Shown: in pieces, positions 1 through 44,417 of the stretch | Position numbering within the stretch: position 1 is the stretch's first letter | Layout: every line of letters starts with the position of its first letter | Source: Bdellovibrionales bacterium | GTDB lineage: Bacteria; Bdellovibrionota; Bdellovibrionia; Bdellovibrionales; UBA1609 | Direction: 5' to 3' | Assembly (NCBI GenBank): GCA_019637855.1 | Contig: JAHBUX010000020.1 | Span: forward strand, 1 to 44,417 | DNA length: 44,417 nucleotides | Notes under the pieces: model-generated | What the model saw: only the letters and a program-made list of their open reading frames with translations | What the model was told of the DNA's origin: nothing | The model's database searches: none | Made by a program: the position numbers and the translations under genes

Positions 1-32
1 GAACTGGCGACCACACAGTGGTCGACCAGTTC
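1..32 (-). terminator. Strong hairpin at the 3' end of the lipoprotein gene
   Basis: A near-perfect inverted repeat fills the first 32 bases: GAACTGG-C-GACCAC on the left and GTGGTC-GA-CCAGTTC on the right, with a 3-base loop and one bulged base. It begins at the stop codon of the minus-strand lipoprotein gene (31-33), so it is well placed as that gene's terminator. Any T-run would lie beyond the window edge, so the call is incomplete. It could also serve a plus-strand gene arriving from outside. Confidence 0.6.
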
Positions 33-546
33 ATTGAGAGTTCGTCCTCTTCTGCGCCCGAATCAAAGCCCGGTCCACCTGAATTTCGCGCTCCACTCGA
101 TACAGCAAAGCCTTTTCTTCCAAGCCGTTGCTAGCCATGGGTTTGGGATCAGAGAAAAAATCCGACTGGAGCTGACGGTCTTTGAGAATCGTGACTTTGG
201 TGGCGGAGTCGCCACCCTTTGAGCCTTTGATCACACGTACGGTGAGTTTATAAGTCTCTCCCGCCCCTTGCGATTCGGTCTTAAAGGGCAAAATCCATAC
301 GCGGCCGGGCCGCAGGACGTCGGTTTCCAAAATGCCTTGATCCATATTGCTGACACGTAGTGGATAGGGCTGCAAAACTAAATTCACTGCCTTCCAAACA
401 TCTTCGTAATTGGCTTGATAGACTTTTTCGCGCGGTCCGTGGAAGGCAGGTGGGCCTTGGCGCTCCTCAAAAAGAGCGCAGGCCGTCTGTCCCATCAGGA
501 CCGAAAGAAGAATAAATCTAGATATCAACCGAATTGCGTGTGGCAT
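31..546 (-). CDS. Small lipoprotein, BamC/NlpB-like in style
   Basis: This 171-residue protein starts with a charged n-region and a hydrophobic stretch ending in GQTAC, so Cys23 is the likely lipidated residue and the product probably sits in a cell-envelope membrane. The mature part (about 24-171) is mixed alpha/beta: it holds a segment EDVWKAVNLVLQ, then a strand-rich central part and a charged C-terminal helix. Small envelope lipoproteins with a start of the type 'evW.av...L' often belong to BamC-like or DUF3576-like folds, but no motif fixes the family. The gene starts 29 bases inside the end of the upstream secreted-protein gene, so the two are probably cotranscribed and translationally coupled. 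The lipobox has Gln at -3, which is not typical. Function unknown. Confidence 0.75.
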   Translation of the reverse strand: MPHAIRLISRFILLSVLMGQTACALFEERQGPPAFHGPREKVYQANYEDVWKAVNLVLQPYPLRVSNMDQGILETDVLRPGRVWILPFKTESQGAGETYKLTVRVIKGSKGGDSATKVTILKDRQLQSDFFSDPKPMASNGLEEKALLYRVEREIQVDRALIRAQKRTNSQ

Positions 547-2020
547 GCGTGATCGACTTCAAGTCTACACGGGGAGCAACGGGCGATTCACCAATAAAGT
601 TGTTGGGACGACCTAAAAACAGAACTTCCCAACGGTATTTGCGATCGGCCTTGCGTTGAATGGTGAGCTTGGGCAGCTCAATCTGCGCGAGCCATGCGTC
701 AGAAATCACCTCCCACAGACGCGTGCGGCGCTCGATGCTCACGCTGCCGTTCGGGATCGACTCGATCTCTGACAGACTGAGATACATCGCCGCCGCCGAA
801 ACACCGTTTGGCAATTGCGGGATTTCAAAAGAAATCACCTGACCGTTCACCGCGGGTTTGGCGATCAAAGGCATAAACTCAGGAGCGGCACCATTCACCG
901 CGGAAGTGAAAGCGAAGCTCAGTTTGTTGAAGTCGGGAGTATCGACCATCGGGATGACCACATTGGCGGGAGCCAATGTTTCCACCATCAGAGGCGCCAG
1001 AAACTGACGCAAAATTTGGGTGGCTTGTGACGGATCGAGGGCCTTGCTGCTGGCATCCAACATCACGGCCAGCAGGGAAGGTTGTCCCACTGAGGTGTTG
1101 GTTTTCATATTGATGCTCTGGCCCGGCGTGAAGCGCTTCACGTCACTTGGCAAGAAGCTGCCGTTTTGTTCGATCAGGCTCAAAGCCAACATGGCATTTT
1201 TGGCAGCAAACGCCGGCGCCTTCACGGTGAAACTGCCGGTGAACGGAATTTGGTTCACAGTAAGATCCATGCCGCTCACATTGCCTGTCACATCAAGAAT
1301 GCGCTCGCCACCTTCCTTGAAATCAAAGTAGTTCACCACATCCAAGAAGGATTTGCCGCCGCGGATATCATTCACCACGCGTTGCAAAGGAAACTGTCCA
1401 TGGGTCACACCGATGCGATATTGGCCCGGCGTGCGTACATACAGACGGTAATCCGGTTTGTTGAAGGTGATCGGGAAGATATAAGTCTCTCTTTGATCTG
1501 GCAGCGCGATATTGCTCGGAATATCGATCTGGTTACCAACGATCTCGATTTTGTCACTGCGCGGGCTGATGATGCTGGCCACATCGAAGGCCAACATTTG
1601 TTCGCGCCGCATGGCCGGAATCACCAAACCGAAATCCACTTTGCCGTCGGTGATCAGGCGACCGTAGCCGTTGGTCGAACCTTTGACTTCAAATTCTGTG
1701 GCTGGCTCCTGACGACTGATCTGAAGCGTGCGCATTCCCGGTTGGGCCACCGGAATGGTGTTGGCGATAAAACCTGGGGCTTGCACGGTGATGGGCAAAG
1801 CCGCCTTCCAAGTATCGGGGACACCGGTGCTGCCATTCGCGTCCGTAATGAACACATTGTCAGGAAACGGATTGCCAGGTTCGTAGCCTAGGAGAATGGT
1901 GGCCCCACTGACAGGTTGGCCGTGCTCATCGACGACGGTCAGTAACTGGACGCCGGCCAAGGCCGTAGAACTCAACATCACAACAGAAAGCAGGCTCAGC
2001 AGCCTGAATAGTTCTCGCAT
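518..2020 (-). CDS. Secreted protein with N-terminal carboxypeptidase-regulatory-like domain
   Basis: The product has 500 residues with a clear signal peptide (about 1-22, ending in ALA). Residues about 23-95 resemble a carboxypeptidase-regulatory/CNA-B-like beta-sandwich: VDEHGQPVSGATILLGY is typical, followed by DANGSTGVPDTW. The rest is strand-rich with no catalytic motif visible, and has an integrin- or adhesin-like look (DASSKALDPSQATQILRQF suggests a short helical segment). The ATG at 2020 is preceded by GAGGGGGGAACG, a good ribosome binding site. It lies upstream of and overlaps the lipoprotein gene, forming a two-gene operon divergent from the giant repeat lipoprotein. I infer an envelope or surface structural role; the family is not recognised beyond the N-terminal fold. 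Confidence 0.75.
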   Translation of the reverse strand: MRELFRLLSLLSVVMLSSTALAGVQLLTVVDEHGQPVSGATILLGYEPGNPFPDNVFITDANGSTGVPDTWKAALPITVQAPGFIANTIPVAQPGMRTLQISRQEPATEFEVKGSTNGYGRLITDGKVDFGLVIPAMRREQMLAFDVASIISPRSDKIEIVGNQIDIPSNIALPDQRETYIFPITFNKPDYRLYVRTPGQYRIGVTHGQFPLQRVVNDIRGGKSFLDVVNYFDFKEGGERILDVTGNVSGMDLTVNQIPFTGSFTVKAPAFAAKNAMLALSLIEQNGSFLPSDVKRFTPGQSINMKTNTSVGQPSLLAVMLDASSKALDPSQATQILRQFLAPLMVETLAPANVVIPMVDTPDFNKLSFAFTSAVNGAAPEFMPLIAKPAVNGQVISFEIPQLPNGVSAAAMYLSLSEIESIPNGSVSIERRTRLWEVISDAWLAQIELPKLTIQRKADRKYRWEVLFLGRPNNFIGESPVAPRVDLKSITHATRNSVDI

Positions 2021-2176
2021 CGTTCCCCCCTCGAGAATCTGGATAATGGTCTAATATTGAAGAAAGGATTTGGACTAAGGTCAAGGCTTCATACTGACGC
2101 GAAAGCGATAATTTCCTGACATTCTCTGGTCTGGAATCATCATAATTATTAAGGAAAGCGCCGAGAAGTGTTGTGA

Positions 2177-5100
2177 ATGCTCAATGTGAGGGCTTTACGA
2201 CATTACGTCTTCGCGACACGTGCGATCTTTTTCGCTGCGGCCTTTATTTTTTTAAACGCCTGTACGGGCGGTTCTTCGTCGCAAGAGAGTATCTCGAGCG
2301 GAGGCCTCGGACTCAAGCTTGTTAAGATGTCGGGTGACAATCAAGTCACGACGCCGAGCGCTTCTTGGTCGCAACCTTTGGTCGTGCGAGTGGTCGAAGG
2401 CAACACCGGTTTGCCCTCGATCCCGGTGACTTTCGCGGACACGAGTGCCACCGGTGCTTCGGTGGTCAACACCTCCGTACTGACCGATAGCGAGGGGTAC
2501 GCGCGCACCTCCGCTGTGGCTCCTGCCGCCTCCAACTTGAGTGTGAAGATCACGGCTTCATTGGCTGACAATTCGTCGGTGGTTTTCAATCTTGAAACGC
2601 GCAGCTTTCCAGACACGCCTGTGATCACTCTGCGTGATCCGGTGACTTTAAGCACCGCTTACGCTCAGCAAACGAATCTCGATCTATCGATCACCACAGT
2701 GCCGACTGCGGTGCGCTGGTGCGTGAGTGAGTCCATGAGCTCGCGTCCCAACGATGGATCACAAAACTGCGTGGGTGGCAGTGGTCCGTTCAGCGGTTGG
2801 TCCACGTCAAAACCTACGTCATTCAATTTGTCGTCGGTGAACGGCGCTAAGTCGCTGTATGTTTGGGTGGCCGACCAGTACAACCAAGTGAACCTGTTTC
2901 CGTCCAGCGCCACCATCTTCCTCGATACGATGGCGCCCAGTGTCCCGATCGTGACCTTGAGCGACGTCAACTCCGGATCGATCACAGACACTTCGGATCA
3001 GGCTGTGAACTTCACCGTCAGCAATGACGGCGATGCTTCTTATTGGTGTATCTTCCCGCAAATGTGGAACGACGCCATGCCCGCAACGCCGACGCGCAAT
3101 GCGGGCTGTTGGGTCAATAGCAAACCTACGCTGTTGAATCTAGTTGCCCTTGGTTTGAATCGGGTCTCGGTGTGGACAAAGGACTTGGCGGGCAACGTAA
3201 GTCCTGGAGCTGGTCAGCAGTTCATCAACTACACGACGCTGACCATCGCCGATCCGGCGTTCACTTTGAAAGATCAGAACACAGCTTCGCAGGTGTATAG
3301 CCGTGGCGTTACGGTCGATATCGGCATCACGGGCGATTCGACCGCCACCAAATGGTGCGTGAGCGAGCAGCAGAGCTCGCGTCCCACCAATTCGCTGCAG
3401 GCCTGCACAGGTGGCGCGGGTCTTTTGAACGGTTGGAGCAACTCGCGTCCCACGACATTCACGCTATCAGGCGGGGATGGTTTGAAAACCGTTTATGTTT
3501 GGGTAGCCAATGCGCTCAACAACACCAACGGCAATATTGTCTCGCGCACCATCACCGTCGACACGGTGGCACCGGCCATTCCGCTTGCCGACTTGACCGA
3601 TCCCAACACAGGTCAGCCGAACTTCACGAATCAATCCACTGTGAACTTGAGTATCACCGGCGACACCGACGCGGTGGCTTGGTGTAAATATGAGAAGTCC
3701 TCCTTGGCCGCGCCACCGTCTTTGCCGGCGTTCAACGATGTGTGTTGGGTTGGCGCTCGGCCGACCACTGTGGCCCTTGGCGCCACCGGTGCTCGCCGTG
3801 TTTACATCTACACTAAGGATTCGGCGCAGAACGTTTCGCCGGCGCCGGCCGTGGCGATGATCACGTACACGACGACGGCTCCGGCTAGTCCCGTGGGCGT
3901 GTTGCGCGATCCGGAGACCAATTCGACCACTTTGGCCAAAAACCAAACCGTGAACCTTTCGATTAATTCGCCGGCCGGCACTGTGCGCTGGTGTGTGAGT
4001 GAAACTCAGGCCAGCGCGCCGGCCACTGGCACCAGCACTTGTAACGGCGGCGTGGGCGCTTCAAGTGGTTGGCATACTTCGGCGCCGACGACATTCGCTC
4101 TGTCGAGTGGTGACGGGGCCAAGACGGTCTATTTATGGGTTGCCGATGGCGCCAACAACGTCAATGCGACGACGGCCACCGCGGCGATCACGCTGGACCT
4201 TACGCCGCCGGCTTTGCCTGTGGTGACGATCACAGATCCCAATAGCGGTTCGCCGGATGAGACCAACCAAATCATTGCGACCTTGGGTATTACTGGGGAC
4301 ACCGATGCCGTGCGCTGGTGTCGCATCGTGCAAGATGTGGTCGACCCAGCACCGGCGACTCCGAATTTGACTGATGTGTGTTGGGCGGTCAGCCGTCCGA
4401 ACACGGTGGTGCTGGAACAACCAGGCACTAGAAAACTGTATTTGTTTACTCGCGATGCGGCTGGTAATGTGGGCACCCCGGGTGCGGCTGAGATCGTGTA
4501 CAGCACCGGTGTTCCCAGTGATCCGACCATTATTCTCTCAGACATCAACACTTCGCTCACGACTTATGCGAACCAATTGAGCGTAGGTTTGAATATCAGC
4601 AATGACACGGGCGCCGTGAAATGGTGTGTGAGCGAAACGCAAAGCACGCGACCTTTGCTTGGAACCGCTGCTTGTAGCGGAGGACTCGGCAGCGCCAACG
4701 GTTGGTCCACCGCCAAGCCGACGACTTGGACTTTGTCCGCTTCTGATGGCGTTAAACGAGTTTATGTATGGACGGCCAACACCGCCAACTCAGTGAACAA
4801 TAACCCGGCCTCTGGCGGGTTGACCTTAGATCGCGTGAAGCCGTCCACACCAGCGGTTGCCCTGCGCGATCCCAATACAAATTCTACGAGTGACACCAAC
4901 CAGTCCACCGTCAGTCTTGCCATCAGTGGAGAAGATGCCGATGTCACTGCCTGGTGCGTGCTGGAGCAAGCGGCGGCAACGGCCGCACCCAGCGTGCCTT
5001 CTTGGAACAATGCCTGTTGGACGACGAGCAAGCCGGTAACTGCCACCTTGTCAGCTACGGGCAGCCGCAAGGTTTACGTCTATTTCCGTGACTTGGCATA

Positions 5101-8100
5101 CAACGTTTCACTCAGCGCGGGACAGGCGACGATGGCCTATTCCACAAGCGCGCCGAACACTCCTAGCCTGGCTGTGACAGATGGAACCACGGGTTCTACG
5201 ACTTATGCTCGGCAGGTGGCGGTCGCGGTCTCTATCACCGGCGACGGCGGCGCCGTAAAATGGTGTGTGAGTGAATCTCAGAGCACGCAGCCCACCCTCG
5301 GCACTTCGAATTGTGTAGGCGGGGCCGGTAGCGCCAATGGCTGGCACACCACGCGTCCGACGTCGATCAATATCTCTTCGGGAGACGCGGCTAAGACGAT
5401 CTATTTGTGGACAGCTAACGCCGCTAACAACACCTCCAGTGCGGTGGTCAGTGATGCCATCACGCTGGACACATTGCCACCGTCTGTTCCGTTTGTGACT
5501 TTGAGCGACTCATTGACGTCATCGACCACGGTGACCAATCAAGCCAACGCGGGGCTGAGCATCCAGTTCGACACCGATGCAGTCAAATGGTGCGTGATCG
5601 AGCAAAGCTTTGCAACGGCGGTTCCGGCGCAGCCTCTGTTCAACAATGGCTGTTGGGTGGGAACACGGCCAACGGCTCAAACTCTGGGTGCCACCGGCAT
5701 TCGTCGGGTTTTCGTGTACACGCAAGACGTGGCTATGAATGTGACACCGGCGGCTGCGGTCGCGCAGATCAACTACACCACCACTCCCCCCACCGATCCA
5801 GCTTTGACGTTGACGAATTCGACGACGGGTTCGACCACGGTCACTCGCGATTTGGCTGTGACACCCTCGATCACTTCGCCCACGGGAACCATCAAGTGGT
5901 GTTTGAGCGAAACGCAGACCACACGGCCGACCTCAGGTTCGGCGGCCTGCAATGGCGGTGCGGGTCCCTCGAGTGGTTGGTACACTTCGCTGCCCAATTC
6001 GTTCACCTTGAGCGGCGGCGACGCGGTGAAGTCGGTTTACATTTGGGTGGCGGATACCAACAATAACGTTAACGCCAATGTGGCGACCGGTACGATCACA
6101 CTCGACACGGACCCGCCGGCCATGCCGACGGTAGTGATGTCGGACCCCAACAATGGTTCGACCACACAGACCAACCAGTTCACCGTGGATCTTGCGATCA
6201 CGGTTGATACGGACGCGGTTCGTTGGTGCCCAATCATGCAAGCGGCAGCGGCGGCGGCGCCGTCATCGCCGGCGCTCAACGATTCATGTTGGCGCACTTC
6301 GCGTCCGACACAACAGCTGGTCGATGCCACGGGTTCACGCAAGCTTTATGTTTTCACCCGTGATAGTGCGGCCAATGTGGGCTCACCGGGTGTGGCCACT
6401 ATCGATTACTCGATTTTGCCTCCCGCTGATCCCTCACTGACAGTGGCCGACGCTACGACCGCGCTGAGCGACTTTGCCAAGGGGCAGAGCTTGAACATCG
6501 CCATCACGGCCGATACTGGTGCGGTTAAGTGGTGTGTGAGTGAAGCGCAAAGTACGCGTCCTCCTCTGGGAACGGCGACTTGCAACGGTGGCTCGGGGGC
6601 GTCGAACGGATGGTACACGTCGCGACCCACCACGTTTGCTCTGTCTTCGGGCGAAGCGCTGAAGCGTGTGTATGTGTGGACGAGCGATGTCTACAACAAT
6701 GTGAATGCGAATCCGACTTCGGCTTCGATCACTTTGGACACTTCACCGCCAGCGGCTCCGGCCGTGAGTTTATTGGATCCCAACACGGGTTCATCGACCC
6801 AGACCAACCAGAGCGGCGTGAATTTGAATATTGGTGCGACCGCTGATGCTCTGGCCTGGTGTGTGATCGAACAGGCCAGCGCCAGTGCGGCACCTGCAGC
6901 ACCCGCGTTCAATAATGGCTGCTTCCATCTTAGCAAACCCACGACGCAAACCTTAGGCGCTTTGGGCGGCCGTACGGTGTATGTGTACACGCGTGACCGG
7001 GCTTACAACGTCGCTTCCTCCGCGGGAACAGCCGTCATCAACTATTCAACGACAGCGCCGTCGACGGCCACTTTGGCCCTGAGCGACGGGGTGACGGGGA
7101 GCACGGCGTATGTGCGCCAGAGTGCAACGACCATTGCGATCACCGGTGACACGGGAGCCGTACGCTGGTGCGTAAGTGAAGCGCAAACTACGCGTCCCAC
7201 TCTGGGAACGTCGTCTTGCTCGGGTGGCGCCGGTCCCAACAATGGCTGGTACACCACGCGTCCCACCAGTTTTGCGGTGAGTTCGGGCGAAGGCGCGAAG
7301 AGTATCTATGTATGGACAGCGGATCTGGCCAACAACACTTCGGGCACAGCCGGTACCGACTCCATCACGCTCGATACGGTTACACCGGCCATTCCGACCG
7401 TGTCGTTGAGTGATCCGAATACCAATGGTACAGCTTTCACGAATCAATCGACAGTGAACCTAACGATCACACAGGACACCGATGCAGTCGCCTGGTGTGT
7501 GATGGAACAAGCCAGTGCTTCGGCCGCACCTACCGCACCGCTTTTTGACAATGGCTGCTGGGTCGGATCACGGCCGACGACGACCACTTTAGCAGCGCAG
7601 GGCAATCGTCGCGTTTATGTCTACACGAAAGATGCGGCCGCCAATGTTTCCTTGGCGTCTTCCATCGCTTCGATTGCATACTCCACGTCGGCCCCCAGCG
7701 ATCCCGTGCTGGTGTTGTCGAACTCGGTCACCGGTTCGCGCACGTATACGGGCGATCGCAATGTGGCCGTAAGTATCAATAACCCCGTGGGGGCCGTGCG
7801 CTGGTGCATCAGCGAAACTCAGGCCACACGACCCGCAACCGGCACGGCGACTTGCACTGGCGGAGCAGGCCCTTCGAGTGGTTGGTATGACAGCATGCCT
7901 TCGACCTTCCAGTTGTCGACGGGAGACGCGACCAAAACTGTCTATATTTGGGTGGCGGACAATGCCAACAACACCAATGCGAACGCGAGTTCCACATCCA
8001 TCATCTTGCTGCAGGTGCCGCCGGACCCACCGACCGTGGCATTGAATGACCCCAACACCAACTCGTCTGCGTACACCAACCAAAGCTCGGTGAATATGGC

Positions 8101-11100
8101 GATCACCGGTGACACCGCCGCTTCGGCGTGGTGTGCACTCGCGCAAGATGCGGCTTTAGCCGCGCCCGCGCAGCCGGCGAGCTCCAGTACCTGCTGGGTG
8201 CTGACACGGCCGGTGTCGGTGCCTCTGGGCGCGACCGGCAGCCGCAAAGTCTATGTGTTCTTGCGGGACGCGGCCATGAACATCTCGAGTCCGGGTCATG
8301 CCACTATCGCGCTGACCACGACATCGCCGGGTGATCCAAGTTTGGCTCTCACTCACGCGGTGACGGGGTTGTCGAACTATGCGCGTACTACGGCTTTGAG
8401 TCTTGCGATCACGGCCGACAGCACGGCCACTCGTTGGTGCGTGAGTGAAACGCAGTCTGTGAAGCCCTTGCTGGGGACGTCCACCTGCGCCGGTGGCTCG
8501 GGTTCATCCAGCGGCTGGCACACGACGCGTCCGACATCCTTCACTCTTTCGAGTGGCGATGGTTTAAAGCGCGTGTATGTGTGGGTTGCGGATGCAAGTA
8601 ACAACACCAATGACAATGCGATTTCGCAGACAATCACTTTGGACACCCAGCCTCCCGGTTCCTACACCGTCACCGGTTTAACAGGCGCCTCGGATATCAC
8701 CCCGGATGCGTGGTTGGGTACGACCGTTATTCCAACTGTCAGCTGGGCCGCCGCCAGTGGCGCTTCAAGCTACACGGTGGAGATCAAAAACGCCACCGGC
8801 AGCGCGACGGTTTGTGCGGCTGAAACCACTGCGGCCACCACTTACAATTTCTCTGGCTGCAATCTGGTCGATGGGACTTCGTACCGCGTGTACTTGAGCG
8901 CTGCGGATGAGGCGCAAAATACCGCGACGGCCAGCAACTCTCCTTTTACCTTTGTGGTGAAACTGACGCCGCCCGGTGCATTCAGCATTTCGGGCGTGAC
9001 CGGATCACAAGACACCACCGCGGATCAGTGGGGCGGAAGCTCACTACCCACAGTTTCTTGGACGGCCTCAGCGAGCGTAAACTCCTACATCGTGCGCATC
9101 TTAGCCAATGACGGCGTCACGGTGATGTGCCCGCAACAGGTCAAGAGCGCAGGTACATTGTCGCACGAGTATTCGACCACGGGCTGTTCGGCGTTGACTG
9201 ACAACACCCTCTATCAAGTCGAAGTGGTGGCGCAAGACGTGGCTGGAAATATTCAAACGGCCTCAAATAATTTGTTTTTATTCCGCACAGATTTAACCGC
9301 GCCCAATGTGAGCATCTCGGGCAACCCGGCGGCGCAAGCCATCACCGCCGCGGCGAATTTCACTTTCTCGGGCAGCGACAACATCTCCGGCATTGCGGCT
9401 ATGCAGTGCAAGCTGGACTCCGGTAGCTTTGCGGCTTGCGACACCCTTACCACGCATGCCTATTCAGTGGCCGATGGCAGCCATAGTTTTACCGTGCGCG
9501 CGGCAGACAAGGTTGGCCTTACGCAGACGGCGACATATAGTTGGCAGGTCGATACGGTTTTGCCGAATGCATTTACGATCACGGGCGCGACCGGACCCAC
9601 CGACAGTGTGGTGGATGGCCAATTGCAAAACGACACCACCATGACAGCCAACTGGACGACCTCATCGAACGCGGCGGACTATGAAGTGTCGATCTTGAAC
9701 AGCGATGACAGTGTGGCCTGCGCACCAGTGATCAAAGCGGCGGGCAGCAACAGTCACCATTTCTCTGGCTGCACATTGGTCAATCCGGGTTCTTACAAAA
9801 TCAAAGTTGTCGCGCGTCGCGGTTACGGCACCACCTACGCGCCCACGCCGATGGCTATCAGTGCGGTTAAAGATTCAGTCACTGCGGTGATCACCGCTTC
9901 GAGTGGGACGGTAAGCTCGGGCAGCAGTGTGACCATCACCCTGGTCGGCTATCAGAATTCAGTGCAGATGTCCTCGAACGTTCTGAACCCGAGTTTCGCG
10001 GTGGGCACTGGAACCTCAACCGGCACGTTTGGATCCGTCAGTTACATCGGTTCTGGAACTTACACAGTCAGCTTCACTGGCGTTTTAGCTGGAACGGTCT
10101 CGCAAGTCTCGGCGACCAGCGCCTACCTAAGTGGGTTTACCGGTCAAACACCTGCCAGTATCACTGTGATCCCAGGTGGAGTGAGTGCGGCGGTGTCCAC
10201 GATCACTCTGGATAAATCTACGGTGCAGGCGGACAACGCGGATCTCGTGACCATATCTGTGGGAGTGAAAGATGCGGCTGGGAACCCTATCAAAGGTGCG
10301 ACCATTGGATCGGCTACTTCGGGAGGTCTTTCGACAGGTGCGTTTTCAAGTTTCACTGAAACTCCGGCCAACTCAGGAACATACGTTGGCACTTTCTTAG
10401 GTCACACGTCGGGGACGGCCACAAGTCTGCAGATCACAGCGGATGGAACTTTGCTGAACGCCCATCCTACGATTCAGGTTTTGCCCGGACCTCCGGTGAA
10501 GGTCTCGGCCACGGGGCCTGCTAATATCAGCACGCACCAGTGTTCGGGACCTTACACGGTCACGCTGCGCGATCACTGGAACAATTTGGCCTCGGCACTG
10601 TCAAACGTGCGCTTGGATTTCGGCGGCCTGACCCTCGGCAATTTCTCGCTGGCGACCGACTGTGCAACATCTGCCGATAGAGCGGATATCTTCCTGGGCG
10701 GTTCAACAGCTCCGCCCGTTTATGTTATGCCGCGCGCCCCAAGCGTCAGTGCCTCTTTCACTTTTGAAGATCATGCGCATGTTCTGGCCACAGGAGCGGT
10801 GACAGTCACGGTCAATGGGACCTTGGCTTGGTTGGGAACATCGGGTCAGCTCAATTGGGGACCGGCGATAGGCTTGACCACCAAGTCCAGCCTCTATGGT
10901 TTACAGGAGCCGCGCGGTATTTGGATTAACACTTCAACTAATACTATGTACATCGCGGACACCTCGAACCATCGTATCGTGCGCTACAACATGACTACCA
11001 AAGCGCAGACTGGATGGATCGGTCGAGTGGATTCGACGAACGGCATCTCCTGCCCCTCGACTGCGGCTACGGGTGCTGCAGCCCCGGGATGGTGCACAGG

Positions 11101-13828
11101 GGGATCTTCTCAGGTCTCCGCCGGCACGAACTGGGATGGCATGTTTAACAATCCGACGGAGATCACAGGGGATGGCACGTACCTTTACATCAGCGACGCC
11201 TCCAATCATCGCATTGCACGCGTGCAGGAGAGCACCGGCGAATGGAAGGGTTGGTATGGTCGCATCAGTGTGGCCACGAGCATGACATGCGTGGGCGGCG
11301 GCGCGGCGGTGGCCGCGTCAGCGACGCCCAACTGGTGTTATGCGGGCACATCGGCGGCGGCGACAGGCACCAATTGGGATGGCATGTTCAATCTGGGCAC
11401 CAGTGCGACGCTACGCTCATTCTATGATGCACCCACCGCAAGCAATTTGATTTTGGTGATCGATAACGGCAACCATCGCGTCGTCCGCTTACGCGTCAAC
11501 TCGTCCGATGTGATTTGGGAGGGCTGGGCGGGACGTTCCGCTTCCACCGGGTTGACAGACGGAGAGAACTCCTCGGGCTGTTCCGGCGTGGGCATTGGTG
11601 ATGCGACGACCGGTTGGTGTCGGGGCGGAAATTCACAGGCGGCACCTGTGGCGAGCACTCCGACCGTGAGCAATTACGACAATATGTTCAACAACCCGCG
11701 GGGTCTGGCGATTATTCCGGGCACTCCGTCCATGGCTTACTTCGGAGATTTGACCAACGGCCGCTTTGTCGAACTCAACGTCACGACGGGAAAGACGAAT
11801 GCTTGGGCTGGCCGCCCAACCAATCATTTCCCCGGATCAGGCGGCACCAACTGCGGCACTTACAATACGGACACAGGGTGGTGCACGGGCGGTGTTCCCA
11901 TCTACAACGCCTACTGCTATCCGAGTTGCGGCGGTTCGAATACGGCCAATCGTAACACTTACGCCTCCAACCTGATCGCGCTGGATACTGACGGCACGTA
12001 TTTGTACGGCACTTTCTCGGCTACGAACCTTTACGCCATTTATCGGTTTCCACTTTCGTCTCCGTTTGCACCTTCCACCAATATCCGTTGGGTGGGACGG
12101 ATTAACGGCACTCCCACATTGGGAGCAGGTTGTTCGACAACTCCGCTCGGTTTCCCAACGCCTGGATGGTGTGGTGGCGGCACTTCGCGGATTGGCTATG
12201 CGGACGGACAGTTCAGTCAGCCGTGGGCGCTGTCCATAAACAATAACAATGGTTTGATATACACTGTGGACCGCAACAACTCCAAAGTGCAGATGCACGA
12301 TCTCACCACCGGTGAATCCATGGGCTTTATCGCCGCGCAGGCCAACGCTTCGCCCGCCACTTGGTCCACCACGTACGTTCCGGGATTGCAGGGAAATATC
12401 AATGTCCCCGGAGAAGACTTAAGTTTTGCTACGGGTTACAGCGGAGGGACCGCGGTCACAGCCATGTGGGGCATAACCAGCGATGGTACGAATTTGTTTG
12501 TTTCTGACACTGGCAACTACCGTGTTAAGCGTTATATCGCGGCGACAGGACAGTTCAAAGGTTGGTATGGTCGTACGCAAGTCGTACCGACTGGTGAAGA
12601 TGATGCTTGCACTTCGATCACGGGCGGCGCTGTCACTCCGACCTGGTGTTTTGGCGGTTCTTCGCAAAGTCCGAACACCGCCGGTACGGGAGAGTTGAAC
12701 TCGCCGCGCGGCCTTGCGACCGACAACAACTATCTCTACATTATGGATACGACCTATCATCGTATTGTACGCATCGCTCGCAACAGCGGCGGATTTGCCG
12801 GCTGGTTGGGGCGCACTGGCGCGACTCCAGGAGCTATGACCGGTTTTGATGGCCGTGGAGACGTGAACTGTCCAAACGCCGCCGGCAGCGCGTTCACGGG
12901 TGCTTGGTGTGCGGCAGGAAACACCTCGGCTTCTAGCAATGGCAATGGCGAAATGAACAATCCGCGCGGTATTGCGATCGACAAGGACAATGGCTACATC
13001 TTCGTGGCTGACACTAGCGCTCATCGCGTGAGTATGTACGGTACTTCCGGTCAGCACTTAGGATGGCTGGGGCGTCCCAGCACAGTGCCGGGGACGGCAG
13101 GCCCCACAACCGGTATGGCTGACACCACATGCTCCTCGCCGGCTCTGACTACGTCGTTAACGACGACCAACTGGTGTACGGGTGGAGCCTCGCAGTCGGG
13201 CAACTACACGGCGATTGCGTTTGGCGGCTTCAATACACCCTCTGGAGTTTCGTACGCCAATGGTGAGATCTATGTGGCCGACACGTCCAACAATAAGATT
13301 CACAAGTTCACCTCGTTGACTGGAGTTTACAAGGGTTGGATCGGTCGAACGATGGCAACTAAGCCCATTGGTGAAGGACCGGGTTCGACGTTGCCTGCCG
13401 GTGTCTGTACCACGGCACTGACCGCGCAAAATGAAACGCCCGGTTGGTGTATTGGTGGGGCAGCTCAGGTTTCAGGAGCCGGTATCTACGACAATTCCTT
13501 TAGTGGCCCCACTAGCGTTTGGGCCGATCCTAGCGGAACTTATTTTTATGTGGTGGATGCGGGCAATGAACGCGTAACCAGACATGAGAAATTAACTGGG
13601 AAATTCGCTGGCTGGCGTGGCGTGGCGTCTGTGGTGCCCACGGACGGTGACACCGGCTGTACAACGATGGCGGCAGGCGATCCCACCCCTGGTTGGTGTA
13701 AGGGCGGAGTTTCAGCCTCCAGCCGTAAGTTAGGTGGCTTCTATATTCCGGTCGCGATTACGGGCGATGCCAATTTCATCTATGTGACCGACGCGTTCAA
13801 TAACCGTGTCGTCGCTTTGCCCAAGTAG
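2177..13828 (+). CDS. Giant repeat lipoprotein with Cys-containing A/B repeats and NHL-type blades
   Basis: This 3883-residue protein begins with a hydrophobic signal and the lipobox LNAC, so Cys29 is the probable lipid anchor. An in-frame TGA directly precedes the ATG, and GAGAAG 8 bases upstream acts as ribosome binding site, so the start is firm. After an Ig-like segment (about 40-140) come 19 alternating repeats (about 160-2160). Next are FN3-like modules (about 2160-2570), bacterial Ig-like modules (about 2570-2880) and about 12 NHL-type blades (about 2885-3883) that could form two six-bladed propellers. It is likely a surface-exposed rod with a binding head, for example for prey or substrate attachment, but this is inferred from architecture only. 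Its length is far above the usual NHL protein. The 3' end overlaps a convergent gene by 99 bases. Confidence 0.9.
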   Translation: MLNVRALRHYVFATRAIFFAAAFIFLNACTGGSSSQESISSGGLGLKLVKMSGDNQVTTPSASWSQPLVVRVVEGNTGLPSIPVTFADTSATGASVVNTSVLTDSEGYARTSAVAPAASNLSVKITASLADNSSVVFNLETRSFPDTPVITLRDPVTLSTAYAQQTNLDLSITTVPTAVRWCVSESMSSRPNDGSQNCVGGSGPFSGWSTSKPTSFNLSSVNGAKSLYVWVADQYNQVNLFPSSATIFLDTMAPSVPIVTLSDVNSGSITDTSDQAVNFTVSNDGDASYWCIFPQMWNDAMPATPTRNAGCWVNSKPTLLNLVALGLNRVSVWTKDLAGNVSPGAGQQFINYTTLTIADPAFTLKDQNTASQVYSRGVTVDIGITGDSTATKWCVSEQQSSRPTNSLQACTGGAGLLNGWSNSRPTTFTLSGGDGLKTVYVWVANALNNTNGNIVSRTITVDTVAPAIPLADLTDPNTGQPNFTNQSTVNLSITGDTDAVAWCKYEKSSLAAPPSLPAFNDVCWVGARPTTVALGATGARRVYIYTKDSAQNVSPAPAVAMITYTTTAPASPVGVLRDPETNSTTLAKNQTVNLSINSPAGTVRWCVSETQASAPATGTSTCNGGVGASSGWHTSAPTTFALSSGDGAKTVYLWVADGANNVNATTATAAITLDLTPPALPVVTITDPNSGSPDETNQIIATLGITGDTDAVRWCRIVQDVVDPAPATPNLTDVCWAVSRPNTVVLEQPGTRKLYLFTRDAAGNVGTPGAAEIVYSTGVPSDPTIILSDINTSLTTYANQLSVGLNISNDTGAVKWCVSETQSTRPLLGTAACSGGLGSANGWSTAKPTTWTLSASDGVKRVYVWTANTANSVNNNPASGGLTLDRVKPSTPAVALRDPNTNSTSDTNQSTVSLAISGEDADVTAWCVLEQAAATAAPSVPSWNNACWTTSKPVTATLSATGSRKVYVYFRDLAYNVSLSAGQATMAYSTSAPNTPSLAVTDGTTGSTTYARQVAVAVSITGDGGAVKWCVSESQSTQPTLGTSNCVGGAGSANGWHTTRPTSINISSGDAAKTIYLWTANAANNTSSAVVSDAITLDTLPPSVPFVTLSDSLTSSTTVTNQANAGLSIQFDTDAVKWCVIEQSFATAVPAQPLFNNGCWVGTRPTAQTLGATGIRRVFVYTQDVAMNVTPAAAVAQINYTTTPPTDPALTLTNSTTGSTTVTRDLAVTPSITSPTGTIKWCLSETQTTRPTSGSAACNGGAGPSSGWYTSLPNSFTLSGGDAVKSVYIWVADTNNNVNANVATGTITLDTDPPAMPTVVMSDPNNGSTTQTNQFTVDLAITVDTDAVRWCPIMQAAAAAAPSSPALNDSCWRTSRPTQQLVDATGSRKLYVFTRDSAANVGSPGVATIDYSILPPADPSLTVADATTALSDFAKGQSLNIAITADTGAVKWCVSEAQSTRPPLGTATCNGGSGASNGWYTSRPTTFALSSGEALKRVYVWTSDVYNNVNANPTSASITLDTSPPAAPAVSLLDPNTGSSTQTNQSGVNLNIGATADALAWCVIEQASASAAPAAPAFNNGCFHLSKPTTQTLGALGGRTVYVYTRDRAYNVASSAGTAVINYSTTAPSTATLALSDGVTGSTAYVRQSATTIAITGDTGAVRWCVSEAQTTRPTLGTSSCSGGAGPNNGWYTTRPTSFAVSSGEGAKSIYVWTADLANNTSGTAGTDSITLDTVTPAIPTVSLSDPNTNGTAFTNQSTVNLTITQDTDAVAWCVMEQASASAAPTAPLFDNGCWVGSRPTTTTLAAQGNRRVYVYTKDAAANVSLASSIASIAYSTSAPSDPVLVLSNSVTGSRTYTGDRNVAVSINNPVGAVRWCISETQATRPATGTATCTGGAGPSSGWYDSMPSTFQLSTGDATKTVYIWVADNANNTNANASSTSIILLQVPPDPPTVALNDPNTNSSAYTNQSSVNMAITGDTAASAWCALAQDAALAAPAQPASSSTCWVLTRPVSVPLGATGSRKVYVFLRDAAMNISSPGHATIALTTTSPGDPSLALTHAVTGLSNYARTTALSLAITADSTATRWCVSETQSVKPLLGTSTCAGGSGSSSGWHTTRPTSFTLSSGDGLKRVYVWVADASNNTNDNAISQTITLDTQPPGSYTVTGLTGASDITPDAWLGTTVIPTVSWAAASGASSYTVEIKNATGSATVCAAETTAATTYNFSGCNLVDGTSYRVYLSAADEAQNTATASNSPFTFVVKLTPPGAFSISGVTGSQDTTADQWGGSSLPTVSWTASASVNSYIVRILANDGVTVMCPQQVKSAGTLSHEYSTTGCSALTDNTLYQVEVVAQDVAGNIQTASNNLFLFRTDLTAPNVSISGNPAAQAITAAANFTFSGSDNISGIAAMQCKLDSGSFAACDTLTTHAYSVADGSHSFTVRAADKVGLTQTATYSWQVDTVLPNAFTITGATGPTDSVVDGQLQNDTTMTANWTTSSNAADYEVSILNSDDSVACAPVIKAAGSNSHHFSGCTLVNPGSYKIKVVARRGYGTTYAPTPMAISAVKDSVTAVITASSGTVSSGSSVTITLVGYQNSVQMSSNVLNPSFAVGTGTSTGTFGSVSYIGSGTYTVSFTGVLAGTVSQVSATSAYLSGFTGQTPASITVIPGGVSAAVSTITLDKSTVQADNADLVTISVGVKDAAGNPIKGATIGSATSGGLSTGAFSSFTETPANSGTYVGTFLGHTSGTATSLQITADGTLLNAHPTIQVLPGPPVKVSATGPANISTHQCSGPYTVTLRDHWNNLASALSNVRLDFGGLTLGNFSLATDCATSADRADIFLGGSTAPPVYVMPRAPSVSASFTFEDHAHVLATGAVTVTVNGTLAWLGTSGQLNWGPAIGLTTKSSLYGLQEPRGIWINTSTNTMYIADTSNHRIVRYNMTTKAQTGWIGRVDSTNGISCPSTAATGAAAPGWCTGGSSQVSAGTNWDGMFNNPTEITGDGTYLYISDASNHRIARVQESTGEWKGWYGRISVATSMTCVGGGAAVAASATPNWCYAGTSAAATGTNWDGMFNLGTSATLRSFYDAPTASNLILVIDNGNHRVVRLRVNSSDVIWEGWAGRSASTGLTDGENSSGCSGVGIGDATTGWCRGGNSQAAPVASTPTVSNYDNMFNNPRGLAIIPGTPSMAYFGDLTNGRFVELNVTTGKTNAWAGRPTNHFPGSGGTNCGTYNTDTGWCTGGVPIYNAYCYPSCGGSNTANRNTYASNLIALDTDGTYLYGTFSATNLYAIYRFPLSSPFAPSTNIRWVGRINGTPTLGAGCSTTPLGFPTPGWCGGGTSRIGYADGQFSQPWALSINNNNGLIYTVDRNNSKVQMHDLTTGESMGFIAAQANASPATWSTTYVPGLQGNINVPGEDLSFATGYSGGTAVTAMWGITSDGTNLFVSDTGNYRVKRYIAATGQFKGWYGRTQVVPTGEDDACTSITGGAVTPTWCFGGSSQSPNTAGTGELNSPRGLATDNNYLYIMDTTYHRIVRIARNSGGFAGWLGRTGATPGAMTGFDGRGDVNCPNAAGSAFTGAWCAAGNTSASSNGNGEMNNPRGIAIDKDNGYIFVADTSAHRVSMYGTSGQHLGWLGRPSTVPGTAGPTTGMADTTCSSPALTTSLTTTNWCTGGASQSGNYTAIAFGGFNTPSGVSYANGEIYVADTSNNKIHKFTSLTGVYKGWIGRTMATKPIGEGPGSTLPAGVCTTALTAQNETPGWCIGGAAQVSGAGIYDNSFSGPTSVWADPSGTYFYVVDAGNERVTRHEKLTGKFAGWRGVASVVPTDGDTGCTTMAAGDPTPGWCKGGVSASSRKLGGFYIPVAITGDANFIYVTDAFNNRVVALPK
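2650..8655 (+). repeat. Coding array of 10 A and 9 B repeats in strict alternation
   Basis: I count ten A repeats (core WCVSETQ, then C-x-GG, GW, P-T, YVWVAD, NN) and nine B repeats (core AWCVxEQ, a Pro/Ala stretch, a second Cys followed by Trp, TGxRKVYVYTRD). They alternate A-B-A-B and end on A. The A-repeat WCVSE codons recur about every 636 bases, that is 212 residues per A-B pair. Each repeat keeps two cysteines, so 38 in all, which suggests one disulfide per repeat. DNA copies are well diverged in codon use, so the array is old and not a recent slippage product. Confidence 0.9.
10830..13825 (+). other. NHL-type beta-propeller region of the giant lipoprotein
   Basis: About 12 blades follow the pattern NNPRGIAID - YIFVADTSxHRV - GWLGR. 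Between most blades an inserted loop carries two cysteines, the second in a block of the form P-x-WC-x-GG-x-S. The first six and last six blades could each close a propeller. Blades 3 to 6 are more divergent than 8 to 11. The extra Cys loops are not part of the standard NHL repeat. Confidence 0.8.
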
Positions 13829-14377
13829 AGCCAAAGTCGTTTCATGCAAGAGTAAAAGCGGTTGATGAGAGGCCAGGTTGGCGATCAGCGCGACAAAAGC
13901 TTCTGGTTTCGCGACCAACGCTTGGCGCGGAAGCACCAGGAGGTCAGTGGAGGAATGGTAACCGCGCGTGATCCAAATCTCCCAGCGACTGCGTCCGTCG
14001 GCGGTTTCTTGCAACTGTTCGATGGTCATTTCACTGTGGCCGATATCGGTAATCAAAAGCGCCGCGGAGGGAAGCTCAAGACGCCCGAGCAGATAAATCA
14101 GATCTGCGTTTTCGGACTCGGCGTGGACAAAGGTCTTGATGGGTTGCACGGTGGCGGTTTGCTCAAGGAAACTCAATTCATGAACCAACTCTGTAAAACG
14201 TGACGAGGCCGCAGGCGGATGGTTGATCACCTCACTGCCCTGCCACGGGCGCACATCCCAAAGCAGCGCCATTAGCATAGCGATATTGAAAGCGGCGAGG
14301 GCATAGAAGGCGAAGTCGGGAAAAATGCCGAAGAGAAAGACCGTCAGTGAGAGCATCGTCGTTCGAGAGGTTTTCAT
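13730..14377 (-). CDS. Small membrane protein of unknown function, convergent with the giant gene
   Basis: The predicted product has 215 residues. Residues about 8-40 form one long or two short hydrophobic segments (LTVFLFGIFPDFAFYALAAF), followed by a soluble part with regular alternation of strands and helices. I recognise no family. The final 30 or so residues are read from the antisense of the giant lipoprotein's last codons, because the two genes converge and overlap by 99 bases. The ribosome binding site is weak, and an in-frame Met8 is an alternative start. A plus-strand ORF covering the same DNA (13862-14203) reads as a shadow. I favour this frame because its hydrophobic N-terminus and even composition look like real protein, but the evidence is moderate. 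Confidence 0.6.
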   Translation of the reverse strand: MKTSRTTMLSLTVFLFGIFPDFAFYALAAFNIAMLMALLWDVRPWQGSEVINHPPAASSRFTELVHELSFLEQTATVQPIKTFVHAESENADLIYLLGRLELPSAALLITDIGHSEMTIEQLQETADGRSRWEIWITRGYHSSTDLLVLPRQALVAKPEAFVALIANLASHQPLLLLHETTLALLGQSDDTVIERVGHIDEIGIARNRDRNIEAT

Positions 14378-14448
14378 CGTGAGTTTAAGTATGCACGTGA
14401 ACCGCTATCGACAGTACTAGCCCTAGCCTCGACGTCCGTCTGAGAATG

Positions 14449-14477
14449 TTGGGAAAACCTAATCTTTTTCTTAGAAT
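14449..14477 (+). promoter_or_regulatory. Candidate sigma-70 promoter of the motor-like operon
   Basis: TTGGGA (14449-14454) and TAGAAT (14472-14477) are separated by exactly 17 bases. Transcription would start near 14484, only about 9 bases before the first ATG (14493), so the mRNA would be almost leaderless. This agrees with the lack of a clear ribosome binding site before that gene. Confidence 0.5.
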
Positions 14478-14492
14478 TGTCCGAATTTTAAG

Positions 14493-15083
14493 ATGATGAG
14501 AACTCAAATTTATTTCCTTTTGGTAATATTGAGCGCGACCACTTCAGGTTGCGCCAGTCATCTCTATTTAAAATCCGAACCCGCAGGCGCTCGTGTCGAA
14601 TTGATCTCAGCGCAAAATCAAGCTGTGACTCCTCTGGGTGAAACGCCTCTGACGATGACCAAGACACAAATCACGCAGAAGCAAGTGCGCGGCCCCTATC
14701 TGATCCGCATTTCTAAAGATGGATTGTTGCCCAAAGAGATTCTGATCGCCTCACTGACGGGTATTGATGTGGATGTGAACGTGCAATTGCAAGCCAGCGC
14801 TTCCACTGCACGTTTGAACGATTTGGTGAACGAGCTTTTCGATGCCCAGAACATGGCGCAAAAAGGCGATGGTCCTTCAGCTCTGGAAAAATTAAACCAG
14901 CTGCAGAAGAAACATCCCGATATCGCTGCGGTCTACGAAATGCGCGGTTCCATCTATATGGTGCGTGGCGATTATGCCAGCGCGGCCCGCGATTTTGGCG
15001 TGGCCGTGAATATTGATCCACAAAACCGCGAACTGCGCGTGCTGCTCGAGTCCGCTCAACGTAAGGCGGGATTGAAGCGATGA
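14493..15083 (+). CDS. PEGA/TPR lipoprotein, first gene of the motor-like operon
   Basis: The 196-residue product has a signal peptide ending in TSGC, with Cys20 as the lipid site. Residues about 23-75 look like a PEGA domain (LKSEPAGARVEL, later GETPLTM and RISKDGLLPKE), a small beta fold common in surface proteins. Residues about 105-190 form one or two TPR-like helical pairs (MRGSIYMVRGDYASAARDF, then AVNIDPQN). TPR lipoproteins usually hold envelope machines together; GltE of the Myxococcus gliding machine is one functional analogue, not a claimed homologue. The gene overlaps the next by 4 bases (ATGA), which implies coupling. Two adjacent ATG codons (14493, 14496) are possible starts. 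Confidence 0.85.
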   Translation: MMRTQIYFLLVILSATTSGCASHLYLKSEPAGARVELISAQNQAVTPLGETPLTMTKTQITQKQVRGPYLIRISKDGLLPKEILIASLTGIDVDVNVQLQASASTARLNDLVNELFDAQNMAQKGDGPSALEKLNQLQKKHPDIAAVYEMRGSIYMVRGDYASAARDFGVAVNIDPQNRELRVLLESAQRKAGLKR

Positions 15084-16825
15084 AACGCCTCCTTGTAGTC
15101 TCCGCATTTGCCTTATTCGCCACCGGCGCGGTTGCCGGAGTGGTGGATCTGTCGCAACTGCAAACCCAGTTTGAGCAAAAGGTAATCGACCGTTTGCGTT
15201 TGGGTCTGGATCCGATTCTAGGTAAAGATCAATACAGCATAGCGGTGCGTGCGGACTATCGAGCCCCCAATGAGCAGCTGCGTCCTGTGGACACCTACTT
15301 TCCGAAGCTGGGAATAGCGGCGCCTACGCCTACCTCTGAGTCGACCCATGTGATTCAGTTCGAGCGTTGGGTGCAAACTCTTGAAGTCGATGTCTCGCGT
15401 TCGGAAGACGTGCAGGGCGTGGATGATGAAGCATTGCGGACGCGCGTGGGTTTGATCCTGAAATCGTTTGGTTCTTTTAAGCTTAAAGTGAACGTGACAT
15501 CCTTTAAACCGGCCGCTCATGTAGTGACCACGCGCAACTGGCGCGATCATATTCCGTGGACGCCGTTGGCGATTGTATTGGGCGCTCTGTCGATCGCATC
15601 TATTCTGTTCCTGGCCGCTCGCTCCCTGGCGTCGGCGACGACGACGGCCGCCGCCACGACCGCAGCGGCGACGAACGGTGCGAATTCCGCCCGCAATGAA
15701 GATTTCATTCCAGACTTCAAACCGGAAGAGAAGAAGCCGGCCGATGCTGAGTTGCCGGAAGGCGAGCTTAAGCGCGAGGGTCTGGGTAAATGGCATGAGT
15801 GGTTGAAAGAAGATGCCGCTTCGGCGCGCGAATTTATCGAACGCCTGGCGCGTTCGGAAGCGCCAGAAGAGCGTGTTTTGCAATCCTATTTGTTTCAACA
15901 TTCGGACTTGGCCTTGCTGCGCCCGTTGCTGAAGAAGGTGAGCAAAGACTGTCTGGCCGCCATTAAGCAGTCGCTATCGCAGGCTCTAGGCATGCCTGAG
16001 TTGGCGGCGGCCGACCGTATGCTTTCCCAATACATCACGCAGTACTATGTTGATGAGTCGTTGGACTCAGACAACTTGATTAAAACCGTGCACGATCTCT
16101 CGATCGAGGAGTGCGTGGTGGCGGCTGAAGCCGAGCCGGCTGTGTTGGCCGTGTTTATGCGTTGTTTGTCGACACCGCACGTGGAGCGCATCGTCGCTCA
16201 GTTGTCACAAGAGCAATTCCAATCGTTTTTGGATAAAGTCGATCAGTTGTCTCCTCCGGAAATGACGAAGCTTGCTACCCGGGCTCGTACCGTCGCTCTC
16301 GAGCGCCGCAAGGTGAGTGAAGAGCGTCAGGCTTTACCGTTGTCTAAATGGATGGTTGTGGCCAGCCATTTGGATGGTGAAAAAGAGAGAGCCTTCTACA
16401 CTTCGGCTGCCGGAAAACTACCCCCGGCGGATCTGGTTCGTTTTGCCGCCGAAAATTTTCCGCACTTCTTGGCGGCCCGCTTGCCCGATCATATTTTGAA
16501 GGCGGTTTTGAATTCATACACTTTTGAAGAGCGCGCCGAACTGATTTTTGTGTGTGCTGAAGAAGACCGCCGCCGCTATTTGAGCTTCTACGAGAAAGAA
16601 GCGCGCGTGAACGATCTTTTGACGGTCGAATTGGAGCAGATCGCCAGCGAGCCTCAGCGGGAGCGCCGTTTGGGCCAGCGCAAAGCCGAGATGAACCGTG
16701 ATTTCCTAAACCGCCTGCGTAAGTTTGTGCGTTCGACGCCGGAGATTCAGTCCGCCGCCGAAGACTTGCTGCGCGGTTGGGTTGAGGAGCAGAAGGGATC
16801 AAGCGTTGACGCTGAGGCGGCTTAA
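15080..16825 (+). CDS. FliF-end/FliG-like inner-membrane protein
   Basis: The product has 581 residues: a signal peptide (1-19), a periplasmic region (20-158), one membrane segment (about 161-183, TPLAIVLGALSIASILFLAA), an Ala/Thr and Lys/Glu/Pro linker (184-235) and a helical cytoplasmic region (236-581). The periplasmic start, VIDRLRLGLDPILGKDQYSI, resembles the ring-building segment near the end of FliF/YscJ proteins, which likewise precedes the second FliF membrane helix. The C-terminal half has stacked helices of FliG type: VLAVFMRCLSTPHVERIVAQ then LSPPEMTKLATRAR resembles the FliG middle domain. I see no exact EHPQ motif or torque helix, so FliG homology is suggestive only. It is followed directly by a barrel gene, motA and motB. 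I infer a rotor- or scaffold-like partner of that stator. Confidence 0.6.
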   Translation: MKRLLVVSAFALFATGAVAGVVDLSQLQTQFEQKVIDRLRLGLDPILGKDQYSIAVRADYRAPNEQLRPVDTYFPKLGIAAPTPTSESTHVIQFERWVQTLEVDVSRSEDVQGVDDEALRTRVGLILKSFGSFKLKVNVTSFKPAAHVVTTRNWRDHIPWTPLAIVLGALSIASILFLAARSLASATTTAAATTAAATNGANSARNEDFIPDFKPEEKKPADAELPEGELKREGLGKWHEWLKEDAASAREFIERLARSEAPEERVLQSYLFQHSDLALLRPLLKKVSKDCLAAIKQSLSQALGMPELAAADRMLSQYITQYYVDESLDSDNLIKTVHDLSIEECVVAAEAEPAVLAVFMRCLSTPHVERIVAQLSQEQFQSFLDKVDQLSPPEMTKLATRARTVALERRKVSEERQALPLSKWMVVASHLDGEKERAFYTSAAGKLPPADLVRFAAENFPHFLAARLPDHILKAVLNSYTFEERAELIFVCAEEDRRRYLSFYEKEARVNDLLTVELEQIASEPQRERRLGQRKAEMNRDFLNRLRKFVRSTPEIQSAAEDLLRGWVEEQKGSSVDAEAA

Positions 16826-17405
16826 CCTTCTCTTCTTCACTCTCGCGTTCTGTGCGCTGGAAGCGCATGCGGCCGATCCGCATGATATCTTCGTACGCAC
16901 CGGTGTGATTGCGGGAACGTACACGGGCAAGGATTTGTCGTCGGGAAGCTACTCGGCCAATATCAATGCCGAGGGTGAGCTGTGGCTGTATCGCAACCCG
17001 AGTGAGGCCATCGTGGCCCGTGTGGTGTTGGCGAATCAAAGCAGCTTGGGCCGCACGCGCTACTTTGCGGCAGGTGGTGGGCAGCGCTACTTTTTGTTTG
17101 CCGACGGAATGTCGACCGAGCAGCAGTTTGACGGCGACTACATTCGCGTTCGTCCGCACTCGTCGGTGTACATCGGTTGGGATTTGGGTTTGGGACAATA
17201 TCTTGTGTTGCCCTTTGGCTCCGTTCTCTCGGCCTATTCGACCACGGTCGATGTAGGCGGAGTGGTGGGCGTGCGCAAGGGTATTAACGATCGCTTTAGT
17301 GTGGATGGCGTTGTCGGCTTCACGTACTCGTCGAGCGTGCTGTCGTCGACCAGTGTGACCGCCAGCACAGTGCGCGTTTTAGTTGGCGTTGGATATACGT
17401 TTTAG
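16806..17405 (+). CDS. Outer-membrane beta-barrel protein, TTG start
   Basis: I start this gene at TTG 16806, 7 bases after AGAAGGGA. That gives a 199-residue protein with a standard signal peptide (MTLRRLNLLFFTLAFCALEAHA). An upstream in-frame start at 16725 would add a basic, Cys-containing stretch that destroys the signal peptide. The mature part is strand after strand of alternating aromatic and small residues, ending in VRVLVGVGYTF with a C-terminal Phe, the classic outer-membrane insertion signal. The size fits an eight-stranded barrel of the OmpW/OmpA type. It overlaps the upstream gene by 20 bases and lies 11 bases before motA. It could connect the stator's peptidoglycan-binding part or the TPR lipoprotein to the outer membrane; this is inference. 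Confidence 0.8.
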   Translation: MTLRRLNLLFFTLAFCALEAHAADPHDIFVRTGVIAGTYTGKDLSSGSYSANINAEGELWLYRNPSEAIVARVVLANQSSLGRTRYFAAGGGQRYFLFADGMSTEQQFDGDYIRVRPHSSVYIGWDLGLGQYLVLPFGSVLSAYSTTVDVGGVVGVRKGINDRFSVDGVVGFTYSSSVLSSTSVTASTVRVLVGVGYTF

Positions 17406-17416
17406 GGGAGAGGCCT

Positions 17417-18226
17417 ATGCAGTTCGCAACTTTGATAGCCTTCATCTTCGGTGCCGTCGTTTTTGGCGCAGCGGCGCTGACGTCGGCAAAGAATCCTTTG
17501 ATCTTCCTCAACGCGCACGCCGCTCTTGTCGTGTTCGGTGGAACATTTGCCGCCGCCGCCATCTCGTTCAGCTTTCAACGTCTATGGACTTTGTCTAAAG
17601 TTCTGGTGCGTCGTTTGCTGCGTGGTCACGGCGCCTTCGATGCGCAGAAGATGATCGAAGAGATCATGTGGCTGTCCGAAGTCTATCGTAACCGCCCTGA
17701 TCAGCTAGCGACGCAATTGACTAATATCAAAGATCCTTTTTTGAAAGAGGCGATGGAGCTGGTCACTGACAACTACCTGTCGCACGAAGATCTCTTGCGC
17801 ATTATGATGACTCGTACGGCTTCAATCTTTCAGCGTTACAATGAAGAGGCTTTGAAGTTCAAAGCGCTGGCCAAGTTCCCTCCGGCCTTCGGTCTTATGG
17901 GGGCGGTAATGGGTATGATCGGGATTATGGCCGAATTGGGCGCTTCCGGTGCAAACTCGTCGGTGGGACCTTCGCTGGCGTTGGCGCTGATCGGAACGCT
18001 TTACGGTGTGGCTCTCGCCAACTTGGTGATTTTGCCTTTGGCCGAGAATCTGCACGATTCCGCACGTGAGATTCGCTCGAAGAACATGATGATCACCGAA
18101 GCGGTCGGTTTGATGTTGGAGAAGAAAAATCCGATTCTGATGGCCGAAGATCTGAACTCTTTCCTTCTTGCGCACGAGCGCCTTGACTGGCGCACGTCCA
18201 AGAAGCGCGCGCGGCCTGCGGCATGA
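17417..18226 (+). CDS. motA: MotA-type stator subunit
   Basis: MotA forms the inner-membrane proton or sodium channel with MotB and drives rotation through its cytoplasmic loop. This 269-residue protein has the family layout: two N-terminal membrane helices (about 4-23 and 33-52), a charged loop (about 60-150), then TM3 starting KFPPAFGLMGAVMGMIGIM (about 153-171) and TM4 (about 186-208). The proline at the start of TM3 matches the conserved channel proline. GGGAGAGG precedes the ATG by a few bases. It overlaps motB by 4 bases. The gene order (FliG-like gene, barrel, motA, motB) suggests a partner other than the standard flagellar rotor, but recruitment to flagella is not excluded. Confidence 0.93.
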   Translation: MQFATLIAFIFGAVVFGAAALTSAKNPLIFLNAHAALVVFGGTFAAAAISFSFQRLWTLSKVLVRRLLRGHGAFDAQKMIEEIMWLSEVYRNRPDQLATQLTNIKDPFLKEAMELVTDNYLSHEDLLRIMMTRTASIFQRYNEEALKFKALAKFPPAFGLMGAVMGMIGIMAELGASGANSSVGPSLALALIGTLYGVALANLVILPLAENLHDSAREIRSKNMMITEAVGLMLEKKNPILMAEDLNSFLLAHERLDWRTSKKRARPAA

Positions 18227-18993
18227 AGTCCATTGATCAAAAGTTTCGCGAACAGTTGGACCGTTTTCAGCCGACAGTGGTGGCGGAAGATGAAGAGACC
18301 ATTTGGTTGCTCTCCTATGCCGATTTGATGACTCTGTTGTTCACTTTCTTTGTCATGCTCTATTCGTCCGCGCAAATGGATGAGGGCAAAACGCTGCGCA
18401 AGACGCTTGCGGCCTATATGCAAGGTACTGGCGGCTCCAATGAGGCTGCGACTGCCAATGCCGGTCCTGGTCCCGGCGGTGACGATATGGAAAGCATCCG
18501 TAGCTCACTGAGTGAGCGCATCGAGACCGAGCGTTTGCTCAAAGACGTGCGCATGGAGATTAAAAATCAGGGTTTGAATATCACGTTCTCTTCAAACCTC
18601 CTGTTTGATACTGGATCTGCGGAGTTGCGCCTCGATTCTATGGAGCCGCTCAATAAAGTGATAGGCACTTTGAAAGAAAAGGCTCCACAAATGAAGGTGA
18701 GAGTTGAAGGTCACACCGACGACGTACCTATCCGCGCAGGCCGACCTTACAAGAACAACTGGGAGCTCAGTGGTGCTCGCGCCGCGCATATTGTGAGTCT
18801 GTTTGAAAAGCTAGGCTACCCGGCCGAGAATCTGATTGCCGTGGGTTATGGCTCCAGTCGTCCTGTGGCGGCTAACCGCAAGCCTGCCGGTGGCGTGGAC
18901 CAAGATGGGCGTCGCCGCAATCGTCGCGTGGTTCTAACTGTGTTCCAGGTGGCGCCTGAGGCGAAAGCCGGCACCACCGAAGATCCAAAATAG
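18223..18993 (+). CDS. motB: MotB-type stator subunit with OmpA-like peptidoglycan-binding domain
   Basis: The 256-residue product has a short cytoplasmic start and one membrane helix (about 27-49) containing SYADLMTLLFTFFVML; Asp34 is the expected ion-binding residue. After a Gly-rich linker (about 70-95) comes a C-terminal OmpA/MotB domain with GHTDDVPI, NNWELSGARA and GYGSSRPVA, which bind peptidoglycan. The presence of Asp (not its neighbours) does not decide proton versus sodium use. It is the last gene of the operon and ends 2 bases before the stop codon of the convergent DUF4340-like gene, so there is no room for a separate intergenic terminator. Confidence 0.93.
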   Translation: MKSIDQKFREQLDRFQPTVVAEDEETIWLLSYADLMTLLFTFFVMLYSSAQMDEGKTLRKTLAAYMQGTGGSNEAATANAGPGPGGDDMESIRSSLSERIETERLLKDVRMEIKNQGLNITFSSNLLFDTGSAELRLDSMEPLNKVIGTLKEKAPQMKVRVEGHTDDVPIRAGRPYKNNWELSGARAAHIVSLFEKLGYPAENLIAVGYGSSRPVAANRKPAGGVDQDGRRRNRRVVLTVFQVAPEAKAGTTEDPK

Positions 18994-18995
18994 AG

Positions 18996-19817
18996 CTAGT
19001 GCGGAACTTGTGCCAGCTCATTTAATAACTGTGTGAAAGCCGGCGATTCGACGCCTCTTAGACTCCCACTCGGCATCCACACCTCTTCGCGTTGACGCAA
19101 TTCCAGCTCGGAGCCCTTCGCAAAGGTCACACGAAAGCTAGCATCGTTCATTGAGGGAGCGGGCGGCATTAGGCGCGCGTCGCGAAAGCGAGTTACCTTT
19201 ACCTGGCAGGCTTTGCTCAGCCATTTCTCAACGGTGGTGGCATCGATTGGGCGGCGAGCTTTGTTGTTGTCGGTCCACAGCCATTGACCTTTTGTATTTT
19301 CCAGCGCGAAGTCGCCGTCTGCGATCTGCACGCGCATCTTGACCGGTCGGTCTTCGCACCAGTTCCACTGGCGCGCTTCAAAAGCAAACTCACCTTCACT
19401 GAAAATGCGGCGAGTGTCTTGATCGGCTTTGAAGCCATGGCCTTTGTGCGTGCCTTCGGTCCATACGAAATGCTCCGAACCGAACGTACCTTTCCAAATG
19501 TTGCCGGGGCCGAAGTTAAGTTCGAGGGTTACCAGGCTGTCCGATGGAGCACTCATTTTCTCAATGGCCAACGTACCGAGCGCATTCAGTTTTTCTTGCA
19601 CGGCTGCACTGTCGACAGCGGGAGCCCACGGTTGATTGCGATTAGCGCGCGCGAAGGAATGAGTCTGGTCACCGCTCGTCCAGCTGAAGCCGAGAACAGA
19701 GTCGGGATGAAAGACAAAGCCCTCAGCGATTTGATTTTGATGGGTAGGTTTGAGCCACCACAGGCCGATCCCGAGGATCAGCAGCAAAAGAGTCCCAGCC
19801 CCAACGGCCTTACGCAT
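18996..19817 (-). CDS. DUF4340-like single-pass envelope protein
   Basis: The 273-residue product has an N-terminal signal anchor (about 5-22, GAGTLLLLILGIGLWWL) and a strand-rich extracytoplasmic part containing many Trp residues. The pattern 'KLNALGTLAIEKM' followed by short strands and 'WLSKACQVKVTRF' resembles DUF4340 proteins, which are often found next to Gld-type ABC transporter genes; no such transporter is here. GAGGGAAAT precedes the ATG at 19817. It is a monocistronic gene convergent with motB. The family call is tentative and the function unknown. Confidence 0.6.
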   Translation of the reverse strand: MRKAVGAGTLLLLILGIGLWWLKPTHQNQIAEGFVFHPDSVLGFSWTSGDQTHSFARANRNQPWAPAVDSAAVQEKLNALGTLAIEKMSAPSDSLVTLELNFGPGNIWKGTFGSEHFVWTEGTHKGHGFKADQDTRRIFSEGEFAFEARQWNWCEDRPVKMRVQIADGDFALENTKGQWLWTDNNKARRPIDATTVEKWLSKACQVKVTRFRDARLMPPAPSMNDASFRVTFAKGSELELRQREEVWMPSGSLRGVESPAFTQLLNELAQVPH

Positions 19818-19929
19818 ATTTCCCTCGCAGAGTCGTGTTCCCAGTCAGGATACATGTTGCAGTGCTTAACCGTAGCGGTGAAAAGATGCGTTAGGCTCGT
19901 TTTTCTAAAGCTTTAAGTCCGGCGGGAGG

Positions 19930-19957
19930 TTGACACCGAAGGAACGATCGCTATAAC
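19930..19957 (+). promoter_or_regulatory. Promoter of the tRNA-Met gene
   Basis: A perfect TTGACA (19930-19935) and TATAAC (19952-19957) are 16 bases apart. The likely start near 19964 lies about 23 bases upstream of the mature tRNA 5' end, a normal distance for a tRNA leader. Confidence 0.65.
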
Positions 19958-19986
19958 TTGACGCCTCTTATAAAGTCCCTGGTAGT

Positions 19987-20063
<77 letters not shown>

Positions 20064-20087
20064 AATTTCTTTCATATGCGTGCGCGT

Positions 20088-21086
20088 TCAACCCGAATAG
20101 GCAAGACCTGCAAAGGACACGGACGTGTACATGGTCTCTTCCGTCCAGCTCAATCCATCTGTTGAAAAATAGTTTTTGTTTGATCCGCTGACCAGCTGAA
20201 AACTTGTTCCGTCCCACATGGCATCCTTCCAGGTTCTGGAAGCAGGCAGTGTTCCGGATGTCCAAGAGGTTCCGTCGGTGGTCGTCGCGACCTTGTCTTC
20301 TGAGTACGAGATTGTCGTGAGGATTGTGCCACTCGAGCCTGTAATCAGCTTTTTCGGGTTGCTGAATTGGCCAAATCCAAAGGGATGATCCGTTTGAGCG
20401 GTCCAGGAAGCTCCATTGTCGGTGGAGGTCGCTACACTTCGGCCAATAGAAATGGCGACCAAACGGCTGCCTATTGAGGAAACATGCCAGTTTGCGGTGC
20501 CCGTTTTGGGGCGCGAGGTGGACCAAGTGACGCCGTCGGCGGAGAGGCAAACATCTTGGCCATCTCCTGCCACGCAAAAAACACTGCCGTTCCAAGTGAC
20601 GCTGTTCCAGGTGGCTGATACCGGAAGAGTTTGTGCGCTCCAACTCAGACCATCGGCGGAAGTGGCTGCGGCGGTACCGGTTCCCACTGTGAGAAAACGC
20701 GTGGAACCCCAAGCAAGCCAGTCCCAAGCCGAGGATGAAGACATCGTGCCCGCCGTCCAACTCTTACCATCGGAGGATATGGCGCAAATATTCGCTCCAT
20801 TCGTCACAACGCAAAAGCTTGTCCCATTCCAACGTACGCGTGTCCACGTACCGCTCCCCTTTGAAGGGGTCGTATGAGTGGTCCACGAGCCGGTGGTTGC
20901 TGTGGCGGAAACGAATGAGGTTCCTGCCGAACCCACCGTCACGTAGACGGGCGGAGGAGGACCGGATTTTTTCCAAAAACTGAAAGGCATTATCTGTGCC
21001 CAGGCTCGTCCTATTGCCAAAGTGTGCGCGGTTACAGCTGCCGTACTAAAACCCAGGACCTTCAAGAGAAAGCTTCGTCTCTTCAT
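20088..21086 (-). CDS. Tat-exported Asp-box (BNR-like) beta-propeller protein
   Basis: The 332-residue product opens with RRSFLLK, a twin-arginine motif, followed by a hydrophobic stretch and AWA at about 30, so it probably leaves the cytoplasm folded. A Pro-rich spacer (GPPPPVYV) leads into six Asp-box repeats of the form S-x-DG-x-x-W (SSDGKSW, SADGLSW, SADGVTW, STDNGASW, TTDGTSW, STDGLSW), which fits a six-bladed sialidase-type propeller. No sialidase catalytic residues (RIP motif, Arg triad) are visible, so a binding role is more likely than an enzyme. The ribosome binding site is poor, but a good promoter lies upstream. It is separated from the tRNA by 24 bases and convergent with it. Confidence 0.8.
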   Translation of the reverse strand: MKRRSFLLKVLGFSTAAVTAHTLAIGRAWAQIMPFSFWKKSGPPPPVYVTVGSAGTSFVSATATTGSWTTHTTPSKGSGTWTRVRWNGTSFCVVTNGANICAISSDGKSWTAGTMSSSSAWDWLAWGSTRFLTVGTGTAAATSADGLSWSAQTLPVSATWNSVTWNGSVFCVAGDGQDVCLSADGVTWSTSRPKTGTANWHVSSIGSRLVAISIGRSVATSTDNGASWTAQTDHPFGFGQFSNPKKLITGSSGTILTTISYSEDKVATTTDGTSWTSGTLPASRTWKDAMWDGTSFQLVSGSNKNYFSTDGLSWTEETMYTSVSFAGLAYSG

Positions 21087-21126
21087 TGCTTAGTCGTTGT
21101 CCAATTGCGTTGATTGTTAAGAATTT

Positions 21127-21155
21127 AATATAATTTGAACACGGGATTTTTGCAA
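21127..21155 (-). promoter_or_regulatory. Promoter of the Asp-box protein gene
   Basis: On the minus strand TTGCAA (21150-21155) and TATATT (21127-21132) are exactly 17 bases apart in a short AT-rich gap. The start point would lie near 21120, giving a leader of about 35 bases before the ATG at 21086. Confidence 0.5.
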
Positions 21156-21182
21156 AAACAAGAGATGTTGAGTTTCAAAACT

Positions 21183-21959
21183 TCAGATCTGCCAAATTTC
21201 TTTAAACTTTCGATGCAGACCTTTGTCTTCATACGGGTCCACAGCTGCATTTAGGTGTTCCGCAGAGTATCCGCTGTGGATCGACTCGACTTGCACCGTT
21301 CTCGCCTCTTCATTCACTTGAAAACCCACTCGCCAAGTTCGATAGGCTAGGCGATAGCCATTATCGTGTGGCTCCACGCGCTTGCGCTTGTGGTCGAGAG
21401 GATCGAACTCCAACTGGCCTTTGATAAATCCCTGCAACTGCGAAACACCGTGTTCTTCAAGCCAACGCATTTGTTGCAAAGCTTGGGAATTGAACTCCAC
21501 CAGCCAGCGTTCCGACTCGATATTCTCTAGCCACCCCACCCGCGAGTCAGGAAACGCATCGGCGTAGGGAATATACGGTTTAATATCCAGCACCGGTGTT
21601 CCATCCAAAAGATCATGCCCCGCCACAACCACGCGCAGGCCATCGACCTTCAGCAAATGCACACAGCTCAGGCCAAGAGCGTTCGGACGATAGGGCGCGC
21701 GAGTGGCAAACACACCTCGTTTTACGCGTGGTCCGCGTGGAGGCATTACCTTCGGCTTCCACTCATTGTTATGATGGAACTGATAGACGATCCAAATGCG
21801 TTCAAAACCTTCCAAATCCTCAAGGGCTTGTTCAAAACCCCGATCTGGATGCAGACGAATCTCGCCCAACGAATTTTTCTCATCGACCGCAGCTTGCCGT
21901 CTGGCTTCGTACGGATATTTGCTCTCGGTGTGGAAAAAACCGATCGGCTCCAGCGTCAT
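21183..21959 (-). CDS. trmO: TrmO-family tRNA (N6-threonylcarbamoyladenosine 37) N6-methyltransferase
   Basis: TrmO proteins methylate t6A37 in some tRNAs using SAM. The N-terminal half carries the family signatures: [12 protein letters not shown] at the start, FERIWIVYQFHH (about 52-63), FATRAPYRPNALGLS (about 84-98) and DLLDGTPVLDIKPYIPYAD (about 116-134), ending the TsaA-like barrel at about residue 140. The remaining 115 residues match the smaller C-terminal region of longer TrmO proteins (about 235 in E. coli; 258 here). Its ATG overlaps the stop of the SpoU methyltransferase gene by 4 bases. It is last in a MetG-containing operon that thus carries one tRNA synthetase and two likely RNA methyltransferases. 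Confidence 0.9.
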   Translation of the reverse strand: MTLEPIGFFHTESKYPYEARRQAAVDEKNSLGEIRLHPDRGFEQALEDLEGFERIWIVYQFHHNNEWKPKVMPPRGPRVKRGVFATRAPYRPNALGLSCVHLLKVDGLRVVVAGHDLLDGTPVLDIKPYIPYADAFPDSRVGWLENIESERWLVEFNSQALQQMRWLEEHGVSQLQGFIKGQLEFDPLDHKRKRVEPHDNGYRLAYRTWRVGFQVNEEARTVQVESIHSGYSAEHLNAAVDPYEDKGLHRKFKEIWQI

Positions 21960-22762
21960 AGCTTGGCCTCATATTGACGAAGCCATTCAAAGGCGGTGAT
22001 GCCGAAGGCTACGCCCACGTTCATTGAATTTTTAATTCCGCGCACGGGAATACGGCAAACTGCATCCACAGCTTGTAGAGTGTCGCCTTCCAAGCCAAAG
22101 CGTTCATTGCCTAAAACGAAGGCTAGCGGCGCCGCCGTAAACTTGAAGTCGTGCAGCGAGACCGCATTCGCTGCAGTCTCCAAAGCCACGATCTTATAGC
22201 CCTCTTTGCGCAGTTCTTCACACGCTGTGCGTGTACGGTCCACTCGCCGCCACGGCACCATTGCCGCGGTCCCCATCGCTGTACGCATGGTTTTGTCGTC
22301 GTCTGGACCTGGCGTGTAACCGCAAAGAAGGATTTCGGAGATACCCAAACACTCCGAGGTGCGAAACAGGGCGCCAACGTTGAAAGCAGAACGTAGGTTT
22401 TCAACAATCAGTTTCAGAGGAACCCGATCGGCCACTTTGTCGCCGCCGTCGCCTTCTTCCACTAAGAACTCATCGTCCCGCAAAGCTCGGCTGGACAGCC
22501 GTTCGAAGGGCACAAGGCAAGCAAAGAAATGCGCCAAGGAGACCTGATCGTGTAGATGGGCTGCCGCCTTGGTCAAACGGCTCAGGCTCTCCGTCTCGGC
22601 GTCCGTACAAGCGGCGATTTCACGTTTCAATTCTTGATAGCGAGGATTTGAACTCTGATCTACATCGCTATGGCGATTACCGCTAGGCCACGTCAGTTCG
22701 ATCTCGCGCGCGAGTTGCACAATGCGTGCAAGCTTCGTCTGATCGCGCGGTCCCAGACTCAT
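21956..22762 (-). CDS. SpoU/TrmH-family RNA 2'-O-methyltransferase
   Basis: SpoU enzymes use a trefoil knot to bind SAM and methylate a ribose 2'-OH in tRNA or rRNA. All three motifs are present: [16 protein letters not shown] (about 136-151), [12 protein letters not shown] (about 210-221) and [18 protein letters not shown] (about 233-250). Motif 3 has NSMNVG in place of the usual SLNVS. An N-terminal region of about 130 residues is helical and charged and may bind RNA; it is longer than in TrmL. The substrate cannot be set from sequence. It overlaps metG and trmO by 4 bases on either side, so it is translationally coupled to both. Confidence 0.88.
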
Positions 22763-24759
22763 TTCACTTTTTGGCCAGGTTGGGCGCCGCTATCGGGCGA
22801 CAAGATAAACAGATCTTTGCCGCCGGGGCCAGCCGCCAGAACCATGCCTTCTGAAAGGCCAAACTTCATCTGACGCGGCTTCAAGTTGGCCACCACCACA
22901 GTCAGACGTCCAACCAAACCGGCGGGCGAATAGGCCGACTTGATGCCGGCGATGATTTGGCGCTCTTGGCCTTCACCTAAATCCACTTTCAGACGCAAGA
23001 GCTTATCGGCGCCTTCGACCTCTTCAGCAGAAACGATTTTGGCGATACGCAAATCCACTTTGCTAAAGTCATCGATTTCAATCATACCGCCGGCCTCACT
23101 TTTCGCAGGAGCCGCGGTTTTGGCGTCAGTCACTTTACTCTCCTCAACTATTTGCTGAATTTTAGGCATCTCGATACGCACGGCCAGATGTTCGTACTCG
23201 CCGATCTTGTGGTCAGTCAGCGTGCGTGCGACGTCGGCCCACATATAAGGTTTTTCGTTCATCAGTTGGGTCACGCGGTCCGCGTATTTCGGTAACACGG
23301 GCGCTAGATAGATGGTCAGCGTGCGGAACACATTTAAAATCGCCGTCAGCACTTCACGCGTGGCTTCAGGATCCGTATTGATCAGCTTCCACGGCGCGCG
23401 CTCGTCAAAATAGCGATTGGCTTCATCCGCCAAAGCTCGCACTTCCGTCAACGCCTTACCAAAATCCCGATTCTCATAGTGTTGCGCAATCTCTTCCGAC
23501 TTGCCCTGCGCGGTCTGCACCAGCTTCAACGCTTCACCAGATAGCGTGCCCATGCGACCTTCCAGTCGCTTGCTCAGCATCTGGGCCCCGCGCGAGCCCA
23601 GATTGGTGATCTTACCGATCAGGTCTGAGTTCACGCGGCTAGCGAAGTCTTCCAGGTTCAAATCCACATCGTGCAAGTTGCCGTTGATTTTACAAGCGTA
23701 GTAGTAGCGCAAGTACATCGGATCGAGATGCTCAAGATATTTGCGCGCCGTGATCGAAGTGCCCTTGGACTTGGACATCTTCTCGCCATTGACTGTCAGC
23801 ATGCCGTGCACAAACACTTCGCGTGGCAGGTTGTAGCCCGCGGTTTTCAGCATCGCGGGCCAAAACAAGCAGTGGAAATAGACAATGTCTTTGCCGATGA
23901 AGTGATAGTTCTCTGTTTGCGGATCTTGCCAGTAGTCTTTGAGATCGCGTCCGTGCTTTTTGCACCAGTTCCAGGTTGAGGAAACATATCCAATGGGGGC
24001 GTCCACCCAAACGTAAAAGAATTTGTCTTTTAGGCCTGGAATCTCAAAACCAAAATAGGGCTTATCGCGCGAGATGTCCCAGTCGCGCAGCTCGCCGGCC
24101 GTCCACTCACTGAGTTTATTGGCCACTTCGCTCGAAGTGTGCTCGGGCACCCAAGTTTTCAAAAAGTCGCGAAAGTGATCGAGCTTGAAAAACACATGGC
24201 TCGACTTGCGCTGCACTGGCGTGGTTCCGCAAATGGTGCAACGGGCGTCTTTCATCTCCACCGGAGAATAGGTCGAGCCGCACACATCACAAGAGTCGCC
24301 ATATTGATCTTTCGAAGCACATACCGGGCAAGTGCCTTTGACGAAACGATCGGGTAGAAACATTTTGTCGTGTTCACAGTAGAGCTGCTCGATGTCGCGG
24401 ATTTCCGTGTGACCGGCGTCGCGCATTTTGGCGTAAAACGCCTCAGCCAGTTGTTTGTTCTCCGGATCATTGGTCGAGCCGAAGTGGTCAAACTCGATGC
24501 CGAAGTCAGAGAAGTCGCGCACGTGCTCAGTTTTGCTTTGAGCAATGTAAGCTTCGGGGGTCACACCGAGCTCACGCGCCTTCACCATGATGGGCGTACC
24601 GTGCGTATCGTCGGCGCAGATGTACAAGCACTCATGACCGCGCAACTTTTGAAAGCGCGTCCAAAAGTCGACTTGCAGATACTCCACCAGATGGCCGATG
24701 TGAATGGGCCCGTTGGCGTAGGGCAGTGCGCCCGTGGCGACGATCCGACGTTTTTGCAA
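22759..24759 (-). CDS. metG: Methionyl-tRNA synthetase with C-terminal tRNA-binding domain
   Basis: MetG charges tRNA-Met. The product shows the class I HIGH motif ([10 protein letters not shown], His20 in this numbering), a zinc knuckle with four CxxC-type pairs (CPVC, CDVC, CTIC, about 140-170), the KMSKSKG loop (about 335) and the C-terminal EMAP/OB domain (about 555-666: [14 protein letters not shown], later [12 protein letters not shown]). I prefer the TTG at 24759, preceded by GGAGG 4 bases away, because it gives the usual MetG start just before [14 protein letters not shown]. An upstream TTG at 24840 would add 27 atypical residues with no good ribosome binding site. Length is 666 residues, normal for the long bacterial form. 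It overlaps the SpoU gene by 4 bases. Confidence 0.95.
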
Positions 24760-24848
24760 GCGGCCTCCAACGTAAAAAGAATCCACGTTAATCGAATTGG
24801 CGTGGAGCGGCAAGTTCACCCACTCTATGCGCCGCACCAAAACCCACT

Positions 24849-25595
24849 TCAGCGTGGGGCCGTCACCCGCTCAAGAAACTCGAGTGACCGTACTCCAAAC
24901 CAGCTGAAGCTTTCCCCATCGACGAAGGCGTGCGGGAATTCTAGCTCAGCCAAGTCCTGCCTTCTTTTCAAAAAGGGATAAGGCTCGGTTGAAAGCAAAA
25001 GAAGGGTTTCCTGCGGATCGAACTGGTTAAGATCCACTTCGGGGTACTTTTTAGGAAACAGCGGGAGTTGCACGCCCACCGCGTGCAGCACGCTCCCGAT
25101 AAAGGTATCGCGGCTAACGCACATCCAGGGATTCTTCCAGATCAGGTAGAGAACATGTTTGGGAAAGCGTGTGGGCTTCAAACCCCACTCAACAACACCT
25201 GGAAAGCCGTCGACGTTGTCAGCTAAGCGCGTCCTCGGTCGCGTGACAATGGACCGCCAGCGTTCGGCAAGTCCATTCAAGCTCTCGTTCTGAACAACCT
25301 GCGAAAGTCGTTCAAGAGTCGACGGCATATCTTCGATGTGCGTGACATGCGTAGCATGCCAAGGAATGGAGGTCTGCTCGGCCATGAATTTGGGATTTTC
25401 TTCTTGATCGAGAAGGATCAAATCGGGCTGTAGCTGAGTGATCTTCTCCCACTTCCAGTCTTTAGTGCCACCGACAATGGGCACGTCTTTCACTTGCTCC
25501 CGCGGGTGAAGGCAAAAGCGGGTCCTGCCCACAACATGGACGCCGGCACGAAGCAGTGTTTCGGTCCAACTGGGAACTAAAGAGACAACTCTCAC
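24849..25595 (-). CDS. BtuF-like substrate-binding-fold protein without signal peptide
   Basis: The 248-residue product matches the helical-backbone metal/cobalamin receptor fold: [17 protein letters not shown] at the start, [10 protein letters not shown], then [32 protein letters not shown] (two segments), and a long linking helix with SRLSQVV-type pattern (about 95-120). Such proteins normally bind B12 or iron-chelates for an ABC transporter, but this one has no signal peptide. Cytoplasmic BtuF-like proteins of unknown role are known in many bacteria. It uses a GTG start that overlaps the hydrolase stop (GTGA) and sits 89 bases before metG. Ligand and role cannot be set from sequence. Confidence 0.75.
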
Positions 25596-26494
25596 GGGAG
25601 GGGCTCAAAGCGTTGCAAAAGATAGCGCCACACCGGTGCAAACACCGCCGTCGTCACCATCATATGGGGATCGCCGCCGCCGCTGTTAGAAACCAAAATA
25701 TCTCCGTCCAACGCCGCCCCGTCGCGAAGGGGCGTGACGGCTCGCGATGCGCCCAAACGCAAAGCCTGCACGGCCGCGATTTGGAAATCGACGCCAAAGA
25801 CATCTCCACGATGGAGCAAAGCCGTGTAGCGAGAGGCGCTGGTCGCACCGGCGGCCTGCAGCCAGGCGGCGGCACCACGCTCATCCACATCTTGAGGCCC
25901 TGCCAAGAGCACCACCCCATTCAGCGCAAAGCGTTTGGCCAAATACGCCGCATGGCCCGATCCTTGAGAGTGGCCGGCCACCACCACACGATCCCATTTC
26001 ACCTCTCCGTGAAGAGAGACAAAGCTCTGCCATCCTTCGGAAGGGTACGTCCGCACCAAATGCCGCAACAGCTGCTGGATGCGATGACGAAGACAATTTG
26101 CATGATCGACGGACGTTTGTTCGCTCACGCTATCCCCAAGCACGATCTCTTGCCGAAAGCGTTCGAAGCAACCTTCAAACTTTCCCCGGCAAATGGTCGA
26201 GATCACTGAGTTTGGATAGTCTACGCCGATCACGTGAAAGCCGAGATCGGCCGCGACCTGACCGAGAGGCAATAGGTCACGCGGAAAGCTATTGGTACCG
26301 CCCAAGGTGATCAGCAAGCGCGGGTGTGCAGCGGCCACCGGCGGAACGAGCGCCATGTGCGGACCTCTCGCCATGGCGATTCCACTCCCGGTTACCGCCG
26401 GGGCGATTTCATGCTCGATCAAAGTCGCGCCGCTAGTCCAGGTCCAGGCCAGGACGGCCGCGACGACAGCGGCTTTCAAGCCAAACTTTTTCAT
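25592..26494 (-). CDS. Secreted alpha/beta hydrolase
   Basis: The 300-residue product has a signal peptide (about 1-23) and an alpha/beta-hydrolase fold: LLITLGGTNSFP (about 61-72) as the oxyanion strand, VVVAGHSQGSGHAAY (about 170-184) with nucleophile Ser in GHSQGSG, and a late SGGGDPHMMV whose His may complete the triad. The strand VILLAGPQDVDE-type segment after the nucleophile fits a family of small secreted hydrolases close to the BPSS1187 type. Substrate unknown. AAGGAGCCGC precedes the ATG. It is the first gene of the minus-strand operon that includes metG; its start is divergent from the kinase gene, 32 bases away. Confidence 0.82.
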   Translation of the reverse strand: MKKFGLKAAVVAAVLAWTWTSGATLIEHEIAPAVTGSGIAMARGPHMALVPPVAAAHPRLLITLGGTNSFPRDLLPLGQVAADLGFHVIGVDYPNSVISTICRGKFEGCFERFRQEIVLGDSVSEQTSVDHANCLRHRIQQLLRHLVRTYPSEGWQSFVSLHGEVKWDRVVVAGHSQGSGHAAYLAKRFALNGVVLLAGPQDVDERGAAAWLQAAGATSASRYTALLHRGDVFGVDFQIAAVQALRLGASRAVTPLRDGAALDGDILVSNSGGGDPHMMVTTAVFAPVWRYLLQRFEPLP

Positions 26495-26526
26495 GCGGCT
26501 CCTTGTATATTCCGAAAAGTGGGGGA

Positions 26527-27735
26527 ATGGCCATACGTTCTTTAATCAAACCCGGCGACAAAATCGCGGGCTTCACCATGTTGAGCAAGATCGGGCAGGG
26601 TAGCCCTGTTGGCGAAGTGTGGGAAGCGTGGGAGACAAAAGCGCAGCGTAAGGTGGCGCTCAAGTTTTTCTCCAGCCCGATCTTAAGCGACAGCCAGGCT
26701 TTGCTGAGCTTAAGCCATCCTCACGTTTGTGCCGTTTACAACTGCGCACAGCATGAGGACACGCCCTATCTGGTCATGGAGTATATCGACGGTCTTCCTC
26801 TCGATCACTTTCTGATGAGTCACCCGTGCGGCCTAAAGGACACGCTGATCTTCTCCTTGCAGCTGGCGGACGGCTTAGCGGCCGCCCATGCCGCAGGCCT
26901 TGTCCACCGCGATCTTCGGCCATCCAATGTGATCATCGATGTCCACTTGAGCGCACGTTTGATTGATTTCGGCATCGCCATGCGCCGTGAGGAACAACAC
27001 GCGTCGGACGAAATGGCCATGATCGGCATGACCAACTATGTGGCTCCCGAAGTGGCTTCAGGCAGAGCGGCCACCAGTGCTTCAGATATCTATAGCCTTG
27101 GTTTAGTTATATACCATATGTTGACGGGAGAGATGCCTTTTCAAGGCCGCACTCCGCTTGAGACTTTGGAGAAAATCCGCACATCCTCGCTCGCCTTCTC
27201 GCCGCGGTTGCAAACGCTCCTGCCGGACTCACTCAAGCGGCTGATTGCCAAAATGACGGCCAAGGTGCCCGGTCAGCGCCATGCGGATATGCAAGAGGTG
27301 ATTGCCGATCTCAAGCGCGTTGATCTGAATGAGTGGCCCGAGGATTTGCGTTCAACCGGACGCCGTCGTTGGCCCGTCAGCAACTTCACGGAAGTTCGCA
27401 AAATGTGCGAGGTGGAGGGGTTTGATGTCTCTGAACAGAGGTTCATTATCAATCTGGCCGCACGTCTTCAGACCGAAGCCAGCGCGGCCATGGAGCTCGC
27501 CTCATCCACGGAGCCGCGGCCCCTGTTAAGGATTAGGAGCGCGACGTTGCAGGAGGCGATTCGTCGTTATGAAGAAGCGAAGAGTTGGCTGGCCGCCCGC
27601 CGAGTGGAAGAAACACCTGTTGTCGCTCGCTCTCTCTCGCATAGTCGCAAACGTGTGCTTTCCTGGCCTGCCACTTTGGTCGTAGCCTTTCTTCTGTTCG
27701 CGATATTTTTTGCTTTTCTCACCTTAAATCCTTAA
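26527..27735 (+). CDS. Tail-anchored bacterial Ser/Thr protein kinase (Hanks type)
   Basis: This 402-residue kinase (from ATG 26527; TTG 26503 would add 8 residues) has IGQGSPVGEV (about 22-31), VALK with catalytic Lys46, the catalytic loop HRDLRPSN with Asp129, IDFG with Asp147, and NYVAPEVASG (about 165-174). In the loop Arg131 replaces the usual Lys of HRDLKPxN; this change is typical of Tyr kinases and some bacterial kinases, so activity is likely but specificity open. A linker with basic blocks (about 280-370) is followed by one C-terminal membrane helix (about 377-398, WPATLVVAFLLFAIFFAFL), with almost no extracytoplasmic tail. That tail-anchor layout means it has no external sensor domain. 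Its stop codon shares bases with the convergent ABC permease stop in TTAA. Confidence 0.9.
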   Translation: MAIRSLIKPGDKIAGFTMLSKIGQGSPVGEVWEAWETKAQRKVALKFFSSPILSDSQALLSLSHPHVCAVYNCAQHEDTPYLVMEYIDGLPLDHFLMSHPCGLKDTLIFSLQLADGLAAAHAAGLVHRDLRPSNVIIDVHLSARLIDFGIAMRREEQHASDEMAMIGMTNYVAPEVASGRAATSASDIYSLGLVIYHMLTGEMPFQGRTPLETLEKIRTSSLAFSPRLQTLLPDSLKRLIAKMTAKVPGQRHADMQEVIADLKRVDLNEWPEDLRSTGRRRWPVSNFTEVRKMCEVEGFDVSEQRFIINLAARLQTEASAAMELASSTEPRPLLRIRSATLQEAIRRYEEAKSWLAARRVEETPVVARSLSHSRKRVLSWPATLVVAFLLFAIFFAFLTLNP

Positions 27736-30266
27736 ACGGAATTCAAGCTGCGCAGTGAGCGTGCGATATCGCGCGCCTGGCGTAAGCTCATCCACGTCAA
27801 TCCGATCCAAGCCAAAACCCAGGTGATTGAGAGAATGACCAACATGGCCGGCACGTCAAACTGCGGATGTGTACGAAAAGCAAAGTGCGCCAGCCCCCAA
27901 TTGGCCGCGCCCGCCAGCAGTGTGCCCAGCAAGGTCCCCAGCAGCGCTAAACCGCCATAGATCAAAAGCTGCAGTTGCCAAATCTGCCCCGGTGTCAGCC
28001 CTTGCACACGCAGCTGCACCCAATCCTGACGCGACGACAGGAGTTGAAATAACAAGATCATCAAAAACACAAACACGCCTAGAGCCATGGCGAGACGGGA
28101 TGCCACCTTCAAACCACCACTTAGTTTGGTGACGATGTCGGTGAGATTGTCGAGAGCCTCTTGCACATTGATTGAACTCACGTTGGGAAATTTGCCAGTG
28201 ATCAAACGCTGCATCTGCGGTGCGCTCAAAGAGGCATGGCGCTTGACCGTCATGATCCAGGTTTTCGGCGCTTCGCCCAGCATTCCCGATTTGAATTGAA
28301 TAAAAAAGTTGGGCTCGAAACTGTCCCAGTTGACCTCACGCAAAGAGCCGATGGCGGCTTCAATCTCGACACCTTGCACGTCGAACAAAAGTCTGTCGCC
28401 CACTTTAAATCCCAGGCGCTCGGCATAGTCTTTCTCTACGGAAACCTGATCTTCGGGCATGCTTTCGTAATCCACGCCCGCGACGATCTTTTCTGAGGGG
28501 GAAAGATGAGCGCGATAGGTGAGGTTCACGCCGCGATTACGAAAACGAGCTTCGTTTTCCTCTTCGCGCGTGGACCACTCGCCGGTCTGCGCACGCTCAA
28601 AAGGCGCGCCGTTCACCTGCAGCAAGCGCGAGCGGATAAACGGCGAGCTTTGTGAGATCTCCGCGCCATCCGCTCTGAGCATCGCGGTCAATGGCTCGGT
28701 TTGCTCCTCTTGCACATCAAATAAAAACAATGCTGGTCGTGAGCCTTGTTCAGGAGGGCGAATTTCACCCACGATCGTGCGTTCTAGGTGCGGCACCATT
28801 TGCGCCAAGAGCCCGGCCAAAGCACTTACAATCACCAAGAGCAAAGCCGTTCCGGGCCGTCCCAGCCATTGGGCGGAGGCCAGATGCCAGCGCCAACCTT
28901 GACGTTGGCGTCGAGCCGAACGTACGGCGCGCAAAAACAAATAGGCTACACCTGCAATCGCGATCACGCACCCGACGAGCGCCGCCAAAAACACGCCGGT
29001 CACATTCCAACTGCGCGCCTGCAAAAAGGTAAGAGCGACAAAAAGAAAAACCACGCTGCCGGCCAAGGCTGTTAATCTTTGCCAACTCAGCTCCACCCGC
29101 GCTGGGTTTGCATTGAGCAAGCTCAAAGGGGCTTCAAACGCAACCGCCCGCAGAGGCGCGTACAAGAGCAAAAGACCCGCCAGTGGCCCAATGACCAGCA
29201 ACAAAGCCGTGCTTTTCCACGACCACAGCAAAACAAATTCCGGCGGCAGCGAGCTTTTGAACATCGGCAGCACCGCGTGCGCACCGACCCAAGACAAAGC
29301 GCCGCCCAAGATCACTCCCGCGCACAAAATCACGCTCAGCTTCAACAGCAAAAGATTTTGCAGTTCCAATGAAGACAAGCCGATGCATTTCAAAAGCGCA
29401 CTCGGAGTGCGTTCCAGCGTCAACCAGCGTCGGCCGAGATAGTACACGCCGATCCAACCCAGCGACAGCGTCACCAGGCCGATCAGACCCAAGTAGTCCA
29501 AGACACGCGTCAACACGCGCAACGCCCCACGCTCCATATCTCTGGGCGAGGTGATCTCTAACCCAGGGTCAGTGAGCTGAGTATCTAAGCTCCGGCGTAA
29601 CGCTTCGTTGTCCACATCGGGTGTCAGTGCATAAAGAGAGTTGGTGAACGTCGAGCCAAATTGAATAAGTCGCGCTGGTTCGAGCTGCGTACGATGCAGG
29701 TATACGCGCGGAGCAAGTCCGCCGAAGCGTAAAGTCTGCGACGAGTCCTTTTGAATAATCCCCGCCACTTCCGCCGTGATGGCCCCGAGCTTTACCTGAT
29801 CACCCATCTTTAGATTCATCAGCGGCACCAAGTCTGCGGCGATCCACATTTTAATGGCATCACCGCTGAGTAGGTCGGCGCCTTGCACGTCACCGGCCCG
29901 TTCGCTCAGTTGAATTTGCCCGACCAGCGGATAAGCGTCGGTGATAAAGCGCACCATGGCCAGGCGGCTTTCTTTGTCGGTGCTGATCATGGCCATCATG
30001 TCATAGGACTCGGCCATTTGCGCTGGCTGCGGGACCGCGGCCGTAAAGGTTCGGCGTTCCGTTTCGTTTAGCTGCCGGCGCGCCGACATGCTCAGGTCAC
30101 CGGTCAGGATCTTGCGTCCTTGCTCGCGGATCATCCCCGCTAAGCTTTGACGATAGACATCGATGATCACCAAGCCTGTGACCGCGAGGCACAGACTTAA
30201 CACCCAGATTCCGTACAGGGTCTTTTGCCGCCGCAAAGAGGCCAGAATCAGATTTAAACTGGCCAC
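27732..30266 (-). CDS. ybbP: FtsX-type ABC permease, YbbP-like
   Basis: An 844-residue inner-membrane protein with about 10 membrane segments: one near the start (about 15-36), two groups of three (about 250-370) and further helices at about 400-480 and 735-835, with large periplasmic parts (about 37-250 and 485-730). This is the layout of the MacB/YbbP permeases with two FtsX domains. The ATP-binding gene directly upstream overlaps by 13 bases. In E. coli the ybbA-ybbP pair sits next to tesA, as here. YbbAP-type transporters are thought to extract or release hydrophobic molecules from the membrane, a role that fits a neighbouring lysophospholipase/thioesterase; the substrate is not visible in sequence. 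Confidence 0.9.
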   Translation of the reverse strand: MASLNLILASLRRQKTLYGIWVLSLCLAVTGLVIIDVYRQSLAGMIREQGRKILTGDLSMSARRQLNETERRTFTAAVPQPAQMAESYDMMAMISTDKESRLAMVRFITDAYPLVGQIQLSERAGDVQGADLLSGDAIKMWIAADLVPLMNLKMGDQVKLGAITAEVAGIIQKDSSQTLRFGGLAPRVYLHRTQLEPARLIQFGSTFTNSLYALTPDVDNEALRRSLDTQLTDPGLEITSPRDMERGALRVLTRVLDYLGLIGLVTLSLGWIGVYYLGRRWLTLERTPSALLKCIGLSSLELQNLLLLKLSVILCAGVILGGALSWVGAHAVLPMFKSSLPPEFVLLWSWKSTALLLVIGPLAGLLLLYAPLRAVAFEAPLSLLNANPARVELSWQRLTALAGSVVFLFVALTFLQARSWNVTGVFLAALVGCVIAIAGVAYLFLRAVRSARRQRQGWRWHLASAQWLGRPGTALLLVIVSALAGLLAQMVPHLERTIVGEIRPPEQGSRPALFLFDVQEEQTEPLTAMLRADGAEISQSSPFIRSRLLQVNGAPFERAQTGEWSTREEENEARFRNRGVNLTYRAHLSPSEKIVAGVDYESMPEDQVSVEKDYAERLGFKVGDRLLFDVQGVEIEAAIGSLREVNWDSFEPNFFIQFKSGMLGEAPKTWIMTVKRHASLSAPQMQRLITGKFPNVSSINVQEALDNLTDIVTKLSGGLKVASRLAMALGVFVFLMILLFQLLSSRQDWVQLRVQGLTPGQIWQLQLLIYGGLALLGTLLGTLLAGAANWGLAHFAFRTHPQFDVPAMLVILSITWVLAWIGLTWMSLRQARDIARSLRSLNSV

Positions 30267-30919
30267 AGCTGGCCTTGTTTCAGAGTTAAGATGCGGTGGC
30301 AGCGTTGCGCGACTTCTTGCGAGTGTGTGACGATCAACGCTGTTTGCTGGCGGCCTTCGAGTTGACGGAATAGAAGATCTAAAACCTGTTGACCTGTGCG
30401 CGCATCCAAACTGCCGGTCGGCTCATCGGCCAAAACCAAACGGGGAGAATGGATCAGGGCGCGCCCAATAGCCACGCGTTGTGATTCGCCTCCGCTCAAC
30501 TGATGTGGCAAATGGTGCAAGCGTTTCTCTAGACCCAGTTCGCTCAGCATTTTGCGAGCTTCCGGCTCGGGATCGTCATGTCCCAACAAACGCAGGGGCA
30601 AAGCCACATTCTCAACGGCGGTCAGATAGGGAATCAGATAGTAATTTTGAAATACGAAACCTAGACTCTCTTTGCGAAAGGCCGCCCACTGCGGCTCGGT
30701 CCAATCACCGGCGGCTTGAGCGTCCCAGCGAATTAACCCTGCATCCGGGCGTTCAAAGCCCGCCAGCAAAGAGAGCAGAGTGGATTTGCCGCTGCCGGAC
30801 TCACCGACAACAGCCACAATCTCACCTGATTTCATATCTAGAGAAAGGCCATGCAAAATGCGCAAGCTGTTTTCGCCTTGCAAAAACGACTTCGCAAGAC
30901 CTTGTAATTGTACGTTCAT
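30254..30919 (-). CDS. ybbA: ABC transporter ATP-binding protein, YbbA/LolD-like
   Basis: The 221-residue ATPase carries Walker [10 protein letters not shown] (39-47), a Q-loop near VFQNYY, the signature [15 protein letters not shown] (about 141-155) and Walker [13 protein letters not shown] (about 162-173). It belongs to the LolD/MacB group that pairs with FtsX-type permeases. It overlaps tesA upstream by 4 bases and ybbP downstream by 13 bases, so the three genes are almost certainly one transcript. Confidence 0.93.
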
Positions 30920-31518
30920 AGTTGTTTTTGTACCGCTTTGAAGACTGTTTCAGCCACGATGCTGTGGCCTTTTTCATTGGGATGGATCCCATCGGCTTGA
31001 TTCAATTCGGGCTTACCGCCCACGTTTTCGAGCAAGAACGGAATTTCAGGAATTCCTTGTTTCTTAGCCACACGACCAAACACGGCCGCGAAGTCGCGCG
31101 TATAGTCTGCGCCATAGTTGGGCGGCAGCCGCATGCCTGCGAGCATGACTTTCACTTTTGCGTCTTTGCATAGTTTGATGGCCGCGTTCAGATTCTCTTC
31201 AATGCTCTTCACAGTGGTGCCGCGCAGGCCGTCGTTAGCGCCTAAAGCGATCACAATCAAATCGGGTTTTTGCTTCAAGGCCCAGCTCACGCGTGAGGGC
31301 GCAGAGGCCGCGGTGGACCCACTGATGCCGGAGTTCACCACACGCCACGACTTATTCAGTGTATCTAACTTCTTCTGCAGCAGAGAGGGATAGGCTAGAT
31401 CCTGACTGACGCCGTAGCCCTCAGTGATGGAGTCGCCAATGATGACCAGCTTTTTAAACTCTGCGGCAACCGCCGCGCAGCTGAACAAAAACGCAAAGAC
31501 GAGGAAGGCAAAGCGCAT
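30916..31518 (-). CDS. tesA: SGNH/GDSL-type thioesterase/lysophospholipase, TesA family
   Basis: TesA is a periplasmic esterase acting on acyl-CoA-like and lysophospholipid substrates. From ATG 31518 the product has 200 residues with a signal peptide (about 1-19, ending in VAA). It holds block I GDSITEGYG with Ser30, block III GANDGLRG, and block V DGIHPNEKGH with the Asp/His pair. The longer upstream start (31701) would place 61 unlikely residues before the signal peptide. In E. coli tesA and ybbAP are divergent; here all three are in the same direction and overlap, which strengthens the view that they share a membrane-lipid role. Confidence 0.9.
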   Translation of the reverse strand: MRFAFLVFAFLFSCAAVAAEFKKLVIIGDSITEGYGVSQDLAYPSLLQKKLDTLNKSWRVVNSGISGSTAASAPSRVSWALKQKPDLIVIALGANDGLRGTTVKSIEENLNAAIKLCKDAKVKVMLAGMRLPPNYGADYTRDFAAVFGRVAKKQGIPEIPFLLENVGGKPELNQADGIHPNEKGHSIVAETVFKAVQKQL

Positions 31519-31627
31519 GTCCACCATCTTAGAGGCAAAAAAAGGTCTGGGCCATGAAAAAATTTGACCAAGTCGGGCCGCTTTGCAGTAGGATGCGCAC
31601 ACTTTTACGGAAACCGGGGGGTACACC

Positions 31628-32410
31628 GTGCTTAAAGTTCTTTCATTTCTTATTGCCGTTACATTTGCACAACTCAGCTTCGCCCAGGATTTAGAGGGCA
31701 AGTCTGCACGTCGCGAACCGGGTGTCTCTTACAAGGCCTATCAATTGCGCGCCAAGCTGTTCAGCAAGCAGCTCATGCCTTTCAGCGCGGAAAAAACGGC
31801 GGTGGATTCGGCAGAAGTTTTTGGCAAAGCGACGCTACCCAAGGCCACAGCGTGGGATTCTGAAGAGGTGATGCTTGAGCGTTTCAAAAGTTTCCGTGAT
31901 CAGCGTTTTCTCAAAGACAGCAGCAGTGGTCTGATGCGCCGCTCAACATGGCTGTATCCCGATGATGGCTGTTTTGCTCGCGCGGCATTGGCCGTGCGTA
32001 ATCTGGCGCAGCAAAAGATAGCTCCACCCAGCAAAGTCTTTGTGTTCGGCGATTTGAATGTGAGCACAAAAAACGCGATCGGCGGCCAGGTGTCCTGGTG
32101 GTATCACGTCGCCCCGTTGGTGGAAGTGAACGGTCAAAAGTATGTTCTGGATCCGGCGATTCAACCGCATCATCCGCTCAAGCTTGAAGATTGGCTGGCC
32201 ACCATGAGCAACACTCCGCAGAATTTGGAAGTCGCCGTGTGTGCCAGCGGATCGTATACACCCTATGACTCCTGCTCCACTATTTCGGATGGGCGTGAAG
32301 CTATAGCCGAGCGTGATCAGCAAGGTTACCTCCCCATAGAGTGGTACCGCTTGGAAGATCTGGGTCGGGAGCCGGCGCAAGAATTGGGCGATAACCCGCC
32401 CTGGAACTAA
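31628..32410 (+). CDS. Secreted protein-glutaminase-like (protein deamidase) enzyme
   Basis: The 260-residue product has a signal peptide (1-19). The mature part carries the three segments expected of a papain-like protein-glutaminase: DDGCFARA with Cys115, WWYHVAPLV with His160 and YVLDPAI with Asp175, in the spacing of the catalytic Cys-His-Asp triad of the Chryseobacterium enzyme. Such enzymes turn Gln side chains of proteins into Glu and release ammonia; related folds occur among bacterial effectors. Family enzymes often have an inhibitory pro-region; residues 20-105 could be one. It uses GTG 31628, preceded by a G-rich run that fits a ribosome binding site. It is divergent from tesA and followed by plsC 26 bases later. 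Confidence 0.85.
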   Translation: MLKVLSFLIAVTFAQLSFAQDLEGKSARREPGVSYKAYQLRAKLFSKQLMPFSAEKTAVDSAEVFGKATLPKATAWDSEEVMLERFKSFRDQRFLKDSSSGLMRRSTWLYPDDGCFARAALAVRNLAQQKIAPPSKVFVFGDLNVSTKNAIGGQVSWWYHVAPLVEVNGQKYVLDPAIQPHHPLKLEDWLATMSNTPQNLEVAVCASGSYTPYDSCSTISDGREAIAERDQQGYLPIEWYRLEDLGREPAQELGDNPPWN

Positions 32411-32436
32411 TTCGAATTCCATTGTAGAAGGAGTGA

Positions 32437-33249
32437 ATGCGCAATTTGCTCCGTCCTTTTCGGTTTATAGCCGTAATCTTTTTTATGTTCGCCTTCCTAT
32501 TGACCATGACGGCCGTGTGGGCCGTCGTGCGCGGGCATTGGCGCCGAGTGCGTTGGAGCAACTCTATCCTCACGCGCTACTGCCGCCTGGGGCTTAAGGT
32601 TTTAAAAGTGAAAGTGAATTATCGAGGCTTAGAAAACTACGCTTCGGTTCCAAACGCGCTCTTTGTCTGCAATCATTTATCCTACATGGATGTTCTGGTA
32701 ATCCATGCGCGCGTACCCGCCTGCTTCGTGACGTCCAGAGAGATCCGCGAGACGCCGGTTTTGGGTCAGGTCTGCCAAGTCGCCGGTTGTTTGTTCGTAG
32801 AAAGACGCAATAAGAACAATATTCACGCGGAAGTCTCTGAAATTTCCGCGGGTCTGCGCGAAGGTTTGAACGTTTGTATTTTTCCTGAAGCTACTAGTAC
32901 CAATGGTGAGCAGATCTTGCGCTTTCGCCGGCCTCTCTATGTGGCAGCGTTGGATGCACCCGCTGCGGTCTTACCCATCTGTTTGAACTACCATACCGTA
33001 GGTGGTGAGCCGATCAATCAACGCACACGGGACAAAATCTGTTGGTATGGAGATATGGATTTTGTCTCTCACCTCTGGGCCTTGGCGGGCAGTGGGGGAG
33101 TGAATGCGGATTTGATTTTCATGCCGCCGATTCACCCGGTGTCGACCGACGATGCCACTCAGCTGGCCGAGCGTTCACAGGCGGCGGTCGAGTCCGTGTT
33201 TCGTCCGGTAAAAAAAGAGACGGCGTCTTCGCAAGACGCCGTCGTCTAG
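32437..33249 (+). CDS. plsC: 1-acylglycerol-3-phosphate O-acyltransferase family protein
   Basis: PlsC enzymes acylate lysophosphatidic acid in phospholipid synthesis. The 270-residue product has one N-terminal membrane helix (about 10-31), NHLSYMD (79-85, His80 and Asp85 as the HX4D catalytic pair) and FPEATST (147-153), the glycerol-phosphate binding block. The usual form is FPEGTTS, so Ala for Gly is a change. GAAGGAG precedes the ATG. The C-terminal 12 or so codons coincide with the terminator hairpin of the convergent hsp20 gene, and its stop codon touches that gene's stop. The exact acyl acceptor cannot be set from sequence, and other PlsC-fold acyltransferases remain possible. Confidence 0.88.
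   Translation: MRNLLRPFRFIAVIFFMFAFLLTMTAVWAVVRGHWRRVRWSNSILTRYCRLGLKVLKVKVNYRGLENYASVPNALFVCNHLSYMDVLVIHARVPACFVTSREIRETPVLGQVCQVAGCLFVERRNKNNIHAEVSEISAGLREGLNVCIFPEATSTNGEQILRFRRPLYVAALDAPAAVLPICLNYHTVGGEPINQRTRDKICWYGDMDFVSHLWALAGSGGVNADLIFMPPIHPVSTDDATQLAERSQAAVESVFRPVKKETASSQDAVV
33210..33243 (-). terminator. Intrinsic terminator of hsp20, embedded in the plsC coding sequence
   Basis: GACGGCGTCTT (33219-33229) and AAGACGCCGTC (33233-33243) form a perfect 11-base stem with a 3-base loop. On the minus strand the stem is followed by CTCTTTTTTT, read from the run of A at 33210-33216. It starts directly after the hsp20 stop, so it is a textbook terminator for that gene. On the plus strand it ends only with a short T-run at 33256-33259, so it would work weakly for plsC. 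Confidence 0.88.
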
Positions 33250-33789
33250 TCAGTGCTTTTCTGTCGTCTGAGGAGTGTCTGGCGCCGCAGTGCCTTTTTC
33301 TCCAGAGGTCAGGCGTGAGAACAAGCCCCCTTTTTCTTTATTGATGGAAATGGACTTGGGCTGGGCGACTTCCGCTTTGGGAATCAAAACTTCCAAAACG
33401 CCATTTTCATAACGGGCTTGGATTTTGTCCTGACTCACGTTTTGTGGCAGGGCAAACGTGCGCTCAAAACGACCATAGGAGCGTTCAATTCGACGGAACA
33501 TGCCCTCTTCGTTCTTGATCTCCCGAGAGCGTTCACCACTTACGCTGAGGCGCCCCTGATCCACATCGACTTTGATGTTTTTCTCGGGCACTCCGGGCAA
33601 GTCCATGCTGACTAAATAAAAATCCTTACTCTCGTGCAGATCCACGACAGGCGAAAAAGACGCCAATTCGCGGCGGTTTTCGCCCCGGGTCTCCGTCGGA
33701 TTTCGCCACACTTCATCGAAGGCCTTCTCGACTTCGCTCATAAAATCCCACAGGGATTCACGGCTTCTATAGGGTGTAATTTGTCTCAT
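33250..33789 (-). CDS. Hsp20 small heat-shock protein
   Basis: From ATG 33789, preceded by AAGGAGG at 7-base spacing, the product has 179 residues. The alpha-crystallin domain (about 45-140) contains FSPVVDLHESKDFYLVSMDL, DLPGVPEKNIKVDV, LSVSGERS and the end motif YENGVLEVLIPK; the I-x-I-type tail lies after it. It is an ATP-independent holdase that prevents aggregation. An upstream start at 33873 would add 28 residues without support. TTGACA at 33840-33845 on the minus strand could be part of its promoter, but I find no convincing -10 or CIRCE element. Confidence 0.93.
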   Translation of the reverse strand: MRQITPYRSRESLWDFMSEVEKAFDEVWRNPTETRGENRRELASFSPVVDLHESKDFYLVSMDLPGVPEKNIKVDVDQGRLSVSGERSREIKNEEGMFRRIERSYGRFERTFALPQNVSQDKIQARYENGVLEVLIPKAEVAQPKSISINKEKGGLFSRLTSGEKGTAAPDTPQTTEKH

Positions 33790-33956
33790 AAGCAATCCTC
33801 CTTGCTTTTCTACTTCTAAAGTGTGGTGGCTCGCCGTCCTGTCAAGCTGACGGGTTTTCGCACTCAGTCCCAAAATGGGGTGAAAAACTTACCCTTGCTG
33901 GGGGGCATTAAACACGCGAAAACTGGTGGCATCTTCACAGGTAAAGGAGATCCTGA

Positions 33957-36900
33957 ATGCGTCGTGGGCCAGCCCGTCTTGTTGTTCTAGCGTTATGTCT
34001 AGCCACCCTGAACGTCTACGCTCACGAAGCCAAAAAAGAATCGCCAAAAACCGACGAGTGCAGTCGCTATTTGACCGGCACTCAACCTATGACCCTCAAA
34101 GCCCTGCGCGAGTTGACCTTGCAACGGATCGCGGCTGTTGAAGCCGTCGTGCCTAAGCCCGGTTTCGACAACATCGAAGAGGAAGCCCGTCACGAACAGA
34201 TTGCCGACAGCCAAGTGCCTTTGGCTCTGCGTGAGATTCTCGGTCATGGTGTGGGTTACGTTTCGACACCTGCGCCCACCTCGCCGGATCCGGTGACTAT
34301 CAATCTTACGGTTGAGAACCACTCGGTGCCCTTGCATGTGGACAGCTTGTGGAACGGACGTCGAATCAGCACGGCCGCTTATTTATCCTTGCCTAAAAAT
34401 AAAATTTCTACGGCGGGTAGCTATGCCATCAGCGACGACTACAAAGTGGCGGTGGTGCATTTGCACGGCGGCGGTACTCCCACCGCCACGGGCAAGAACG
34501 CCATGAGCGTTGGCGAGAAGCTTGCTCCTTTGGGTATTCCCACGCTGGCTCTAGATATGCCGGGCCACGGTCGTGCCACGCGCAAGCCGGGCGGACTCGA
34601 GAGCATGGAAGCGCAGGTCGATTGGCTTTTGCAACAGATTGACCAGTTGATTCATCCGAACGTGAAGATCGTTTTATCGGGGCATAGCTGGGGCGGGATG
34701 TTTGCAGCCTATATGCATAGTCATTCCGATGAACCTAAGTACGCCCGTATCGCTCGTTTCATCTCCCTCTCTCCCGGCATCGACGTTTCGAACTCGGGTG
34801 ACAATAAGAAAAAGCAAGAATGGGATCGTTGGTGGGAAGACAATTTTCATAGCTTTGAGAGCAAGATCGCTCCTGCCGATTTTGATTTTCAAGAGAACAT
34901 GCTGGCCAACGGTAAAGATTCGGATGTTGGTGGCTACTTTACGACTTTCACTGATTTTGACTACGTTAGTGCGCCGTTAACCCCAGAGCGTCAGCATCAG
35001 CTGAAGCCGTTGACCCTTGTTGTGGGGAGCGCTGACGGAGTGGTGTACGTCGGACGCGAGAAGCAGTTTGCAGCGGCTTTTGGAAACCTAGAAGAACCGA
35101 ACCAGTTTATTCTTCTTGGCCCGGGTCGCACTTGGAAGTCCAAGGGTCCGGAGGATTTGCAACCGACAGGGCACAATATCTTCGACCGTTACATCGACGG
35201 TACAGAAACTCTGCAAGTGTATGCACTGTTGGCTGATCTCGTGCGTGAGGTTGCGGGTGAGGATTTGACTGCGCCGTCGGCTGTGGCGGATCCTGTATCG
35301 ACGACGTTGGACACATTGTTCCGTCACTACGCAAACTTTTTGGCTGTGCGCGAGATGATTGCGACGCAAGTGGAATTCGTGGATACCAATTCGCCGCAAT
35401 TGGCGGAGCTTTCAGGTCGTAAGGTTGAGCTTGACGAGTACAAACGCCGTTTAGATCAGCAACATGTCGAGAATGGCAAAATCATCGAAGCCAAAGTGAA
35501 CAAGGCCGTGGATCAGCTGCGTGCTGAAATCGGGCTCACGGATCAGGTTCTCTTCAAGCGTGCGCAGGAAGAGCTGGGTTCGGGAGAGATGACGCCTCAG
35601 CGCGAAGCCGAGCTGACGGACTATATCGAACGCATTCAAAATCTCGATAAAGAGATGCGTGGCAGTTTTCATGACCAACAGTACGATCGCGATATCGCGG
35701 GACTGACCAAAGAGTACCAGCCTTTGATGAAGAAACTCGGGTTCGACAAGATTGAGGACTATCGTAAGCACTTCGATCCGGGCAATACGGGTAAGAAGAT
35801 CGATGGTGAGGCCGCTAAGGTGCGGGCTGATTTAAGCCGTTTGCATCAGCGTGTGGCTGACGCCAATCGTGGCCGTCAGGCGCGTTACGGTGTCGAGCGT
35901 GATCGTCGTTTGGCCGAGTTGCCGCGGCCTGAGGGCGTCTTGGATGTGCGTTCGGCTCAACGTGAGTTGAACACGGATCGCTCACCCGAACGTCGAGCGA
36001 TGCTTGAGCAGTTTGTGGCGCGCTATCCGGAGATCGAGCGCAATGCGCGCCTGATTGCCGAACGTGAAGCTGACGAGGCCAAACAGGCTATTTCTCGCCC
36101 GGCGGGCATTGGCCGCTGGGAAGAGGCGGTACGGGCGAAAGAGCAGCAAGATGCCATTATGAGCATGACGTTTGAAACCGATGTTCCGGTGATTTCTCGT
36201 CTGGCCCATCGGATTGGCGAACTGACTGAGGAGCGTGAGCGTTTAGTGCGTGGTTCTCAAGGTCAGCAGAGTTTGGACGCTCTTTCTGCGGACGTCGAGA
36301 AGGTCCGTGCGAAGCGCTCTGGTCTGCTAAAGAAGTGGGAAGGCTTATGGAAGCTGGGGCTAGTTACTAGTGCCGCAGTGTCGCAAGATCAAGCCGCTTA
36401 CGAACAGACATTGGCTTCTTACAAAGCATTGCACGTGGCTTATCAGGTGAAGATGAAGTGGTTGCGCGAGTTGAAGGAGCGCGATCGTTTGAGCGAAGAT
36501 GTGGTCTTGGCCAGTACGCCGGAGTTGAGAGCTTTGCGCGCCAAAGTACAAAAGGCCCGCGCGGTGTTCTTGCAAACGCGCGATCAGTTGGAAGAGACGA
36601 AGTGGATTGAAGCGCTCAACGGCAAGATCGTTCCTGCGGAAGGTGCGAACACGGACCGCGCAGCAAAGGCTGTGGCTGAGGCGACAAAGATCGCCAGCGA
36701 AGTTTGGGGCACGGACTTCCAGTCGACGGGCAAGCCGTCGATGAACAGTTTGACGGCCCAGTTGCGTGCGCAGGACGAGTATTTAGAAGCTCGTCGTCGT
36801 GAAACCAGCTTATTGGAGCGCCAACGCGACGAAATGCGCTATCAGTACGTCCGCGAAATGCGCTCACGCGGCATCGCCGTTCCGTACCTAGTCGAGCGTG

Positions 36901-37064
36901 TACCGCTGTATCCGCTACTGAACCGTCCAATCCGCGAACTGCTTCCGATGTTACGTGAAAATCCAACGCTGCTAAAGGCCCTAAACCAGGCCATAGGCCG
37001 TTGGGACGGCATGCTCGCCGAACTCAAGCGCGGCGTCCAATCCAAAGACTCCAGCGGCTACTAA
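33957..37064 (+). CDS. Large secreted alpha/beta hydrolase with C-terminal coiled-coil region
   Basis: The 1035-residue product has a signal peptide (about 1-22) and an N-terminal hydrolase domain (about 110-450): VVHLHGGGTP (oxyanion, about 166-175), ALDMPGHGRATRKPGG (about 198-213), SGHSWGGMFA with nucleophile Ser244, VVGSADGVVYVG as a possible acid-bearing loop and GHNIFDRY holding a possible triad His. The remaining 550 or so residues are a long Glu/Lys/Arg/Gln-rich region with heptad-like spacing, likely coiled coil. Hydrolases of this size with such a tail are uncommon; the tail may form a fibre or anchor the enzyme in the envelope. AAAGGAG sits 7 bases before the ATG. Substrate unknown. 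Confidence 0.8.
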   Translation: MRRGPARLVVLALCLATLNVYAHEAKKESPKTDECSRYLTGTQPMTLKALRELTLQRIAAVEAVVPKPGFDNIEEEARHEQIADSQVPLALREILGHGVGYVSTPAPTSPDPVTINLTVENHSVPLHVDSLWNGRRISTAAYLSLPKNKISTAGSYAISDDYKVAVVHLHGGGTPTATGKNAMSVGEKLAPLGIPTLALDMPGHGRATRKPGGLESMEAQVDWLLQQIDQLIHPNVKIVLSGHSWGGMFAAYMHSHSDEPKYARIARFISLSPGIDVSNSGDNKKKQEWDRWWEDNFHSFESKIAPADFDFQENMLANGKDSDVGGYFTTFTDFDYVSAPLTPERQHQLKPLTLVVGSADGVVYVGREKQFAAAFGNLEEPNQFILLGPGRTWKSKGPEDLQPTGHNIFDRYIDGTETLQVYALLADLVREVAGEDLTAPSAVADPVSTTLDTLFRHYANFLAVREMIATQVEFVDTNSPQLAELSGRKVELDEYKRRLDQQHVENGKIIEAKVNKAVDQLRAEIGLTDQVLFKRAQEELGSGEMTPQREAELTDYIERIQNLDKEMRGSFHDQQYDRDIAGLTKEYQPLMKKLGFDKIEDYRKHFDPGNTGKKIDGEAAKVRADLSRLHQRVADANRGRQARYGVERDRRLAELPRPEGVLDVRSAQRELNTDRSPERRAMLEQFVARYPEIERNARLIAEREADEAKQAISRPAGIGRWEEAVRAKEQQDAIMSMTFETDVPVISRLAHRIGELTEERERLVRGSQGQQSLDALSADVEKVRAKRSGLLKKWEGLWKLGLVTSAAVSQDQAAYEQTLASYKALHVAYQVKMKWLRELKERDRLSEDVVLASTPELRALRAKVQKARAVFLQTRDQLEETKWIEALNGKIVPAEGANTDRAAKAVAEATKIASEVWGTDFQSTGKPSMNSLTAQLRAQDEYLEARRRETSLLERQRDEMRYQYVREMRSRGIAVPYLVERVPLYPLLNRPIRELLPMLRENPTLLKALNQAIGRWDGMLAELKRGVQSKDSSGY

Positions 37065-37084
37065 CACCCGTCGCGCGACGGGTG
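37065..37084 (+). terminator. Perfect hairpin directly after the hydrolase stop
   Basis: CACCCGTCG-CG-CGACGGGTG begins at the first base after the stop codon. The stem is 9 bases, but no T-run follows, so it is either a Rho-assisted stop or an mRNA-stabilising hairpin. On the minus side it also follows the histidine kinase gene and may act on both. Confidence 0.45.
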
Positions 37085-37107
37085 GCGCCCCTCTCAAGCG
37101 GCCGATA

Positions 37108-38268
37108 CTAAACCTTAGGAAAAACTAAGGAGACTATAGTTCCTCGGCCGATTCTACTTTGAATGGCAAGTGATCCGCCCATTTCCTCAACCGCTGATTT
37201 CGCATGTAAGAGCCCTAGGCCCGAGCCGCTTGAGGAACCTTCTTTGCCAGCACTAATCCTTTCTCGCCCCACCTTGGTAAGTACATCGTTAGGAATGCCT
37301 CGACCGGTGTCGGAAACTATAATTTGAACGTCGTGAGTAGTGGAACGTGTAGCGATCGTCACTGTTCCGGAAGGGCTGAGTGCCTCTACCGCATTATTCA
37401 CTAGATTCGACAGCACTCGTGTGAAATGTGATTTGTTTATTCTACAGAATTGGGTGTCGGCATACACGTCCAATTTCAAAACAAGTCCATCTCGATCCTT
37501 AAATTCATACTTCTTCTCTTGGTATACTTCTTTAACCAGCTCACGAATATCGGCTGTATCTGAAGAGGGTATCCTATTCCTCTTCAGCAAATCATTTGCA
37601 ATGTCATTGATTCTGATGACGGCAGATTGCAAGAGGTCCCACCTCTCGCCTGACATTTCTTTAAGACCATGAAGGGCCATGTTGATTGCTGAAACTGGAG
37701 AGCGAATATCATGTGCAATTTGCAGAGCTAGCCGTTGTTCAAATTCGAGTTGACGCTGCTCGATTATAAGTGCTTGGCGTACCTCGATGCGTTTTTTCAT
37801 ACGCAGAAATAGTCCGACGAATACAACGAGCAGAGCAATAGCGCCACCGAAAGCCATTGCTAGTGGATACTGCGCGGAATAGACAAATGTAAGCGTCGCT
37901 AAAGGTCGAGAAGAAGCCGCGTTTTCATCGCTATTAATCGGAATTTGAATGGGAATCTCTAGAAGCGAAAGGTCTTTTTGCACAGATGAAGTGTTCGGAA
38001 TTCCAACAATTAGCATCTGGTTTGAGTCATAAATCGCAACCACATGAAAGCCGTCGTTGGTCGCCGGGGCTAGAGAGTTCACTGCCTGACGTAAATCACG
38101 AAGCAGTAAGCTGTGGCGCGATGCGCGTGCATAGGATTGAGCTAGTCTTAACCATTGTCGATGGTCGCTATACAGAAAAGTCCCCCCAAGTACCGCCACC
38201 GTAAGTACGTACAGAAGCAAAAGCTGAAGGCCAAGATTTCTCATTTCCAATTTAGGAGGGGCTGTCAC
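37108..38268 (-). CDS. Orphan sensor histidine kinase of the YcaO cluster
   Basis: The 386-residue kinase has TM1 (about 12-33), a periplasmic part of about 100 residues (34-134), TM2 (136-157), a coiled linker, the H-box IAHDIRSPVSA with phospho-acceptor His186, the N-box NLVNNAVEA (Asn291/292), the G1 box SDTGRGIP (319-326) and the G2 box GSGLGL (348-353). The GTG start has a ribosome binding site TGAGGA that overlaps the stop codon of the YcaO gene, so the two are coupled. No response regulator gene is in the window. The periplasmic domain shows no known sensor fold by eye. Its AT-rich base use (22 G/C in 60 in the row at 37501) matches the island, not the flank. Confidence 0.9.
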   Translation of the reverse strand: MTAPPKLEMRNLGLQLLLLYVLTVAVLGGTFLYSDHRQWLRLAQSYARASRHSLLLRDLRQAVNSLAPATNDGFHVVAIYDSNQMLIVGIPNTSSVQKDLSLLEIPIQIPINSDENAASSRPLATLTFVYSAQYPLAMAFGGAIALLVVFVGLFLRMKKRIEVRQALIIEQRQLEFEQRLALQIAHDIRSPVSAINMALHGLKEMSGERWDLLQSAVIRINDIANDLLKRNRIPSSDTADIRELVKEVYQEKKYEFKDRDGLVLKLDVYADTQFCRINKSHFTRVLSNLVNNAVEALSPSGTVTIATRSTTHDVQIIVSDTGRGIPNDVLTKVGRERISAGKEGSSSGSGLGLLHAKSAVEEMGGSLAIQSRIGRGTIVSLVFPKV

Positions 38269-38275
38269 GTGATCC

Positions 38276-39256
38276 TCAATTGAATGGGTGTGGGAGATGA
38301 TTCAAATCATTCCACGTCAGTGGTCGGCCAGCAAAACGTCTGAGCCTTTCTAAGTTTACTACCTTAGCAGTAGTTGGACCCGTCCAAAGATTCTGTGCGT
38401 GATTAGAAAATGCGCGTGCAAAAACAAATGGACAGTTGCTCAAGTTTAATAAGTTTAAATCTATACGTTCGGATGAAAGAGAGTTTTTATCCAAGGGCTG
38501 ACATTGCATTGGTTTTACGGAGGGGAGACCATCAAACAGATGGGTGACAGACTTCCAATATTCAATATGCAACGCCAATCTACCGTGATCTGTAAAATTA
38601 GGTTTTTCTAAGCTTTGGAAAGATTGAATGCTGAGGGCATCATCAGGATTTGCTCTCGAGATAAAGACTGTAGCTTGGCGTGCGGCTTCAACAAAGGAAC
38701 TTTGGGCTGCGAATTCGATATTCTCATTGGCCGATGATCCAATAGTCATGCCGAAAGGAGTTTGTGACTTGTGGCCAGTAATTACGCATACCATGCATAT
38801 GTTGGCGATATTGAAAAAGGTAGTTTCTATCTTCCGCTCGTTTGACCAACTATTTACAGCATCAATCCAAAGCCACTCTTCGGGCGGTAGAAAAGAGTGC
38901 ATTGGCGTTCCAGTCAAATAGTGGCACAAAAAGAGATCTCGTTCGACCACTTCCATTTTCGCATTTTTGTGAGCCGCTTCCTGATGGATGTGTGAGGCGA
39001 ATCCATTGGAAGTCTTTTGACCACTTTGTAAAAAGACGATGCGCTCAAGTCCCTCTGAAAATGCTTTGCAGAGGGCAAGATCCTCACTGTTCTCCCATCC
39101 CCAACTATCAATACGACGTCCATCAACGGTCATTGTGCAGTGAACATCCGAGGCCATTGGAAAAATGTCTCGGATCCAAGATGTCGACTCGATGGTGAGA
39201 GACAGTGTGGCGCTATTGGTTAGAATCCAATTTATTGCGCGGGTCTGATTTTCCAT
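38276..39256 (-). CDS. Divergent YcaO-family protein
   Basis: YcaO proteins use ATP to activate peptide backbone amides and make azolines, thioamides or amidines. The 326-residue product keeps the typical blocks: SEGLERIVF (67-75), TSNGFASHIHQEAA (82-95) leading into MEVVERDLFLCHY (101-113), and QSSFVEAARQ (185-194), which match the ATP-binding ExxER, ExxERD and Q/E-rich helices. It ends in HLPHPFN, close to the Pro-rich C-terminal tail that is catalytic in azoline-forming YcaOs. The start at 39256 overlaps the binding-protein gene by 25 bases; an alternative GTG at 39298 is less likely. The protein is shorter than most cyclodehydratases (about 400 or more) and lacks an E1-like or TfuA partner nearby. 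Confidence 0.72.
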   Translation of the reverse strand: MENQTRAINWILTNSATLSLTIESTSWIRDIFPMASDVHCTMTVDGRRIDSWGWENSEDLALCKAFSEGLERIVFLQSGQKTSNGFASHIHQEAAHKNAKMEVVERDLFLCHYLTGTPMHSFLPPEEWLWIDAVNSWSNERKIETTFFNIANICMVCVITGHKSQTPFGMTIGSSANENIEFAAQSSFVEAARQATVFISRANPDDALSIQSFQSLEKPNFTDHGRLALHIEYWKSVTHLFDGLPSVKPMQCQPLDKNSLSSERIDLNLLNLSNCPFVFARAFSNHAQNLWTGPTTAKVVNLERLRRFAGRPLTWNDLNHLPHPFN

Positions 39257-40809
39257 AGCTCCGTCCCCGCTGAAAATGTCGAAAATGGAAGCCGCCACTT
39301 GTGATTTGCAACAGCATAGTAAGGACTTACAAACGTCGGATATATAACCGCCGATTTGAGCAAATTGTAGTGCAGATCCTGAAGCTTAGAAATTCGTTCA
39401 GCTCGATCTTCCGTTGCCGCATAAGCTTTGATCCAACGATCGCCATCAACATCCGGAAGCTGGAAAATACCAACCTCAAAATTATGTCCTAACAAAGAGA
39501 CACTCTCGGTCCAGGCAGCATCGCTAGACACTACGTAAATATCAGGCCTTTCGTTCATGGGCATTAGATACGCAGAAATAGGCGTCTTTACGGCTGAGAT
39601 CTCGGGGTAATCTTTCAGAAATGTCACAAGAAGGTCATAAGTCGGTCCTGTTGCGCCAATGGTGATTGGTTTCGTGAAAGCTGGTCGTACTTGGCTCGCA
39701 CGAAGCTGTTTTATCTCCATTTTCTGACCATCGTTCAGAGAGCCATCACTTAGCCCTTGGAAAAACTCGATCGTCACGCTCCTGCCAGGTAGCGAGAAAA
39801 AATCTGTGTTCATAAACTTTGCTAAAGTGGCGCCGGCGAAAAATCTCTGCTGAACGGAGAACTCATTTATCGCTCTGGGGGTAAAGCATGCCATTAACAC
39901 TCGAATAGGCATACTTTCGTGAACATTGTAATGTGTTCGTTGGTTTAATATCCTGACCGCACTAGATCCAGAAAAGTAAACGGAGGTTGGTATGATATCG
40001 ACGATACCTTTTTCTAGCATCTCTGCAGTATCCATAGTCGAGACCGGTACAAGTTCAATTGTAGAGGGCATCTCCTGGTTATAAAGATAGTGGTTAGGAT
40101 TCGCTTTCAGCTGCCAAGCACCAGAATCCTTGTCGCTATCTACGTAGTATGGCCCTGAGGTATTTCGGTGATTGAGTAGAGTTGGTTCACGAGGGTTAGG
40201 ATTTAGGGACTCAAGTGGAATAATGCTGAAGTCGGCGCTTTCCAATACTGCCAAAAGATGTGGTCTCATTGATTCATGGATGGGCGTAAGAATCAATCGT
40301 TCACCCTGAACTTCGATTCCGGGGCACTTGTCCTCTAAGGATTTAAGTTGAAATTCCGGGCACAGAAAATTGCGAAGATCGCCATGCCCAGTTCGCCTGA
40401 ACATAATGGCTCTTTTCAGAGAACGGGCGGCGTCCTCGGCTCCCACTACGTTACCGCCGATCGTACGAACCTTTTGTGCGAAATGAAATATCAGCCGTTT
40501 GCCTTCCCAGTTGAAGCTTTGAGGAATTCCTGCCATGAGTTCGCCTTGCGTATTGTACTCGATAAGACGACCATAGAGATTTCGTACAAGTTCGTATTCT
40601 TGCACATTGGCTATATTGACAGGATCTAGGCTTTGCGAACCTTTTAGGTAGTTGGTAGCGACTCGTACCGGATTTGACCTGGCTGAGTTTGAAGTCGTTT
40701 TTGATTCATTTAACATATTAATCCCTATCAAAGCAGAAAAGGCCATCACTCCTATTGTGATGGCCTTCCATTTGAACGCAAGGCGATTTCGCGTAACTGG
40801 AGTCGACAT
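39232..40809 (-). CDS. Membrane-anchored family-5 peptide-binding protein
   Basis: The 525-residue product has a basic start and one hydrophobic segment (about 14-32, WKAITIGVMAFSALIGINML) without a lipobox or clear cleavage site, so it is probably an anchored periplasmic protein. The rest follows the OppA/DppA class: NYLKGSQSLDPVNIANVQEYELVRNLYGRLIEY (read as two segments) near residues 50-80, NTSGPYYVD, PSTIELVPV and a C-terminal WIKAYAATEDRAERISKLQDL. This fold binds peptides. No permease or ATPase gene is in the cluster, so it may act as a receptor that presents peptide to the kinase rather than in uptake. ATG 40809 is preferred over GTG 40842, which overlaps the precursor gene. Confidence 0.82.
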   Translation of the reverse strand: MSTPVTRNRLAFKWKAITIGVMAFSALIGINMLNESKTTSNSARSNPVRVATNYLKGSQSLDPVNIANVQEYELVRNLYGRLIEYNTQGELMAGIPQSFNWEGKRLIFHFAQKVRTIGGNVVGAEDAARSLKRAIMFRRTGHGDLRNFLCPEFQLKSLEDKCPGIEVQGERLILTPIHESMRPHLLAVLESADFSIIPLESLNPNPREPTLLNHRNTSGPYYVDSDKDSGAWQLKANPNHYLYNQEMPSTIELVPVSTMDTAEMLEKGIVDIIPTSVYFSGSSAVRILNQRTHYNVHESMPIRVLMACFTPRAINEFSVQQRFFAGATLAKFMNTDFFSLPGRSVTIEFFQGLSDGSLNDGQKMEIKQLRASQVRPAFTKPITIGATGPTYDLLVTFLKDYPEISAVKTPISAYLMPMNERPDIYVVSSDAAWTESVSLLGHNFEVGIFQLPDVDGDRWIKAYAATEDRAERISKLQDLHYNLLKSAVIYPTFVSPYYAVANHKWRLPFSTFSAGTELWKIRPAQ

Positions 40810-40826
40810 ATCTTTTCCGTTAAATA

Positions 40827-41096
40827 CTAGTTCGCAAAGCACCCGTTGCCGACTGAAGATCCACAGCCAGCGGCAAAGTCGGTAGGAGTTATTGGGGTCT
40901 TGATCAGCTCATAGTCGCTGAGGATGGAAGTGATCGAACTGGTGACAGTCAAACTTCCGCTATTCAAATCAAATGAAACGTGGCCGCGGGAAATCAGATC
41001 ACGAAGCAAACCATCATTTGAAACGTTCGCCGTTCCTGCCACTATGCCGGATAAAACTGCACCTAAAACGGCCATCGAGACTTCAATTTTCTTCAT
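40827..41096 (-). CDS. Candidate RiPP precursor peptide with two-Cys C-terminus
   Basis: The 89-residue product begins MKKIEVSMAVLGAVLSGIVA, a possible signal peptide, followed by a Ser/Leu/Asp-rich middle with no strong motif and a Gly/Ser/Cys tail: AAGCGSSVGNGC with Cys78 and Cys86. Lys66 is the last basic residue, so a trypsin-like cut there would release a 23-residue C-terminal fragment (67-89). AAGGGG sits 7 bases before the ATG, and a hairpin CCGAG-TAAAA-CTCGG (41112-41126) is just upstream. It is first in the operon with the binding protein, YcaO and kinase. Short leader plus Cys/Gly/Ser core next to YcaO is the usual picture of a precursor, but I recognise no known leader family (Nif11, NHLP). 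Confidence 0.68.
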   Translation of the reverse strand: MKKIEVSMAVLGAVLSGIVAGTANVSNDGLLRDLISRGHVSFDLNSGSLTVTSSITSILSDYELIKTPITPTDFAAGCGSSVGNGCFAN

Positions 41097-41129
41097 TTTT
41101 AAACCCCTTATCCGAGTAAAACTCGGTGA

Positions 41130-41159
41130 TATTTATCCCAGCTTTCTCGCCATATGCAA
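41130..41159 (-). promoter_or_regulatory. Candidate promoter of the peptide-YcaO operon
   Basis: On the minus strand TTGCAT (41154-41159) and TAAATA (41130-41135) are 18 bases apart, with a start near 41123 and a leader of about 27 bases. A better -35, TTGACT (41168-41173), lacks a -10 at the right spacing and may belong to an activator site. Confidence 0.4.
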
Positions 41160-41192
41160 ATGGCCTTAGTCAATGCTTCCCACAATACATTT

Positions 41193-41241
41193 CCGACGTC
41201 CGGATATCGGACATCGGTCGTCTAGAATGCAACTTCTAGAC
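41193..41241. promoter_or_regulatory. Two adjacent operator-like palindromes
   Basis: CCGACGTCCG-GATAT-CGGACATCGG (41193-41217) has 10-base arms with one mismatch, and GTCTAGAA-TGCAAC-TTCTAGAC (41220-41241) has perfect 8-base arms. Neither is followed by a T-run on either strand, so they are more likely protein-binding sites than terminators. They lie just upstream of the candidate promoter of the peptide operon. Confidence 0.6.
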
Positions 41242-41431
41242 AACTTCGTTCTGGAGACGGTCGGGTATCTAATGTGAGAAGGCGGCGAAAGTGCGAGTCA
41301 GAGCTGTCGAAGACCACGACATTATCATTTGGTTTCTGTAATTGTTATAAATATAATAAATACGATAAAGTATTAGATATTCAAGGAATGTTTCAAGTAG
41401 ACGTTGAGTTAAAGCTCATTGTTTATTTGCT

Positions 41432-42346
41432 TTAGATAGCTTGGCGCTCTTTCAAGCGCTCATAGGATTCGAACAGGCTTTCATCGAAAGTAGTGACAAC
41501 CGTTGAAAGTTTATGTGCATCGAACGAACCCTTTTCCGATTTTCTAACAATATGTCCTGAAACAATGCCGAAGAGCTTCGGTTGTCCTTGCACTTCAATA
41601 TAGGCTTGAGCTCCTGAAGACCCATCGCCAGTATCGCAATCCGTCCCGACTTTGGTTGATGGTTGGCCAGAGGACAAATTGTATACGCCATATCTTTTGC
41701 AAGTCGTCATAGTCAGCGAGTTGCGGTTTTTGGTATTCGTCGCATAGTTTGAAATGACTTTGATTGGCTGGGAAAAATCCTCATTGGTATCAATCGTCAT
41801 CATGTCTTTAGTGACGGCGGCTGCATTTTTCGGTTTGAATTTAAGTCGTGCAATTGCGACGTCGCGATGACCTGAGTCATGTGGATCTTTGCCTGCCAGC
41901 ATTTTTGGGTATTCAACGTCGATCATGGGTACCATTTGGCCACTCGCAATATGCTCGAAGAAGCAATTTTCAATTTTTGCAAATCTGCTGCCGTCATCTT
42001 TTAGAAACATGTGACGATTCACTATGACCATATCGCCCTCGAATGCAATTGTGGCATTGGCGATAAATGGGCGCTCCTTGAGAATATCTTCTTTCGATGG
42101 AATGTCGCCCGCTTTGGAGCTCAACGGTTTATTAAGACAGTATGCTCGCCCTTGCGCATTTTCGATGTTGTTGGCAACCATTCCTGGTTCTCGAGTTTGG
42201 CGATCATCGTCCCCTATAATCGCTATTTGATGGACAAGATCTTGTGAAGCTTCGAACTGACTAATCTTTTGGTTGCACAAAATCGGCAATGCACTGGTCG
42301 AGATCGCTAAATACCAGAATGAGTAAATAGCTGTTAATGTTGACAT
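41432..42346 (-). CDS. Secreted trypsin-fold serine protease, copy 1
   Basis: The 304-residue product has a signal peptide (about 1-19). The catalytic triad can be read as His112 in VNRHMF, Asp162 in HRDVAIARL and Ser244 in GDGSSGAQAY, in the order and spacing of the S1 family. Asp238, six residues before Ser, may correspond to the trypsin pocket Asp and would favour cutting after Lys or Arg; this is inferred by position only. AGGTAGGA precedes the ATG. It is 45 bases downstream of copy 2, shares the C-terminal RQAI end and much of the fold, and was probably made by tandem duplication. It may mature the nearby secreted peptide. AT-rich like the rest of the island. Confidence 0.85.
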   Translation of the reverse strand: MSTLTAIYSFWYLAISTSALPILCNQKISQFEASQDLVHQIAIIGDDDRQTREPGMVANNIENAQGRAYCLNKPLSSKAGDIPSKEDILKERPFIANATIAFEGDMVIVNRHMFLKDDGSRFAKIENCFFEHIASGQMVPMIDVEYPKMLAGKDPHDSGHRDVAIARLKFKPKNAAAVTKDMMTIDTNEDFSQPIKVISNYATNTKNRNSLTMTTCKRYGVYNLSSGQPSTKVGTDCDTGDGSSGAQAYIEVQGQPKLFGIVSGHIVRKSEKGSFDAHKLSTVVTTFDESLFESYERLKERQAI

Positions 42347-42391
42347 GTCCTACCTCGACAACGACCAAACTATCATCTTTGGCTGCCTCTG

Positions 42392-43288
42392 CTAGATCGC
42401 TTGGCGCTGTTTGAGTTGCTGATAAGCTTGAAACAGACGAGAATCAAATCGAGTAAGATAAGTTGAAAGCTTTCTCGGGTCCATTTCTCCCCCCTCGGGA
42501 GCCTTCGTTATTTCGCCAGATATAATACCAAACCATTTCGGCTTTCCATTAATCTCAAGATAAGCCTGAGCCCCGGAGCTGCCAAGTCCGGTATCACAAT
42601 CCGTTGCGTTTACGTTGGAAAGGCTATTGTCGGGAAATTGATATCGACCACCGCGGTAACAGGAGGTCATAGTGAGAGCCTCTTTGCCGCCTTTACTGTT
42701 TCTGGCGTAGTTAGAGATAACCTTTACTCTGGCATCGCGATCATCCTCTAAATCTTCAATAATATCTTCCTCGGGTATAGCTTTGCCTCTTTTGGGGCTA
42801 GATTTGAGGCGAACAACGGCGAAGTCACTGTCTAGCCAATCCAGAAAATCGCCGGCTTTAAACTTGGGATAAGCAGCATCCACAAACGGAATTATCTCAC
42901 CGCTCTGTACATGCTCGAAATAGCAGTTGGCCGCCCCATAGTTTTTTGATCCATCTTGATTTTTGAAGACATGTCGGCTGACGATGGCAATATCATTCTC
43001 GAAAGATAGAGTCGCGTTCGCAGCGCTCCCATTTTTTACTAAATATTCCTTTGTAGGCACGCCGCTTTTGTACGGTACTTTCAAGCAATATGCCCTTCCT
43101 TGTGCGGCTTCTATGTTAGCAGCTACAGAACTTGCACTCCGAGCTTCCCGATCGTCCGGGCCGATAATGGCTACTTCGTGGTAGAGGTTTTCAACATTTT
43201 TAAATTGGGAATTTGGGAGACAGGGGGGGAGGGCAACGGCTGCCACTGAAGCTAACAAGCATAGGTTCGCGAATAAAAATAAGCGCAT
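42392..43288 (-). CDS. Secreted trypsin-fold serine protease, copy 2
   Basis: The 298-residue product has a signal peptide (about 1-19), His106 in VSRHVF, Asp155 in DSDFAVVRL and Ser238 in GLGSSGAQAY; Asp232 lies six residues before Ser as in copy 1. Blocks NIEAAQGRAYCL, TDCDTG and SSGAQAY are almost the same in the two copies, while loops between them differ, so the duplication is not recent. It is the first gene of the pair and is divergent from the partial secreted-protein gene at 43403. Upstream lies GGCCTAGTCAAT (43307-43318), which resembles a site before the peptide operon. Function in peptide processing, defence or predation is open. Confidence 0.85.
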   Translation of the reverse strand: MRLFLFANLCLLASVAAVALPPCLPNSQFKNVENLYHEVAIIGPDDREARSASSVAANIEAAQGRAYCLKVPYKSGVPTKEYLVKNGSAANATLSFENDIAIVSRHVFKNQDGSKNYGAANCYFEHVQSGEIIPFVDAAYPKFKAGDFLDWLDSDFAVVRLKSSPKRGKAIPEEDIIEDLEDDRDARVKVISNYARNSKGGKEALTMTSCYRGGRYQFPDNSLSNVNATDCDTGLGSSGAQAYLEINGKPKWFGIISGEITKAPEGGEMDPRKLSTYLTRFDSRLFQAYQQLKQRQAI

Positions 43289-43402
43289 AATGCCTTTTAG
43301 ACCTTGGGCCTAGTCAATTGCCTCGAAATGAGACAAACAGTCGTTATTCTAATAGATCTATCTATGGGATGCTATTCTGAATCTTCTACGAGGTAAATTT
43401 CG

Positions 43403-44417
43403 GTGATTTCAGGGTCTTGGTCCCCGCAAAAAGCCCTGCTAGGGCTAATATTTTTTTCCATAAATTTTGTATGGGCTGAGCCAAATGGTTCAGTTGGTTG
43501 TCATACGCGAAGCACAAAAGAGGAGTGTTACTCCTGTTACACAGAGTCTAACAATTCTATTTTCGCGAAATGTTACAATGCAGCCGGAATTTCTAGAGGG
43601 ACTACGTCTGATGCTCCGATAGAAGGGGCCAGTGCGATCGAGATATGTAAAGTTACAAATGGATATCGCGAAGAACATATTGTTGATCGGCTATGTATGA
43701 GCATTAACAAGCCGGCGTCGGGTGGAATTGGCGGAATAGATGGTGGCCATGGAACTATGGATTCCAACCCCCTCGGAACCACCGTGACTTCTAAGTCAAA
43801 ACCGAAGTCTGCTTCGGCTACCGGTGGTAGCGCATTTAAATCCACCGACAAAACCAAGCCCGCCACGGGCACATCCACCGCCCCACAAGAGCCGGCTGCC
43901 GCACAAAGCGATGCTTCTGCCGACACCTCTCAATGTGAGCAGGCCACACGTACCGCGGTCTCTTGCTGTGACAACCCTGAGAGTTGTTTGACCGACTCTG
44001 AGCGCTCGCAGGTTCAGTCGGCTTCGGCTCAAGCCTATTCCACCACCCAGTCGGGCCAGGGGATCAATAGCCTCAATCAATCTTCGACGACGTTGAACAG
44101 CGCGGGCTCAAATGTAAACACGATTTACGCGACTGCGTGCTTTCGTAGCAAAGCGCTTTGTAACGACACCTGTAACAACGTGGGCAACAAGTACACTCAG
44201 CTCAGCAACAACTGCAGCGGCTGCTCCTCAAGCTCTGTCTACCAACAGGCCATCTCACGGGTGAACAGTGCGAAAAACACCTGTTCGCGCCTTTCCGCCA
44301 GCACCTACAGTGCGCAGAGTTTGAATAATGCCGCAAACCAAGGGCTCTCTGGACTAGGCGATCAGTTGTCCCAAGCACAGCCTTCGAATTCGGCGGCCGG
44401 CATGAACACTCAAGATC
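43403..44417 (+). CDS. Secreted Cys-containing protein, cut by the window end
   Basis: An open frame runs from GTG 43403 (ribosome site GAGGT 8 bases upstream, in-frame TAA at 43394) to the last base, 338 codons without a stop. The product has a signal peptide (about 1-25, ALLGLIFFSINFVWA). Then come a Cys-containing part (CHTRSTKEECYSC, AKCYNAAG, EICKV; about 30-100), a Gly- and Lys/Ser/Thr/Pro-rich linker (about 105-175) and a second Cys-containing part rich in Ser, Asn and Gln (CCDNPESC, CNDTCNN, NNCSGCSSSS). I recognise no family. The row at 43501 has 24 G/C in 60, while the row at 43801 has 32, so the composition changes within the gene, near the linker. It is divergent from the protease pair; disulfide-rich surface protein is an inference. 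Confidence 0.75.
   Translation, partial: MISGSWSPQKALLGLIFFSINFVWAEPNGSVGCHTRSTKEECYSCYTESNNSIFAKCYNAAGISRGTTSDAPIEGASAIEICKVTNGYREEHIVDRLCMSINKPASGGIGGIDGGHGTMDSNPLGTTVTSKSKPKSASATGGSAFKSTDKTKPATGTSTAPQEPAAAQSDASADTSQCEQATRTAVSCCDNPESCLTDSERSQVQSASAQAYSTTQSGQGINSLNQSSTTLNSAGSNVNTIYATACFRSKALCNDTCNNVGNKYTQLSNNCSGCSSSSVYQQAISRVNSAKNTCSRLSASTYSAQSLNNAANQGLSGLGDQLSQAQPSNSAAGMNTQD

Follow-up and report, generated by a model that had tools for sequence, protein, structure and literature searches.

The closest described counterparts of the locus studied here are found in the flagellum and in machines for surface movement. In Salmonella, a fusion of the rotor proteins FliF and FliG was described as motile and as forming rings (PMC6079021). 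The AglRQS motor is given as TolQ/TolR-like (PMC3169522), and GldLM is stated, in a review, to rotate the T9SS in Bacteroidota. For Bdellovibrio, section 8 of a 2026 review treats the surface motor, the adhesins and the force transmission as an open question (PMC13104615). A search of the open-access literature found no report of natural FliF-FliG fusions or of non-flagellar FliG motors.

The window, i.e. the whole stretch of DNA that was analysed, comprises 44,417 nt of the forward strand of contig JAHBUX010000020.1 from a Bdellovibrionales bacterium (UBA1609; GCA_019637855.1). On its plus strand, a five-gene operon (14493-18993) encodes a lipoprotein (14493-15083), a membrane protein hereafter called FG (15080-16825), an outer-membrane β-barrel (16806-17405), MotA (17417-18226) and MotB (18223-18993). 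The ORF coordinates reproduced the spacing given in an earlier note on this DNA (overlaps of 4, 20 and 4 bases, with a single 11-base gap), and the five products that it had placed in one operon (lipoprotein, FliF/FliG-like membrane protein, outer-membrane barrel, MotA and MotB) were all confirmed. The lipoprotein (196 aa) carries a lipobox-like TSGC and weak PEGA-like and TPR-like parts (Pfam TPR_2 24.3 bits and PEGA 12.6 bits, both below the cut-offs), and is a putative outer-membrane or periplasmic linker. The frame of the barrel is open from 16725; the TTG at 16806, directly 5′ of the signal peptide, is the likely start of the 199-aa product. Its structure model (pLDDT 90.3) displayed eight long strands, and NspA, Ail, OmpA and OmpX were among the best structural matches, with E-values down to 3.9e-7.

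FG (581 aa) is single-copy in its own genome. It consists of a signal peptide (residues ~3-25 by hydropathy), one FliF RBM3-like periplasmic ring domain (about 20-145; 15137-15514), one transmembrane helix (about 158-185 in the AF2 model and by hydropathy; 15551-15634) and a FliG-like cytoplasmic part in N-M-C order (about 260-566; 15857-16777). Profile comparison with hhalign matched FG columns 355-650 to positions 22-337 of the FliG of its own phylum (P 4.2e-10) and FG columns 49-354 to the FliF of the same phylum (P 2.9e-6), the two matches being collinear and adjacent. The N part alone, with the transmembrane part left out, also matched FliF (P 1e-4), and the best P-value of FG against 24 unrelated families, which served as the control, was 0.049. 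When a database holding about 3,300 ORFs was searched with an HMM derived from 27 FGs, four flagellar FliGs were retrieved (E 1.5e-13 to 8.8e-13). The type II proteins matched FliG (P 2.8e-10) and gave no match to FliF (P 0.07). RBM1, RBM2 and TM1 of FliF are absent in FG: the match starts at FliF residue 233, and only about 135 residues separate the signal peptide from the sole transmembrane helix. The succession of RBM3 and TM2 that marks the FliF of the MS-ring is present.

The AF2 model of FG (pLDDT 78.5) showed an RBM topology, one transmembrane helix and a helical repeat part, and a Foldseek search of the PDB returned FliG (3hjl, E 3.2e-4) as the best match. Residues 18-145 aligned with RBM3 of the FliF S-ring (8z5v_A; Z 11.9, rmsd 3.3, 100 aligned) and residues 260-566 with full-length FliG (8vib_G, VIA-align; Z 10.5, rmsd 13.5, 282 aligned). 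The fold match to FliG is flexible, as it runs over helical repeats at rmsd 13-18, and would be weak if alone. Homology to FliG over the N, M and C domains was found by both profile and fold, in line with the earlier assignment of residues 236-581 as FliG-like, and the assignment of residues 20-158 as FliF-like was likewise borne out by the RBM3 alignment and the profiles. Sequence searches of Pfam, NCBIfam and the PDB (phmmer) with the operon FG gave no FliG or FliF match, while relatives from G050, G053 and the type II loci exceed the Pfam FliG cut-offs, the FGs of L191, L106, L112 and L116 those for FliG_C and FliG_M, and the FG of L214 all three (FliG_C 40.2, FliG_M 32.0 and FliG_N 25.5 bits). 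Judged by its sequence, the operon FG is therefore to be classed as a distant FliG homologue, not as a Pfam-defined member. Profile comparison, the AlphaFold model with its PDB search and the Pfam-passing Bdellovibrio relatives concur that FG is a natural FliF-FliG fusion. We take R509 and E517 to be the R281-like and D289-like positions of the FliG torque helix; across the 27 FGs, the former site is basic (K/R) in 22 and the latter acidic (E/D) in 26. The FliM-binding EHPQ stretch is not kept in the FG-FliG alignment.

Both stator proteins scored above the Pfam cut-offs (MotA_ExbB 69.4, MotB_plug 50.6 and OmpA 60.1 bits), and the pair thus has the MotA and MotB families, the plug and the OmpA-type peptidoglycan-binding domain of a flagellar stator. 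The Asp motif was found in 79 of 81 family MotBs, and D34 in 'SYADLMT' is presumably the ion-binding Asp of the operon MotB. P173 and P222 are present in all 46 system MotAs. The R90 site is basic in 41 of them and kept in the operon MotA, and the E98 site is E/D in only seven, compared with 9/9 in the flagellar clade. The operon MotA has Ala at the latter site and hence does not present the full R90 plus E98 torque interface of the flagellar stator. Since the E98 site is mostly non-acidic, the contact with FG cannot equal the flagellar contact exactly. In the MotA tree, the operon MotA belonged to a clade of 76 members (support 0.897) that is separate from the one formed by the flagellar MotAs (0.873). 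Neither of the two outcomes that would have refuted the earlier note, a lack of structural match to FliG and a tight grouping with the flagellar pair, was thus observed.

Relatives were collected by searching genome contigs with an alignment of MotA, which is better conserved than FG; the contig search with FG alone yielded 11 stretches, with no relative among them. The clustering of the five families exceeds chance, because all five adjoin in 26 of the 80 loci from the MotA-only search of named genomes at FG identities to the operon FG of 11-21% across the phylum. A further 12 loci contain FG with a subset, and the lipoprotein family occurs in 32 of 38 FG loci. In 22 of the 80 loci, this MotAB stands without a recognised FG, lipoprotein or barrel in its vicinity, and G211 possesses a MotAB of this clade without a recognised FG. 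By hand count, FG matches at E 1e-20 or better occur in about 106 of the 368 genomes of the phylum; the 311 with any FG-profile match are not an FG count, as weaker matches include flagellar FliG itself. In a variant (L042, L043), a TolQ-like and OmpA-like pair replaces MotAB beside FG and the lipoprotein, with the barrel in L043, and SpoIIE, cNMP-binding and PilZ genes lie near some loci. Relatives of the FG set were found in Bdellovibrio, where the FG of L214 presumably lies near Bd3020/Bd3021, as interpolated from locus tags over the genome length. A search on the tags Bd3014-Bd3019 gave no match concerning Bdellovibrio.

Upstream of the operon, a 3883-aa protein with a lipoprotein signal and Ig-like and NHL repeats is encoded on the plus strand (2177-13828); by association, it is a possible moved surface part. 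Twenty ORFs of at least 1000 aa were counted in 685.6 kb from 43 FG loci, against one in 157.4 kb from 12 control loci (P about 0.08 by our own estimate, ten duplicate loci left out). Fifteen ORFs besides itself match the giant, at 11 distinct places with four as second contig copies; they include ORFs on G031 and G029 contigs, and no match was found in the 12 control loci. This homology is better evidence of association than the counts of ORF size. The genes at 21956-26494, considered as a GldAFG-like ABC transporter, were rejected as such, being an rRNA methylase, MetG, a metal receptor-like protein and a BPSS1187-family protein.

From these results, the operon probably codes for a rotary motor of the flagellar type without being a flagellum, in which a MotAB stator would act on a rotor ring of FG that is linked to the outer membrane. 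MotA and MotB would form the ion-driven stator, with the OmpA domain of MotB as its anchor in peptidoglycan. Each crossing the membrane once, FG subunits would assemble into a ring through the RBM3-like domain and display a FliG-like collar; the stator would turn the torque helix of this collar. Without RBM1/2, a large β-collar, an export gate and a rod, the periplasmic face of the ring would be free to move the lipoprotein/barrel pair of the outer membrane and, via this pair, a surface structure, perhaps a giant Ig-repeat lipoprotein. The rotor partner of its own and the outer-membrane link envisaged in the earlier note are supported by the FG matches and the barrel model (pLDDT 90), respectively. 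The operon is a candidate surface motor of a predator-related bacterium, and its job might be gliding, adhesin movement or prey entry. The wider proposal of phylum-wide stand-alone rotary nanomachines, in which a stripped flagellar motor drives giant surface lipoproteins anchored in the outer membrane and is the surface motor that is still missing for Bdellovibrio and related bacteria, is a tentative one that we lean against.

Alternatively, the gliding engine of Bdellovibrio could be an Agl/Glt-like set and the FG motor could do another job, e.g. movement of a giant lipoprotein during attachment, for which we see a nearly even chance. Four expanded core complexes were described in Bdellovibrio, with Bd0828-0838 favoured (Luciano 2011, PMC3169522), and aglQ-like bd1480 and bd3099 are up on surfaces according to another report (PMC9140294), whereas in section 8 of the 2026 review the machinery behind Bdellovibrio gliding is described as unidentified (PMC13104615). 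This alternative concerns the job only and is compatible with the rotary motor.

A different explanation places FG at the flagellum as an additional ring or scaffold surrounding it, and treats this MotAB as one of several stators that can be exchanged. The genome of the operon is flagellated, and so are most of those that carry FG. All three MotAB pairs of Bdellovibrio bacteriovorus reportedly contribute to the single flagellum, as the title of Morehouse 2011 has it, and the pair that we map to this system is one of the three. Expression of motA2/motB2 was altered in fliL mutants; yet in the same report it is MotB3, not MotB2, that is bound by FliL Bd1076 (PMC11323537). The separate MotA clade also argues against an accessory role, as does FG itself, which duplicates FliF and FliG functions and has no added scaffold domain. 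Moreover, FG and the clade MotA are kept in three genomes (G029, G031 and G210) in which genome searches found no FliG_C and no FlhA; because of these, the gene set can exist without a flagellum, and it does not co-occur only with flagellar export gate and rotor genes. Two of the three belong to the family of the operon's genome (97 and 99% complete) and one is more distant (94%). FliF is absent in G029 and G031, and G210 has only a weak PF01514 match, of a kind also seen in G207, G208 and G211; its two FG proteins gave no YscJ_FliF match. G184, also without a listed FliF, was left out as an 83% complete MAG. Twelve other genomes without FliG/FliF have neither FG nor the clade MotA. The three genomes support the earlier suggestion of a separate motor, and the accessory explanation is unlikely.

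Still less probable is a non-rotary system, i.e. a TolQR/ExbBD-like envelope energy transducer that pulls or gates the lipoprotein and barrel, or an ion-driven sensor, with the FliG-like part as a regulatory clamp: the TolQ-like variant, the SpoIIE, cNMP-binding and PilZ neighbours and the loss of MotA E98 favour it, but the plug and peptidoglycan domain are kept in MotB, as are the RBM3 ring fold and FliG torque-helix charges, two features that would be superfluous in a linear transducer.

If the rotary motor is real, the rotor and stator parts of the flagellum function as a module in which no secretion system, rod or filament takes part. It would then bear on flagellum evolution, with a rotor-stator pair independent of the export machine, and also on the question of the motor, the adhesins and the mode of force transmission that serve Bdellovibrio on surfaces.

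Compared with known systems, the putative motor would share with GldLM/SprB a rotary stator of the 5:2 type and, should the giant lipoprotein be its load, a surface adhesin that is moved; GldLM/SprB is not known to have FliF or FliG parts. With the Myxococcus Agl/Glt gliding and Nfs machine it shares an ion-driven motor of the inner membrane that is accompanied by TPR and outer-membrane proteins, but the operon has a true MotB (MotB_plug and OmpA domain) and a FliG-like rotor, not TolQ/TolR-type parts. Of the earlier comparison with Agl/Glt, the true MotB thus stood, and the likeness is one of analogy rather than of membership; the main text of the Agl/Glt paper contains the words 'FliG' and 'MotB' 0 times (PMC3169522). 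The engineered or mutant Salmonella FliF-FliG fusions have the domain order of FG, but contain the whole FliF and sit inside a flagellum, whereas FG is natural, shorter and also found without one. The flagellar motor has in common with the operon the FliF RBM3-TM2-like and FliG-like rotor parts, the MotAB plug, peptidoglycan domain, Asp and Pro, and the torque-helix charges. It differs in that FG, a single protein, unites the parts of FliF and of FliG without RBM1/2 or a large collar, and in that the operon has, in place of export, rod, hook and filament genes, a barrel and a lipoprotein.

ORF calling on the window bore out the coordinates and overlaps that an earlier note had claimed for a five-ORF operon at 14493-18993 (+), which encodes a lipoprotein, the 581-aa membrane protein FG (15080..16825), an outer-membrane barrel, MotA and MotB. 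The barrel gene most likely starts at the TTG at 16806, which gives it a 20-base overlap with the FG gene. The Pfam cut-offs were clearly passed by MotA and MotB of the window, and by none of the lipoprotein, FG and barrel. The structure model of the barrel showed eight long strands (pLDDT 90), and its structural matches were OmpA-, NspA- and Ail-type barrels. One FG copy only is present in the genome.

FG very probably consists of FliF plus FliG. An HMM built from 27 FG sequences retrieved the flagellar FliGs (4/4 of those present, E 1.5e-13 to 8.8e-13); in the reverse search, the FliG HMM retrieved the type II proteins, encoded by variant loci with a longer FG-like protein (best 8e-14), and a relative from the genus Bdellovibrio (L191_1, 1.6e-10). 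Profile-profile comparison matched FG columns 355-650 to FliG (P 4.2e-10) and columns 49-354 to FliF (P 2.9e-6), the two stretches abutting. Of 25 other neighbourhood families used as controls, one proved to be the type II FG family, and the best of the remaining 24 reached P 0.049 against the FG profile. When the FG alignment was split, the periplasmic part alone matched FliF (P 1e-4) and the C part alone matched FliG (1.5e-10), with no match of the periplasmic part to FliG or of the C part to FliF. Pfam cut-offs were passed among FG relatives for FliG_C, FliG_M and, once, FliG_N.

The AlphaFold model of FG (29 sequences, pLDDT 78.5, pTM 0.36) presented a helix-strand-strand-helix-strand order followed by a long transmembrane helix and about twenty helices. 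In Foldseek against the PDB, ranks 1-5 went to FliG itself or to C-ring chains as long as FliG, and ranks 6 and 8 to FliF. The best eleven rows of VIA-align were FliF S-rings (Z 10.6-11.9, rmsd 2.8-3.7), covering 94-100 residues within model residues 17-146, while FliG aligned at Z ~10 and rmsd 13-18 with at most 288 residues over 260-566. For a helical repeat such a FliG fold score would be soft on its own; it is the sequence profiles that carry the claim. The FliF-like periplasmic part and FliG-like cytoplasmic part proposed earlier were thus both recovered, in profiles and model alike.

The MotA tree likewise upheld the separation of the operon MotA from flagellar MotA. System MotAs formed a clade of 76 (support 0.897), outside which the flagellar and MotA3-type MotAs fell as a clade of 9 (support 0.873); the window MotA lay 1.5-1.7 from its eight nearest relatives and 4.9-5.9 from the flagellar/MotA3-type sequences. 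The R90 site was basic in 41/46 system MotAs and both prolines were present in all 46. The E98 site was acidic at the exact position in 7/46 and within one residue in 20/46, against 9/9 in the flagellar clade. In FG, the R281 site was basic in 22/27 and the D289 site acidic in 26/27. With the E. coli MotA-FliG residue contacts taken from PMC12505986, this conservation indicates that R90-D289 is retained as a pair but E98-R281 is not. The stator-rotor interface is therefore predicted to be related to the flagellar one but altered.

The system can exist independently of the flagellum, and it is probably a stand-alone rotary motor. The own genome carries flagellar FliF, FliG and FlhA together with another MotAB, of the canonical kind (L186). 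Genome searches found FliG_C, FliF and FlhA all absent in G029 (97% complete; FG E 4.9e-56, clade MotA 1.3e-95) and G031 (99% complete; 7.1e-71 and 2.5e-101), where FG and MotA share a contig, ~23-25 kb apart. G210 (94% complete) holds two FG-MotAB loci and a weak PF01514 match only; FliG_C and FlhA were not found in its genome searches. The contrary case is G211, in which clade MotAB is present while FliG_C, FlhA and a recognised FG are absent. Twelve further genomes lacking FliG and FliF (G002, G005, G006, G012-G015, G030, G032-G035) had neither FG nor system MotA.

FG relatives were detected in 8/47 family genomes, the own genome counted, by sequence search and in 13/143 class genomes by a search with an alignment. 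A MotA-alignment scan over the named genomes yielded 80 loci. By iterated profiles, 38 of them have a recognised FG, 49 a lipoprotein and 31 a barrel; the full five-family set occurred in 26/80, and MotA and MotB alone were recognised in 22/80. The loci are labelled Bdellovibrionales, Oligoflexia and Bacteriovoracaceae, with a few MAGs under other labels, and the most frequent gene order is lipoprotein-FG-barrel-MotA-MotB. In type II loci the FG-like protein has ~750-830 aa and a cyclic-nucleotide-binding gene precedes MotA. Two variant loci (L042:6121-10491 and L043:1103-4989) contain the lipoprotein and FG, L043 also the barrel, and a TolQ-like MotA homologue (240-268 aa) with an OmpA-like partner replaces true MotAB.

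The neighbour of the window operon encodes a protein of 3883 aa that carries Ig-like and NHL repeats and a signal like that of lipoproteins. Across the loci retrieved, 15 further ORFs at 11 distinct places match this protein, among them giant ORFs adjoining the system in G008, G017, G121, G122 and G031. The MotAB of G211 (L231) has as neighbours three giant ORFs, of 884, 1568 and 1754 aa, and a gene that is probably related to the PilZ-type one. Recurring regulators comprise a SpoIIE/HAMP phosphatase by FG in L214, a cNMP-binding protein in one type II locus and PilZ in G210. A PilZ-domain gene lies directly 3' of motB at L212:5264-6328, in a genome without flagellar FliG/FlhA, and its position suggests cyclic-di-GMP control of the motor. 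The window also encodes a 273-aa protein (18996-19817, minus strand) without a Pfam match in the scan; its relative in G105 (L041_11, E 8e-18) directly follows motB on the same strand. A membrane-protein family of ~330-370 aa recurs by the system in many genomes (L034:10-1008, L033_10, L035_2, L036_9, L037_5, L039_8, L041_5); the member scanned had no Pfam match, and the window holds no recognisable copy. Separately, a short cytoplasmic FliG_C protein (230-302 aa) starting like 'RYKKxGGF' recurs in genomes of the class as a FliG_C paralogue (G000:C24:57393-57701, L206:1216-1908; also L207 and L209), with its FliG_C domain above the Pfam threshold (the own-genome copy scores 52 bits).

The natural fusion in FG would do away with the FliF-FliG joint. 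According to PMC6079021, a Salmonella FliF-FliG fusion assembles rings and its strain is motile, with defective chemotaxis. The system lacks RBM1/2, collar, export gate and rod, and hence would have no axle through its ring, so the load more likely sits at the periplasmic/outer-membrane face, the presumed site of the lipoprotein and barrel. A search of largely open-access literature turned up neither a FliF-FliG fusion occurring in nature nor a FliG motor outside the flagellum. A gliding or surface role is conceivable, if somewhat doubtful. A 2026 review (PMC13104615) describes the gliding machinery of Bdellovibrio as still unidentified, and Luciano 2011 (PMC3169522) favours an Agl/Glt-like locus. 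The motor of Agl/Glt is TolQ/TolR-like (PMC3169522), and the present system is not Agl/Glt; it is likened in its working to the flagellar motor core, yet it is not a flagellum.

Follow-up and report, generated by a model that had tools for sequence, protein, structure and literature searches.

We describe an operon of the Bdellovibrionota that encodes a short peptide with a signal-like N-terminus, an OppA-type solute-binding protein (SBP), a divergent YcaO enzyme and a sensor histidine kinase, and that is probably best explained as a RiPP-type peptide signalling operon with positive feedback. More tentatively, it could represent a new class of Gram-negative cell-cell signalling, found throughout the Bdellovibrionota, in which a YcaO-modified, Sec-exported peptide would be perceived by an anchored OppA-type receptor and a kinase, with feedback through sigma54.

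Gene order and conservation of the operon

The window, meaning the whole stretch of 44,417 nucleotides that was analysed, covers contig C13 in full; the genome has 3.37 Mb and its relatives are Bdellovibrionota. The four genes lie together on its - strand, as the preliminary description had stated, and are transcribed in the order peptide, SBP, YcaO and histidine kinase. Their block is also AT-rich, as claimed there, with 43-48% G+C vs 50-60% for the remainder of the window. The features are as follows.

41217..41244, no strand: inverted repeat (11-bp arms, GTCGTCTAGAA-N6-TTCTAGACAAC) ahead of the peptide gene, a putative site for a regulator
41189..41214, no strand: imperfect palindrome, likewise ahead of the peptide gene and a putative regulator site
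40827..41096, - strand: precursor peptide gene, 89 aa (ORF list; family profile made without it; phmmer)
39232..40809, - strand: binding protein of OppA/AapF fold, anchored in the membrane by its N-terminus (profile-to-PDB comparison; fold; kept in relatives)
38276..39256, - strand: YcaO enzyme (PF02624 above cut-off; alignment; structure model; start)
37108..38268, - strand: sensor histidine kinase (HisKA and HATPase_c profile matches; transmembrane prediction)

The SBP reading frame is open from 40842, with ATG 40809 as its likely start, and that of YcaO from 39298, with a likely ATG at 39256 preceded by a strong ribosome-binding site (GGGACGGAG). Counted from these likely start codons, the two genes overlap by 25 nt.

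A YcaO search of 369 genomes of the phylum gave matches in 71, and the SBP subfamily was present in 41 of the 369, nearly always beside a YcaO match. We fetched 56 loci with the SBP-YcaO pair, 51 of which have the SBP gene followed by an overlapping YcaO gene, mostly by about 22 nt; in nearly all of these the kinase gene comes after YcaO and the peptide gene before the SBP. Among the 56 pairs, in either order, a kinase accompanies 49 and a peptide gene 46, the latter count resting on loci picked by similarity to the window system. The trees of SBP, YcaO and kinase are congruent (Mantel r 0.52-0.71, the largest shuffled value being 0.32). The co-occurrence of peptide, YcaO, binding protein and kinase proposed in the preliminary description thus holds as one conserved unit in dozens of related genomes, and the four genes are an operon that is passed on as a whole. 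Beyond the phylum set, a scan of 84,980 genomes with a single degenerate pattern, which more distant homologs may escape, returned 17 loci; all informative titles were of Bdellovibrionota type, a few reading only 'proteobacterium'. Searches for plasmid, phage or viral spread of the system gave no matches, and identity with a defence system was considered and set aside, PADLOC giving no meaningful match.

Several other loci of the phylum differ in arrangement. In the deeper relatives L054, L068, L069 and L070, YcaO, SBP and kinase occur in a different order with secreted peptides that contain no Cys, and in L068-L070 a regulator is present too. The window's own genome carries a second copy on contig C1 (L126:5924-7875, about 754923-756874 of the contig), where the SBP, intact and belonging to the same subfamily, is followed by the N-terminal part of a YcaO only; kinase and peptide are not recognised there and this copy is a decayed relic. 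Genes for a gamma-glutamyltranspeptidase (L126:7817-9595) and a prolyl oligopeptidase (L126:2811-4931) lie near the relic SBP. A different type of YcaO is found at L059:6000-7332 and L060:6033-7439, where the gene immediately before it encodes a precursor ending FTTLTATN(C/S)SSYCD(C/S)(S/T) and a glycosyltransferase follows; this is a separate RiPP family of the same phylum.

The YcaO enzyme and its putative precursor peptides

The window YcaO had been called divergent, with a YcaO profile search set in advance as the test; it scores 34.8 bits against PF02624 (cut-off 25.7) and is the only match to this profile in the whole genome. In the alignment, E82, R86, E116, E119 and R120 are invariant and E85 and E204 nearly so (numbering of the 340-aa ORF). 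The window protein therefore has the conserved ExxER motif twice (E82/E85/R86 and E116/E119/R120) and the third Glu motif (E204), the motifs that handle ATP and Mg in YcaO proteins. Its structure was modelled with a pLDDT of 90.6, and the best structural match is LynD (Z 23.6, rmsd 3.0 over 289 residues). In the fold search, YcaO entries reached Z 16-24 and the next fold about 7; MusD, described as an ATP-dependent peptidase YcaO, matched with Z 22.1. Among solved structures, the archaeal MJ1094 and McbD come closest by sequence profile. The window protein is thus a true but divergent member of the YcaO superfamily with intact ATP/Mg motifs. It shares the fold and these motifs with the RiPP and thioamidation enzymes MJ1094, McbD, LynD and MusD, at 10-14% identity in structural alignments, and the likeness may extend to ATP-dependent chemistry on the peptide backbone. 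This chemistry could be of azoline, thioamide, amidine or peptidase type; the score against the SagD-type azol(in)e cyclodehydratase model TIGR03604 was 38.4 bits, below the NCBIfam cut-off of 219.25.

The present system differs from those of these enzymes: an E1/ThiF-type partner and TfuA were both looked for across the genome and not found, its precursors carry Sec signal-like sequences and the enzyme gene sits inside a receptor-kinase operon. The missing partner had been pointed out in the preliminary description, and across the whole genome neither TIGR03882, the one E1/ocin-ThiF-type model run, nor the TfuA profile PF07812 gave a match.

The putative substrate is, as first described, a short secreted-type peptide of 89 aa with two Cys close to its C-terminus. 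It consists of a signal-like N-terminus, a conserved helix (SITSILSDYELI) and a variable tail, AAGCGSSVGNGCFAN. This layout is that of a family with a signal-like N-terminus, a helix matching S[IL]xxLxxxG and a tail that is short and variable; a few members have a lipoprotein box at the N-terminus, some from relatives are 160-170 aa long, and locus L033 has two copies. The window peptide is found at E 2e-4 by a family profile from which it was left out, against E 2 for the best-scoring non-member, and phmmer matches it to the peptides of loci L032 and L033 with E 8e-6 and 4e-6. Conservation of the peptide gene beside YcaO in relatives, the other test set in advance, is borne out by this profile and by the 46 loci mentioned above. 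A Cys lies within the last 20 residues of 46 of the 48 precursors, again from loci chosen for their similarity, vs 70 of 257 other genes, with Ile and either Thr or Ser coming before it in most cases. The two exceptions are the intact L058 precursor, with Ser at the matching place, and one with an in-frame TGA. The latter (L034:9464-9748) is broken while the remainder of its operon is intact, reflecting either decay or an assembly error. In close precursor pairs dN/dS is well under 1, indicating purifying selection.

Precedents for such precursors come from another enzyme family. MNIO enzymes are known to have RiPP precursors that leave through Sec, among them those of bufferins, which are copper-binding RiPPs (PMC12452194), and lipoprotein-type precursors have also been reported (PMC12636315). 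Bufferins and DAG-RiPPs thus resemble the present family in having Cys motifs and a signal peptide of Sec or lipoprotein type (PMC12452194, PMC12636315), but are modified by an MNIO instead of a YcaO, and no SBP-kinase receptor pair is described there. The exporter had been listed as missing. No export gene is recurrent in the operon; Sec is an obvious route, since the precursors carry signal-like sequences.

Receptor, kinase and regulation

The window SBP alone scores 16.6 bits against the family-5 solute-binding protein profile PF00496, under its cut-off of 32.4. The profile of its family matches OppA/AapF structures with E values down to 5e-22 (OppA3), and the structure model (pLDDT 89) has an OppA-type fold, with Z 25-30 over 430-466 residues; AapF (Z 29.7) and NikA are among the best matches and OppA scores about 26-27. 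Both results agree with the peptide-binding protein proposed at the outset: by profile and fold the SBP is of OppA/AapF type, and peptide binding is predicted. An N-terminal membrane helix is also predicted and, because no ABC permease accompanies the SBP in the operon, we propose that it acts as a receptor and not as a transporter.

The kinase has HATPase_c (E 7e-21) and HisKA (E 3e-6) domains, no receiver domain, and two predicted transmembrane helices flanking a periplasmic part of about 100 aa; in many relatives one or two extra receiver-like domains follow at the C-terminus. It had been called an orphan, and no response regulator adjoins the operon in the window. That the system lacks a regulator, as first claimed, holds for the window, but many relatives have an apparently dedicated one: among the 56 SBP-YcaO loci, selected by similarity, Pfam identifies a sigma54 (NtrC-type) response regulator directly upstream in 26 and nearby in 7 more. 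Strong -24/-12 promoters stand upstream of several operons, for example TGGCACGCTGGTTGCT in L043. Sigma54 promoter scores of at least 12 bits were obtained for 11 of 51 operons vs 10 of 268 control genes (Fisher p 6e-5), and scores of at least 16 bits for 7 of 51 vs none of 268; no such promoter was found upstream of the window operon. Because of the regulator directly upstream in 26 loci and the strong sigma54 promoters in relatives, the circuit looks self-inducing. In the window's own genome, the closest relative of the regulator beside the L033 kinase is an orphan response regulator (L102, C25:87454-88785). This gene is general in the order and widespread without YcaO, and its pairing with the window kinase is therefore only a guess.

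Proposed circuit, alternatives and flanking genes

We propose that the precursor would be made in the cytoplasm, where YcaO would use ATP to activate amides in the backbone of the Cys/Ser/Thr-containing tail; the conserved helix ahead of this tail would probably guide the enzyme. To judge from its signal sequence, the peptide would be routed via Sec into the periplasm, a tail fragment would be released and bind the membrane-anchored OppA-like protein, and the loaded receptor may touch the periplasmic domain of the kinase, by analogy with LuxP-LuxQ. The kinase would phosphorylate an NtrC-type response regulator which, with sigma54, would switch on its own operon, a positive feedback suggested by gene order and promoters in relatives and not by the window. 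Modification, tail release, SBP binding and phosphorelay are steps that we infer, and the signalling reading is based on family membership, gene order, the precursor family, purifying selection, the YcaO motifs and the regulator and sigma54 sites of the relatives. Several points speak against it. First, a cytoplasmic YcaO would have to act before Sec export. Second, the window has no adjacent regulator or sigma54 site, and the nearest relative of the L033 regulator is a widespread orphan. Third, the intact L058 precursor has no tail Cys, and L068 and L070 have other gene orders or Cys-less peptides.

In LuxP-LuxQ, a periplasmic binding protein is the co-receptor of a histidine kinase, a pairing similar to the one proposed here. 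Its ligand, autoinducer-2, is however a furanosyl borate diester and its SBP is of the sugar-binding type, whereas here an OppA-type SBP would meet a ribosomal peptide. Nisin NisRK and Agr combine a modified ribosomal peptide, a kinase, a regulator and positive feedback, but they are Gram-positive systems with a dedicated exporter, a kinase that senses the peptide directly without a binding protein, other chemistry and no sigma54.

The nisin case suggests another reading, that the product is a bacteriocin-like modified peptide which SBP and kinase sense only to boost its own production. RiPPs are often antimicrobial and autoinducing, and the precursor tails are variable; yet neither immunity nor export genes are a recurrent part of the operon, the tails are very short and mostly have a single Cys, and receptor and kinase co-evolve with YcaO, making a self-inducing antimicrobial unlikely. 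We consider it improbable, too, that the modified peptide binds a metal and that the SBP reports the metal-peptide complex to the kinase in a form of metal or nutrient sensing. NikA and AapF are indeed among the best fold matches of the SBP, tails of Cys, Ser and Thr with azole-like groups could bind metal, and bufferins offer an example (PMC12452194), but the SBP fold family is broad with Z values close together, and the gene order of the loci, in which most flanking genes are unannotated, showed no recognisable metal transporter, TonB receptor or permease that recurs. That the peptide is a CpxP-like periplasmic subunit restraining kinase or SBP, with YcaO modifying something else or acting as a MusD-like ATP-dependent precursor peptidase, would suit the precursors of 160-170 aa and the close fold match to MusD, but is very unlikely given that RiPP precursors typically have a Cys-containing variable C-terminus adjoining a conserved helix and that the YcaO gene is inside the operon in nearly all loci.

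We thus retain peptide signalling as the preferred reading. The parts of the operon are of known kinds; what sets it apart as new is how they are combined, together with Sec-type precursors for a YcaO and the lack of a partner protein. The preliminary description knew of no counterpart for this gene set, and in the searchable open literature we likewise found no description of a peptide-SBP-YcaO-kinase system and no paper joining YcaO, a kinase and Bdellovibrio. Little is known of peptide signalling in Gram-negative bacteria, and our literature search turned up no comparable system in relatives of Bdellovibrio. With maker, signal, receptor and regulator in one conserved operon, the way in which these bacteria sense each other, or themselves, becomes directly testable. 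A YcaO that works on Sec-type precursors and lacks the usual partner would also extend the known chemistry and biology of this superfamily.

Two secreted trypsin-like proteins encoded beside the operon (window 41432-43288) had been counted as trypsin-fold proteases of the system. They are paralogous, match Trypsin_2 only below threshold and have two further copies at C1:850507-852326, giving four paralogs in the genome. Among 99 related genomes, close copies are limited to the window's own, and the 98 others of the order hold two weak relatives. Being absent from the related loci and private to one genome in their close copies, these proteins were rejected as members of the circuit. On the other side of the operon, the + strand (33957-37064) encodes a secreted protein of 1035 aa in which a long charged region comes after an alpha/beta hydrolase domain.

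Follow-up and report, generated by a model that had tools for sequence, protein, structure and literature searches.

Agr and ComQXPA are autoinducing-peptide systems of Gram-positive bacteria, and peptide pheromones that control conjugation are likewise known from Gram-positive bacteria. In LuxP-LuxQ and ChvE-VirA, a periplasmic binding protein is the co-receptor of a kinase. In Enterococcus pCF10 pheromone control the target of the peptide is PrgX, a regulator in the cytoplasm (PMC5552905). Here we analysed a window, the whole stretch of 44,417 nucleotides from a Bdellovibrionales genome, in which a small gene stands beside genes for a family-5 (OppA-type) peptide-binding protein (SBP), a YcaO enzyme and a histidine kinase (HK). 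We think it probable that this gene encodes a secreted, RiPP-type precursor from which a modified ligand for the SBP-HK receptor is made, the signal being read in the periplasm.

Like Agr and ComQXPA, such cassettes unite a small precursor, a peptide-modifying enzyme, an HK and a response regulator, but where those systems use AgrB or ComQ they encode YcaO, an OppA-type SBP stands in between, the host is Gram-negative, and the regulator, where present, is a sigma-54 activator. A secreted peptide, a family-5 SBP (PrgZ) and a link to conjugative elements are shared with pCF10; the membrane HK, the lack of a permease in the operon and the presence of a RiPP enzyme are not. The periplasmic binding protein and the kinase with two transmembrane (TM) segments recall LuxP-LuxQ and ChvE-VirA, although here the SBP is of the family-5 peptide type and anchored, and a precursor and YcaO share its operon. 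Microcin B17 (McbBCD) and cyanobactins (LynD) have the same YcaO fold and a Cys/Ser/Thr/Gly tail on a short precursor, whereas here the precursor bears a signal peptide, the partners are a kinase and an SBP, and no E1-like partner or dedicated exporter was found. Our searches of an open-access library gave no description of a precursor-SBP-YcaO-HK unit.

The precursor gene is genuine and opens a tight operon, in which precursor, SBP, YcaO and HK follow on one strand, neighbours overlapping or lying at most 17 bases apart (Table 1); neither an export ABC transporter nor a permease for the SBP was seen in the window operon. It starts with ATG, 3' of an AAGGGG stretch resembling a ribosome site. 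The original prediction, of an 89-residue frame with Lys66 as the last basic residue followed by a Gly/Ser/Cys tail, agrees with the sequence, in which residues 67-89 read TPITPTDFAAGCGSSVGNGCFAN and include Cys78 and Cys86. Homologues occur at the equivalent position in a same-genus genome (E 3e-5, 36% identity) and at locus L047 (E 1.4e-8), which, together with the enrichment of such frames described below, rules out a chance ORF. Within the genus, the homologue was found in one of three other genomes, followed by SBP, YcaO and HK; the two others do not have the precursor gene, which counts against our main reading. Upstream lie an inverted repeat at 41217-41244 (11-nt arms, 91% complementary, 6 nt apart), a possible operator, and, immediately before the gene, a short CCGAG/CTCGG stem at 41112-41126. 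An Rfam search of 36500..44417 gave no match.

Table 1. Features of the window and the evidence for each.
Feature	Position	Strand	Evidence or remark
Precursor peptide gene, 89 aa	40827..41096	(-)	ORF; homologues at equivalent position of other loci
Signal-peptide-like N-terminus, about residues 1-23	41028..41096	(-)	K2 K3, then hydrophobic stretch, then GTA 21-23; tentative cleavage site
Middle segment, putative leader, about residues 27-64	40905..41018	(-)	LIxxG...SIxxIL pattern common to near homologues
Gly/Ser/Cys tail, putative core, residues 67-89 (Cys78, Cys86)	40830..40898	(-)	Tail Cys conserved; predicted disordered
Membrane-anchored family-5 (OppA-type) peptide-binding protein (SBP)	39232..40809	(-)	Profile and N-terminal hydrophobic anchor; open frame begins GTG 40842
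Stand-alone YcaO enzyme	38276..39256	(-)	PF02624; likely ATG start; open frame begins GTG 39298
Histidine kinase (HK)	37108..38268	(-)	TM 14-32, periplasmic loop, TM 136-154, HisKA, HATPase_c
Two tandem trypsin-like secreted proteases	41432-42346, 42392-43288	(-)	48% identical to each other

The enzyme belongs to the YcaO superfamily, scoring 34.8 bits against PF02624 (cut-off 25.7). A model from six sequences (pLDDT 84.2, pTM 0.85) matches LynD (Z 22.8), MusD (22.1), McbD (20.0) and a Methanopyrus YcaO (19.4) over nearly its full length; 14 YcaO entries fall at Z 15.9-22.8, and the next, unrelated rows at 7.5. Eight columns are invariant in an 18-row alignment, including E82, R86, E116, E119, R120 and E204, and E85 is kept in at least 90% of rows, so that the conserved acidic/Arg ATP-Mg site of the superfamily is present; some further positions, which we read as ligand positions, vary. 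Most rows end in a PHP-type motif. This is the one YcaO in the genome by PF02624, the subfamily profile adding a 50-residue partial match on contig C1. An E1-like (ocin-ThiF type) partner was not seen in the operon, and neither TIGR03882 (E1-like) nor PF07812 (TfuA) had a match in the genome at E 0.001. A classical azoline or thioamide cluster, in which these two partners are expected, can be set aside, and the lack of both also counts against our main reading.

On the receptor side, the SBP family profile (A2) matches OppA3 best (E 1.1e-24) and 71 other distinct sequences, among them AapF, OppA and PrgZ chains (PrgZ 4faj, E 1.9e-8). The window SBP by itself scores 16.7 against PF00496, below the cut-off of 32.4, and those of L098 and L064 score above it; membership in SBP_bac_5 follows from the family profile and its match to solved relatives. 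Across the 53 complete cassettes described below, simple hydropathy finds an N-terminal hydrophobic anchor in 44 SBPs, two TM segments around a loop of 78-130 residues in 51 HKs, and no TM segment in 52 YcaO proteins; a lipobox-like motif occurs in six SBPs. YcaO and the SBP-HK receptor are thus predicted to lie on opposite sides of the membrane. A search for related loci with SBP alignment A4 returned eight, five with the same kind of SBP and three with Rhodobacteraceae SBPs, near which there were no YcaO or HK matches.

The cassette is widespread in the phylum. Used as a query, the YcaO protein has matches in 37 of 140 genomes of the order, and the 18-row profile in at least 118 of 368 genomes of the phylum. 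We fetched 61 loci, mostly the strongest YcaO matches and not a random sample, and in 53 of the 62 loci, the window included, SBP, YcaO and HK occur together on one strand. Three loci without the full cassette have a contig end near YcaO (L107, L119, L131), and six have neither SBP nor HK (L063, L110, L111, L113, L114, L115). At two of the latter, L113 (about 5563-5976) and L115 (about 5500-5853, both in strand coordinates), there is a different type of precursor that has no signal peptide and ends FTTLTATN.SSYCD. Gene order is either SBP-YcaO-HK or YcaO-SBP-HK, and in the second the precursor gene usually separates YcaO from SBP. At L061 a CRISPR-like array (9719-11496; 27 repeats of about 36 nt, spacing about 66 nt) lies immediately upstream of the cassette.

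Small secreted frames recur at the same place. Under a rule requiring a basic N-terminus, a hydrophobic stretch and small residues at a possible cleavage site, a small ORF abuts the start of SBP or YcaO in 47 of 53 cassettes compared with 57 of 271 other genes from these loci, usually overlapping the SBP gene or sitting within a few bases of it. Three loci (L054, L059, L060), where a small ORF with a tail Cys is visible by eye but failed the rule, were scored as misses; at L116 the frame picked automatically is no precursor but the end of YcaO itself, and at L127 the picked frame sits before YcaO. A Cys in the last 16 residues marks the small ORF in 36/53 cassettes versus 12/271 controls (Fisher P ~1e-24) and, among ORFs that pass the signal rule, in 36/47 versus 12/57 (P ~1e-8), both P values being too small because related loci are not independent. 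This enrichment, with YcaO encoded two genes downstream, agrees with the suggestion that the window peptide is a YcaO-linked precursor with a Gly/Ser/Thr/Cys tail.

The adjacent precursors have a Cys/Ser/Thr-rich core, as in LAP/TOMM peptides, most with a single Cys near the C-terminus. The two-Cys pattern is not general, and was seen in the window and at L016, L056, L098, L106 and L132. Among 37 precursors, the last tail Cys is often preceded by G or S at -3, T or S at -2 and I or V at -1; beyond this, tails vary strongly between loci. Alignment A3 pairs the conserved Cys with Cys78 of the window and alignment A7 with Cys86, and the invariant Cys of A3 is partly a matter of choice because, of the 18 first loci, A3 omits L057, which has no tail Cys, and L048, whose precursor is broken by an in-frame stop; the count over cassettes includes both. 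Several precursor picks have no tail Cys (including L057, L066, L109, L126, L127 and L130), which counts against our main reading, and at L117 and L134 the Cys lies further in from the C-terminus. Two further arrangements were observed: the L048 precursor frame, upstream of an SBP gene starting at 9429, has its in-frame TGA before the tail, and L047 (8917-9692) has two precursor genes in tandem ahead of one SBP gene.

Signal-like N-termini, many with an AxA-type site, recur across the family; thus, we read the N-terminus as a secretion signal, one of the two options that the original prediction had left. Homologues that formed one folded domain throughout, or that had no cysteines, would have contradicted that prediction. 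Instead, a tail Cys is enriched and the tail is predicted to be disordered (residues 75-89, pLDDT <50), in a model of mean pLDDT 57.6 whose helix-hairpin-helix at about residues 27-61 is of low confidence (pLDDT about 72-76). Release of the tail by trypsin-like cutting at Lys66 did not hold up, as neither Lys66, the TPITP hinge nor the nearby proteases are conserved, and homologues of the two proteases were absent among ORFs of the other 61 loci at E 1e-3. Thus, we reject cleavage at Lys66 as a general step, and the predicted 23-residue product is speculative.

The best clue that the modifying enzyme acts on the small ORF, and that the SBP-HK pair reads it, comes from a sister cassette in the same genome (L148, 2502-7913, contig C1), since there a different modifying enzyme sits in the same layout. 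Beside the conjugation gene traC, it encodes a sigma-54 regulator (2502-3929), a 94-aa secreted small ORF without a tail Cys, an aKG-HExxH-type peptide beta-hydroxylase where YcaO would be (TIGR04267, 54.2 bits, cut-off 40), an SBP and an HK, followed by a pilin-like protein and TraC. The same plan is repeated in another genome (L175). By the same reading, YcaO would act on the window peptide. It is unlikely that the small protein instead regulates the SBP-HK complex as one of its periplasmic subunits, with YcaO having some other target. The conserved middle segment of the precursor, the loci without a tail Cys and the SBP-HK loci beside TraC without a visible RiPP enzyme (L173, L174) would fit a subunit; yet the precursors of L128 and L133 are only 48-49 aa long and consist of a signal and a Gly/Ser/Cys tail, tail Cys is enriched, and the sister locus replaces YcaO with a peptide beta-hydroxylase family member rather than an unrelated gene.

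Under the ligand reading, the cytoplasmic step would be modification of the C-terminal Cys/Ser/Thr tail by YcaO, an azoline or another backbone-amide change being the likeliest outcome. The signal peptide would then take the modified precursor through Sec, and trimming would follow in the periplasm. Because precursors bear signal peptides, modification would be confined to the time before export. The original prediction had found a signal on a YcaO substrate puzzling; as the membrane is predicted to separate enzyme from receptor, and the precursor has a signal for crossing it, the puzzle is resolved if modification comes first. The OppA-type protein, anchored in the inner membrane, would then bind the tail peptide and relay the signal to the HK encoded next to it, by way of the kinase's periplasmic loop. 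The HK would drive a response regulator, which in many relatives may be the sigma-54 activator encoded alongside; this activator probably also turns on the operon itself. For cassettes inside conjugative elements, the output would probably be transfer of the element, or the time at which it occurs.

Microcin B17 is one of the antibiotics made by YcaO enzymes, and RiPP clusters commonly have a two-component system next to them. An antimicrobial, bacteriocin-like RiPP made under its own two-component system, as lantibiotics are, with the SBP serving immunity or sensing, would accord with both, and the periplasmic SBP YejA participates in uptake of the azole peptide phazolicin (PMC10128002). We nevertheless consider this improbable, as the operon showed no exporter for passage across the outer membrane, a Sec-type signal reaches only the periplasm, and tails differ strongly from locus to locus, yet SBP and HK, and in many cases the regulator, persist. 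Finally, OppA-type SBPs bind diverse peptides, but a sensor of peptide nutrients or prey signals to which the small ORF is incidental is very improbable given how regularly that ORF accompanies the cassette, as counted above.

Of the three parts of a peptide quorum-sensing two-component system (secreted precursor, sensor kinase and regulator), the window has the first two, and a regulator adjoins 29 of the 53 cassettes, 28 times as the immediate neighbour on the same strand and at L047 on the opposite strand; a Pfam scan of three found receiver and sigma-54 activator domains. Between -200 and +80 of the operon start, sigma-54-like sites that match at least 11 of 12 letters and retain GG and GC occur at 10 of 51 operons versus 2 of 197 control genes, and at 10/12 letters at 19 versus 12; the sites at L101-L105, loci related to one another, are perfect. 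Sigma-54 is encoded in the window's own genome, and the window locus has no adjacent regulator and no such site, which counts against our main reading.

Elsewhere in the phylum, the cassette is often beside conjugative type IV secretion genes. Among the matches listed, 31 of 82 YcaO matches lie <20 kb from TraC, against 2.2 expected under uniform placement, in 52 genomes selected among those that have a YcaO match, and with contig breaks ignored; TraC (PF11130) is present in 32 of these 52. Neighbours at scanned loci include TrbC/VirB2 pilin, CagX/VirB9-like, TrbI/VirB10, coupling and replication-relaxation proteins and integrases, each in one or two loci. Of 20 more TraC loci, near which no YcaO match was listed, SBP, HK and regulator occur in four (L173, L174, L175, L176), with a weak YcaO match at L176 and the HExxH enzyme at L175; the other 16, several of them short contigs or of another TraC type, had no SBP, HK or regulator. 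The regulator-SBP-HK set by TraC at L173 (848-2029) has a transporter-like protein with many TM segments, and in the window's own genome a group II intron reverse transcriptase adjoins a TraC gene (L146, 17001-18329, contig C7). Sigma-54 sites (at least 11/12 letters) are absent from transfer genes in most TraC-linked loci; at L128 (the same place as L157), one sigma-54-like site faces transfer-side genes and one lies at the YcaO gene. Two observations count against our main reading, as the window contig, which ends 3.3 kb upstream of the precursor, has no TraC match, and neither does the same-genus genome G001, where the cassette is present. For the family, control of conjugation is a plausible if tentative reading; for this window it is unproven.

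The original prediction, centred on the peptide, missed the larger frame of SBP, kinase, sigma-54 regulator and link to conjugation genes. We suggest, with rather less confidence than for the ligand itself, that these cassettes may be phylum-wide mating or element-control signals of Gram-negative bacteria, in which Sec-exported RiPPs made by exchangeable enzymes (YcaO or aKG-HExxH hydroxylase) would be sensed by OppA-type proteins and HKs and relayed through sigma-54, often on Bdellovibrionota conjugative elements whose transfer they would time. They offer, at dozens of loci, a candidate modified-peptide signal with SBP and kinase in Gram-negative relatives of predatory bacteria, with a sigma-54 output readable at many loci and links to transfer genes. 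They also suggest an unusual role for YcaO and HExxH enzymes, which may make periplasmic ligands on precursors that bear signal peptides.
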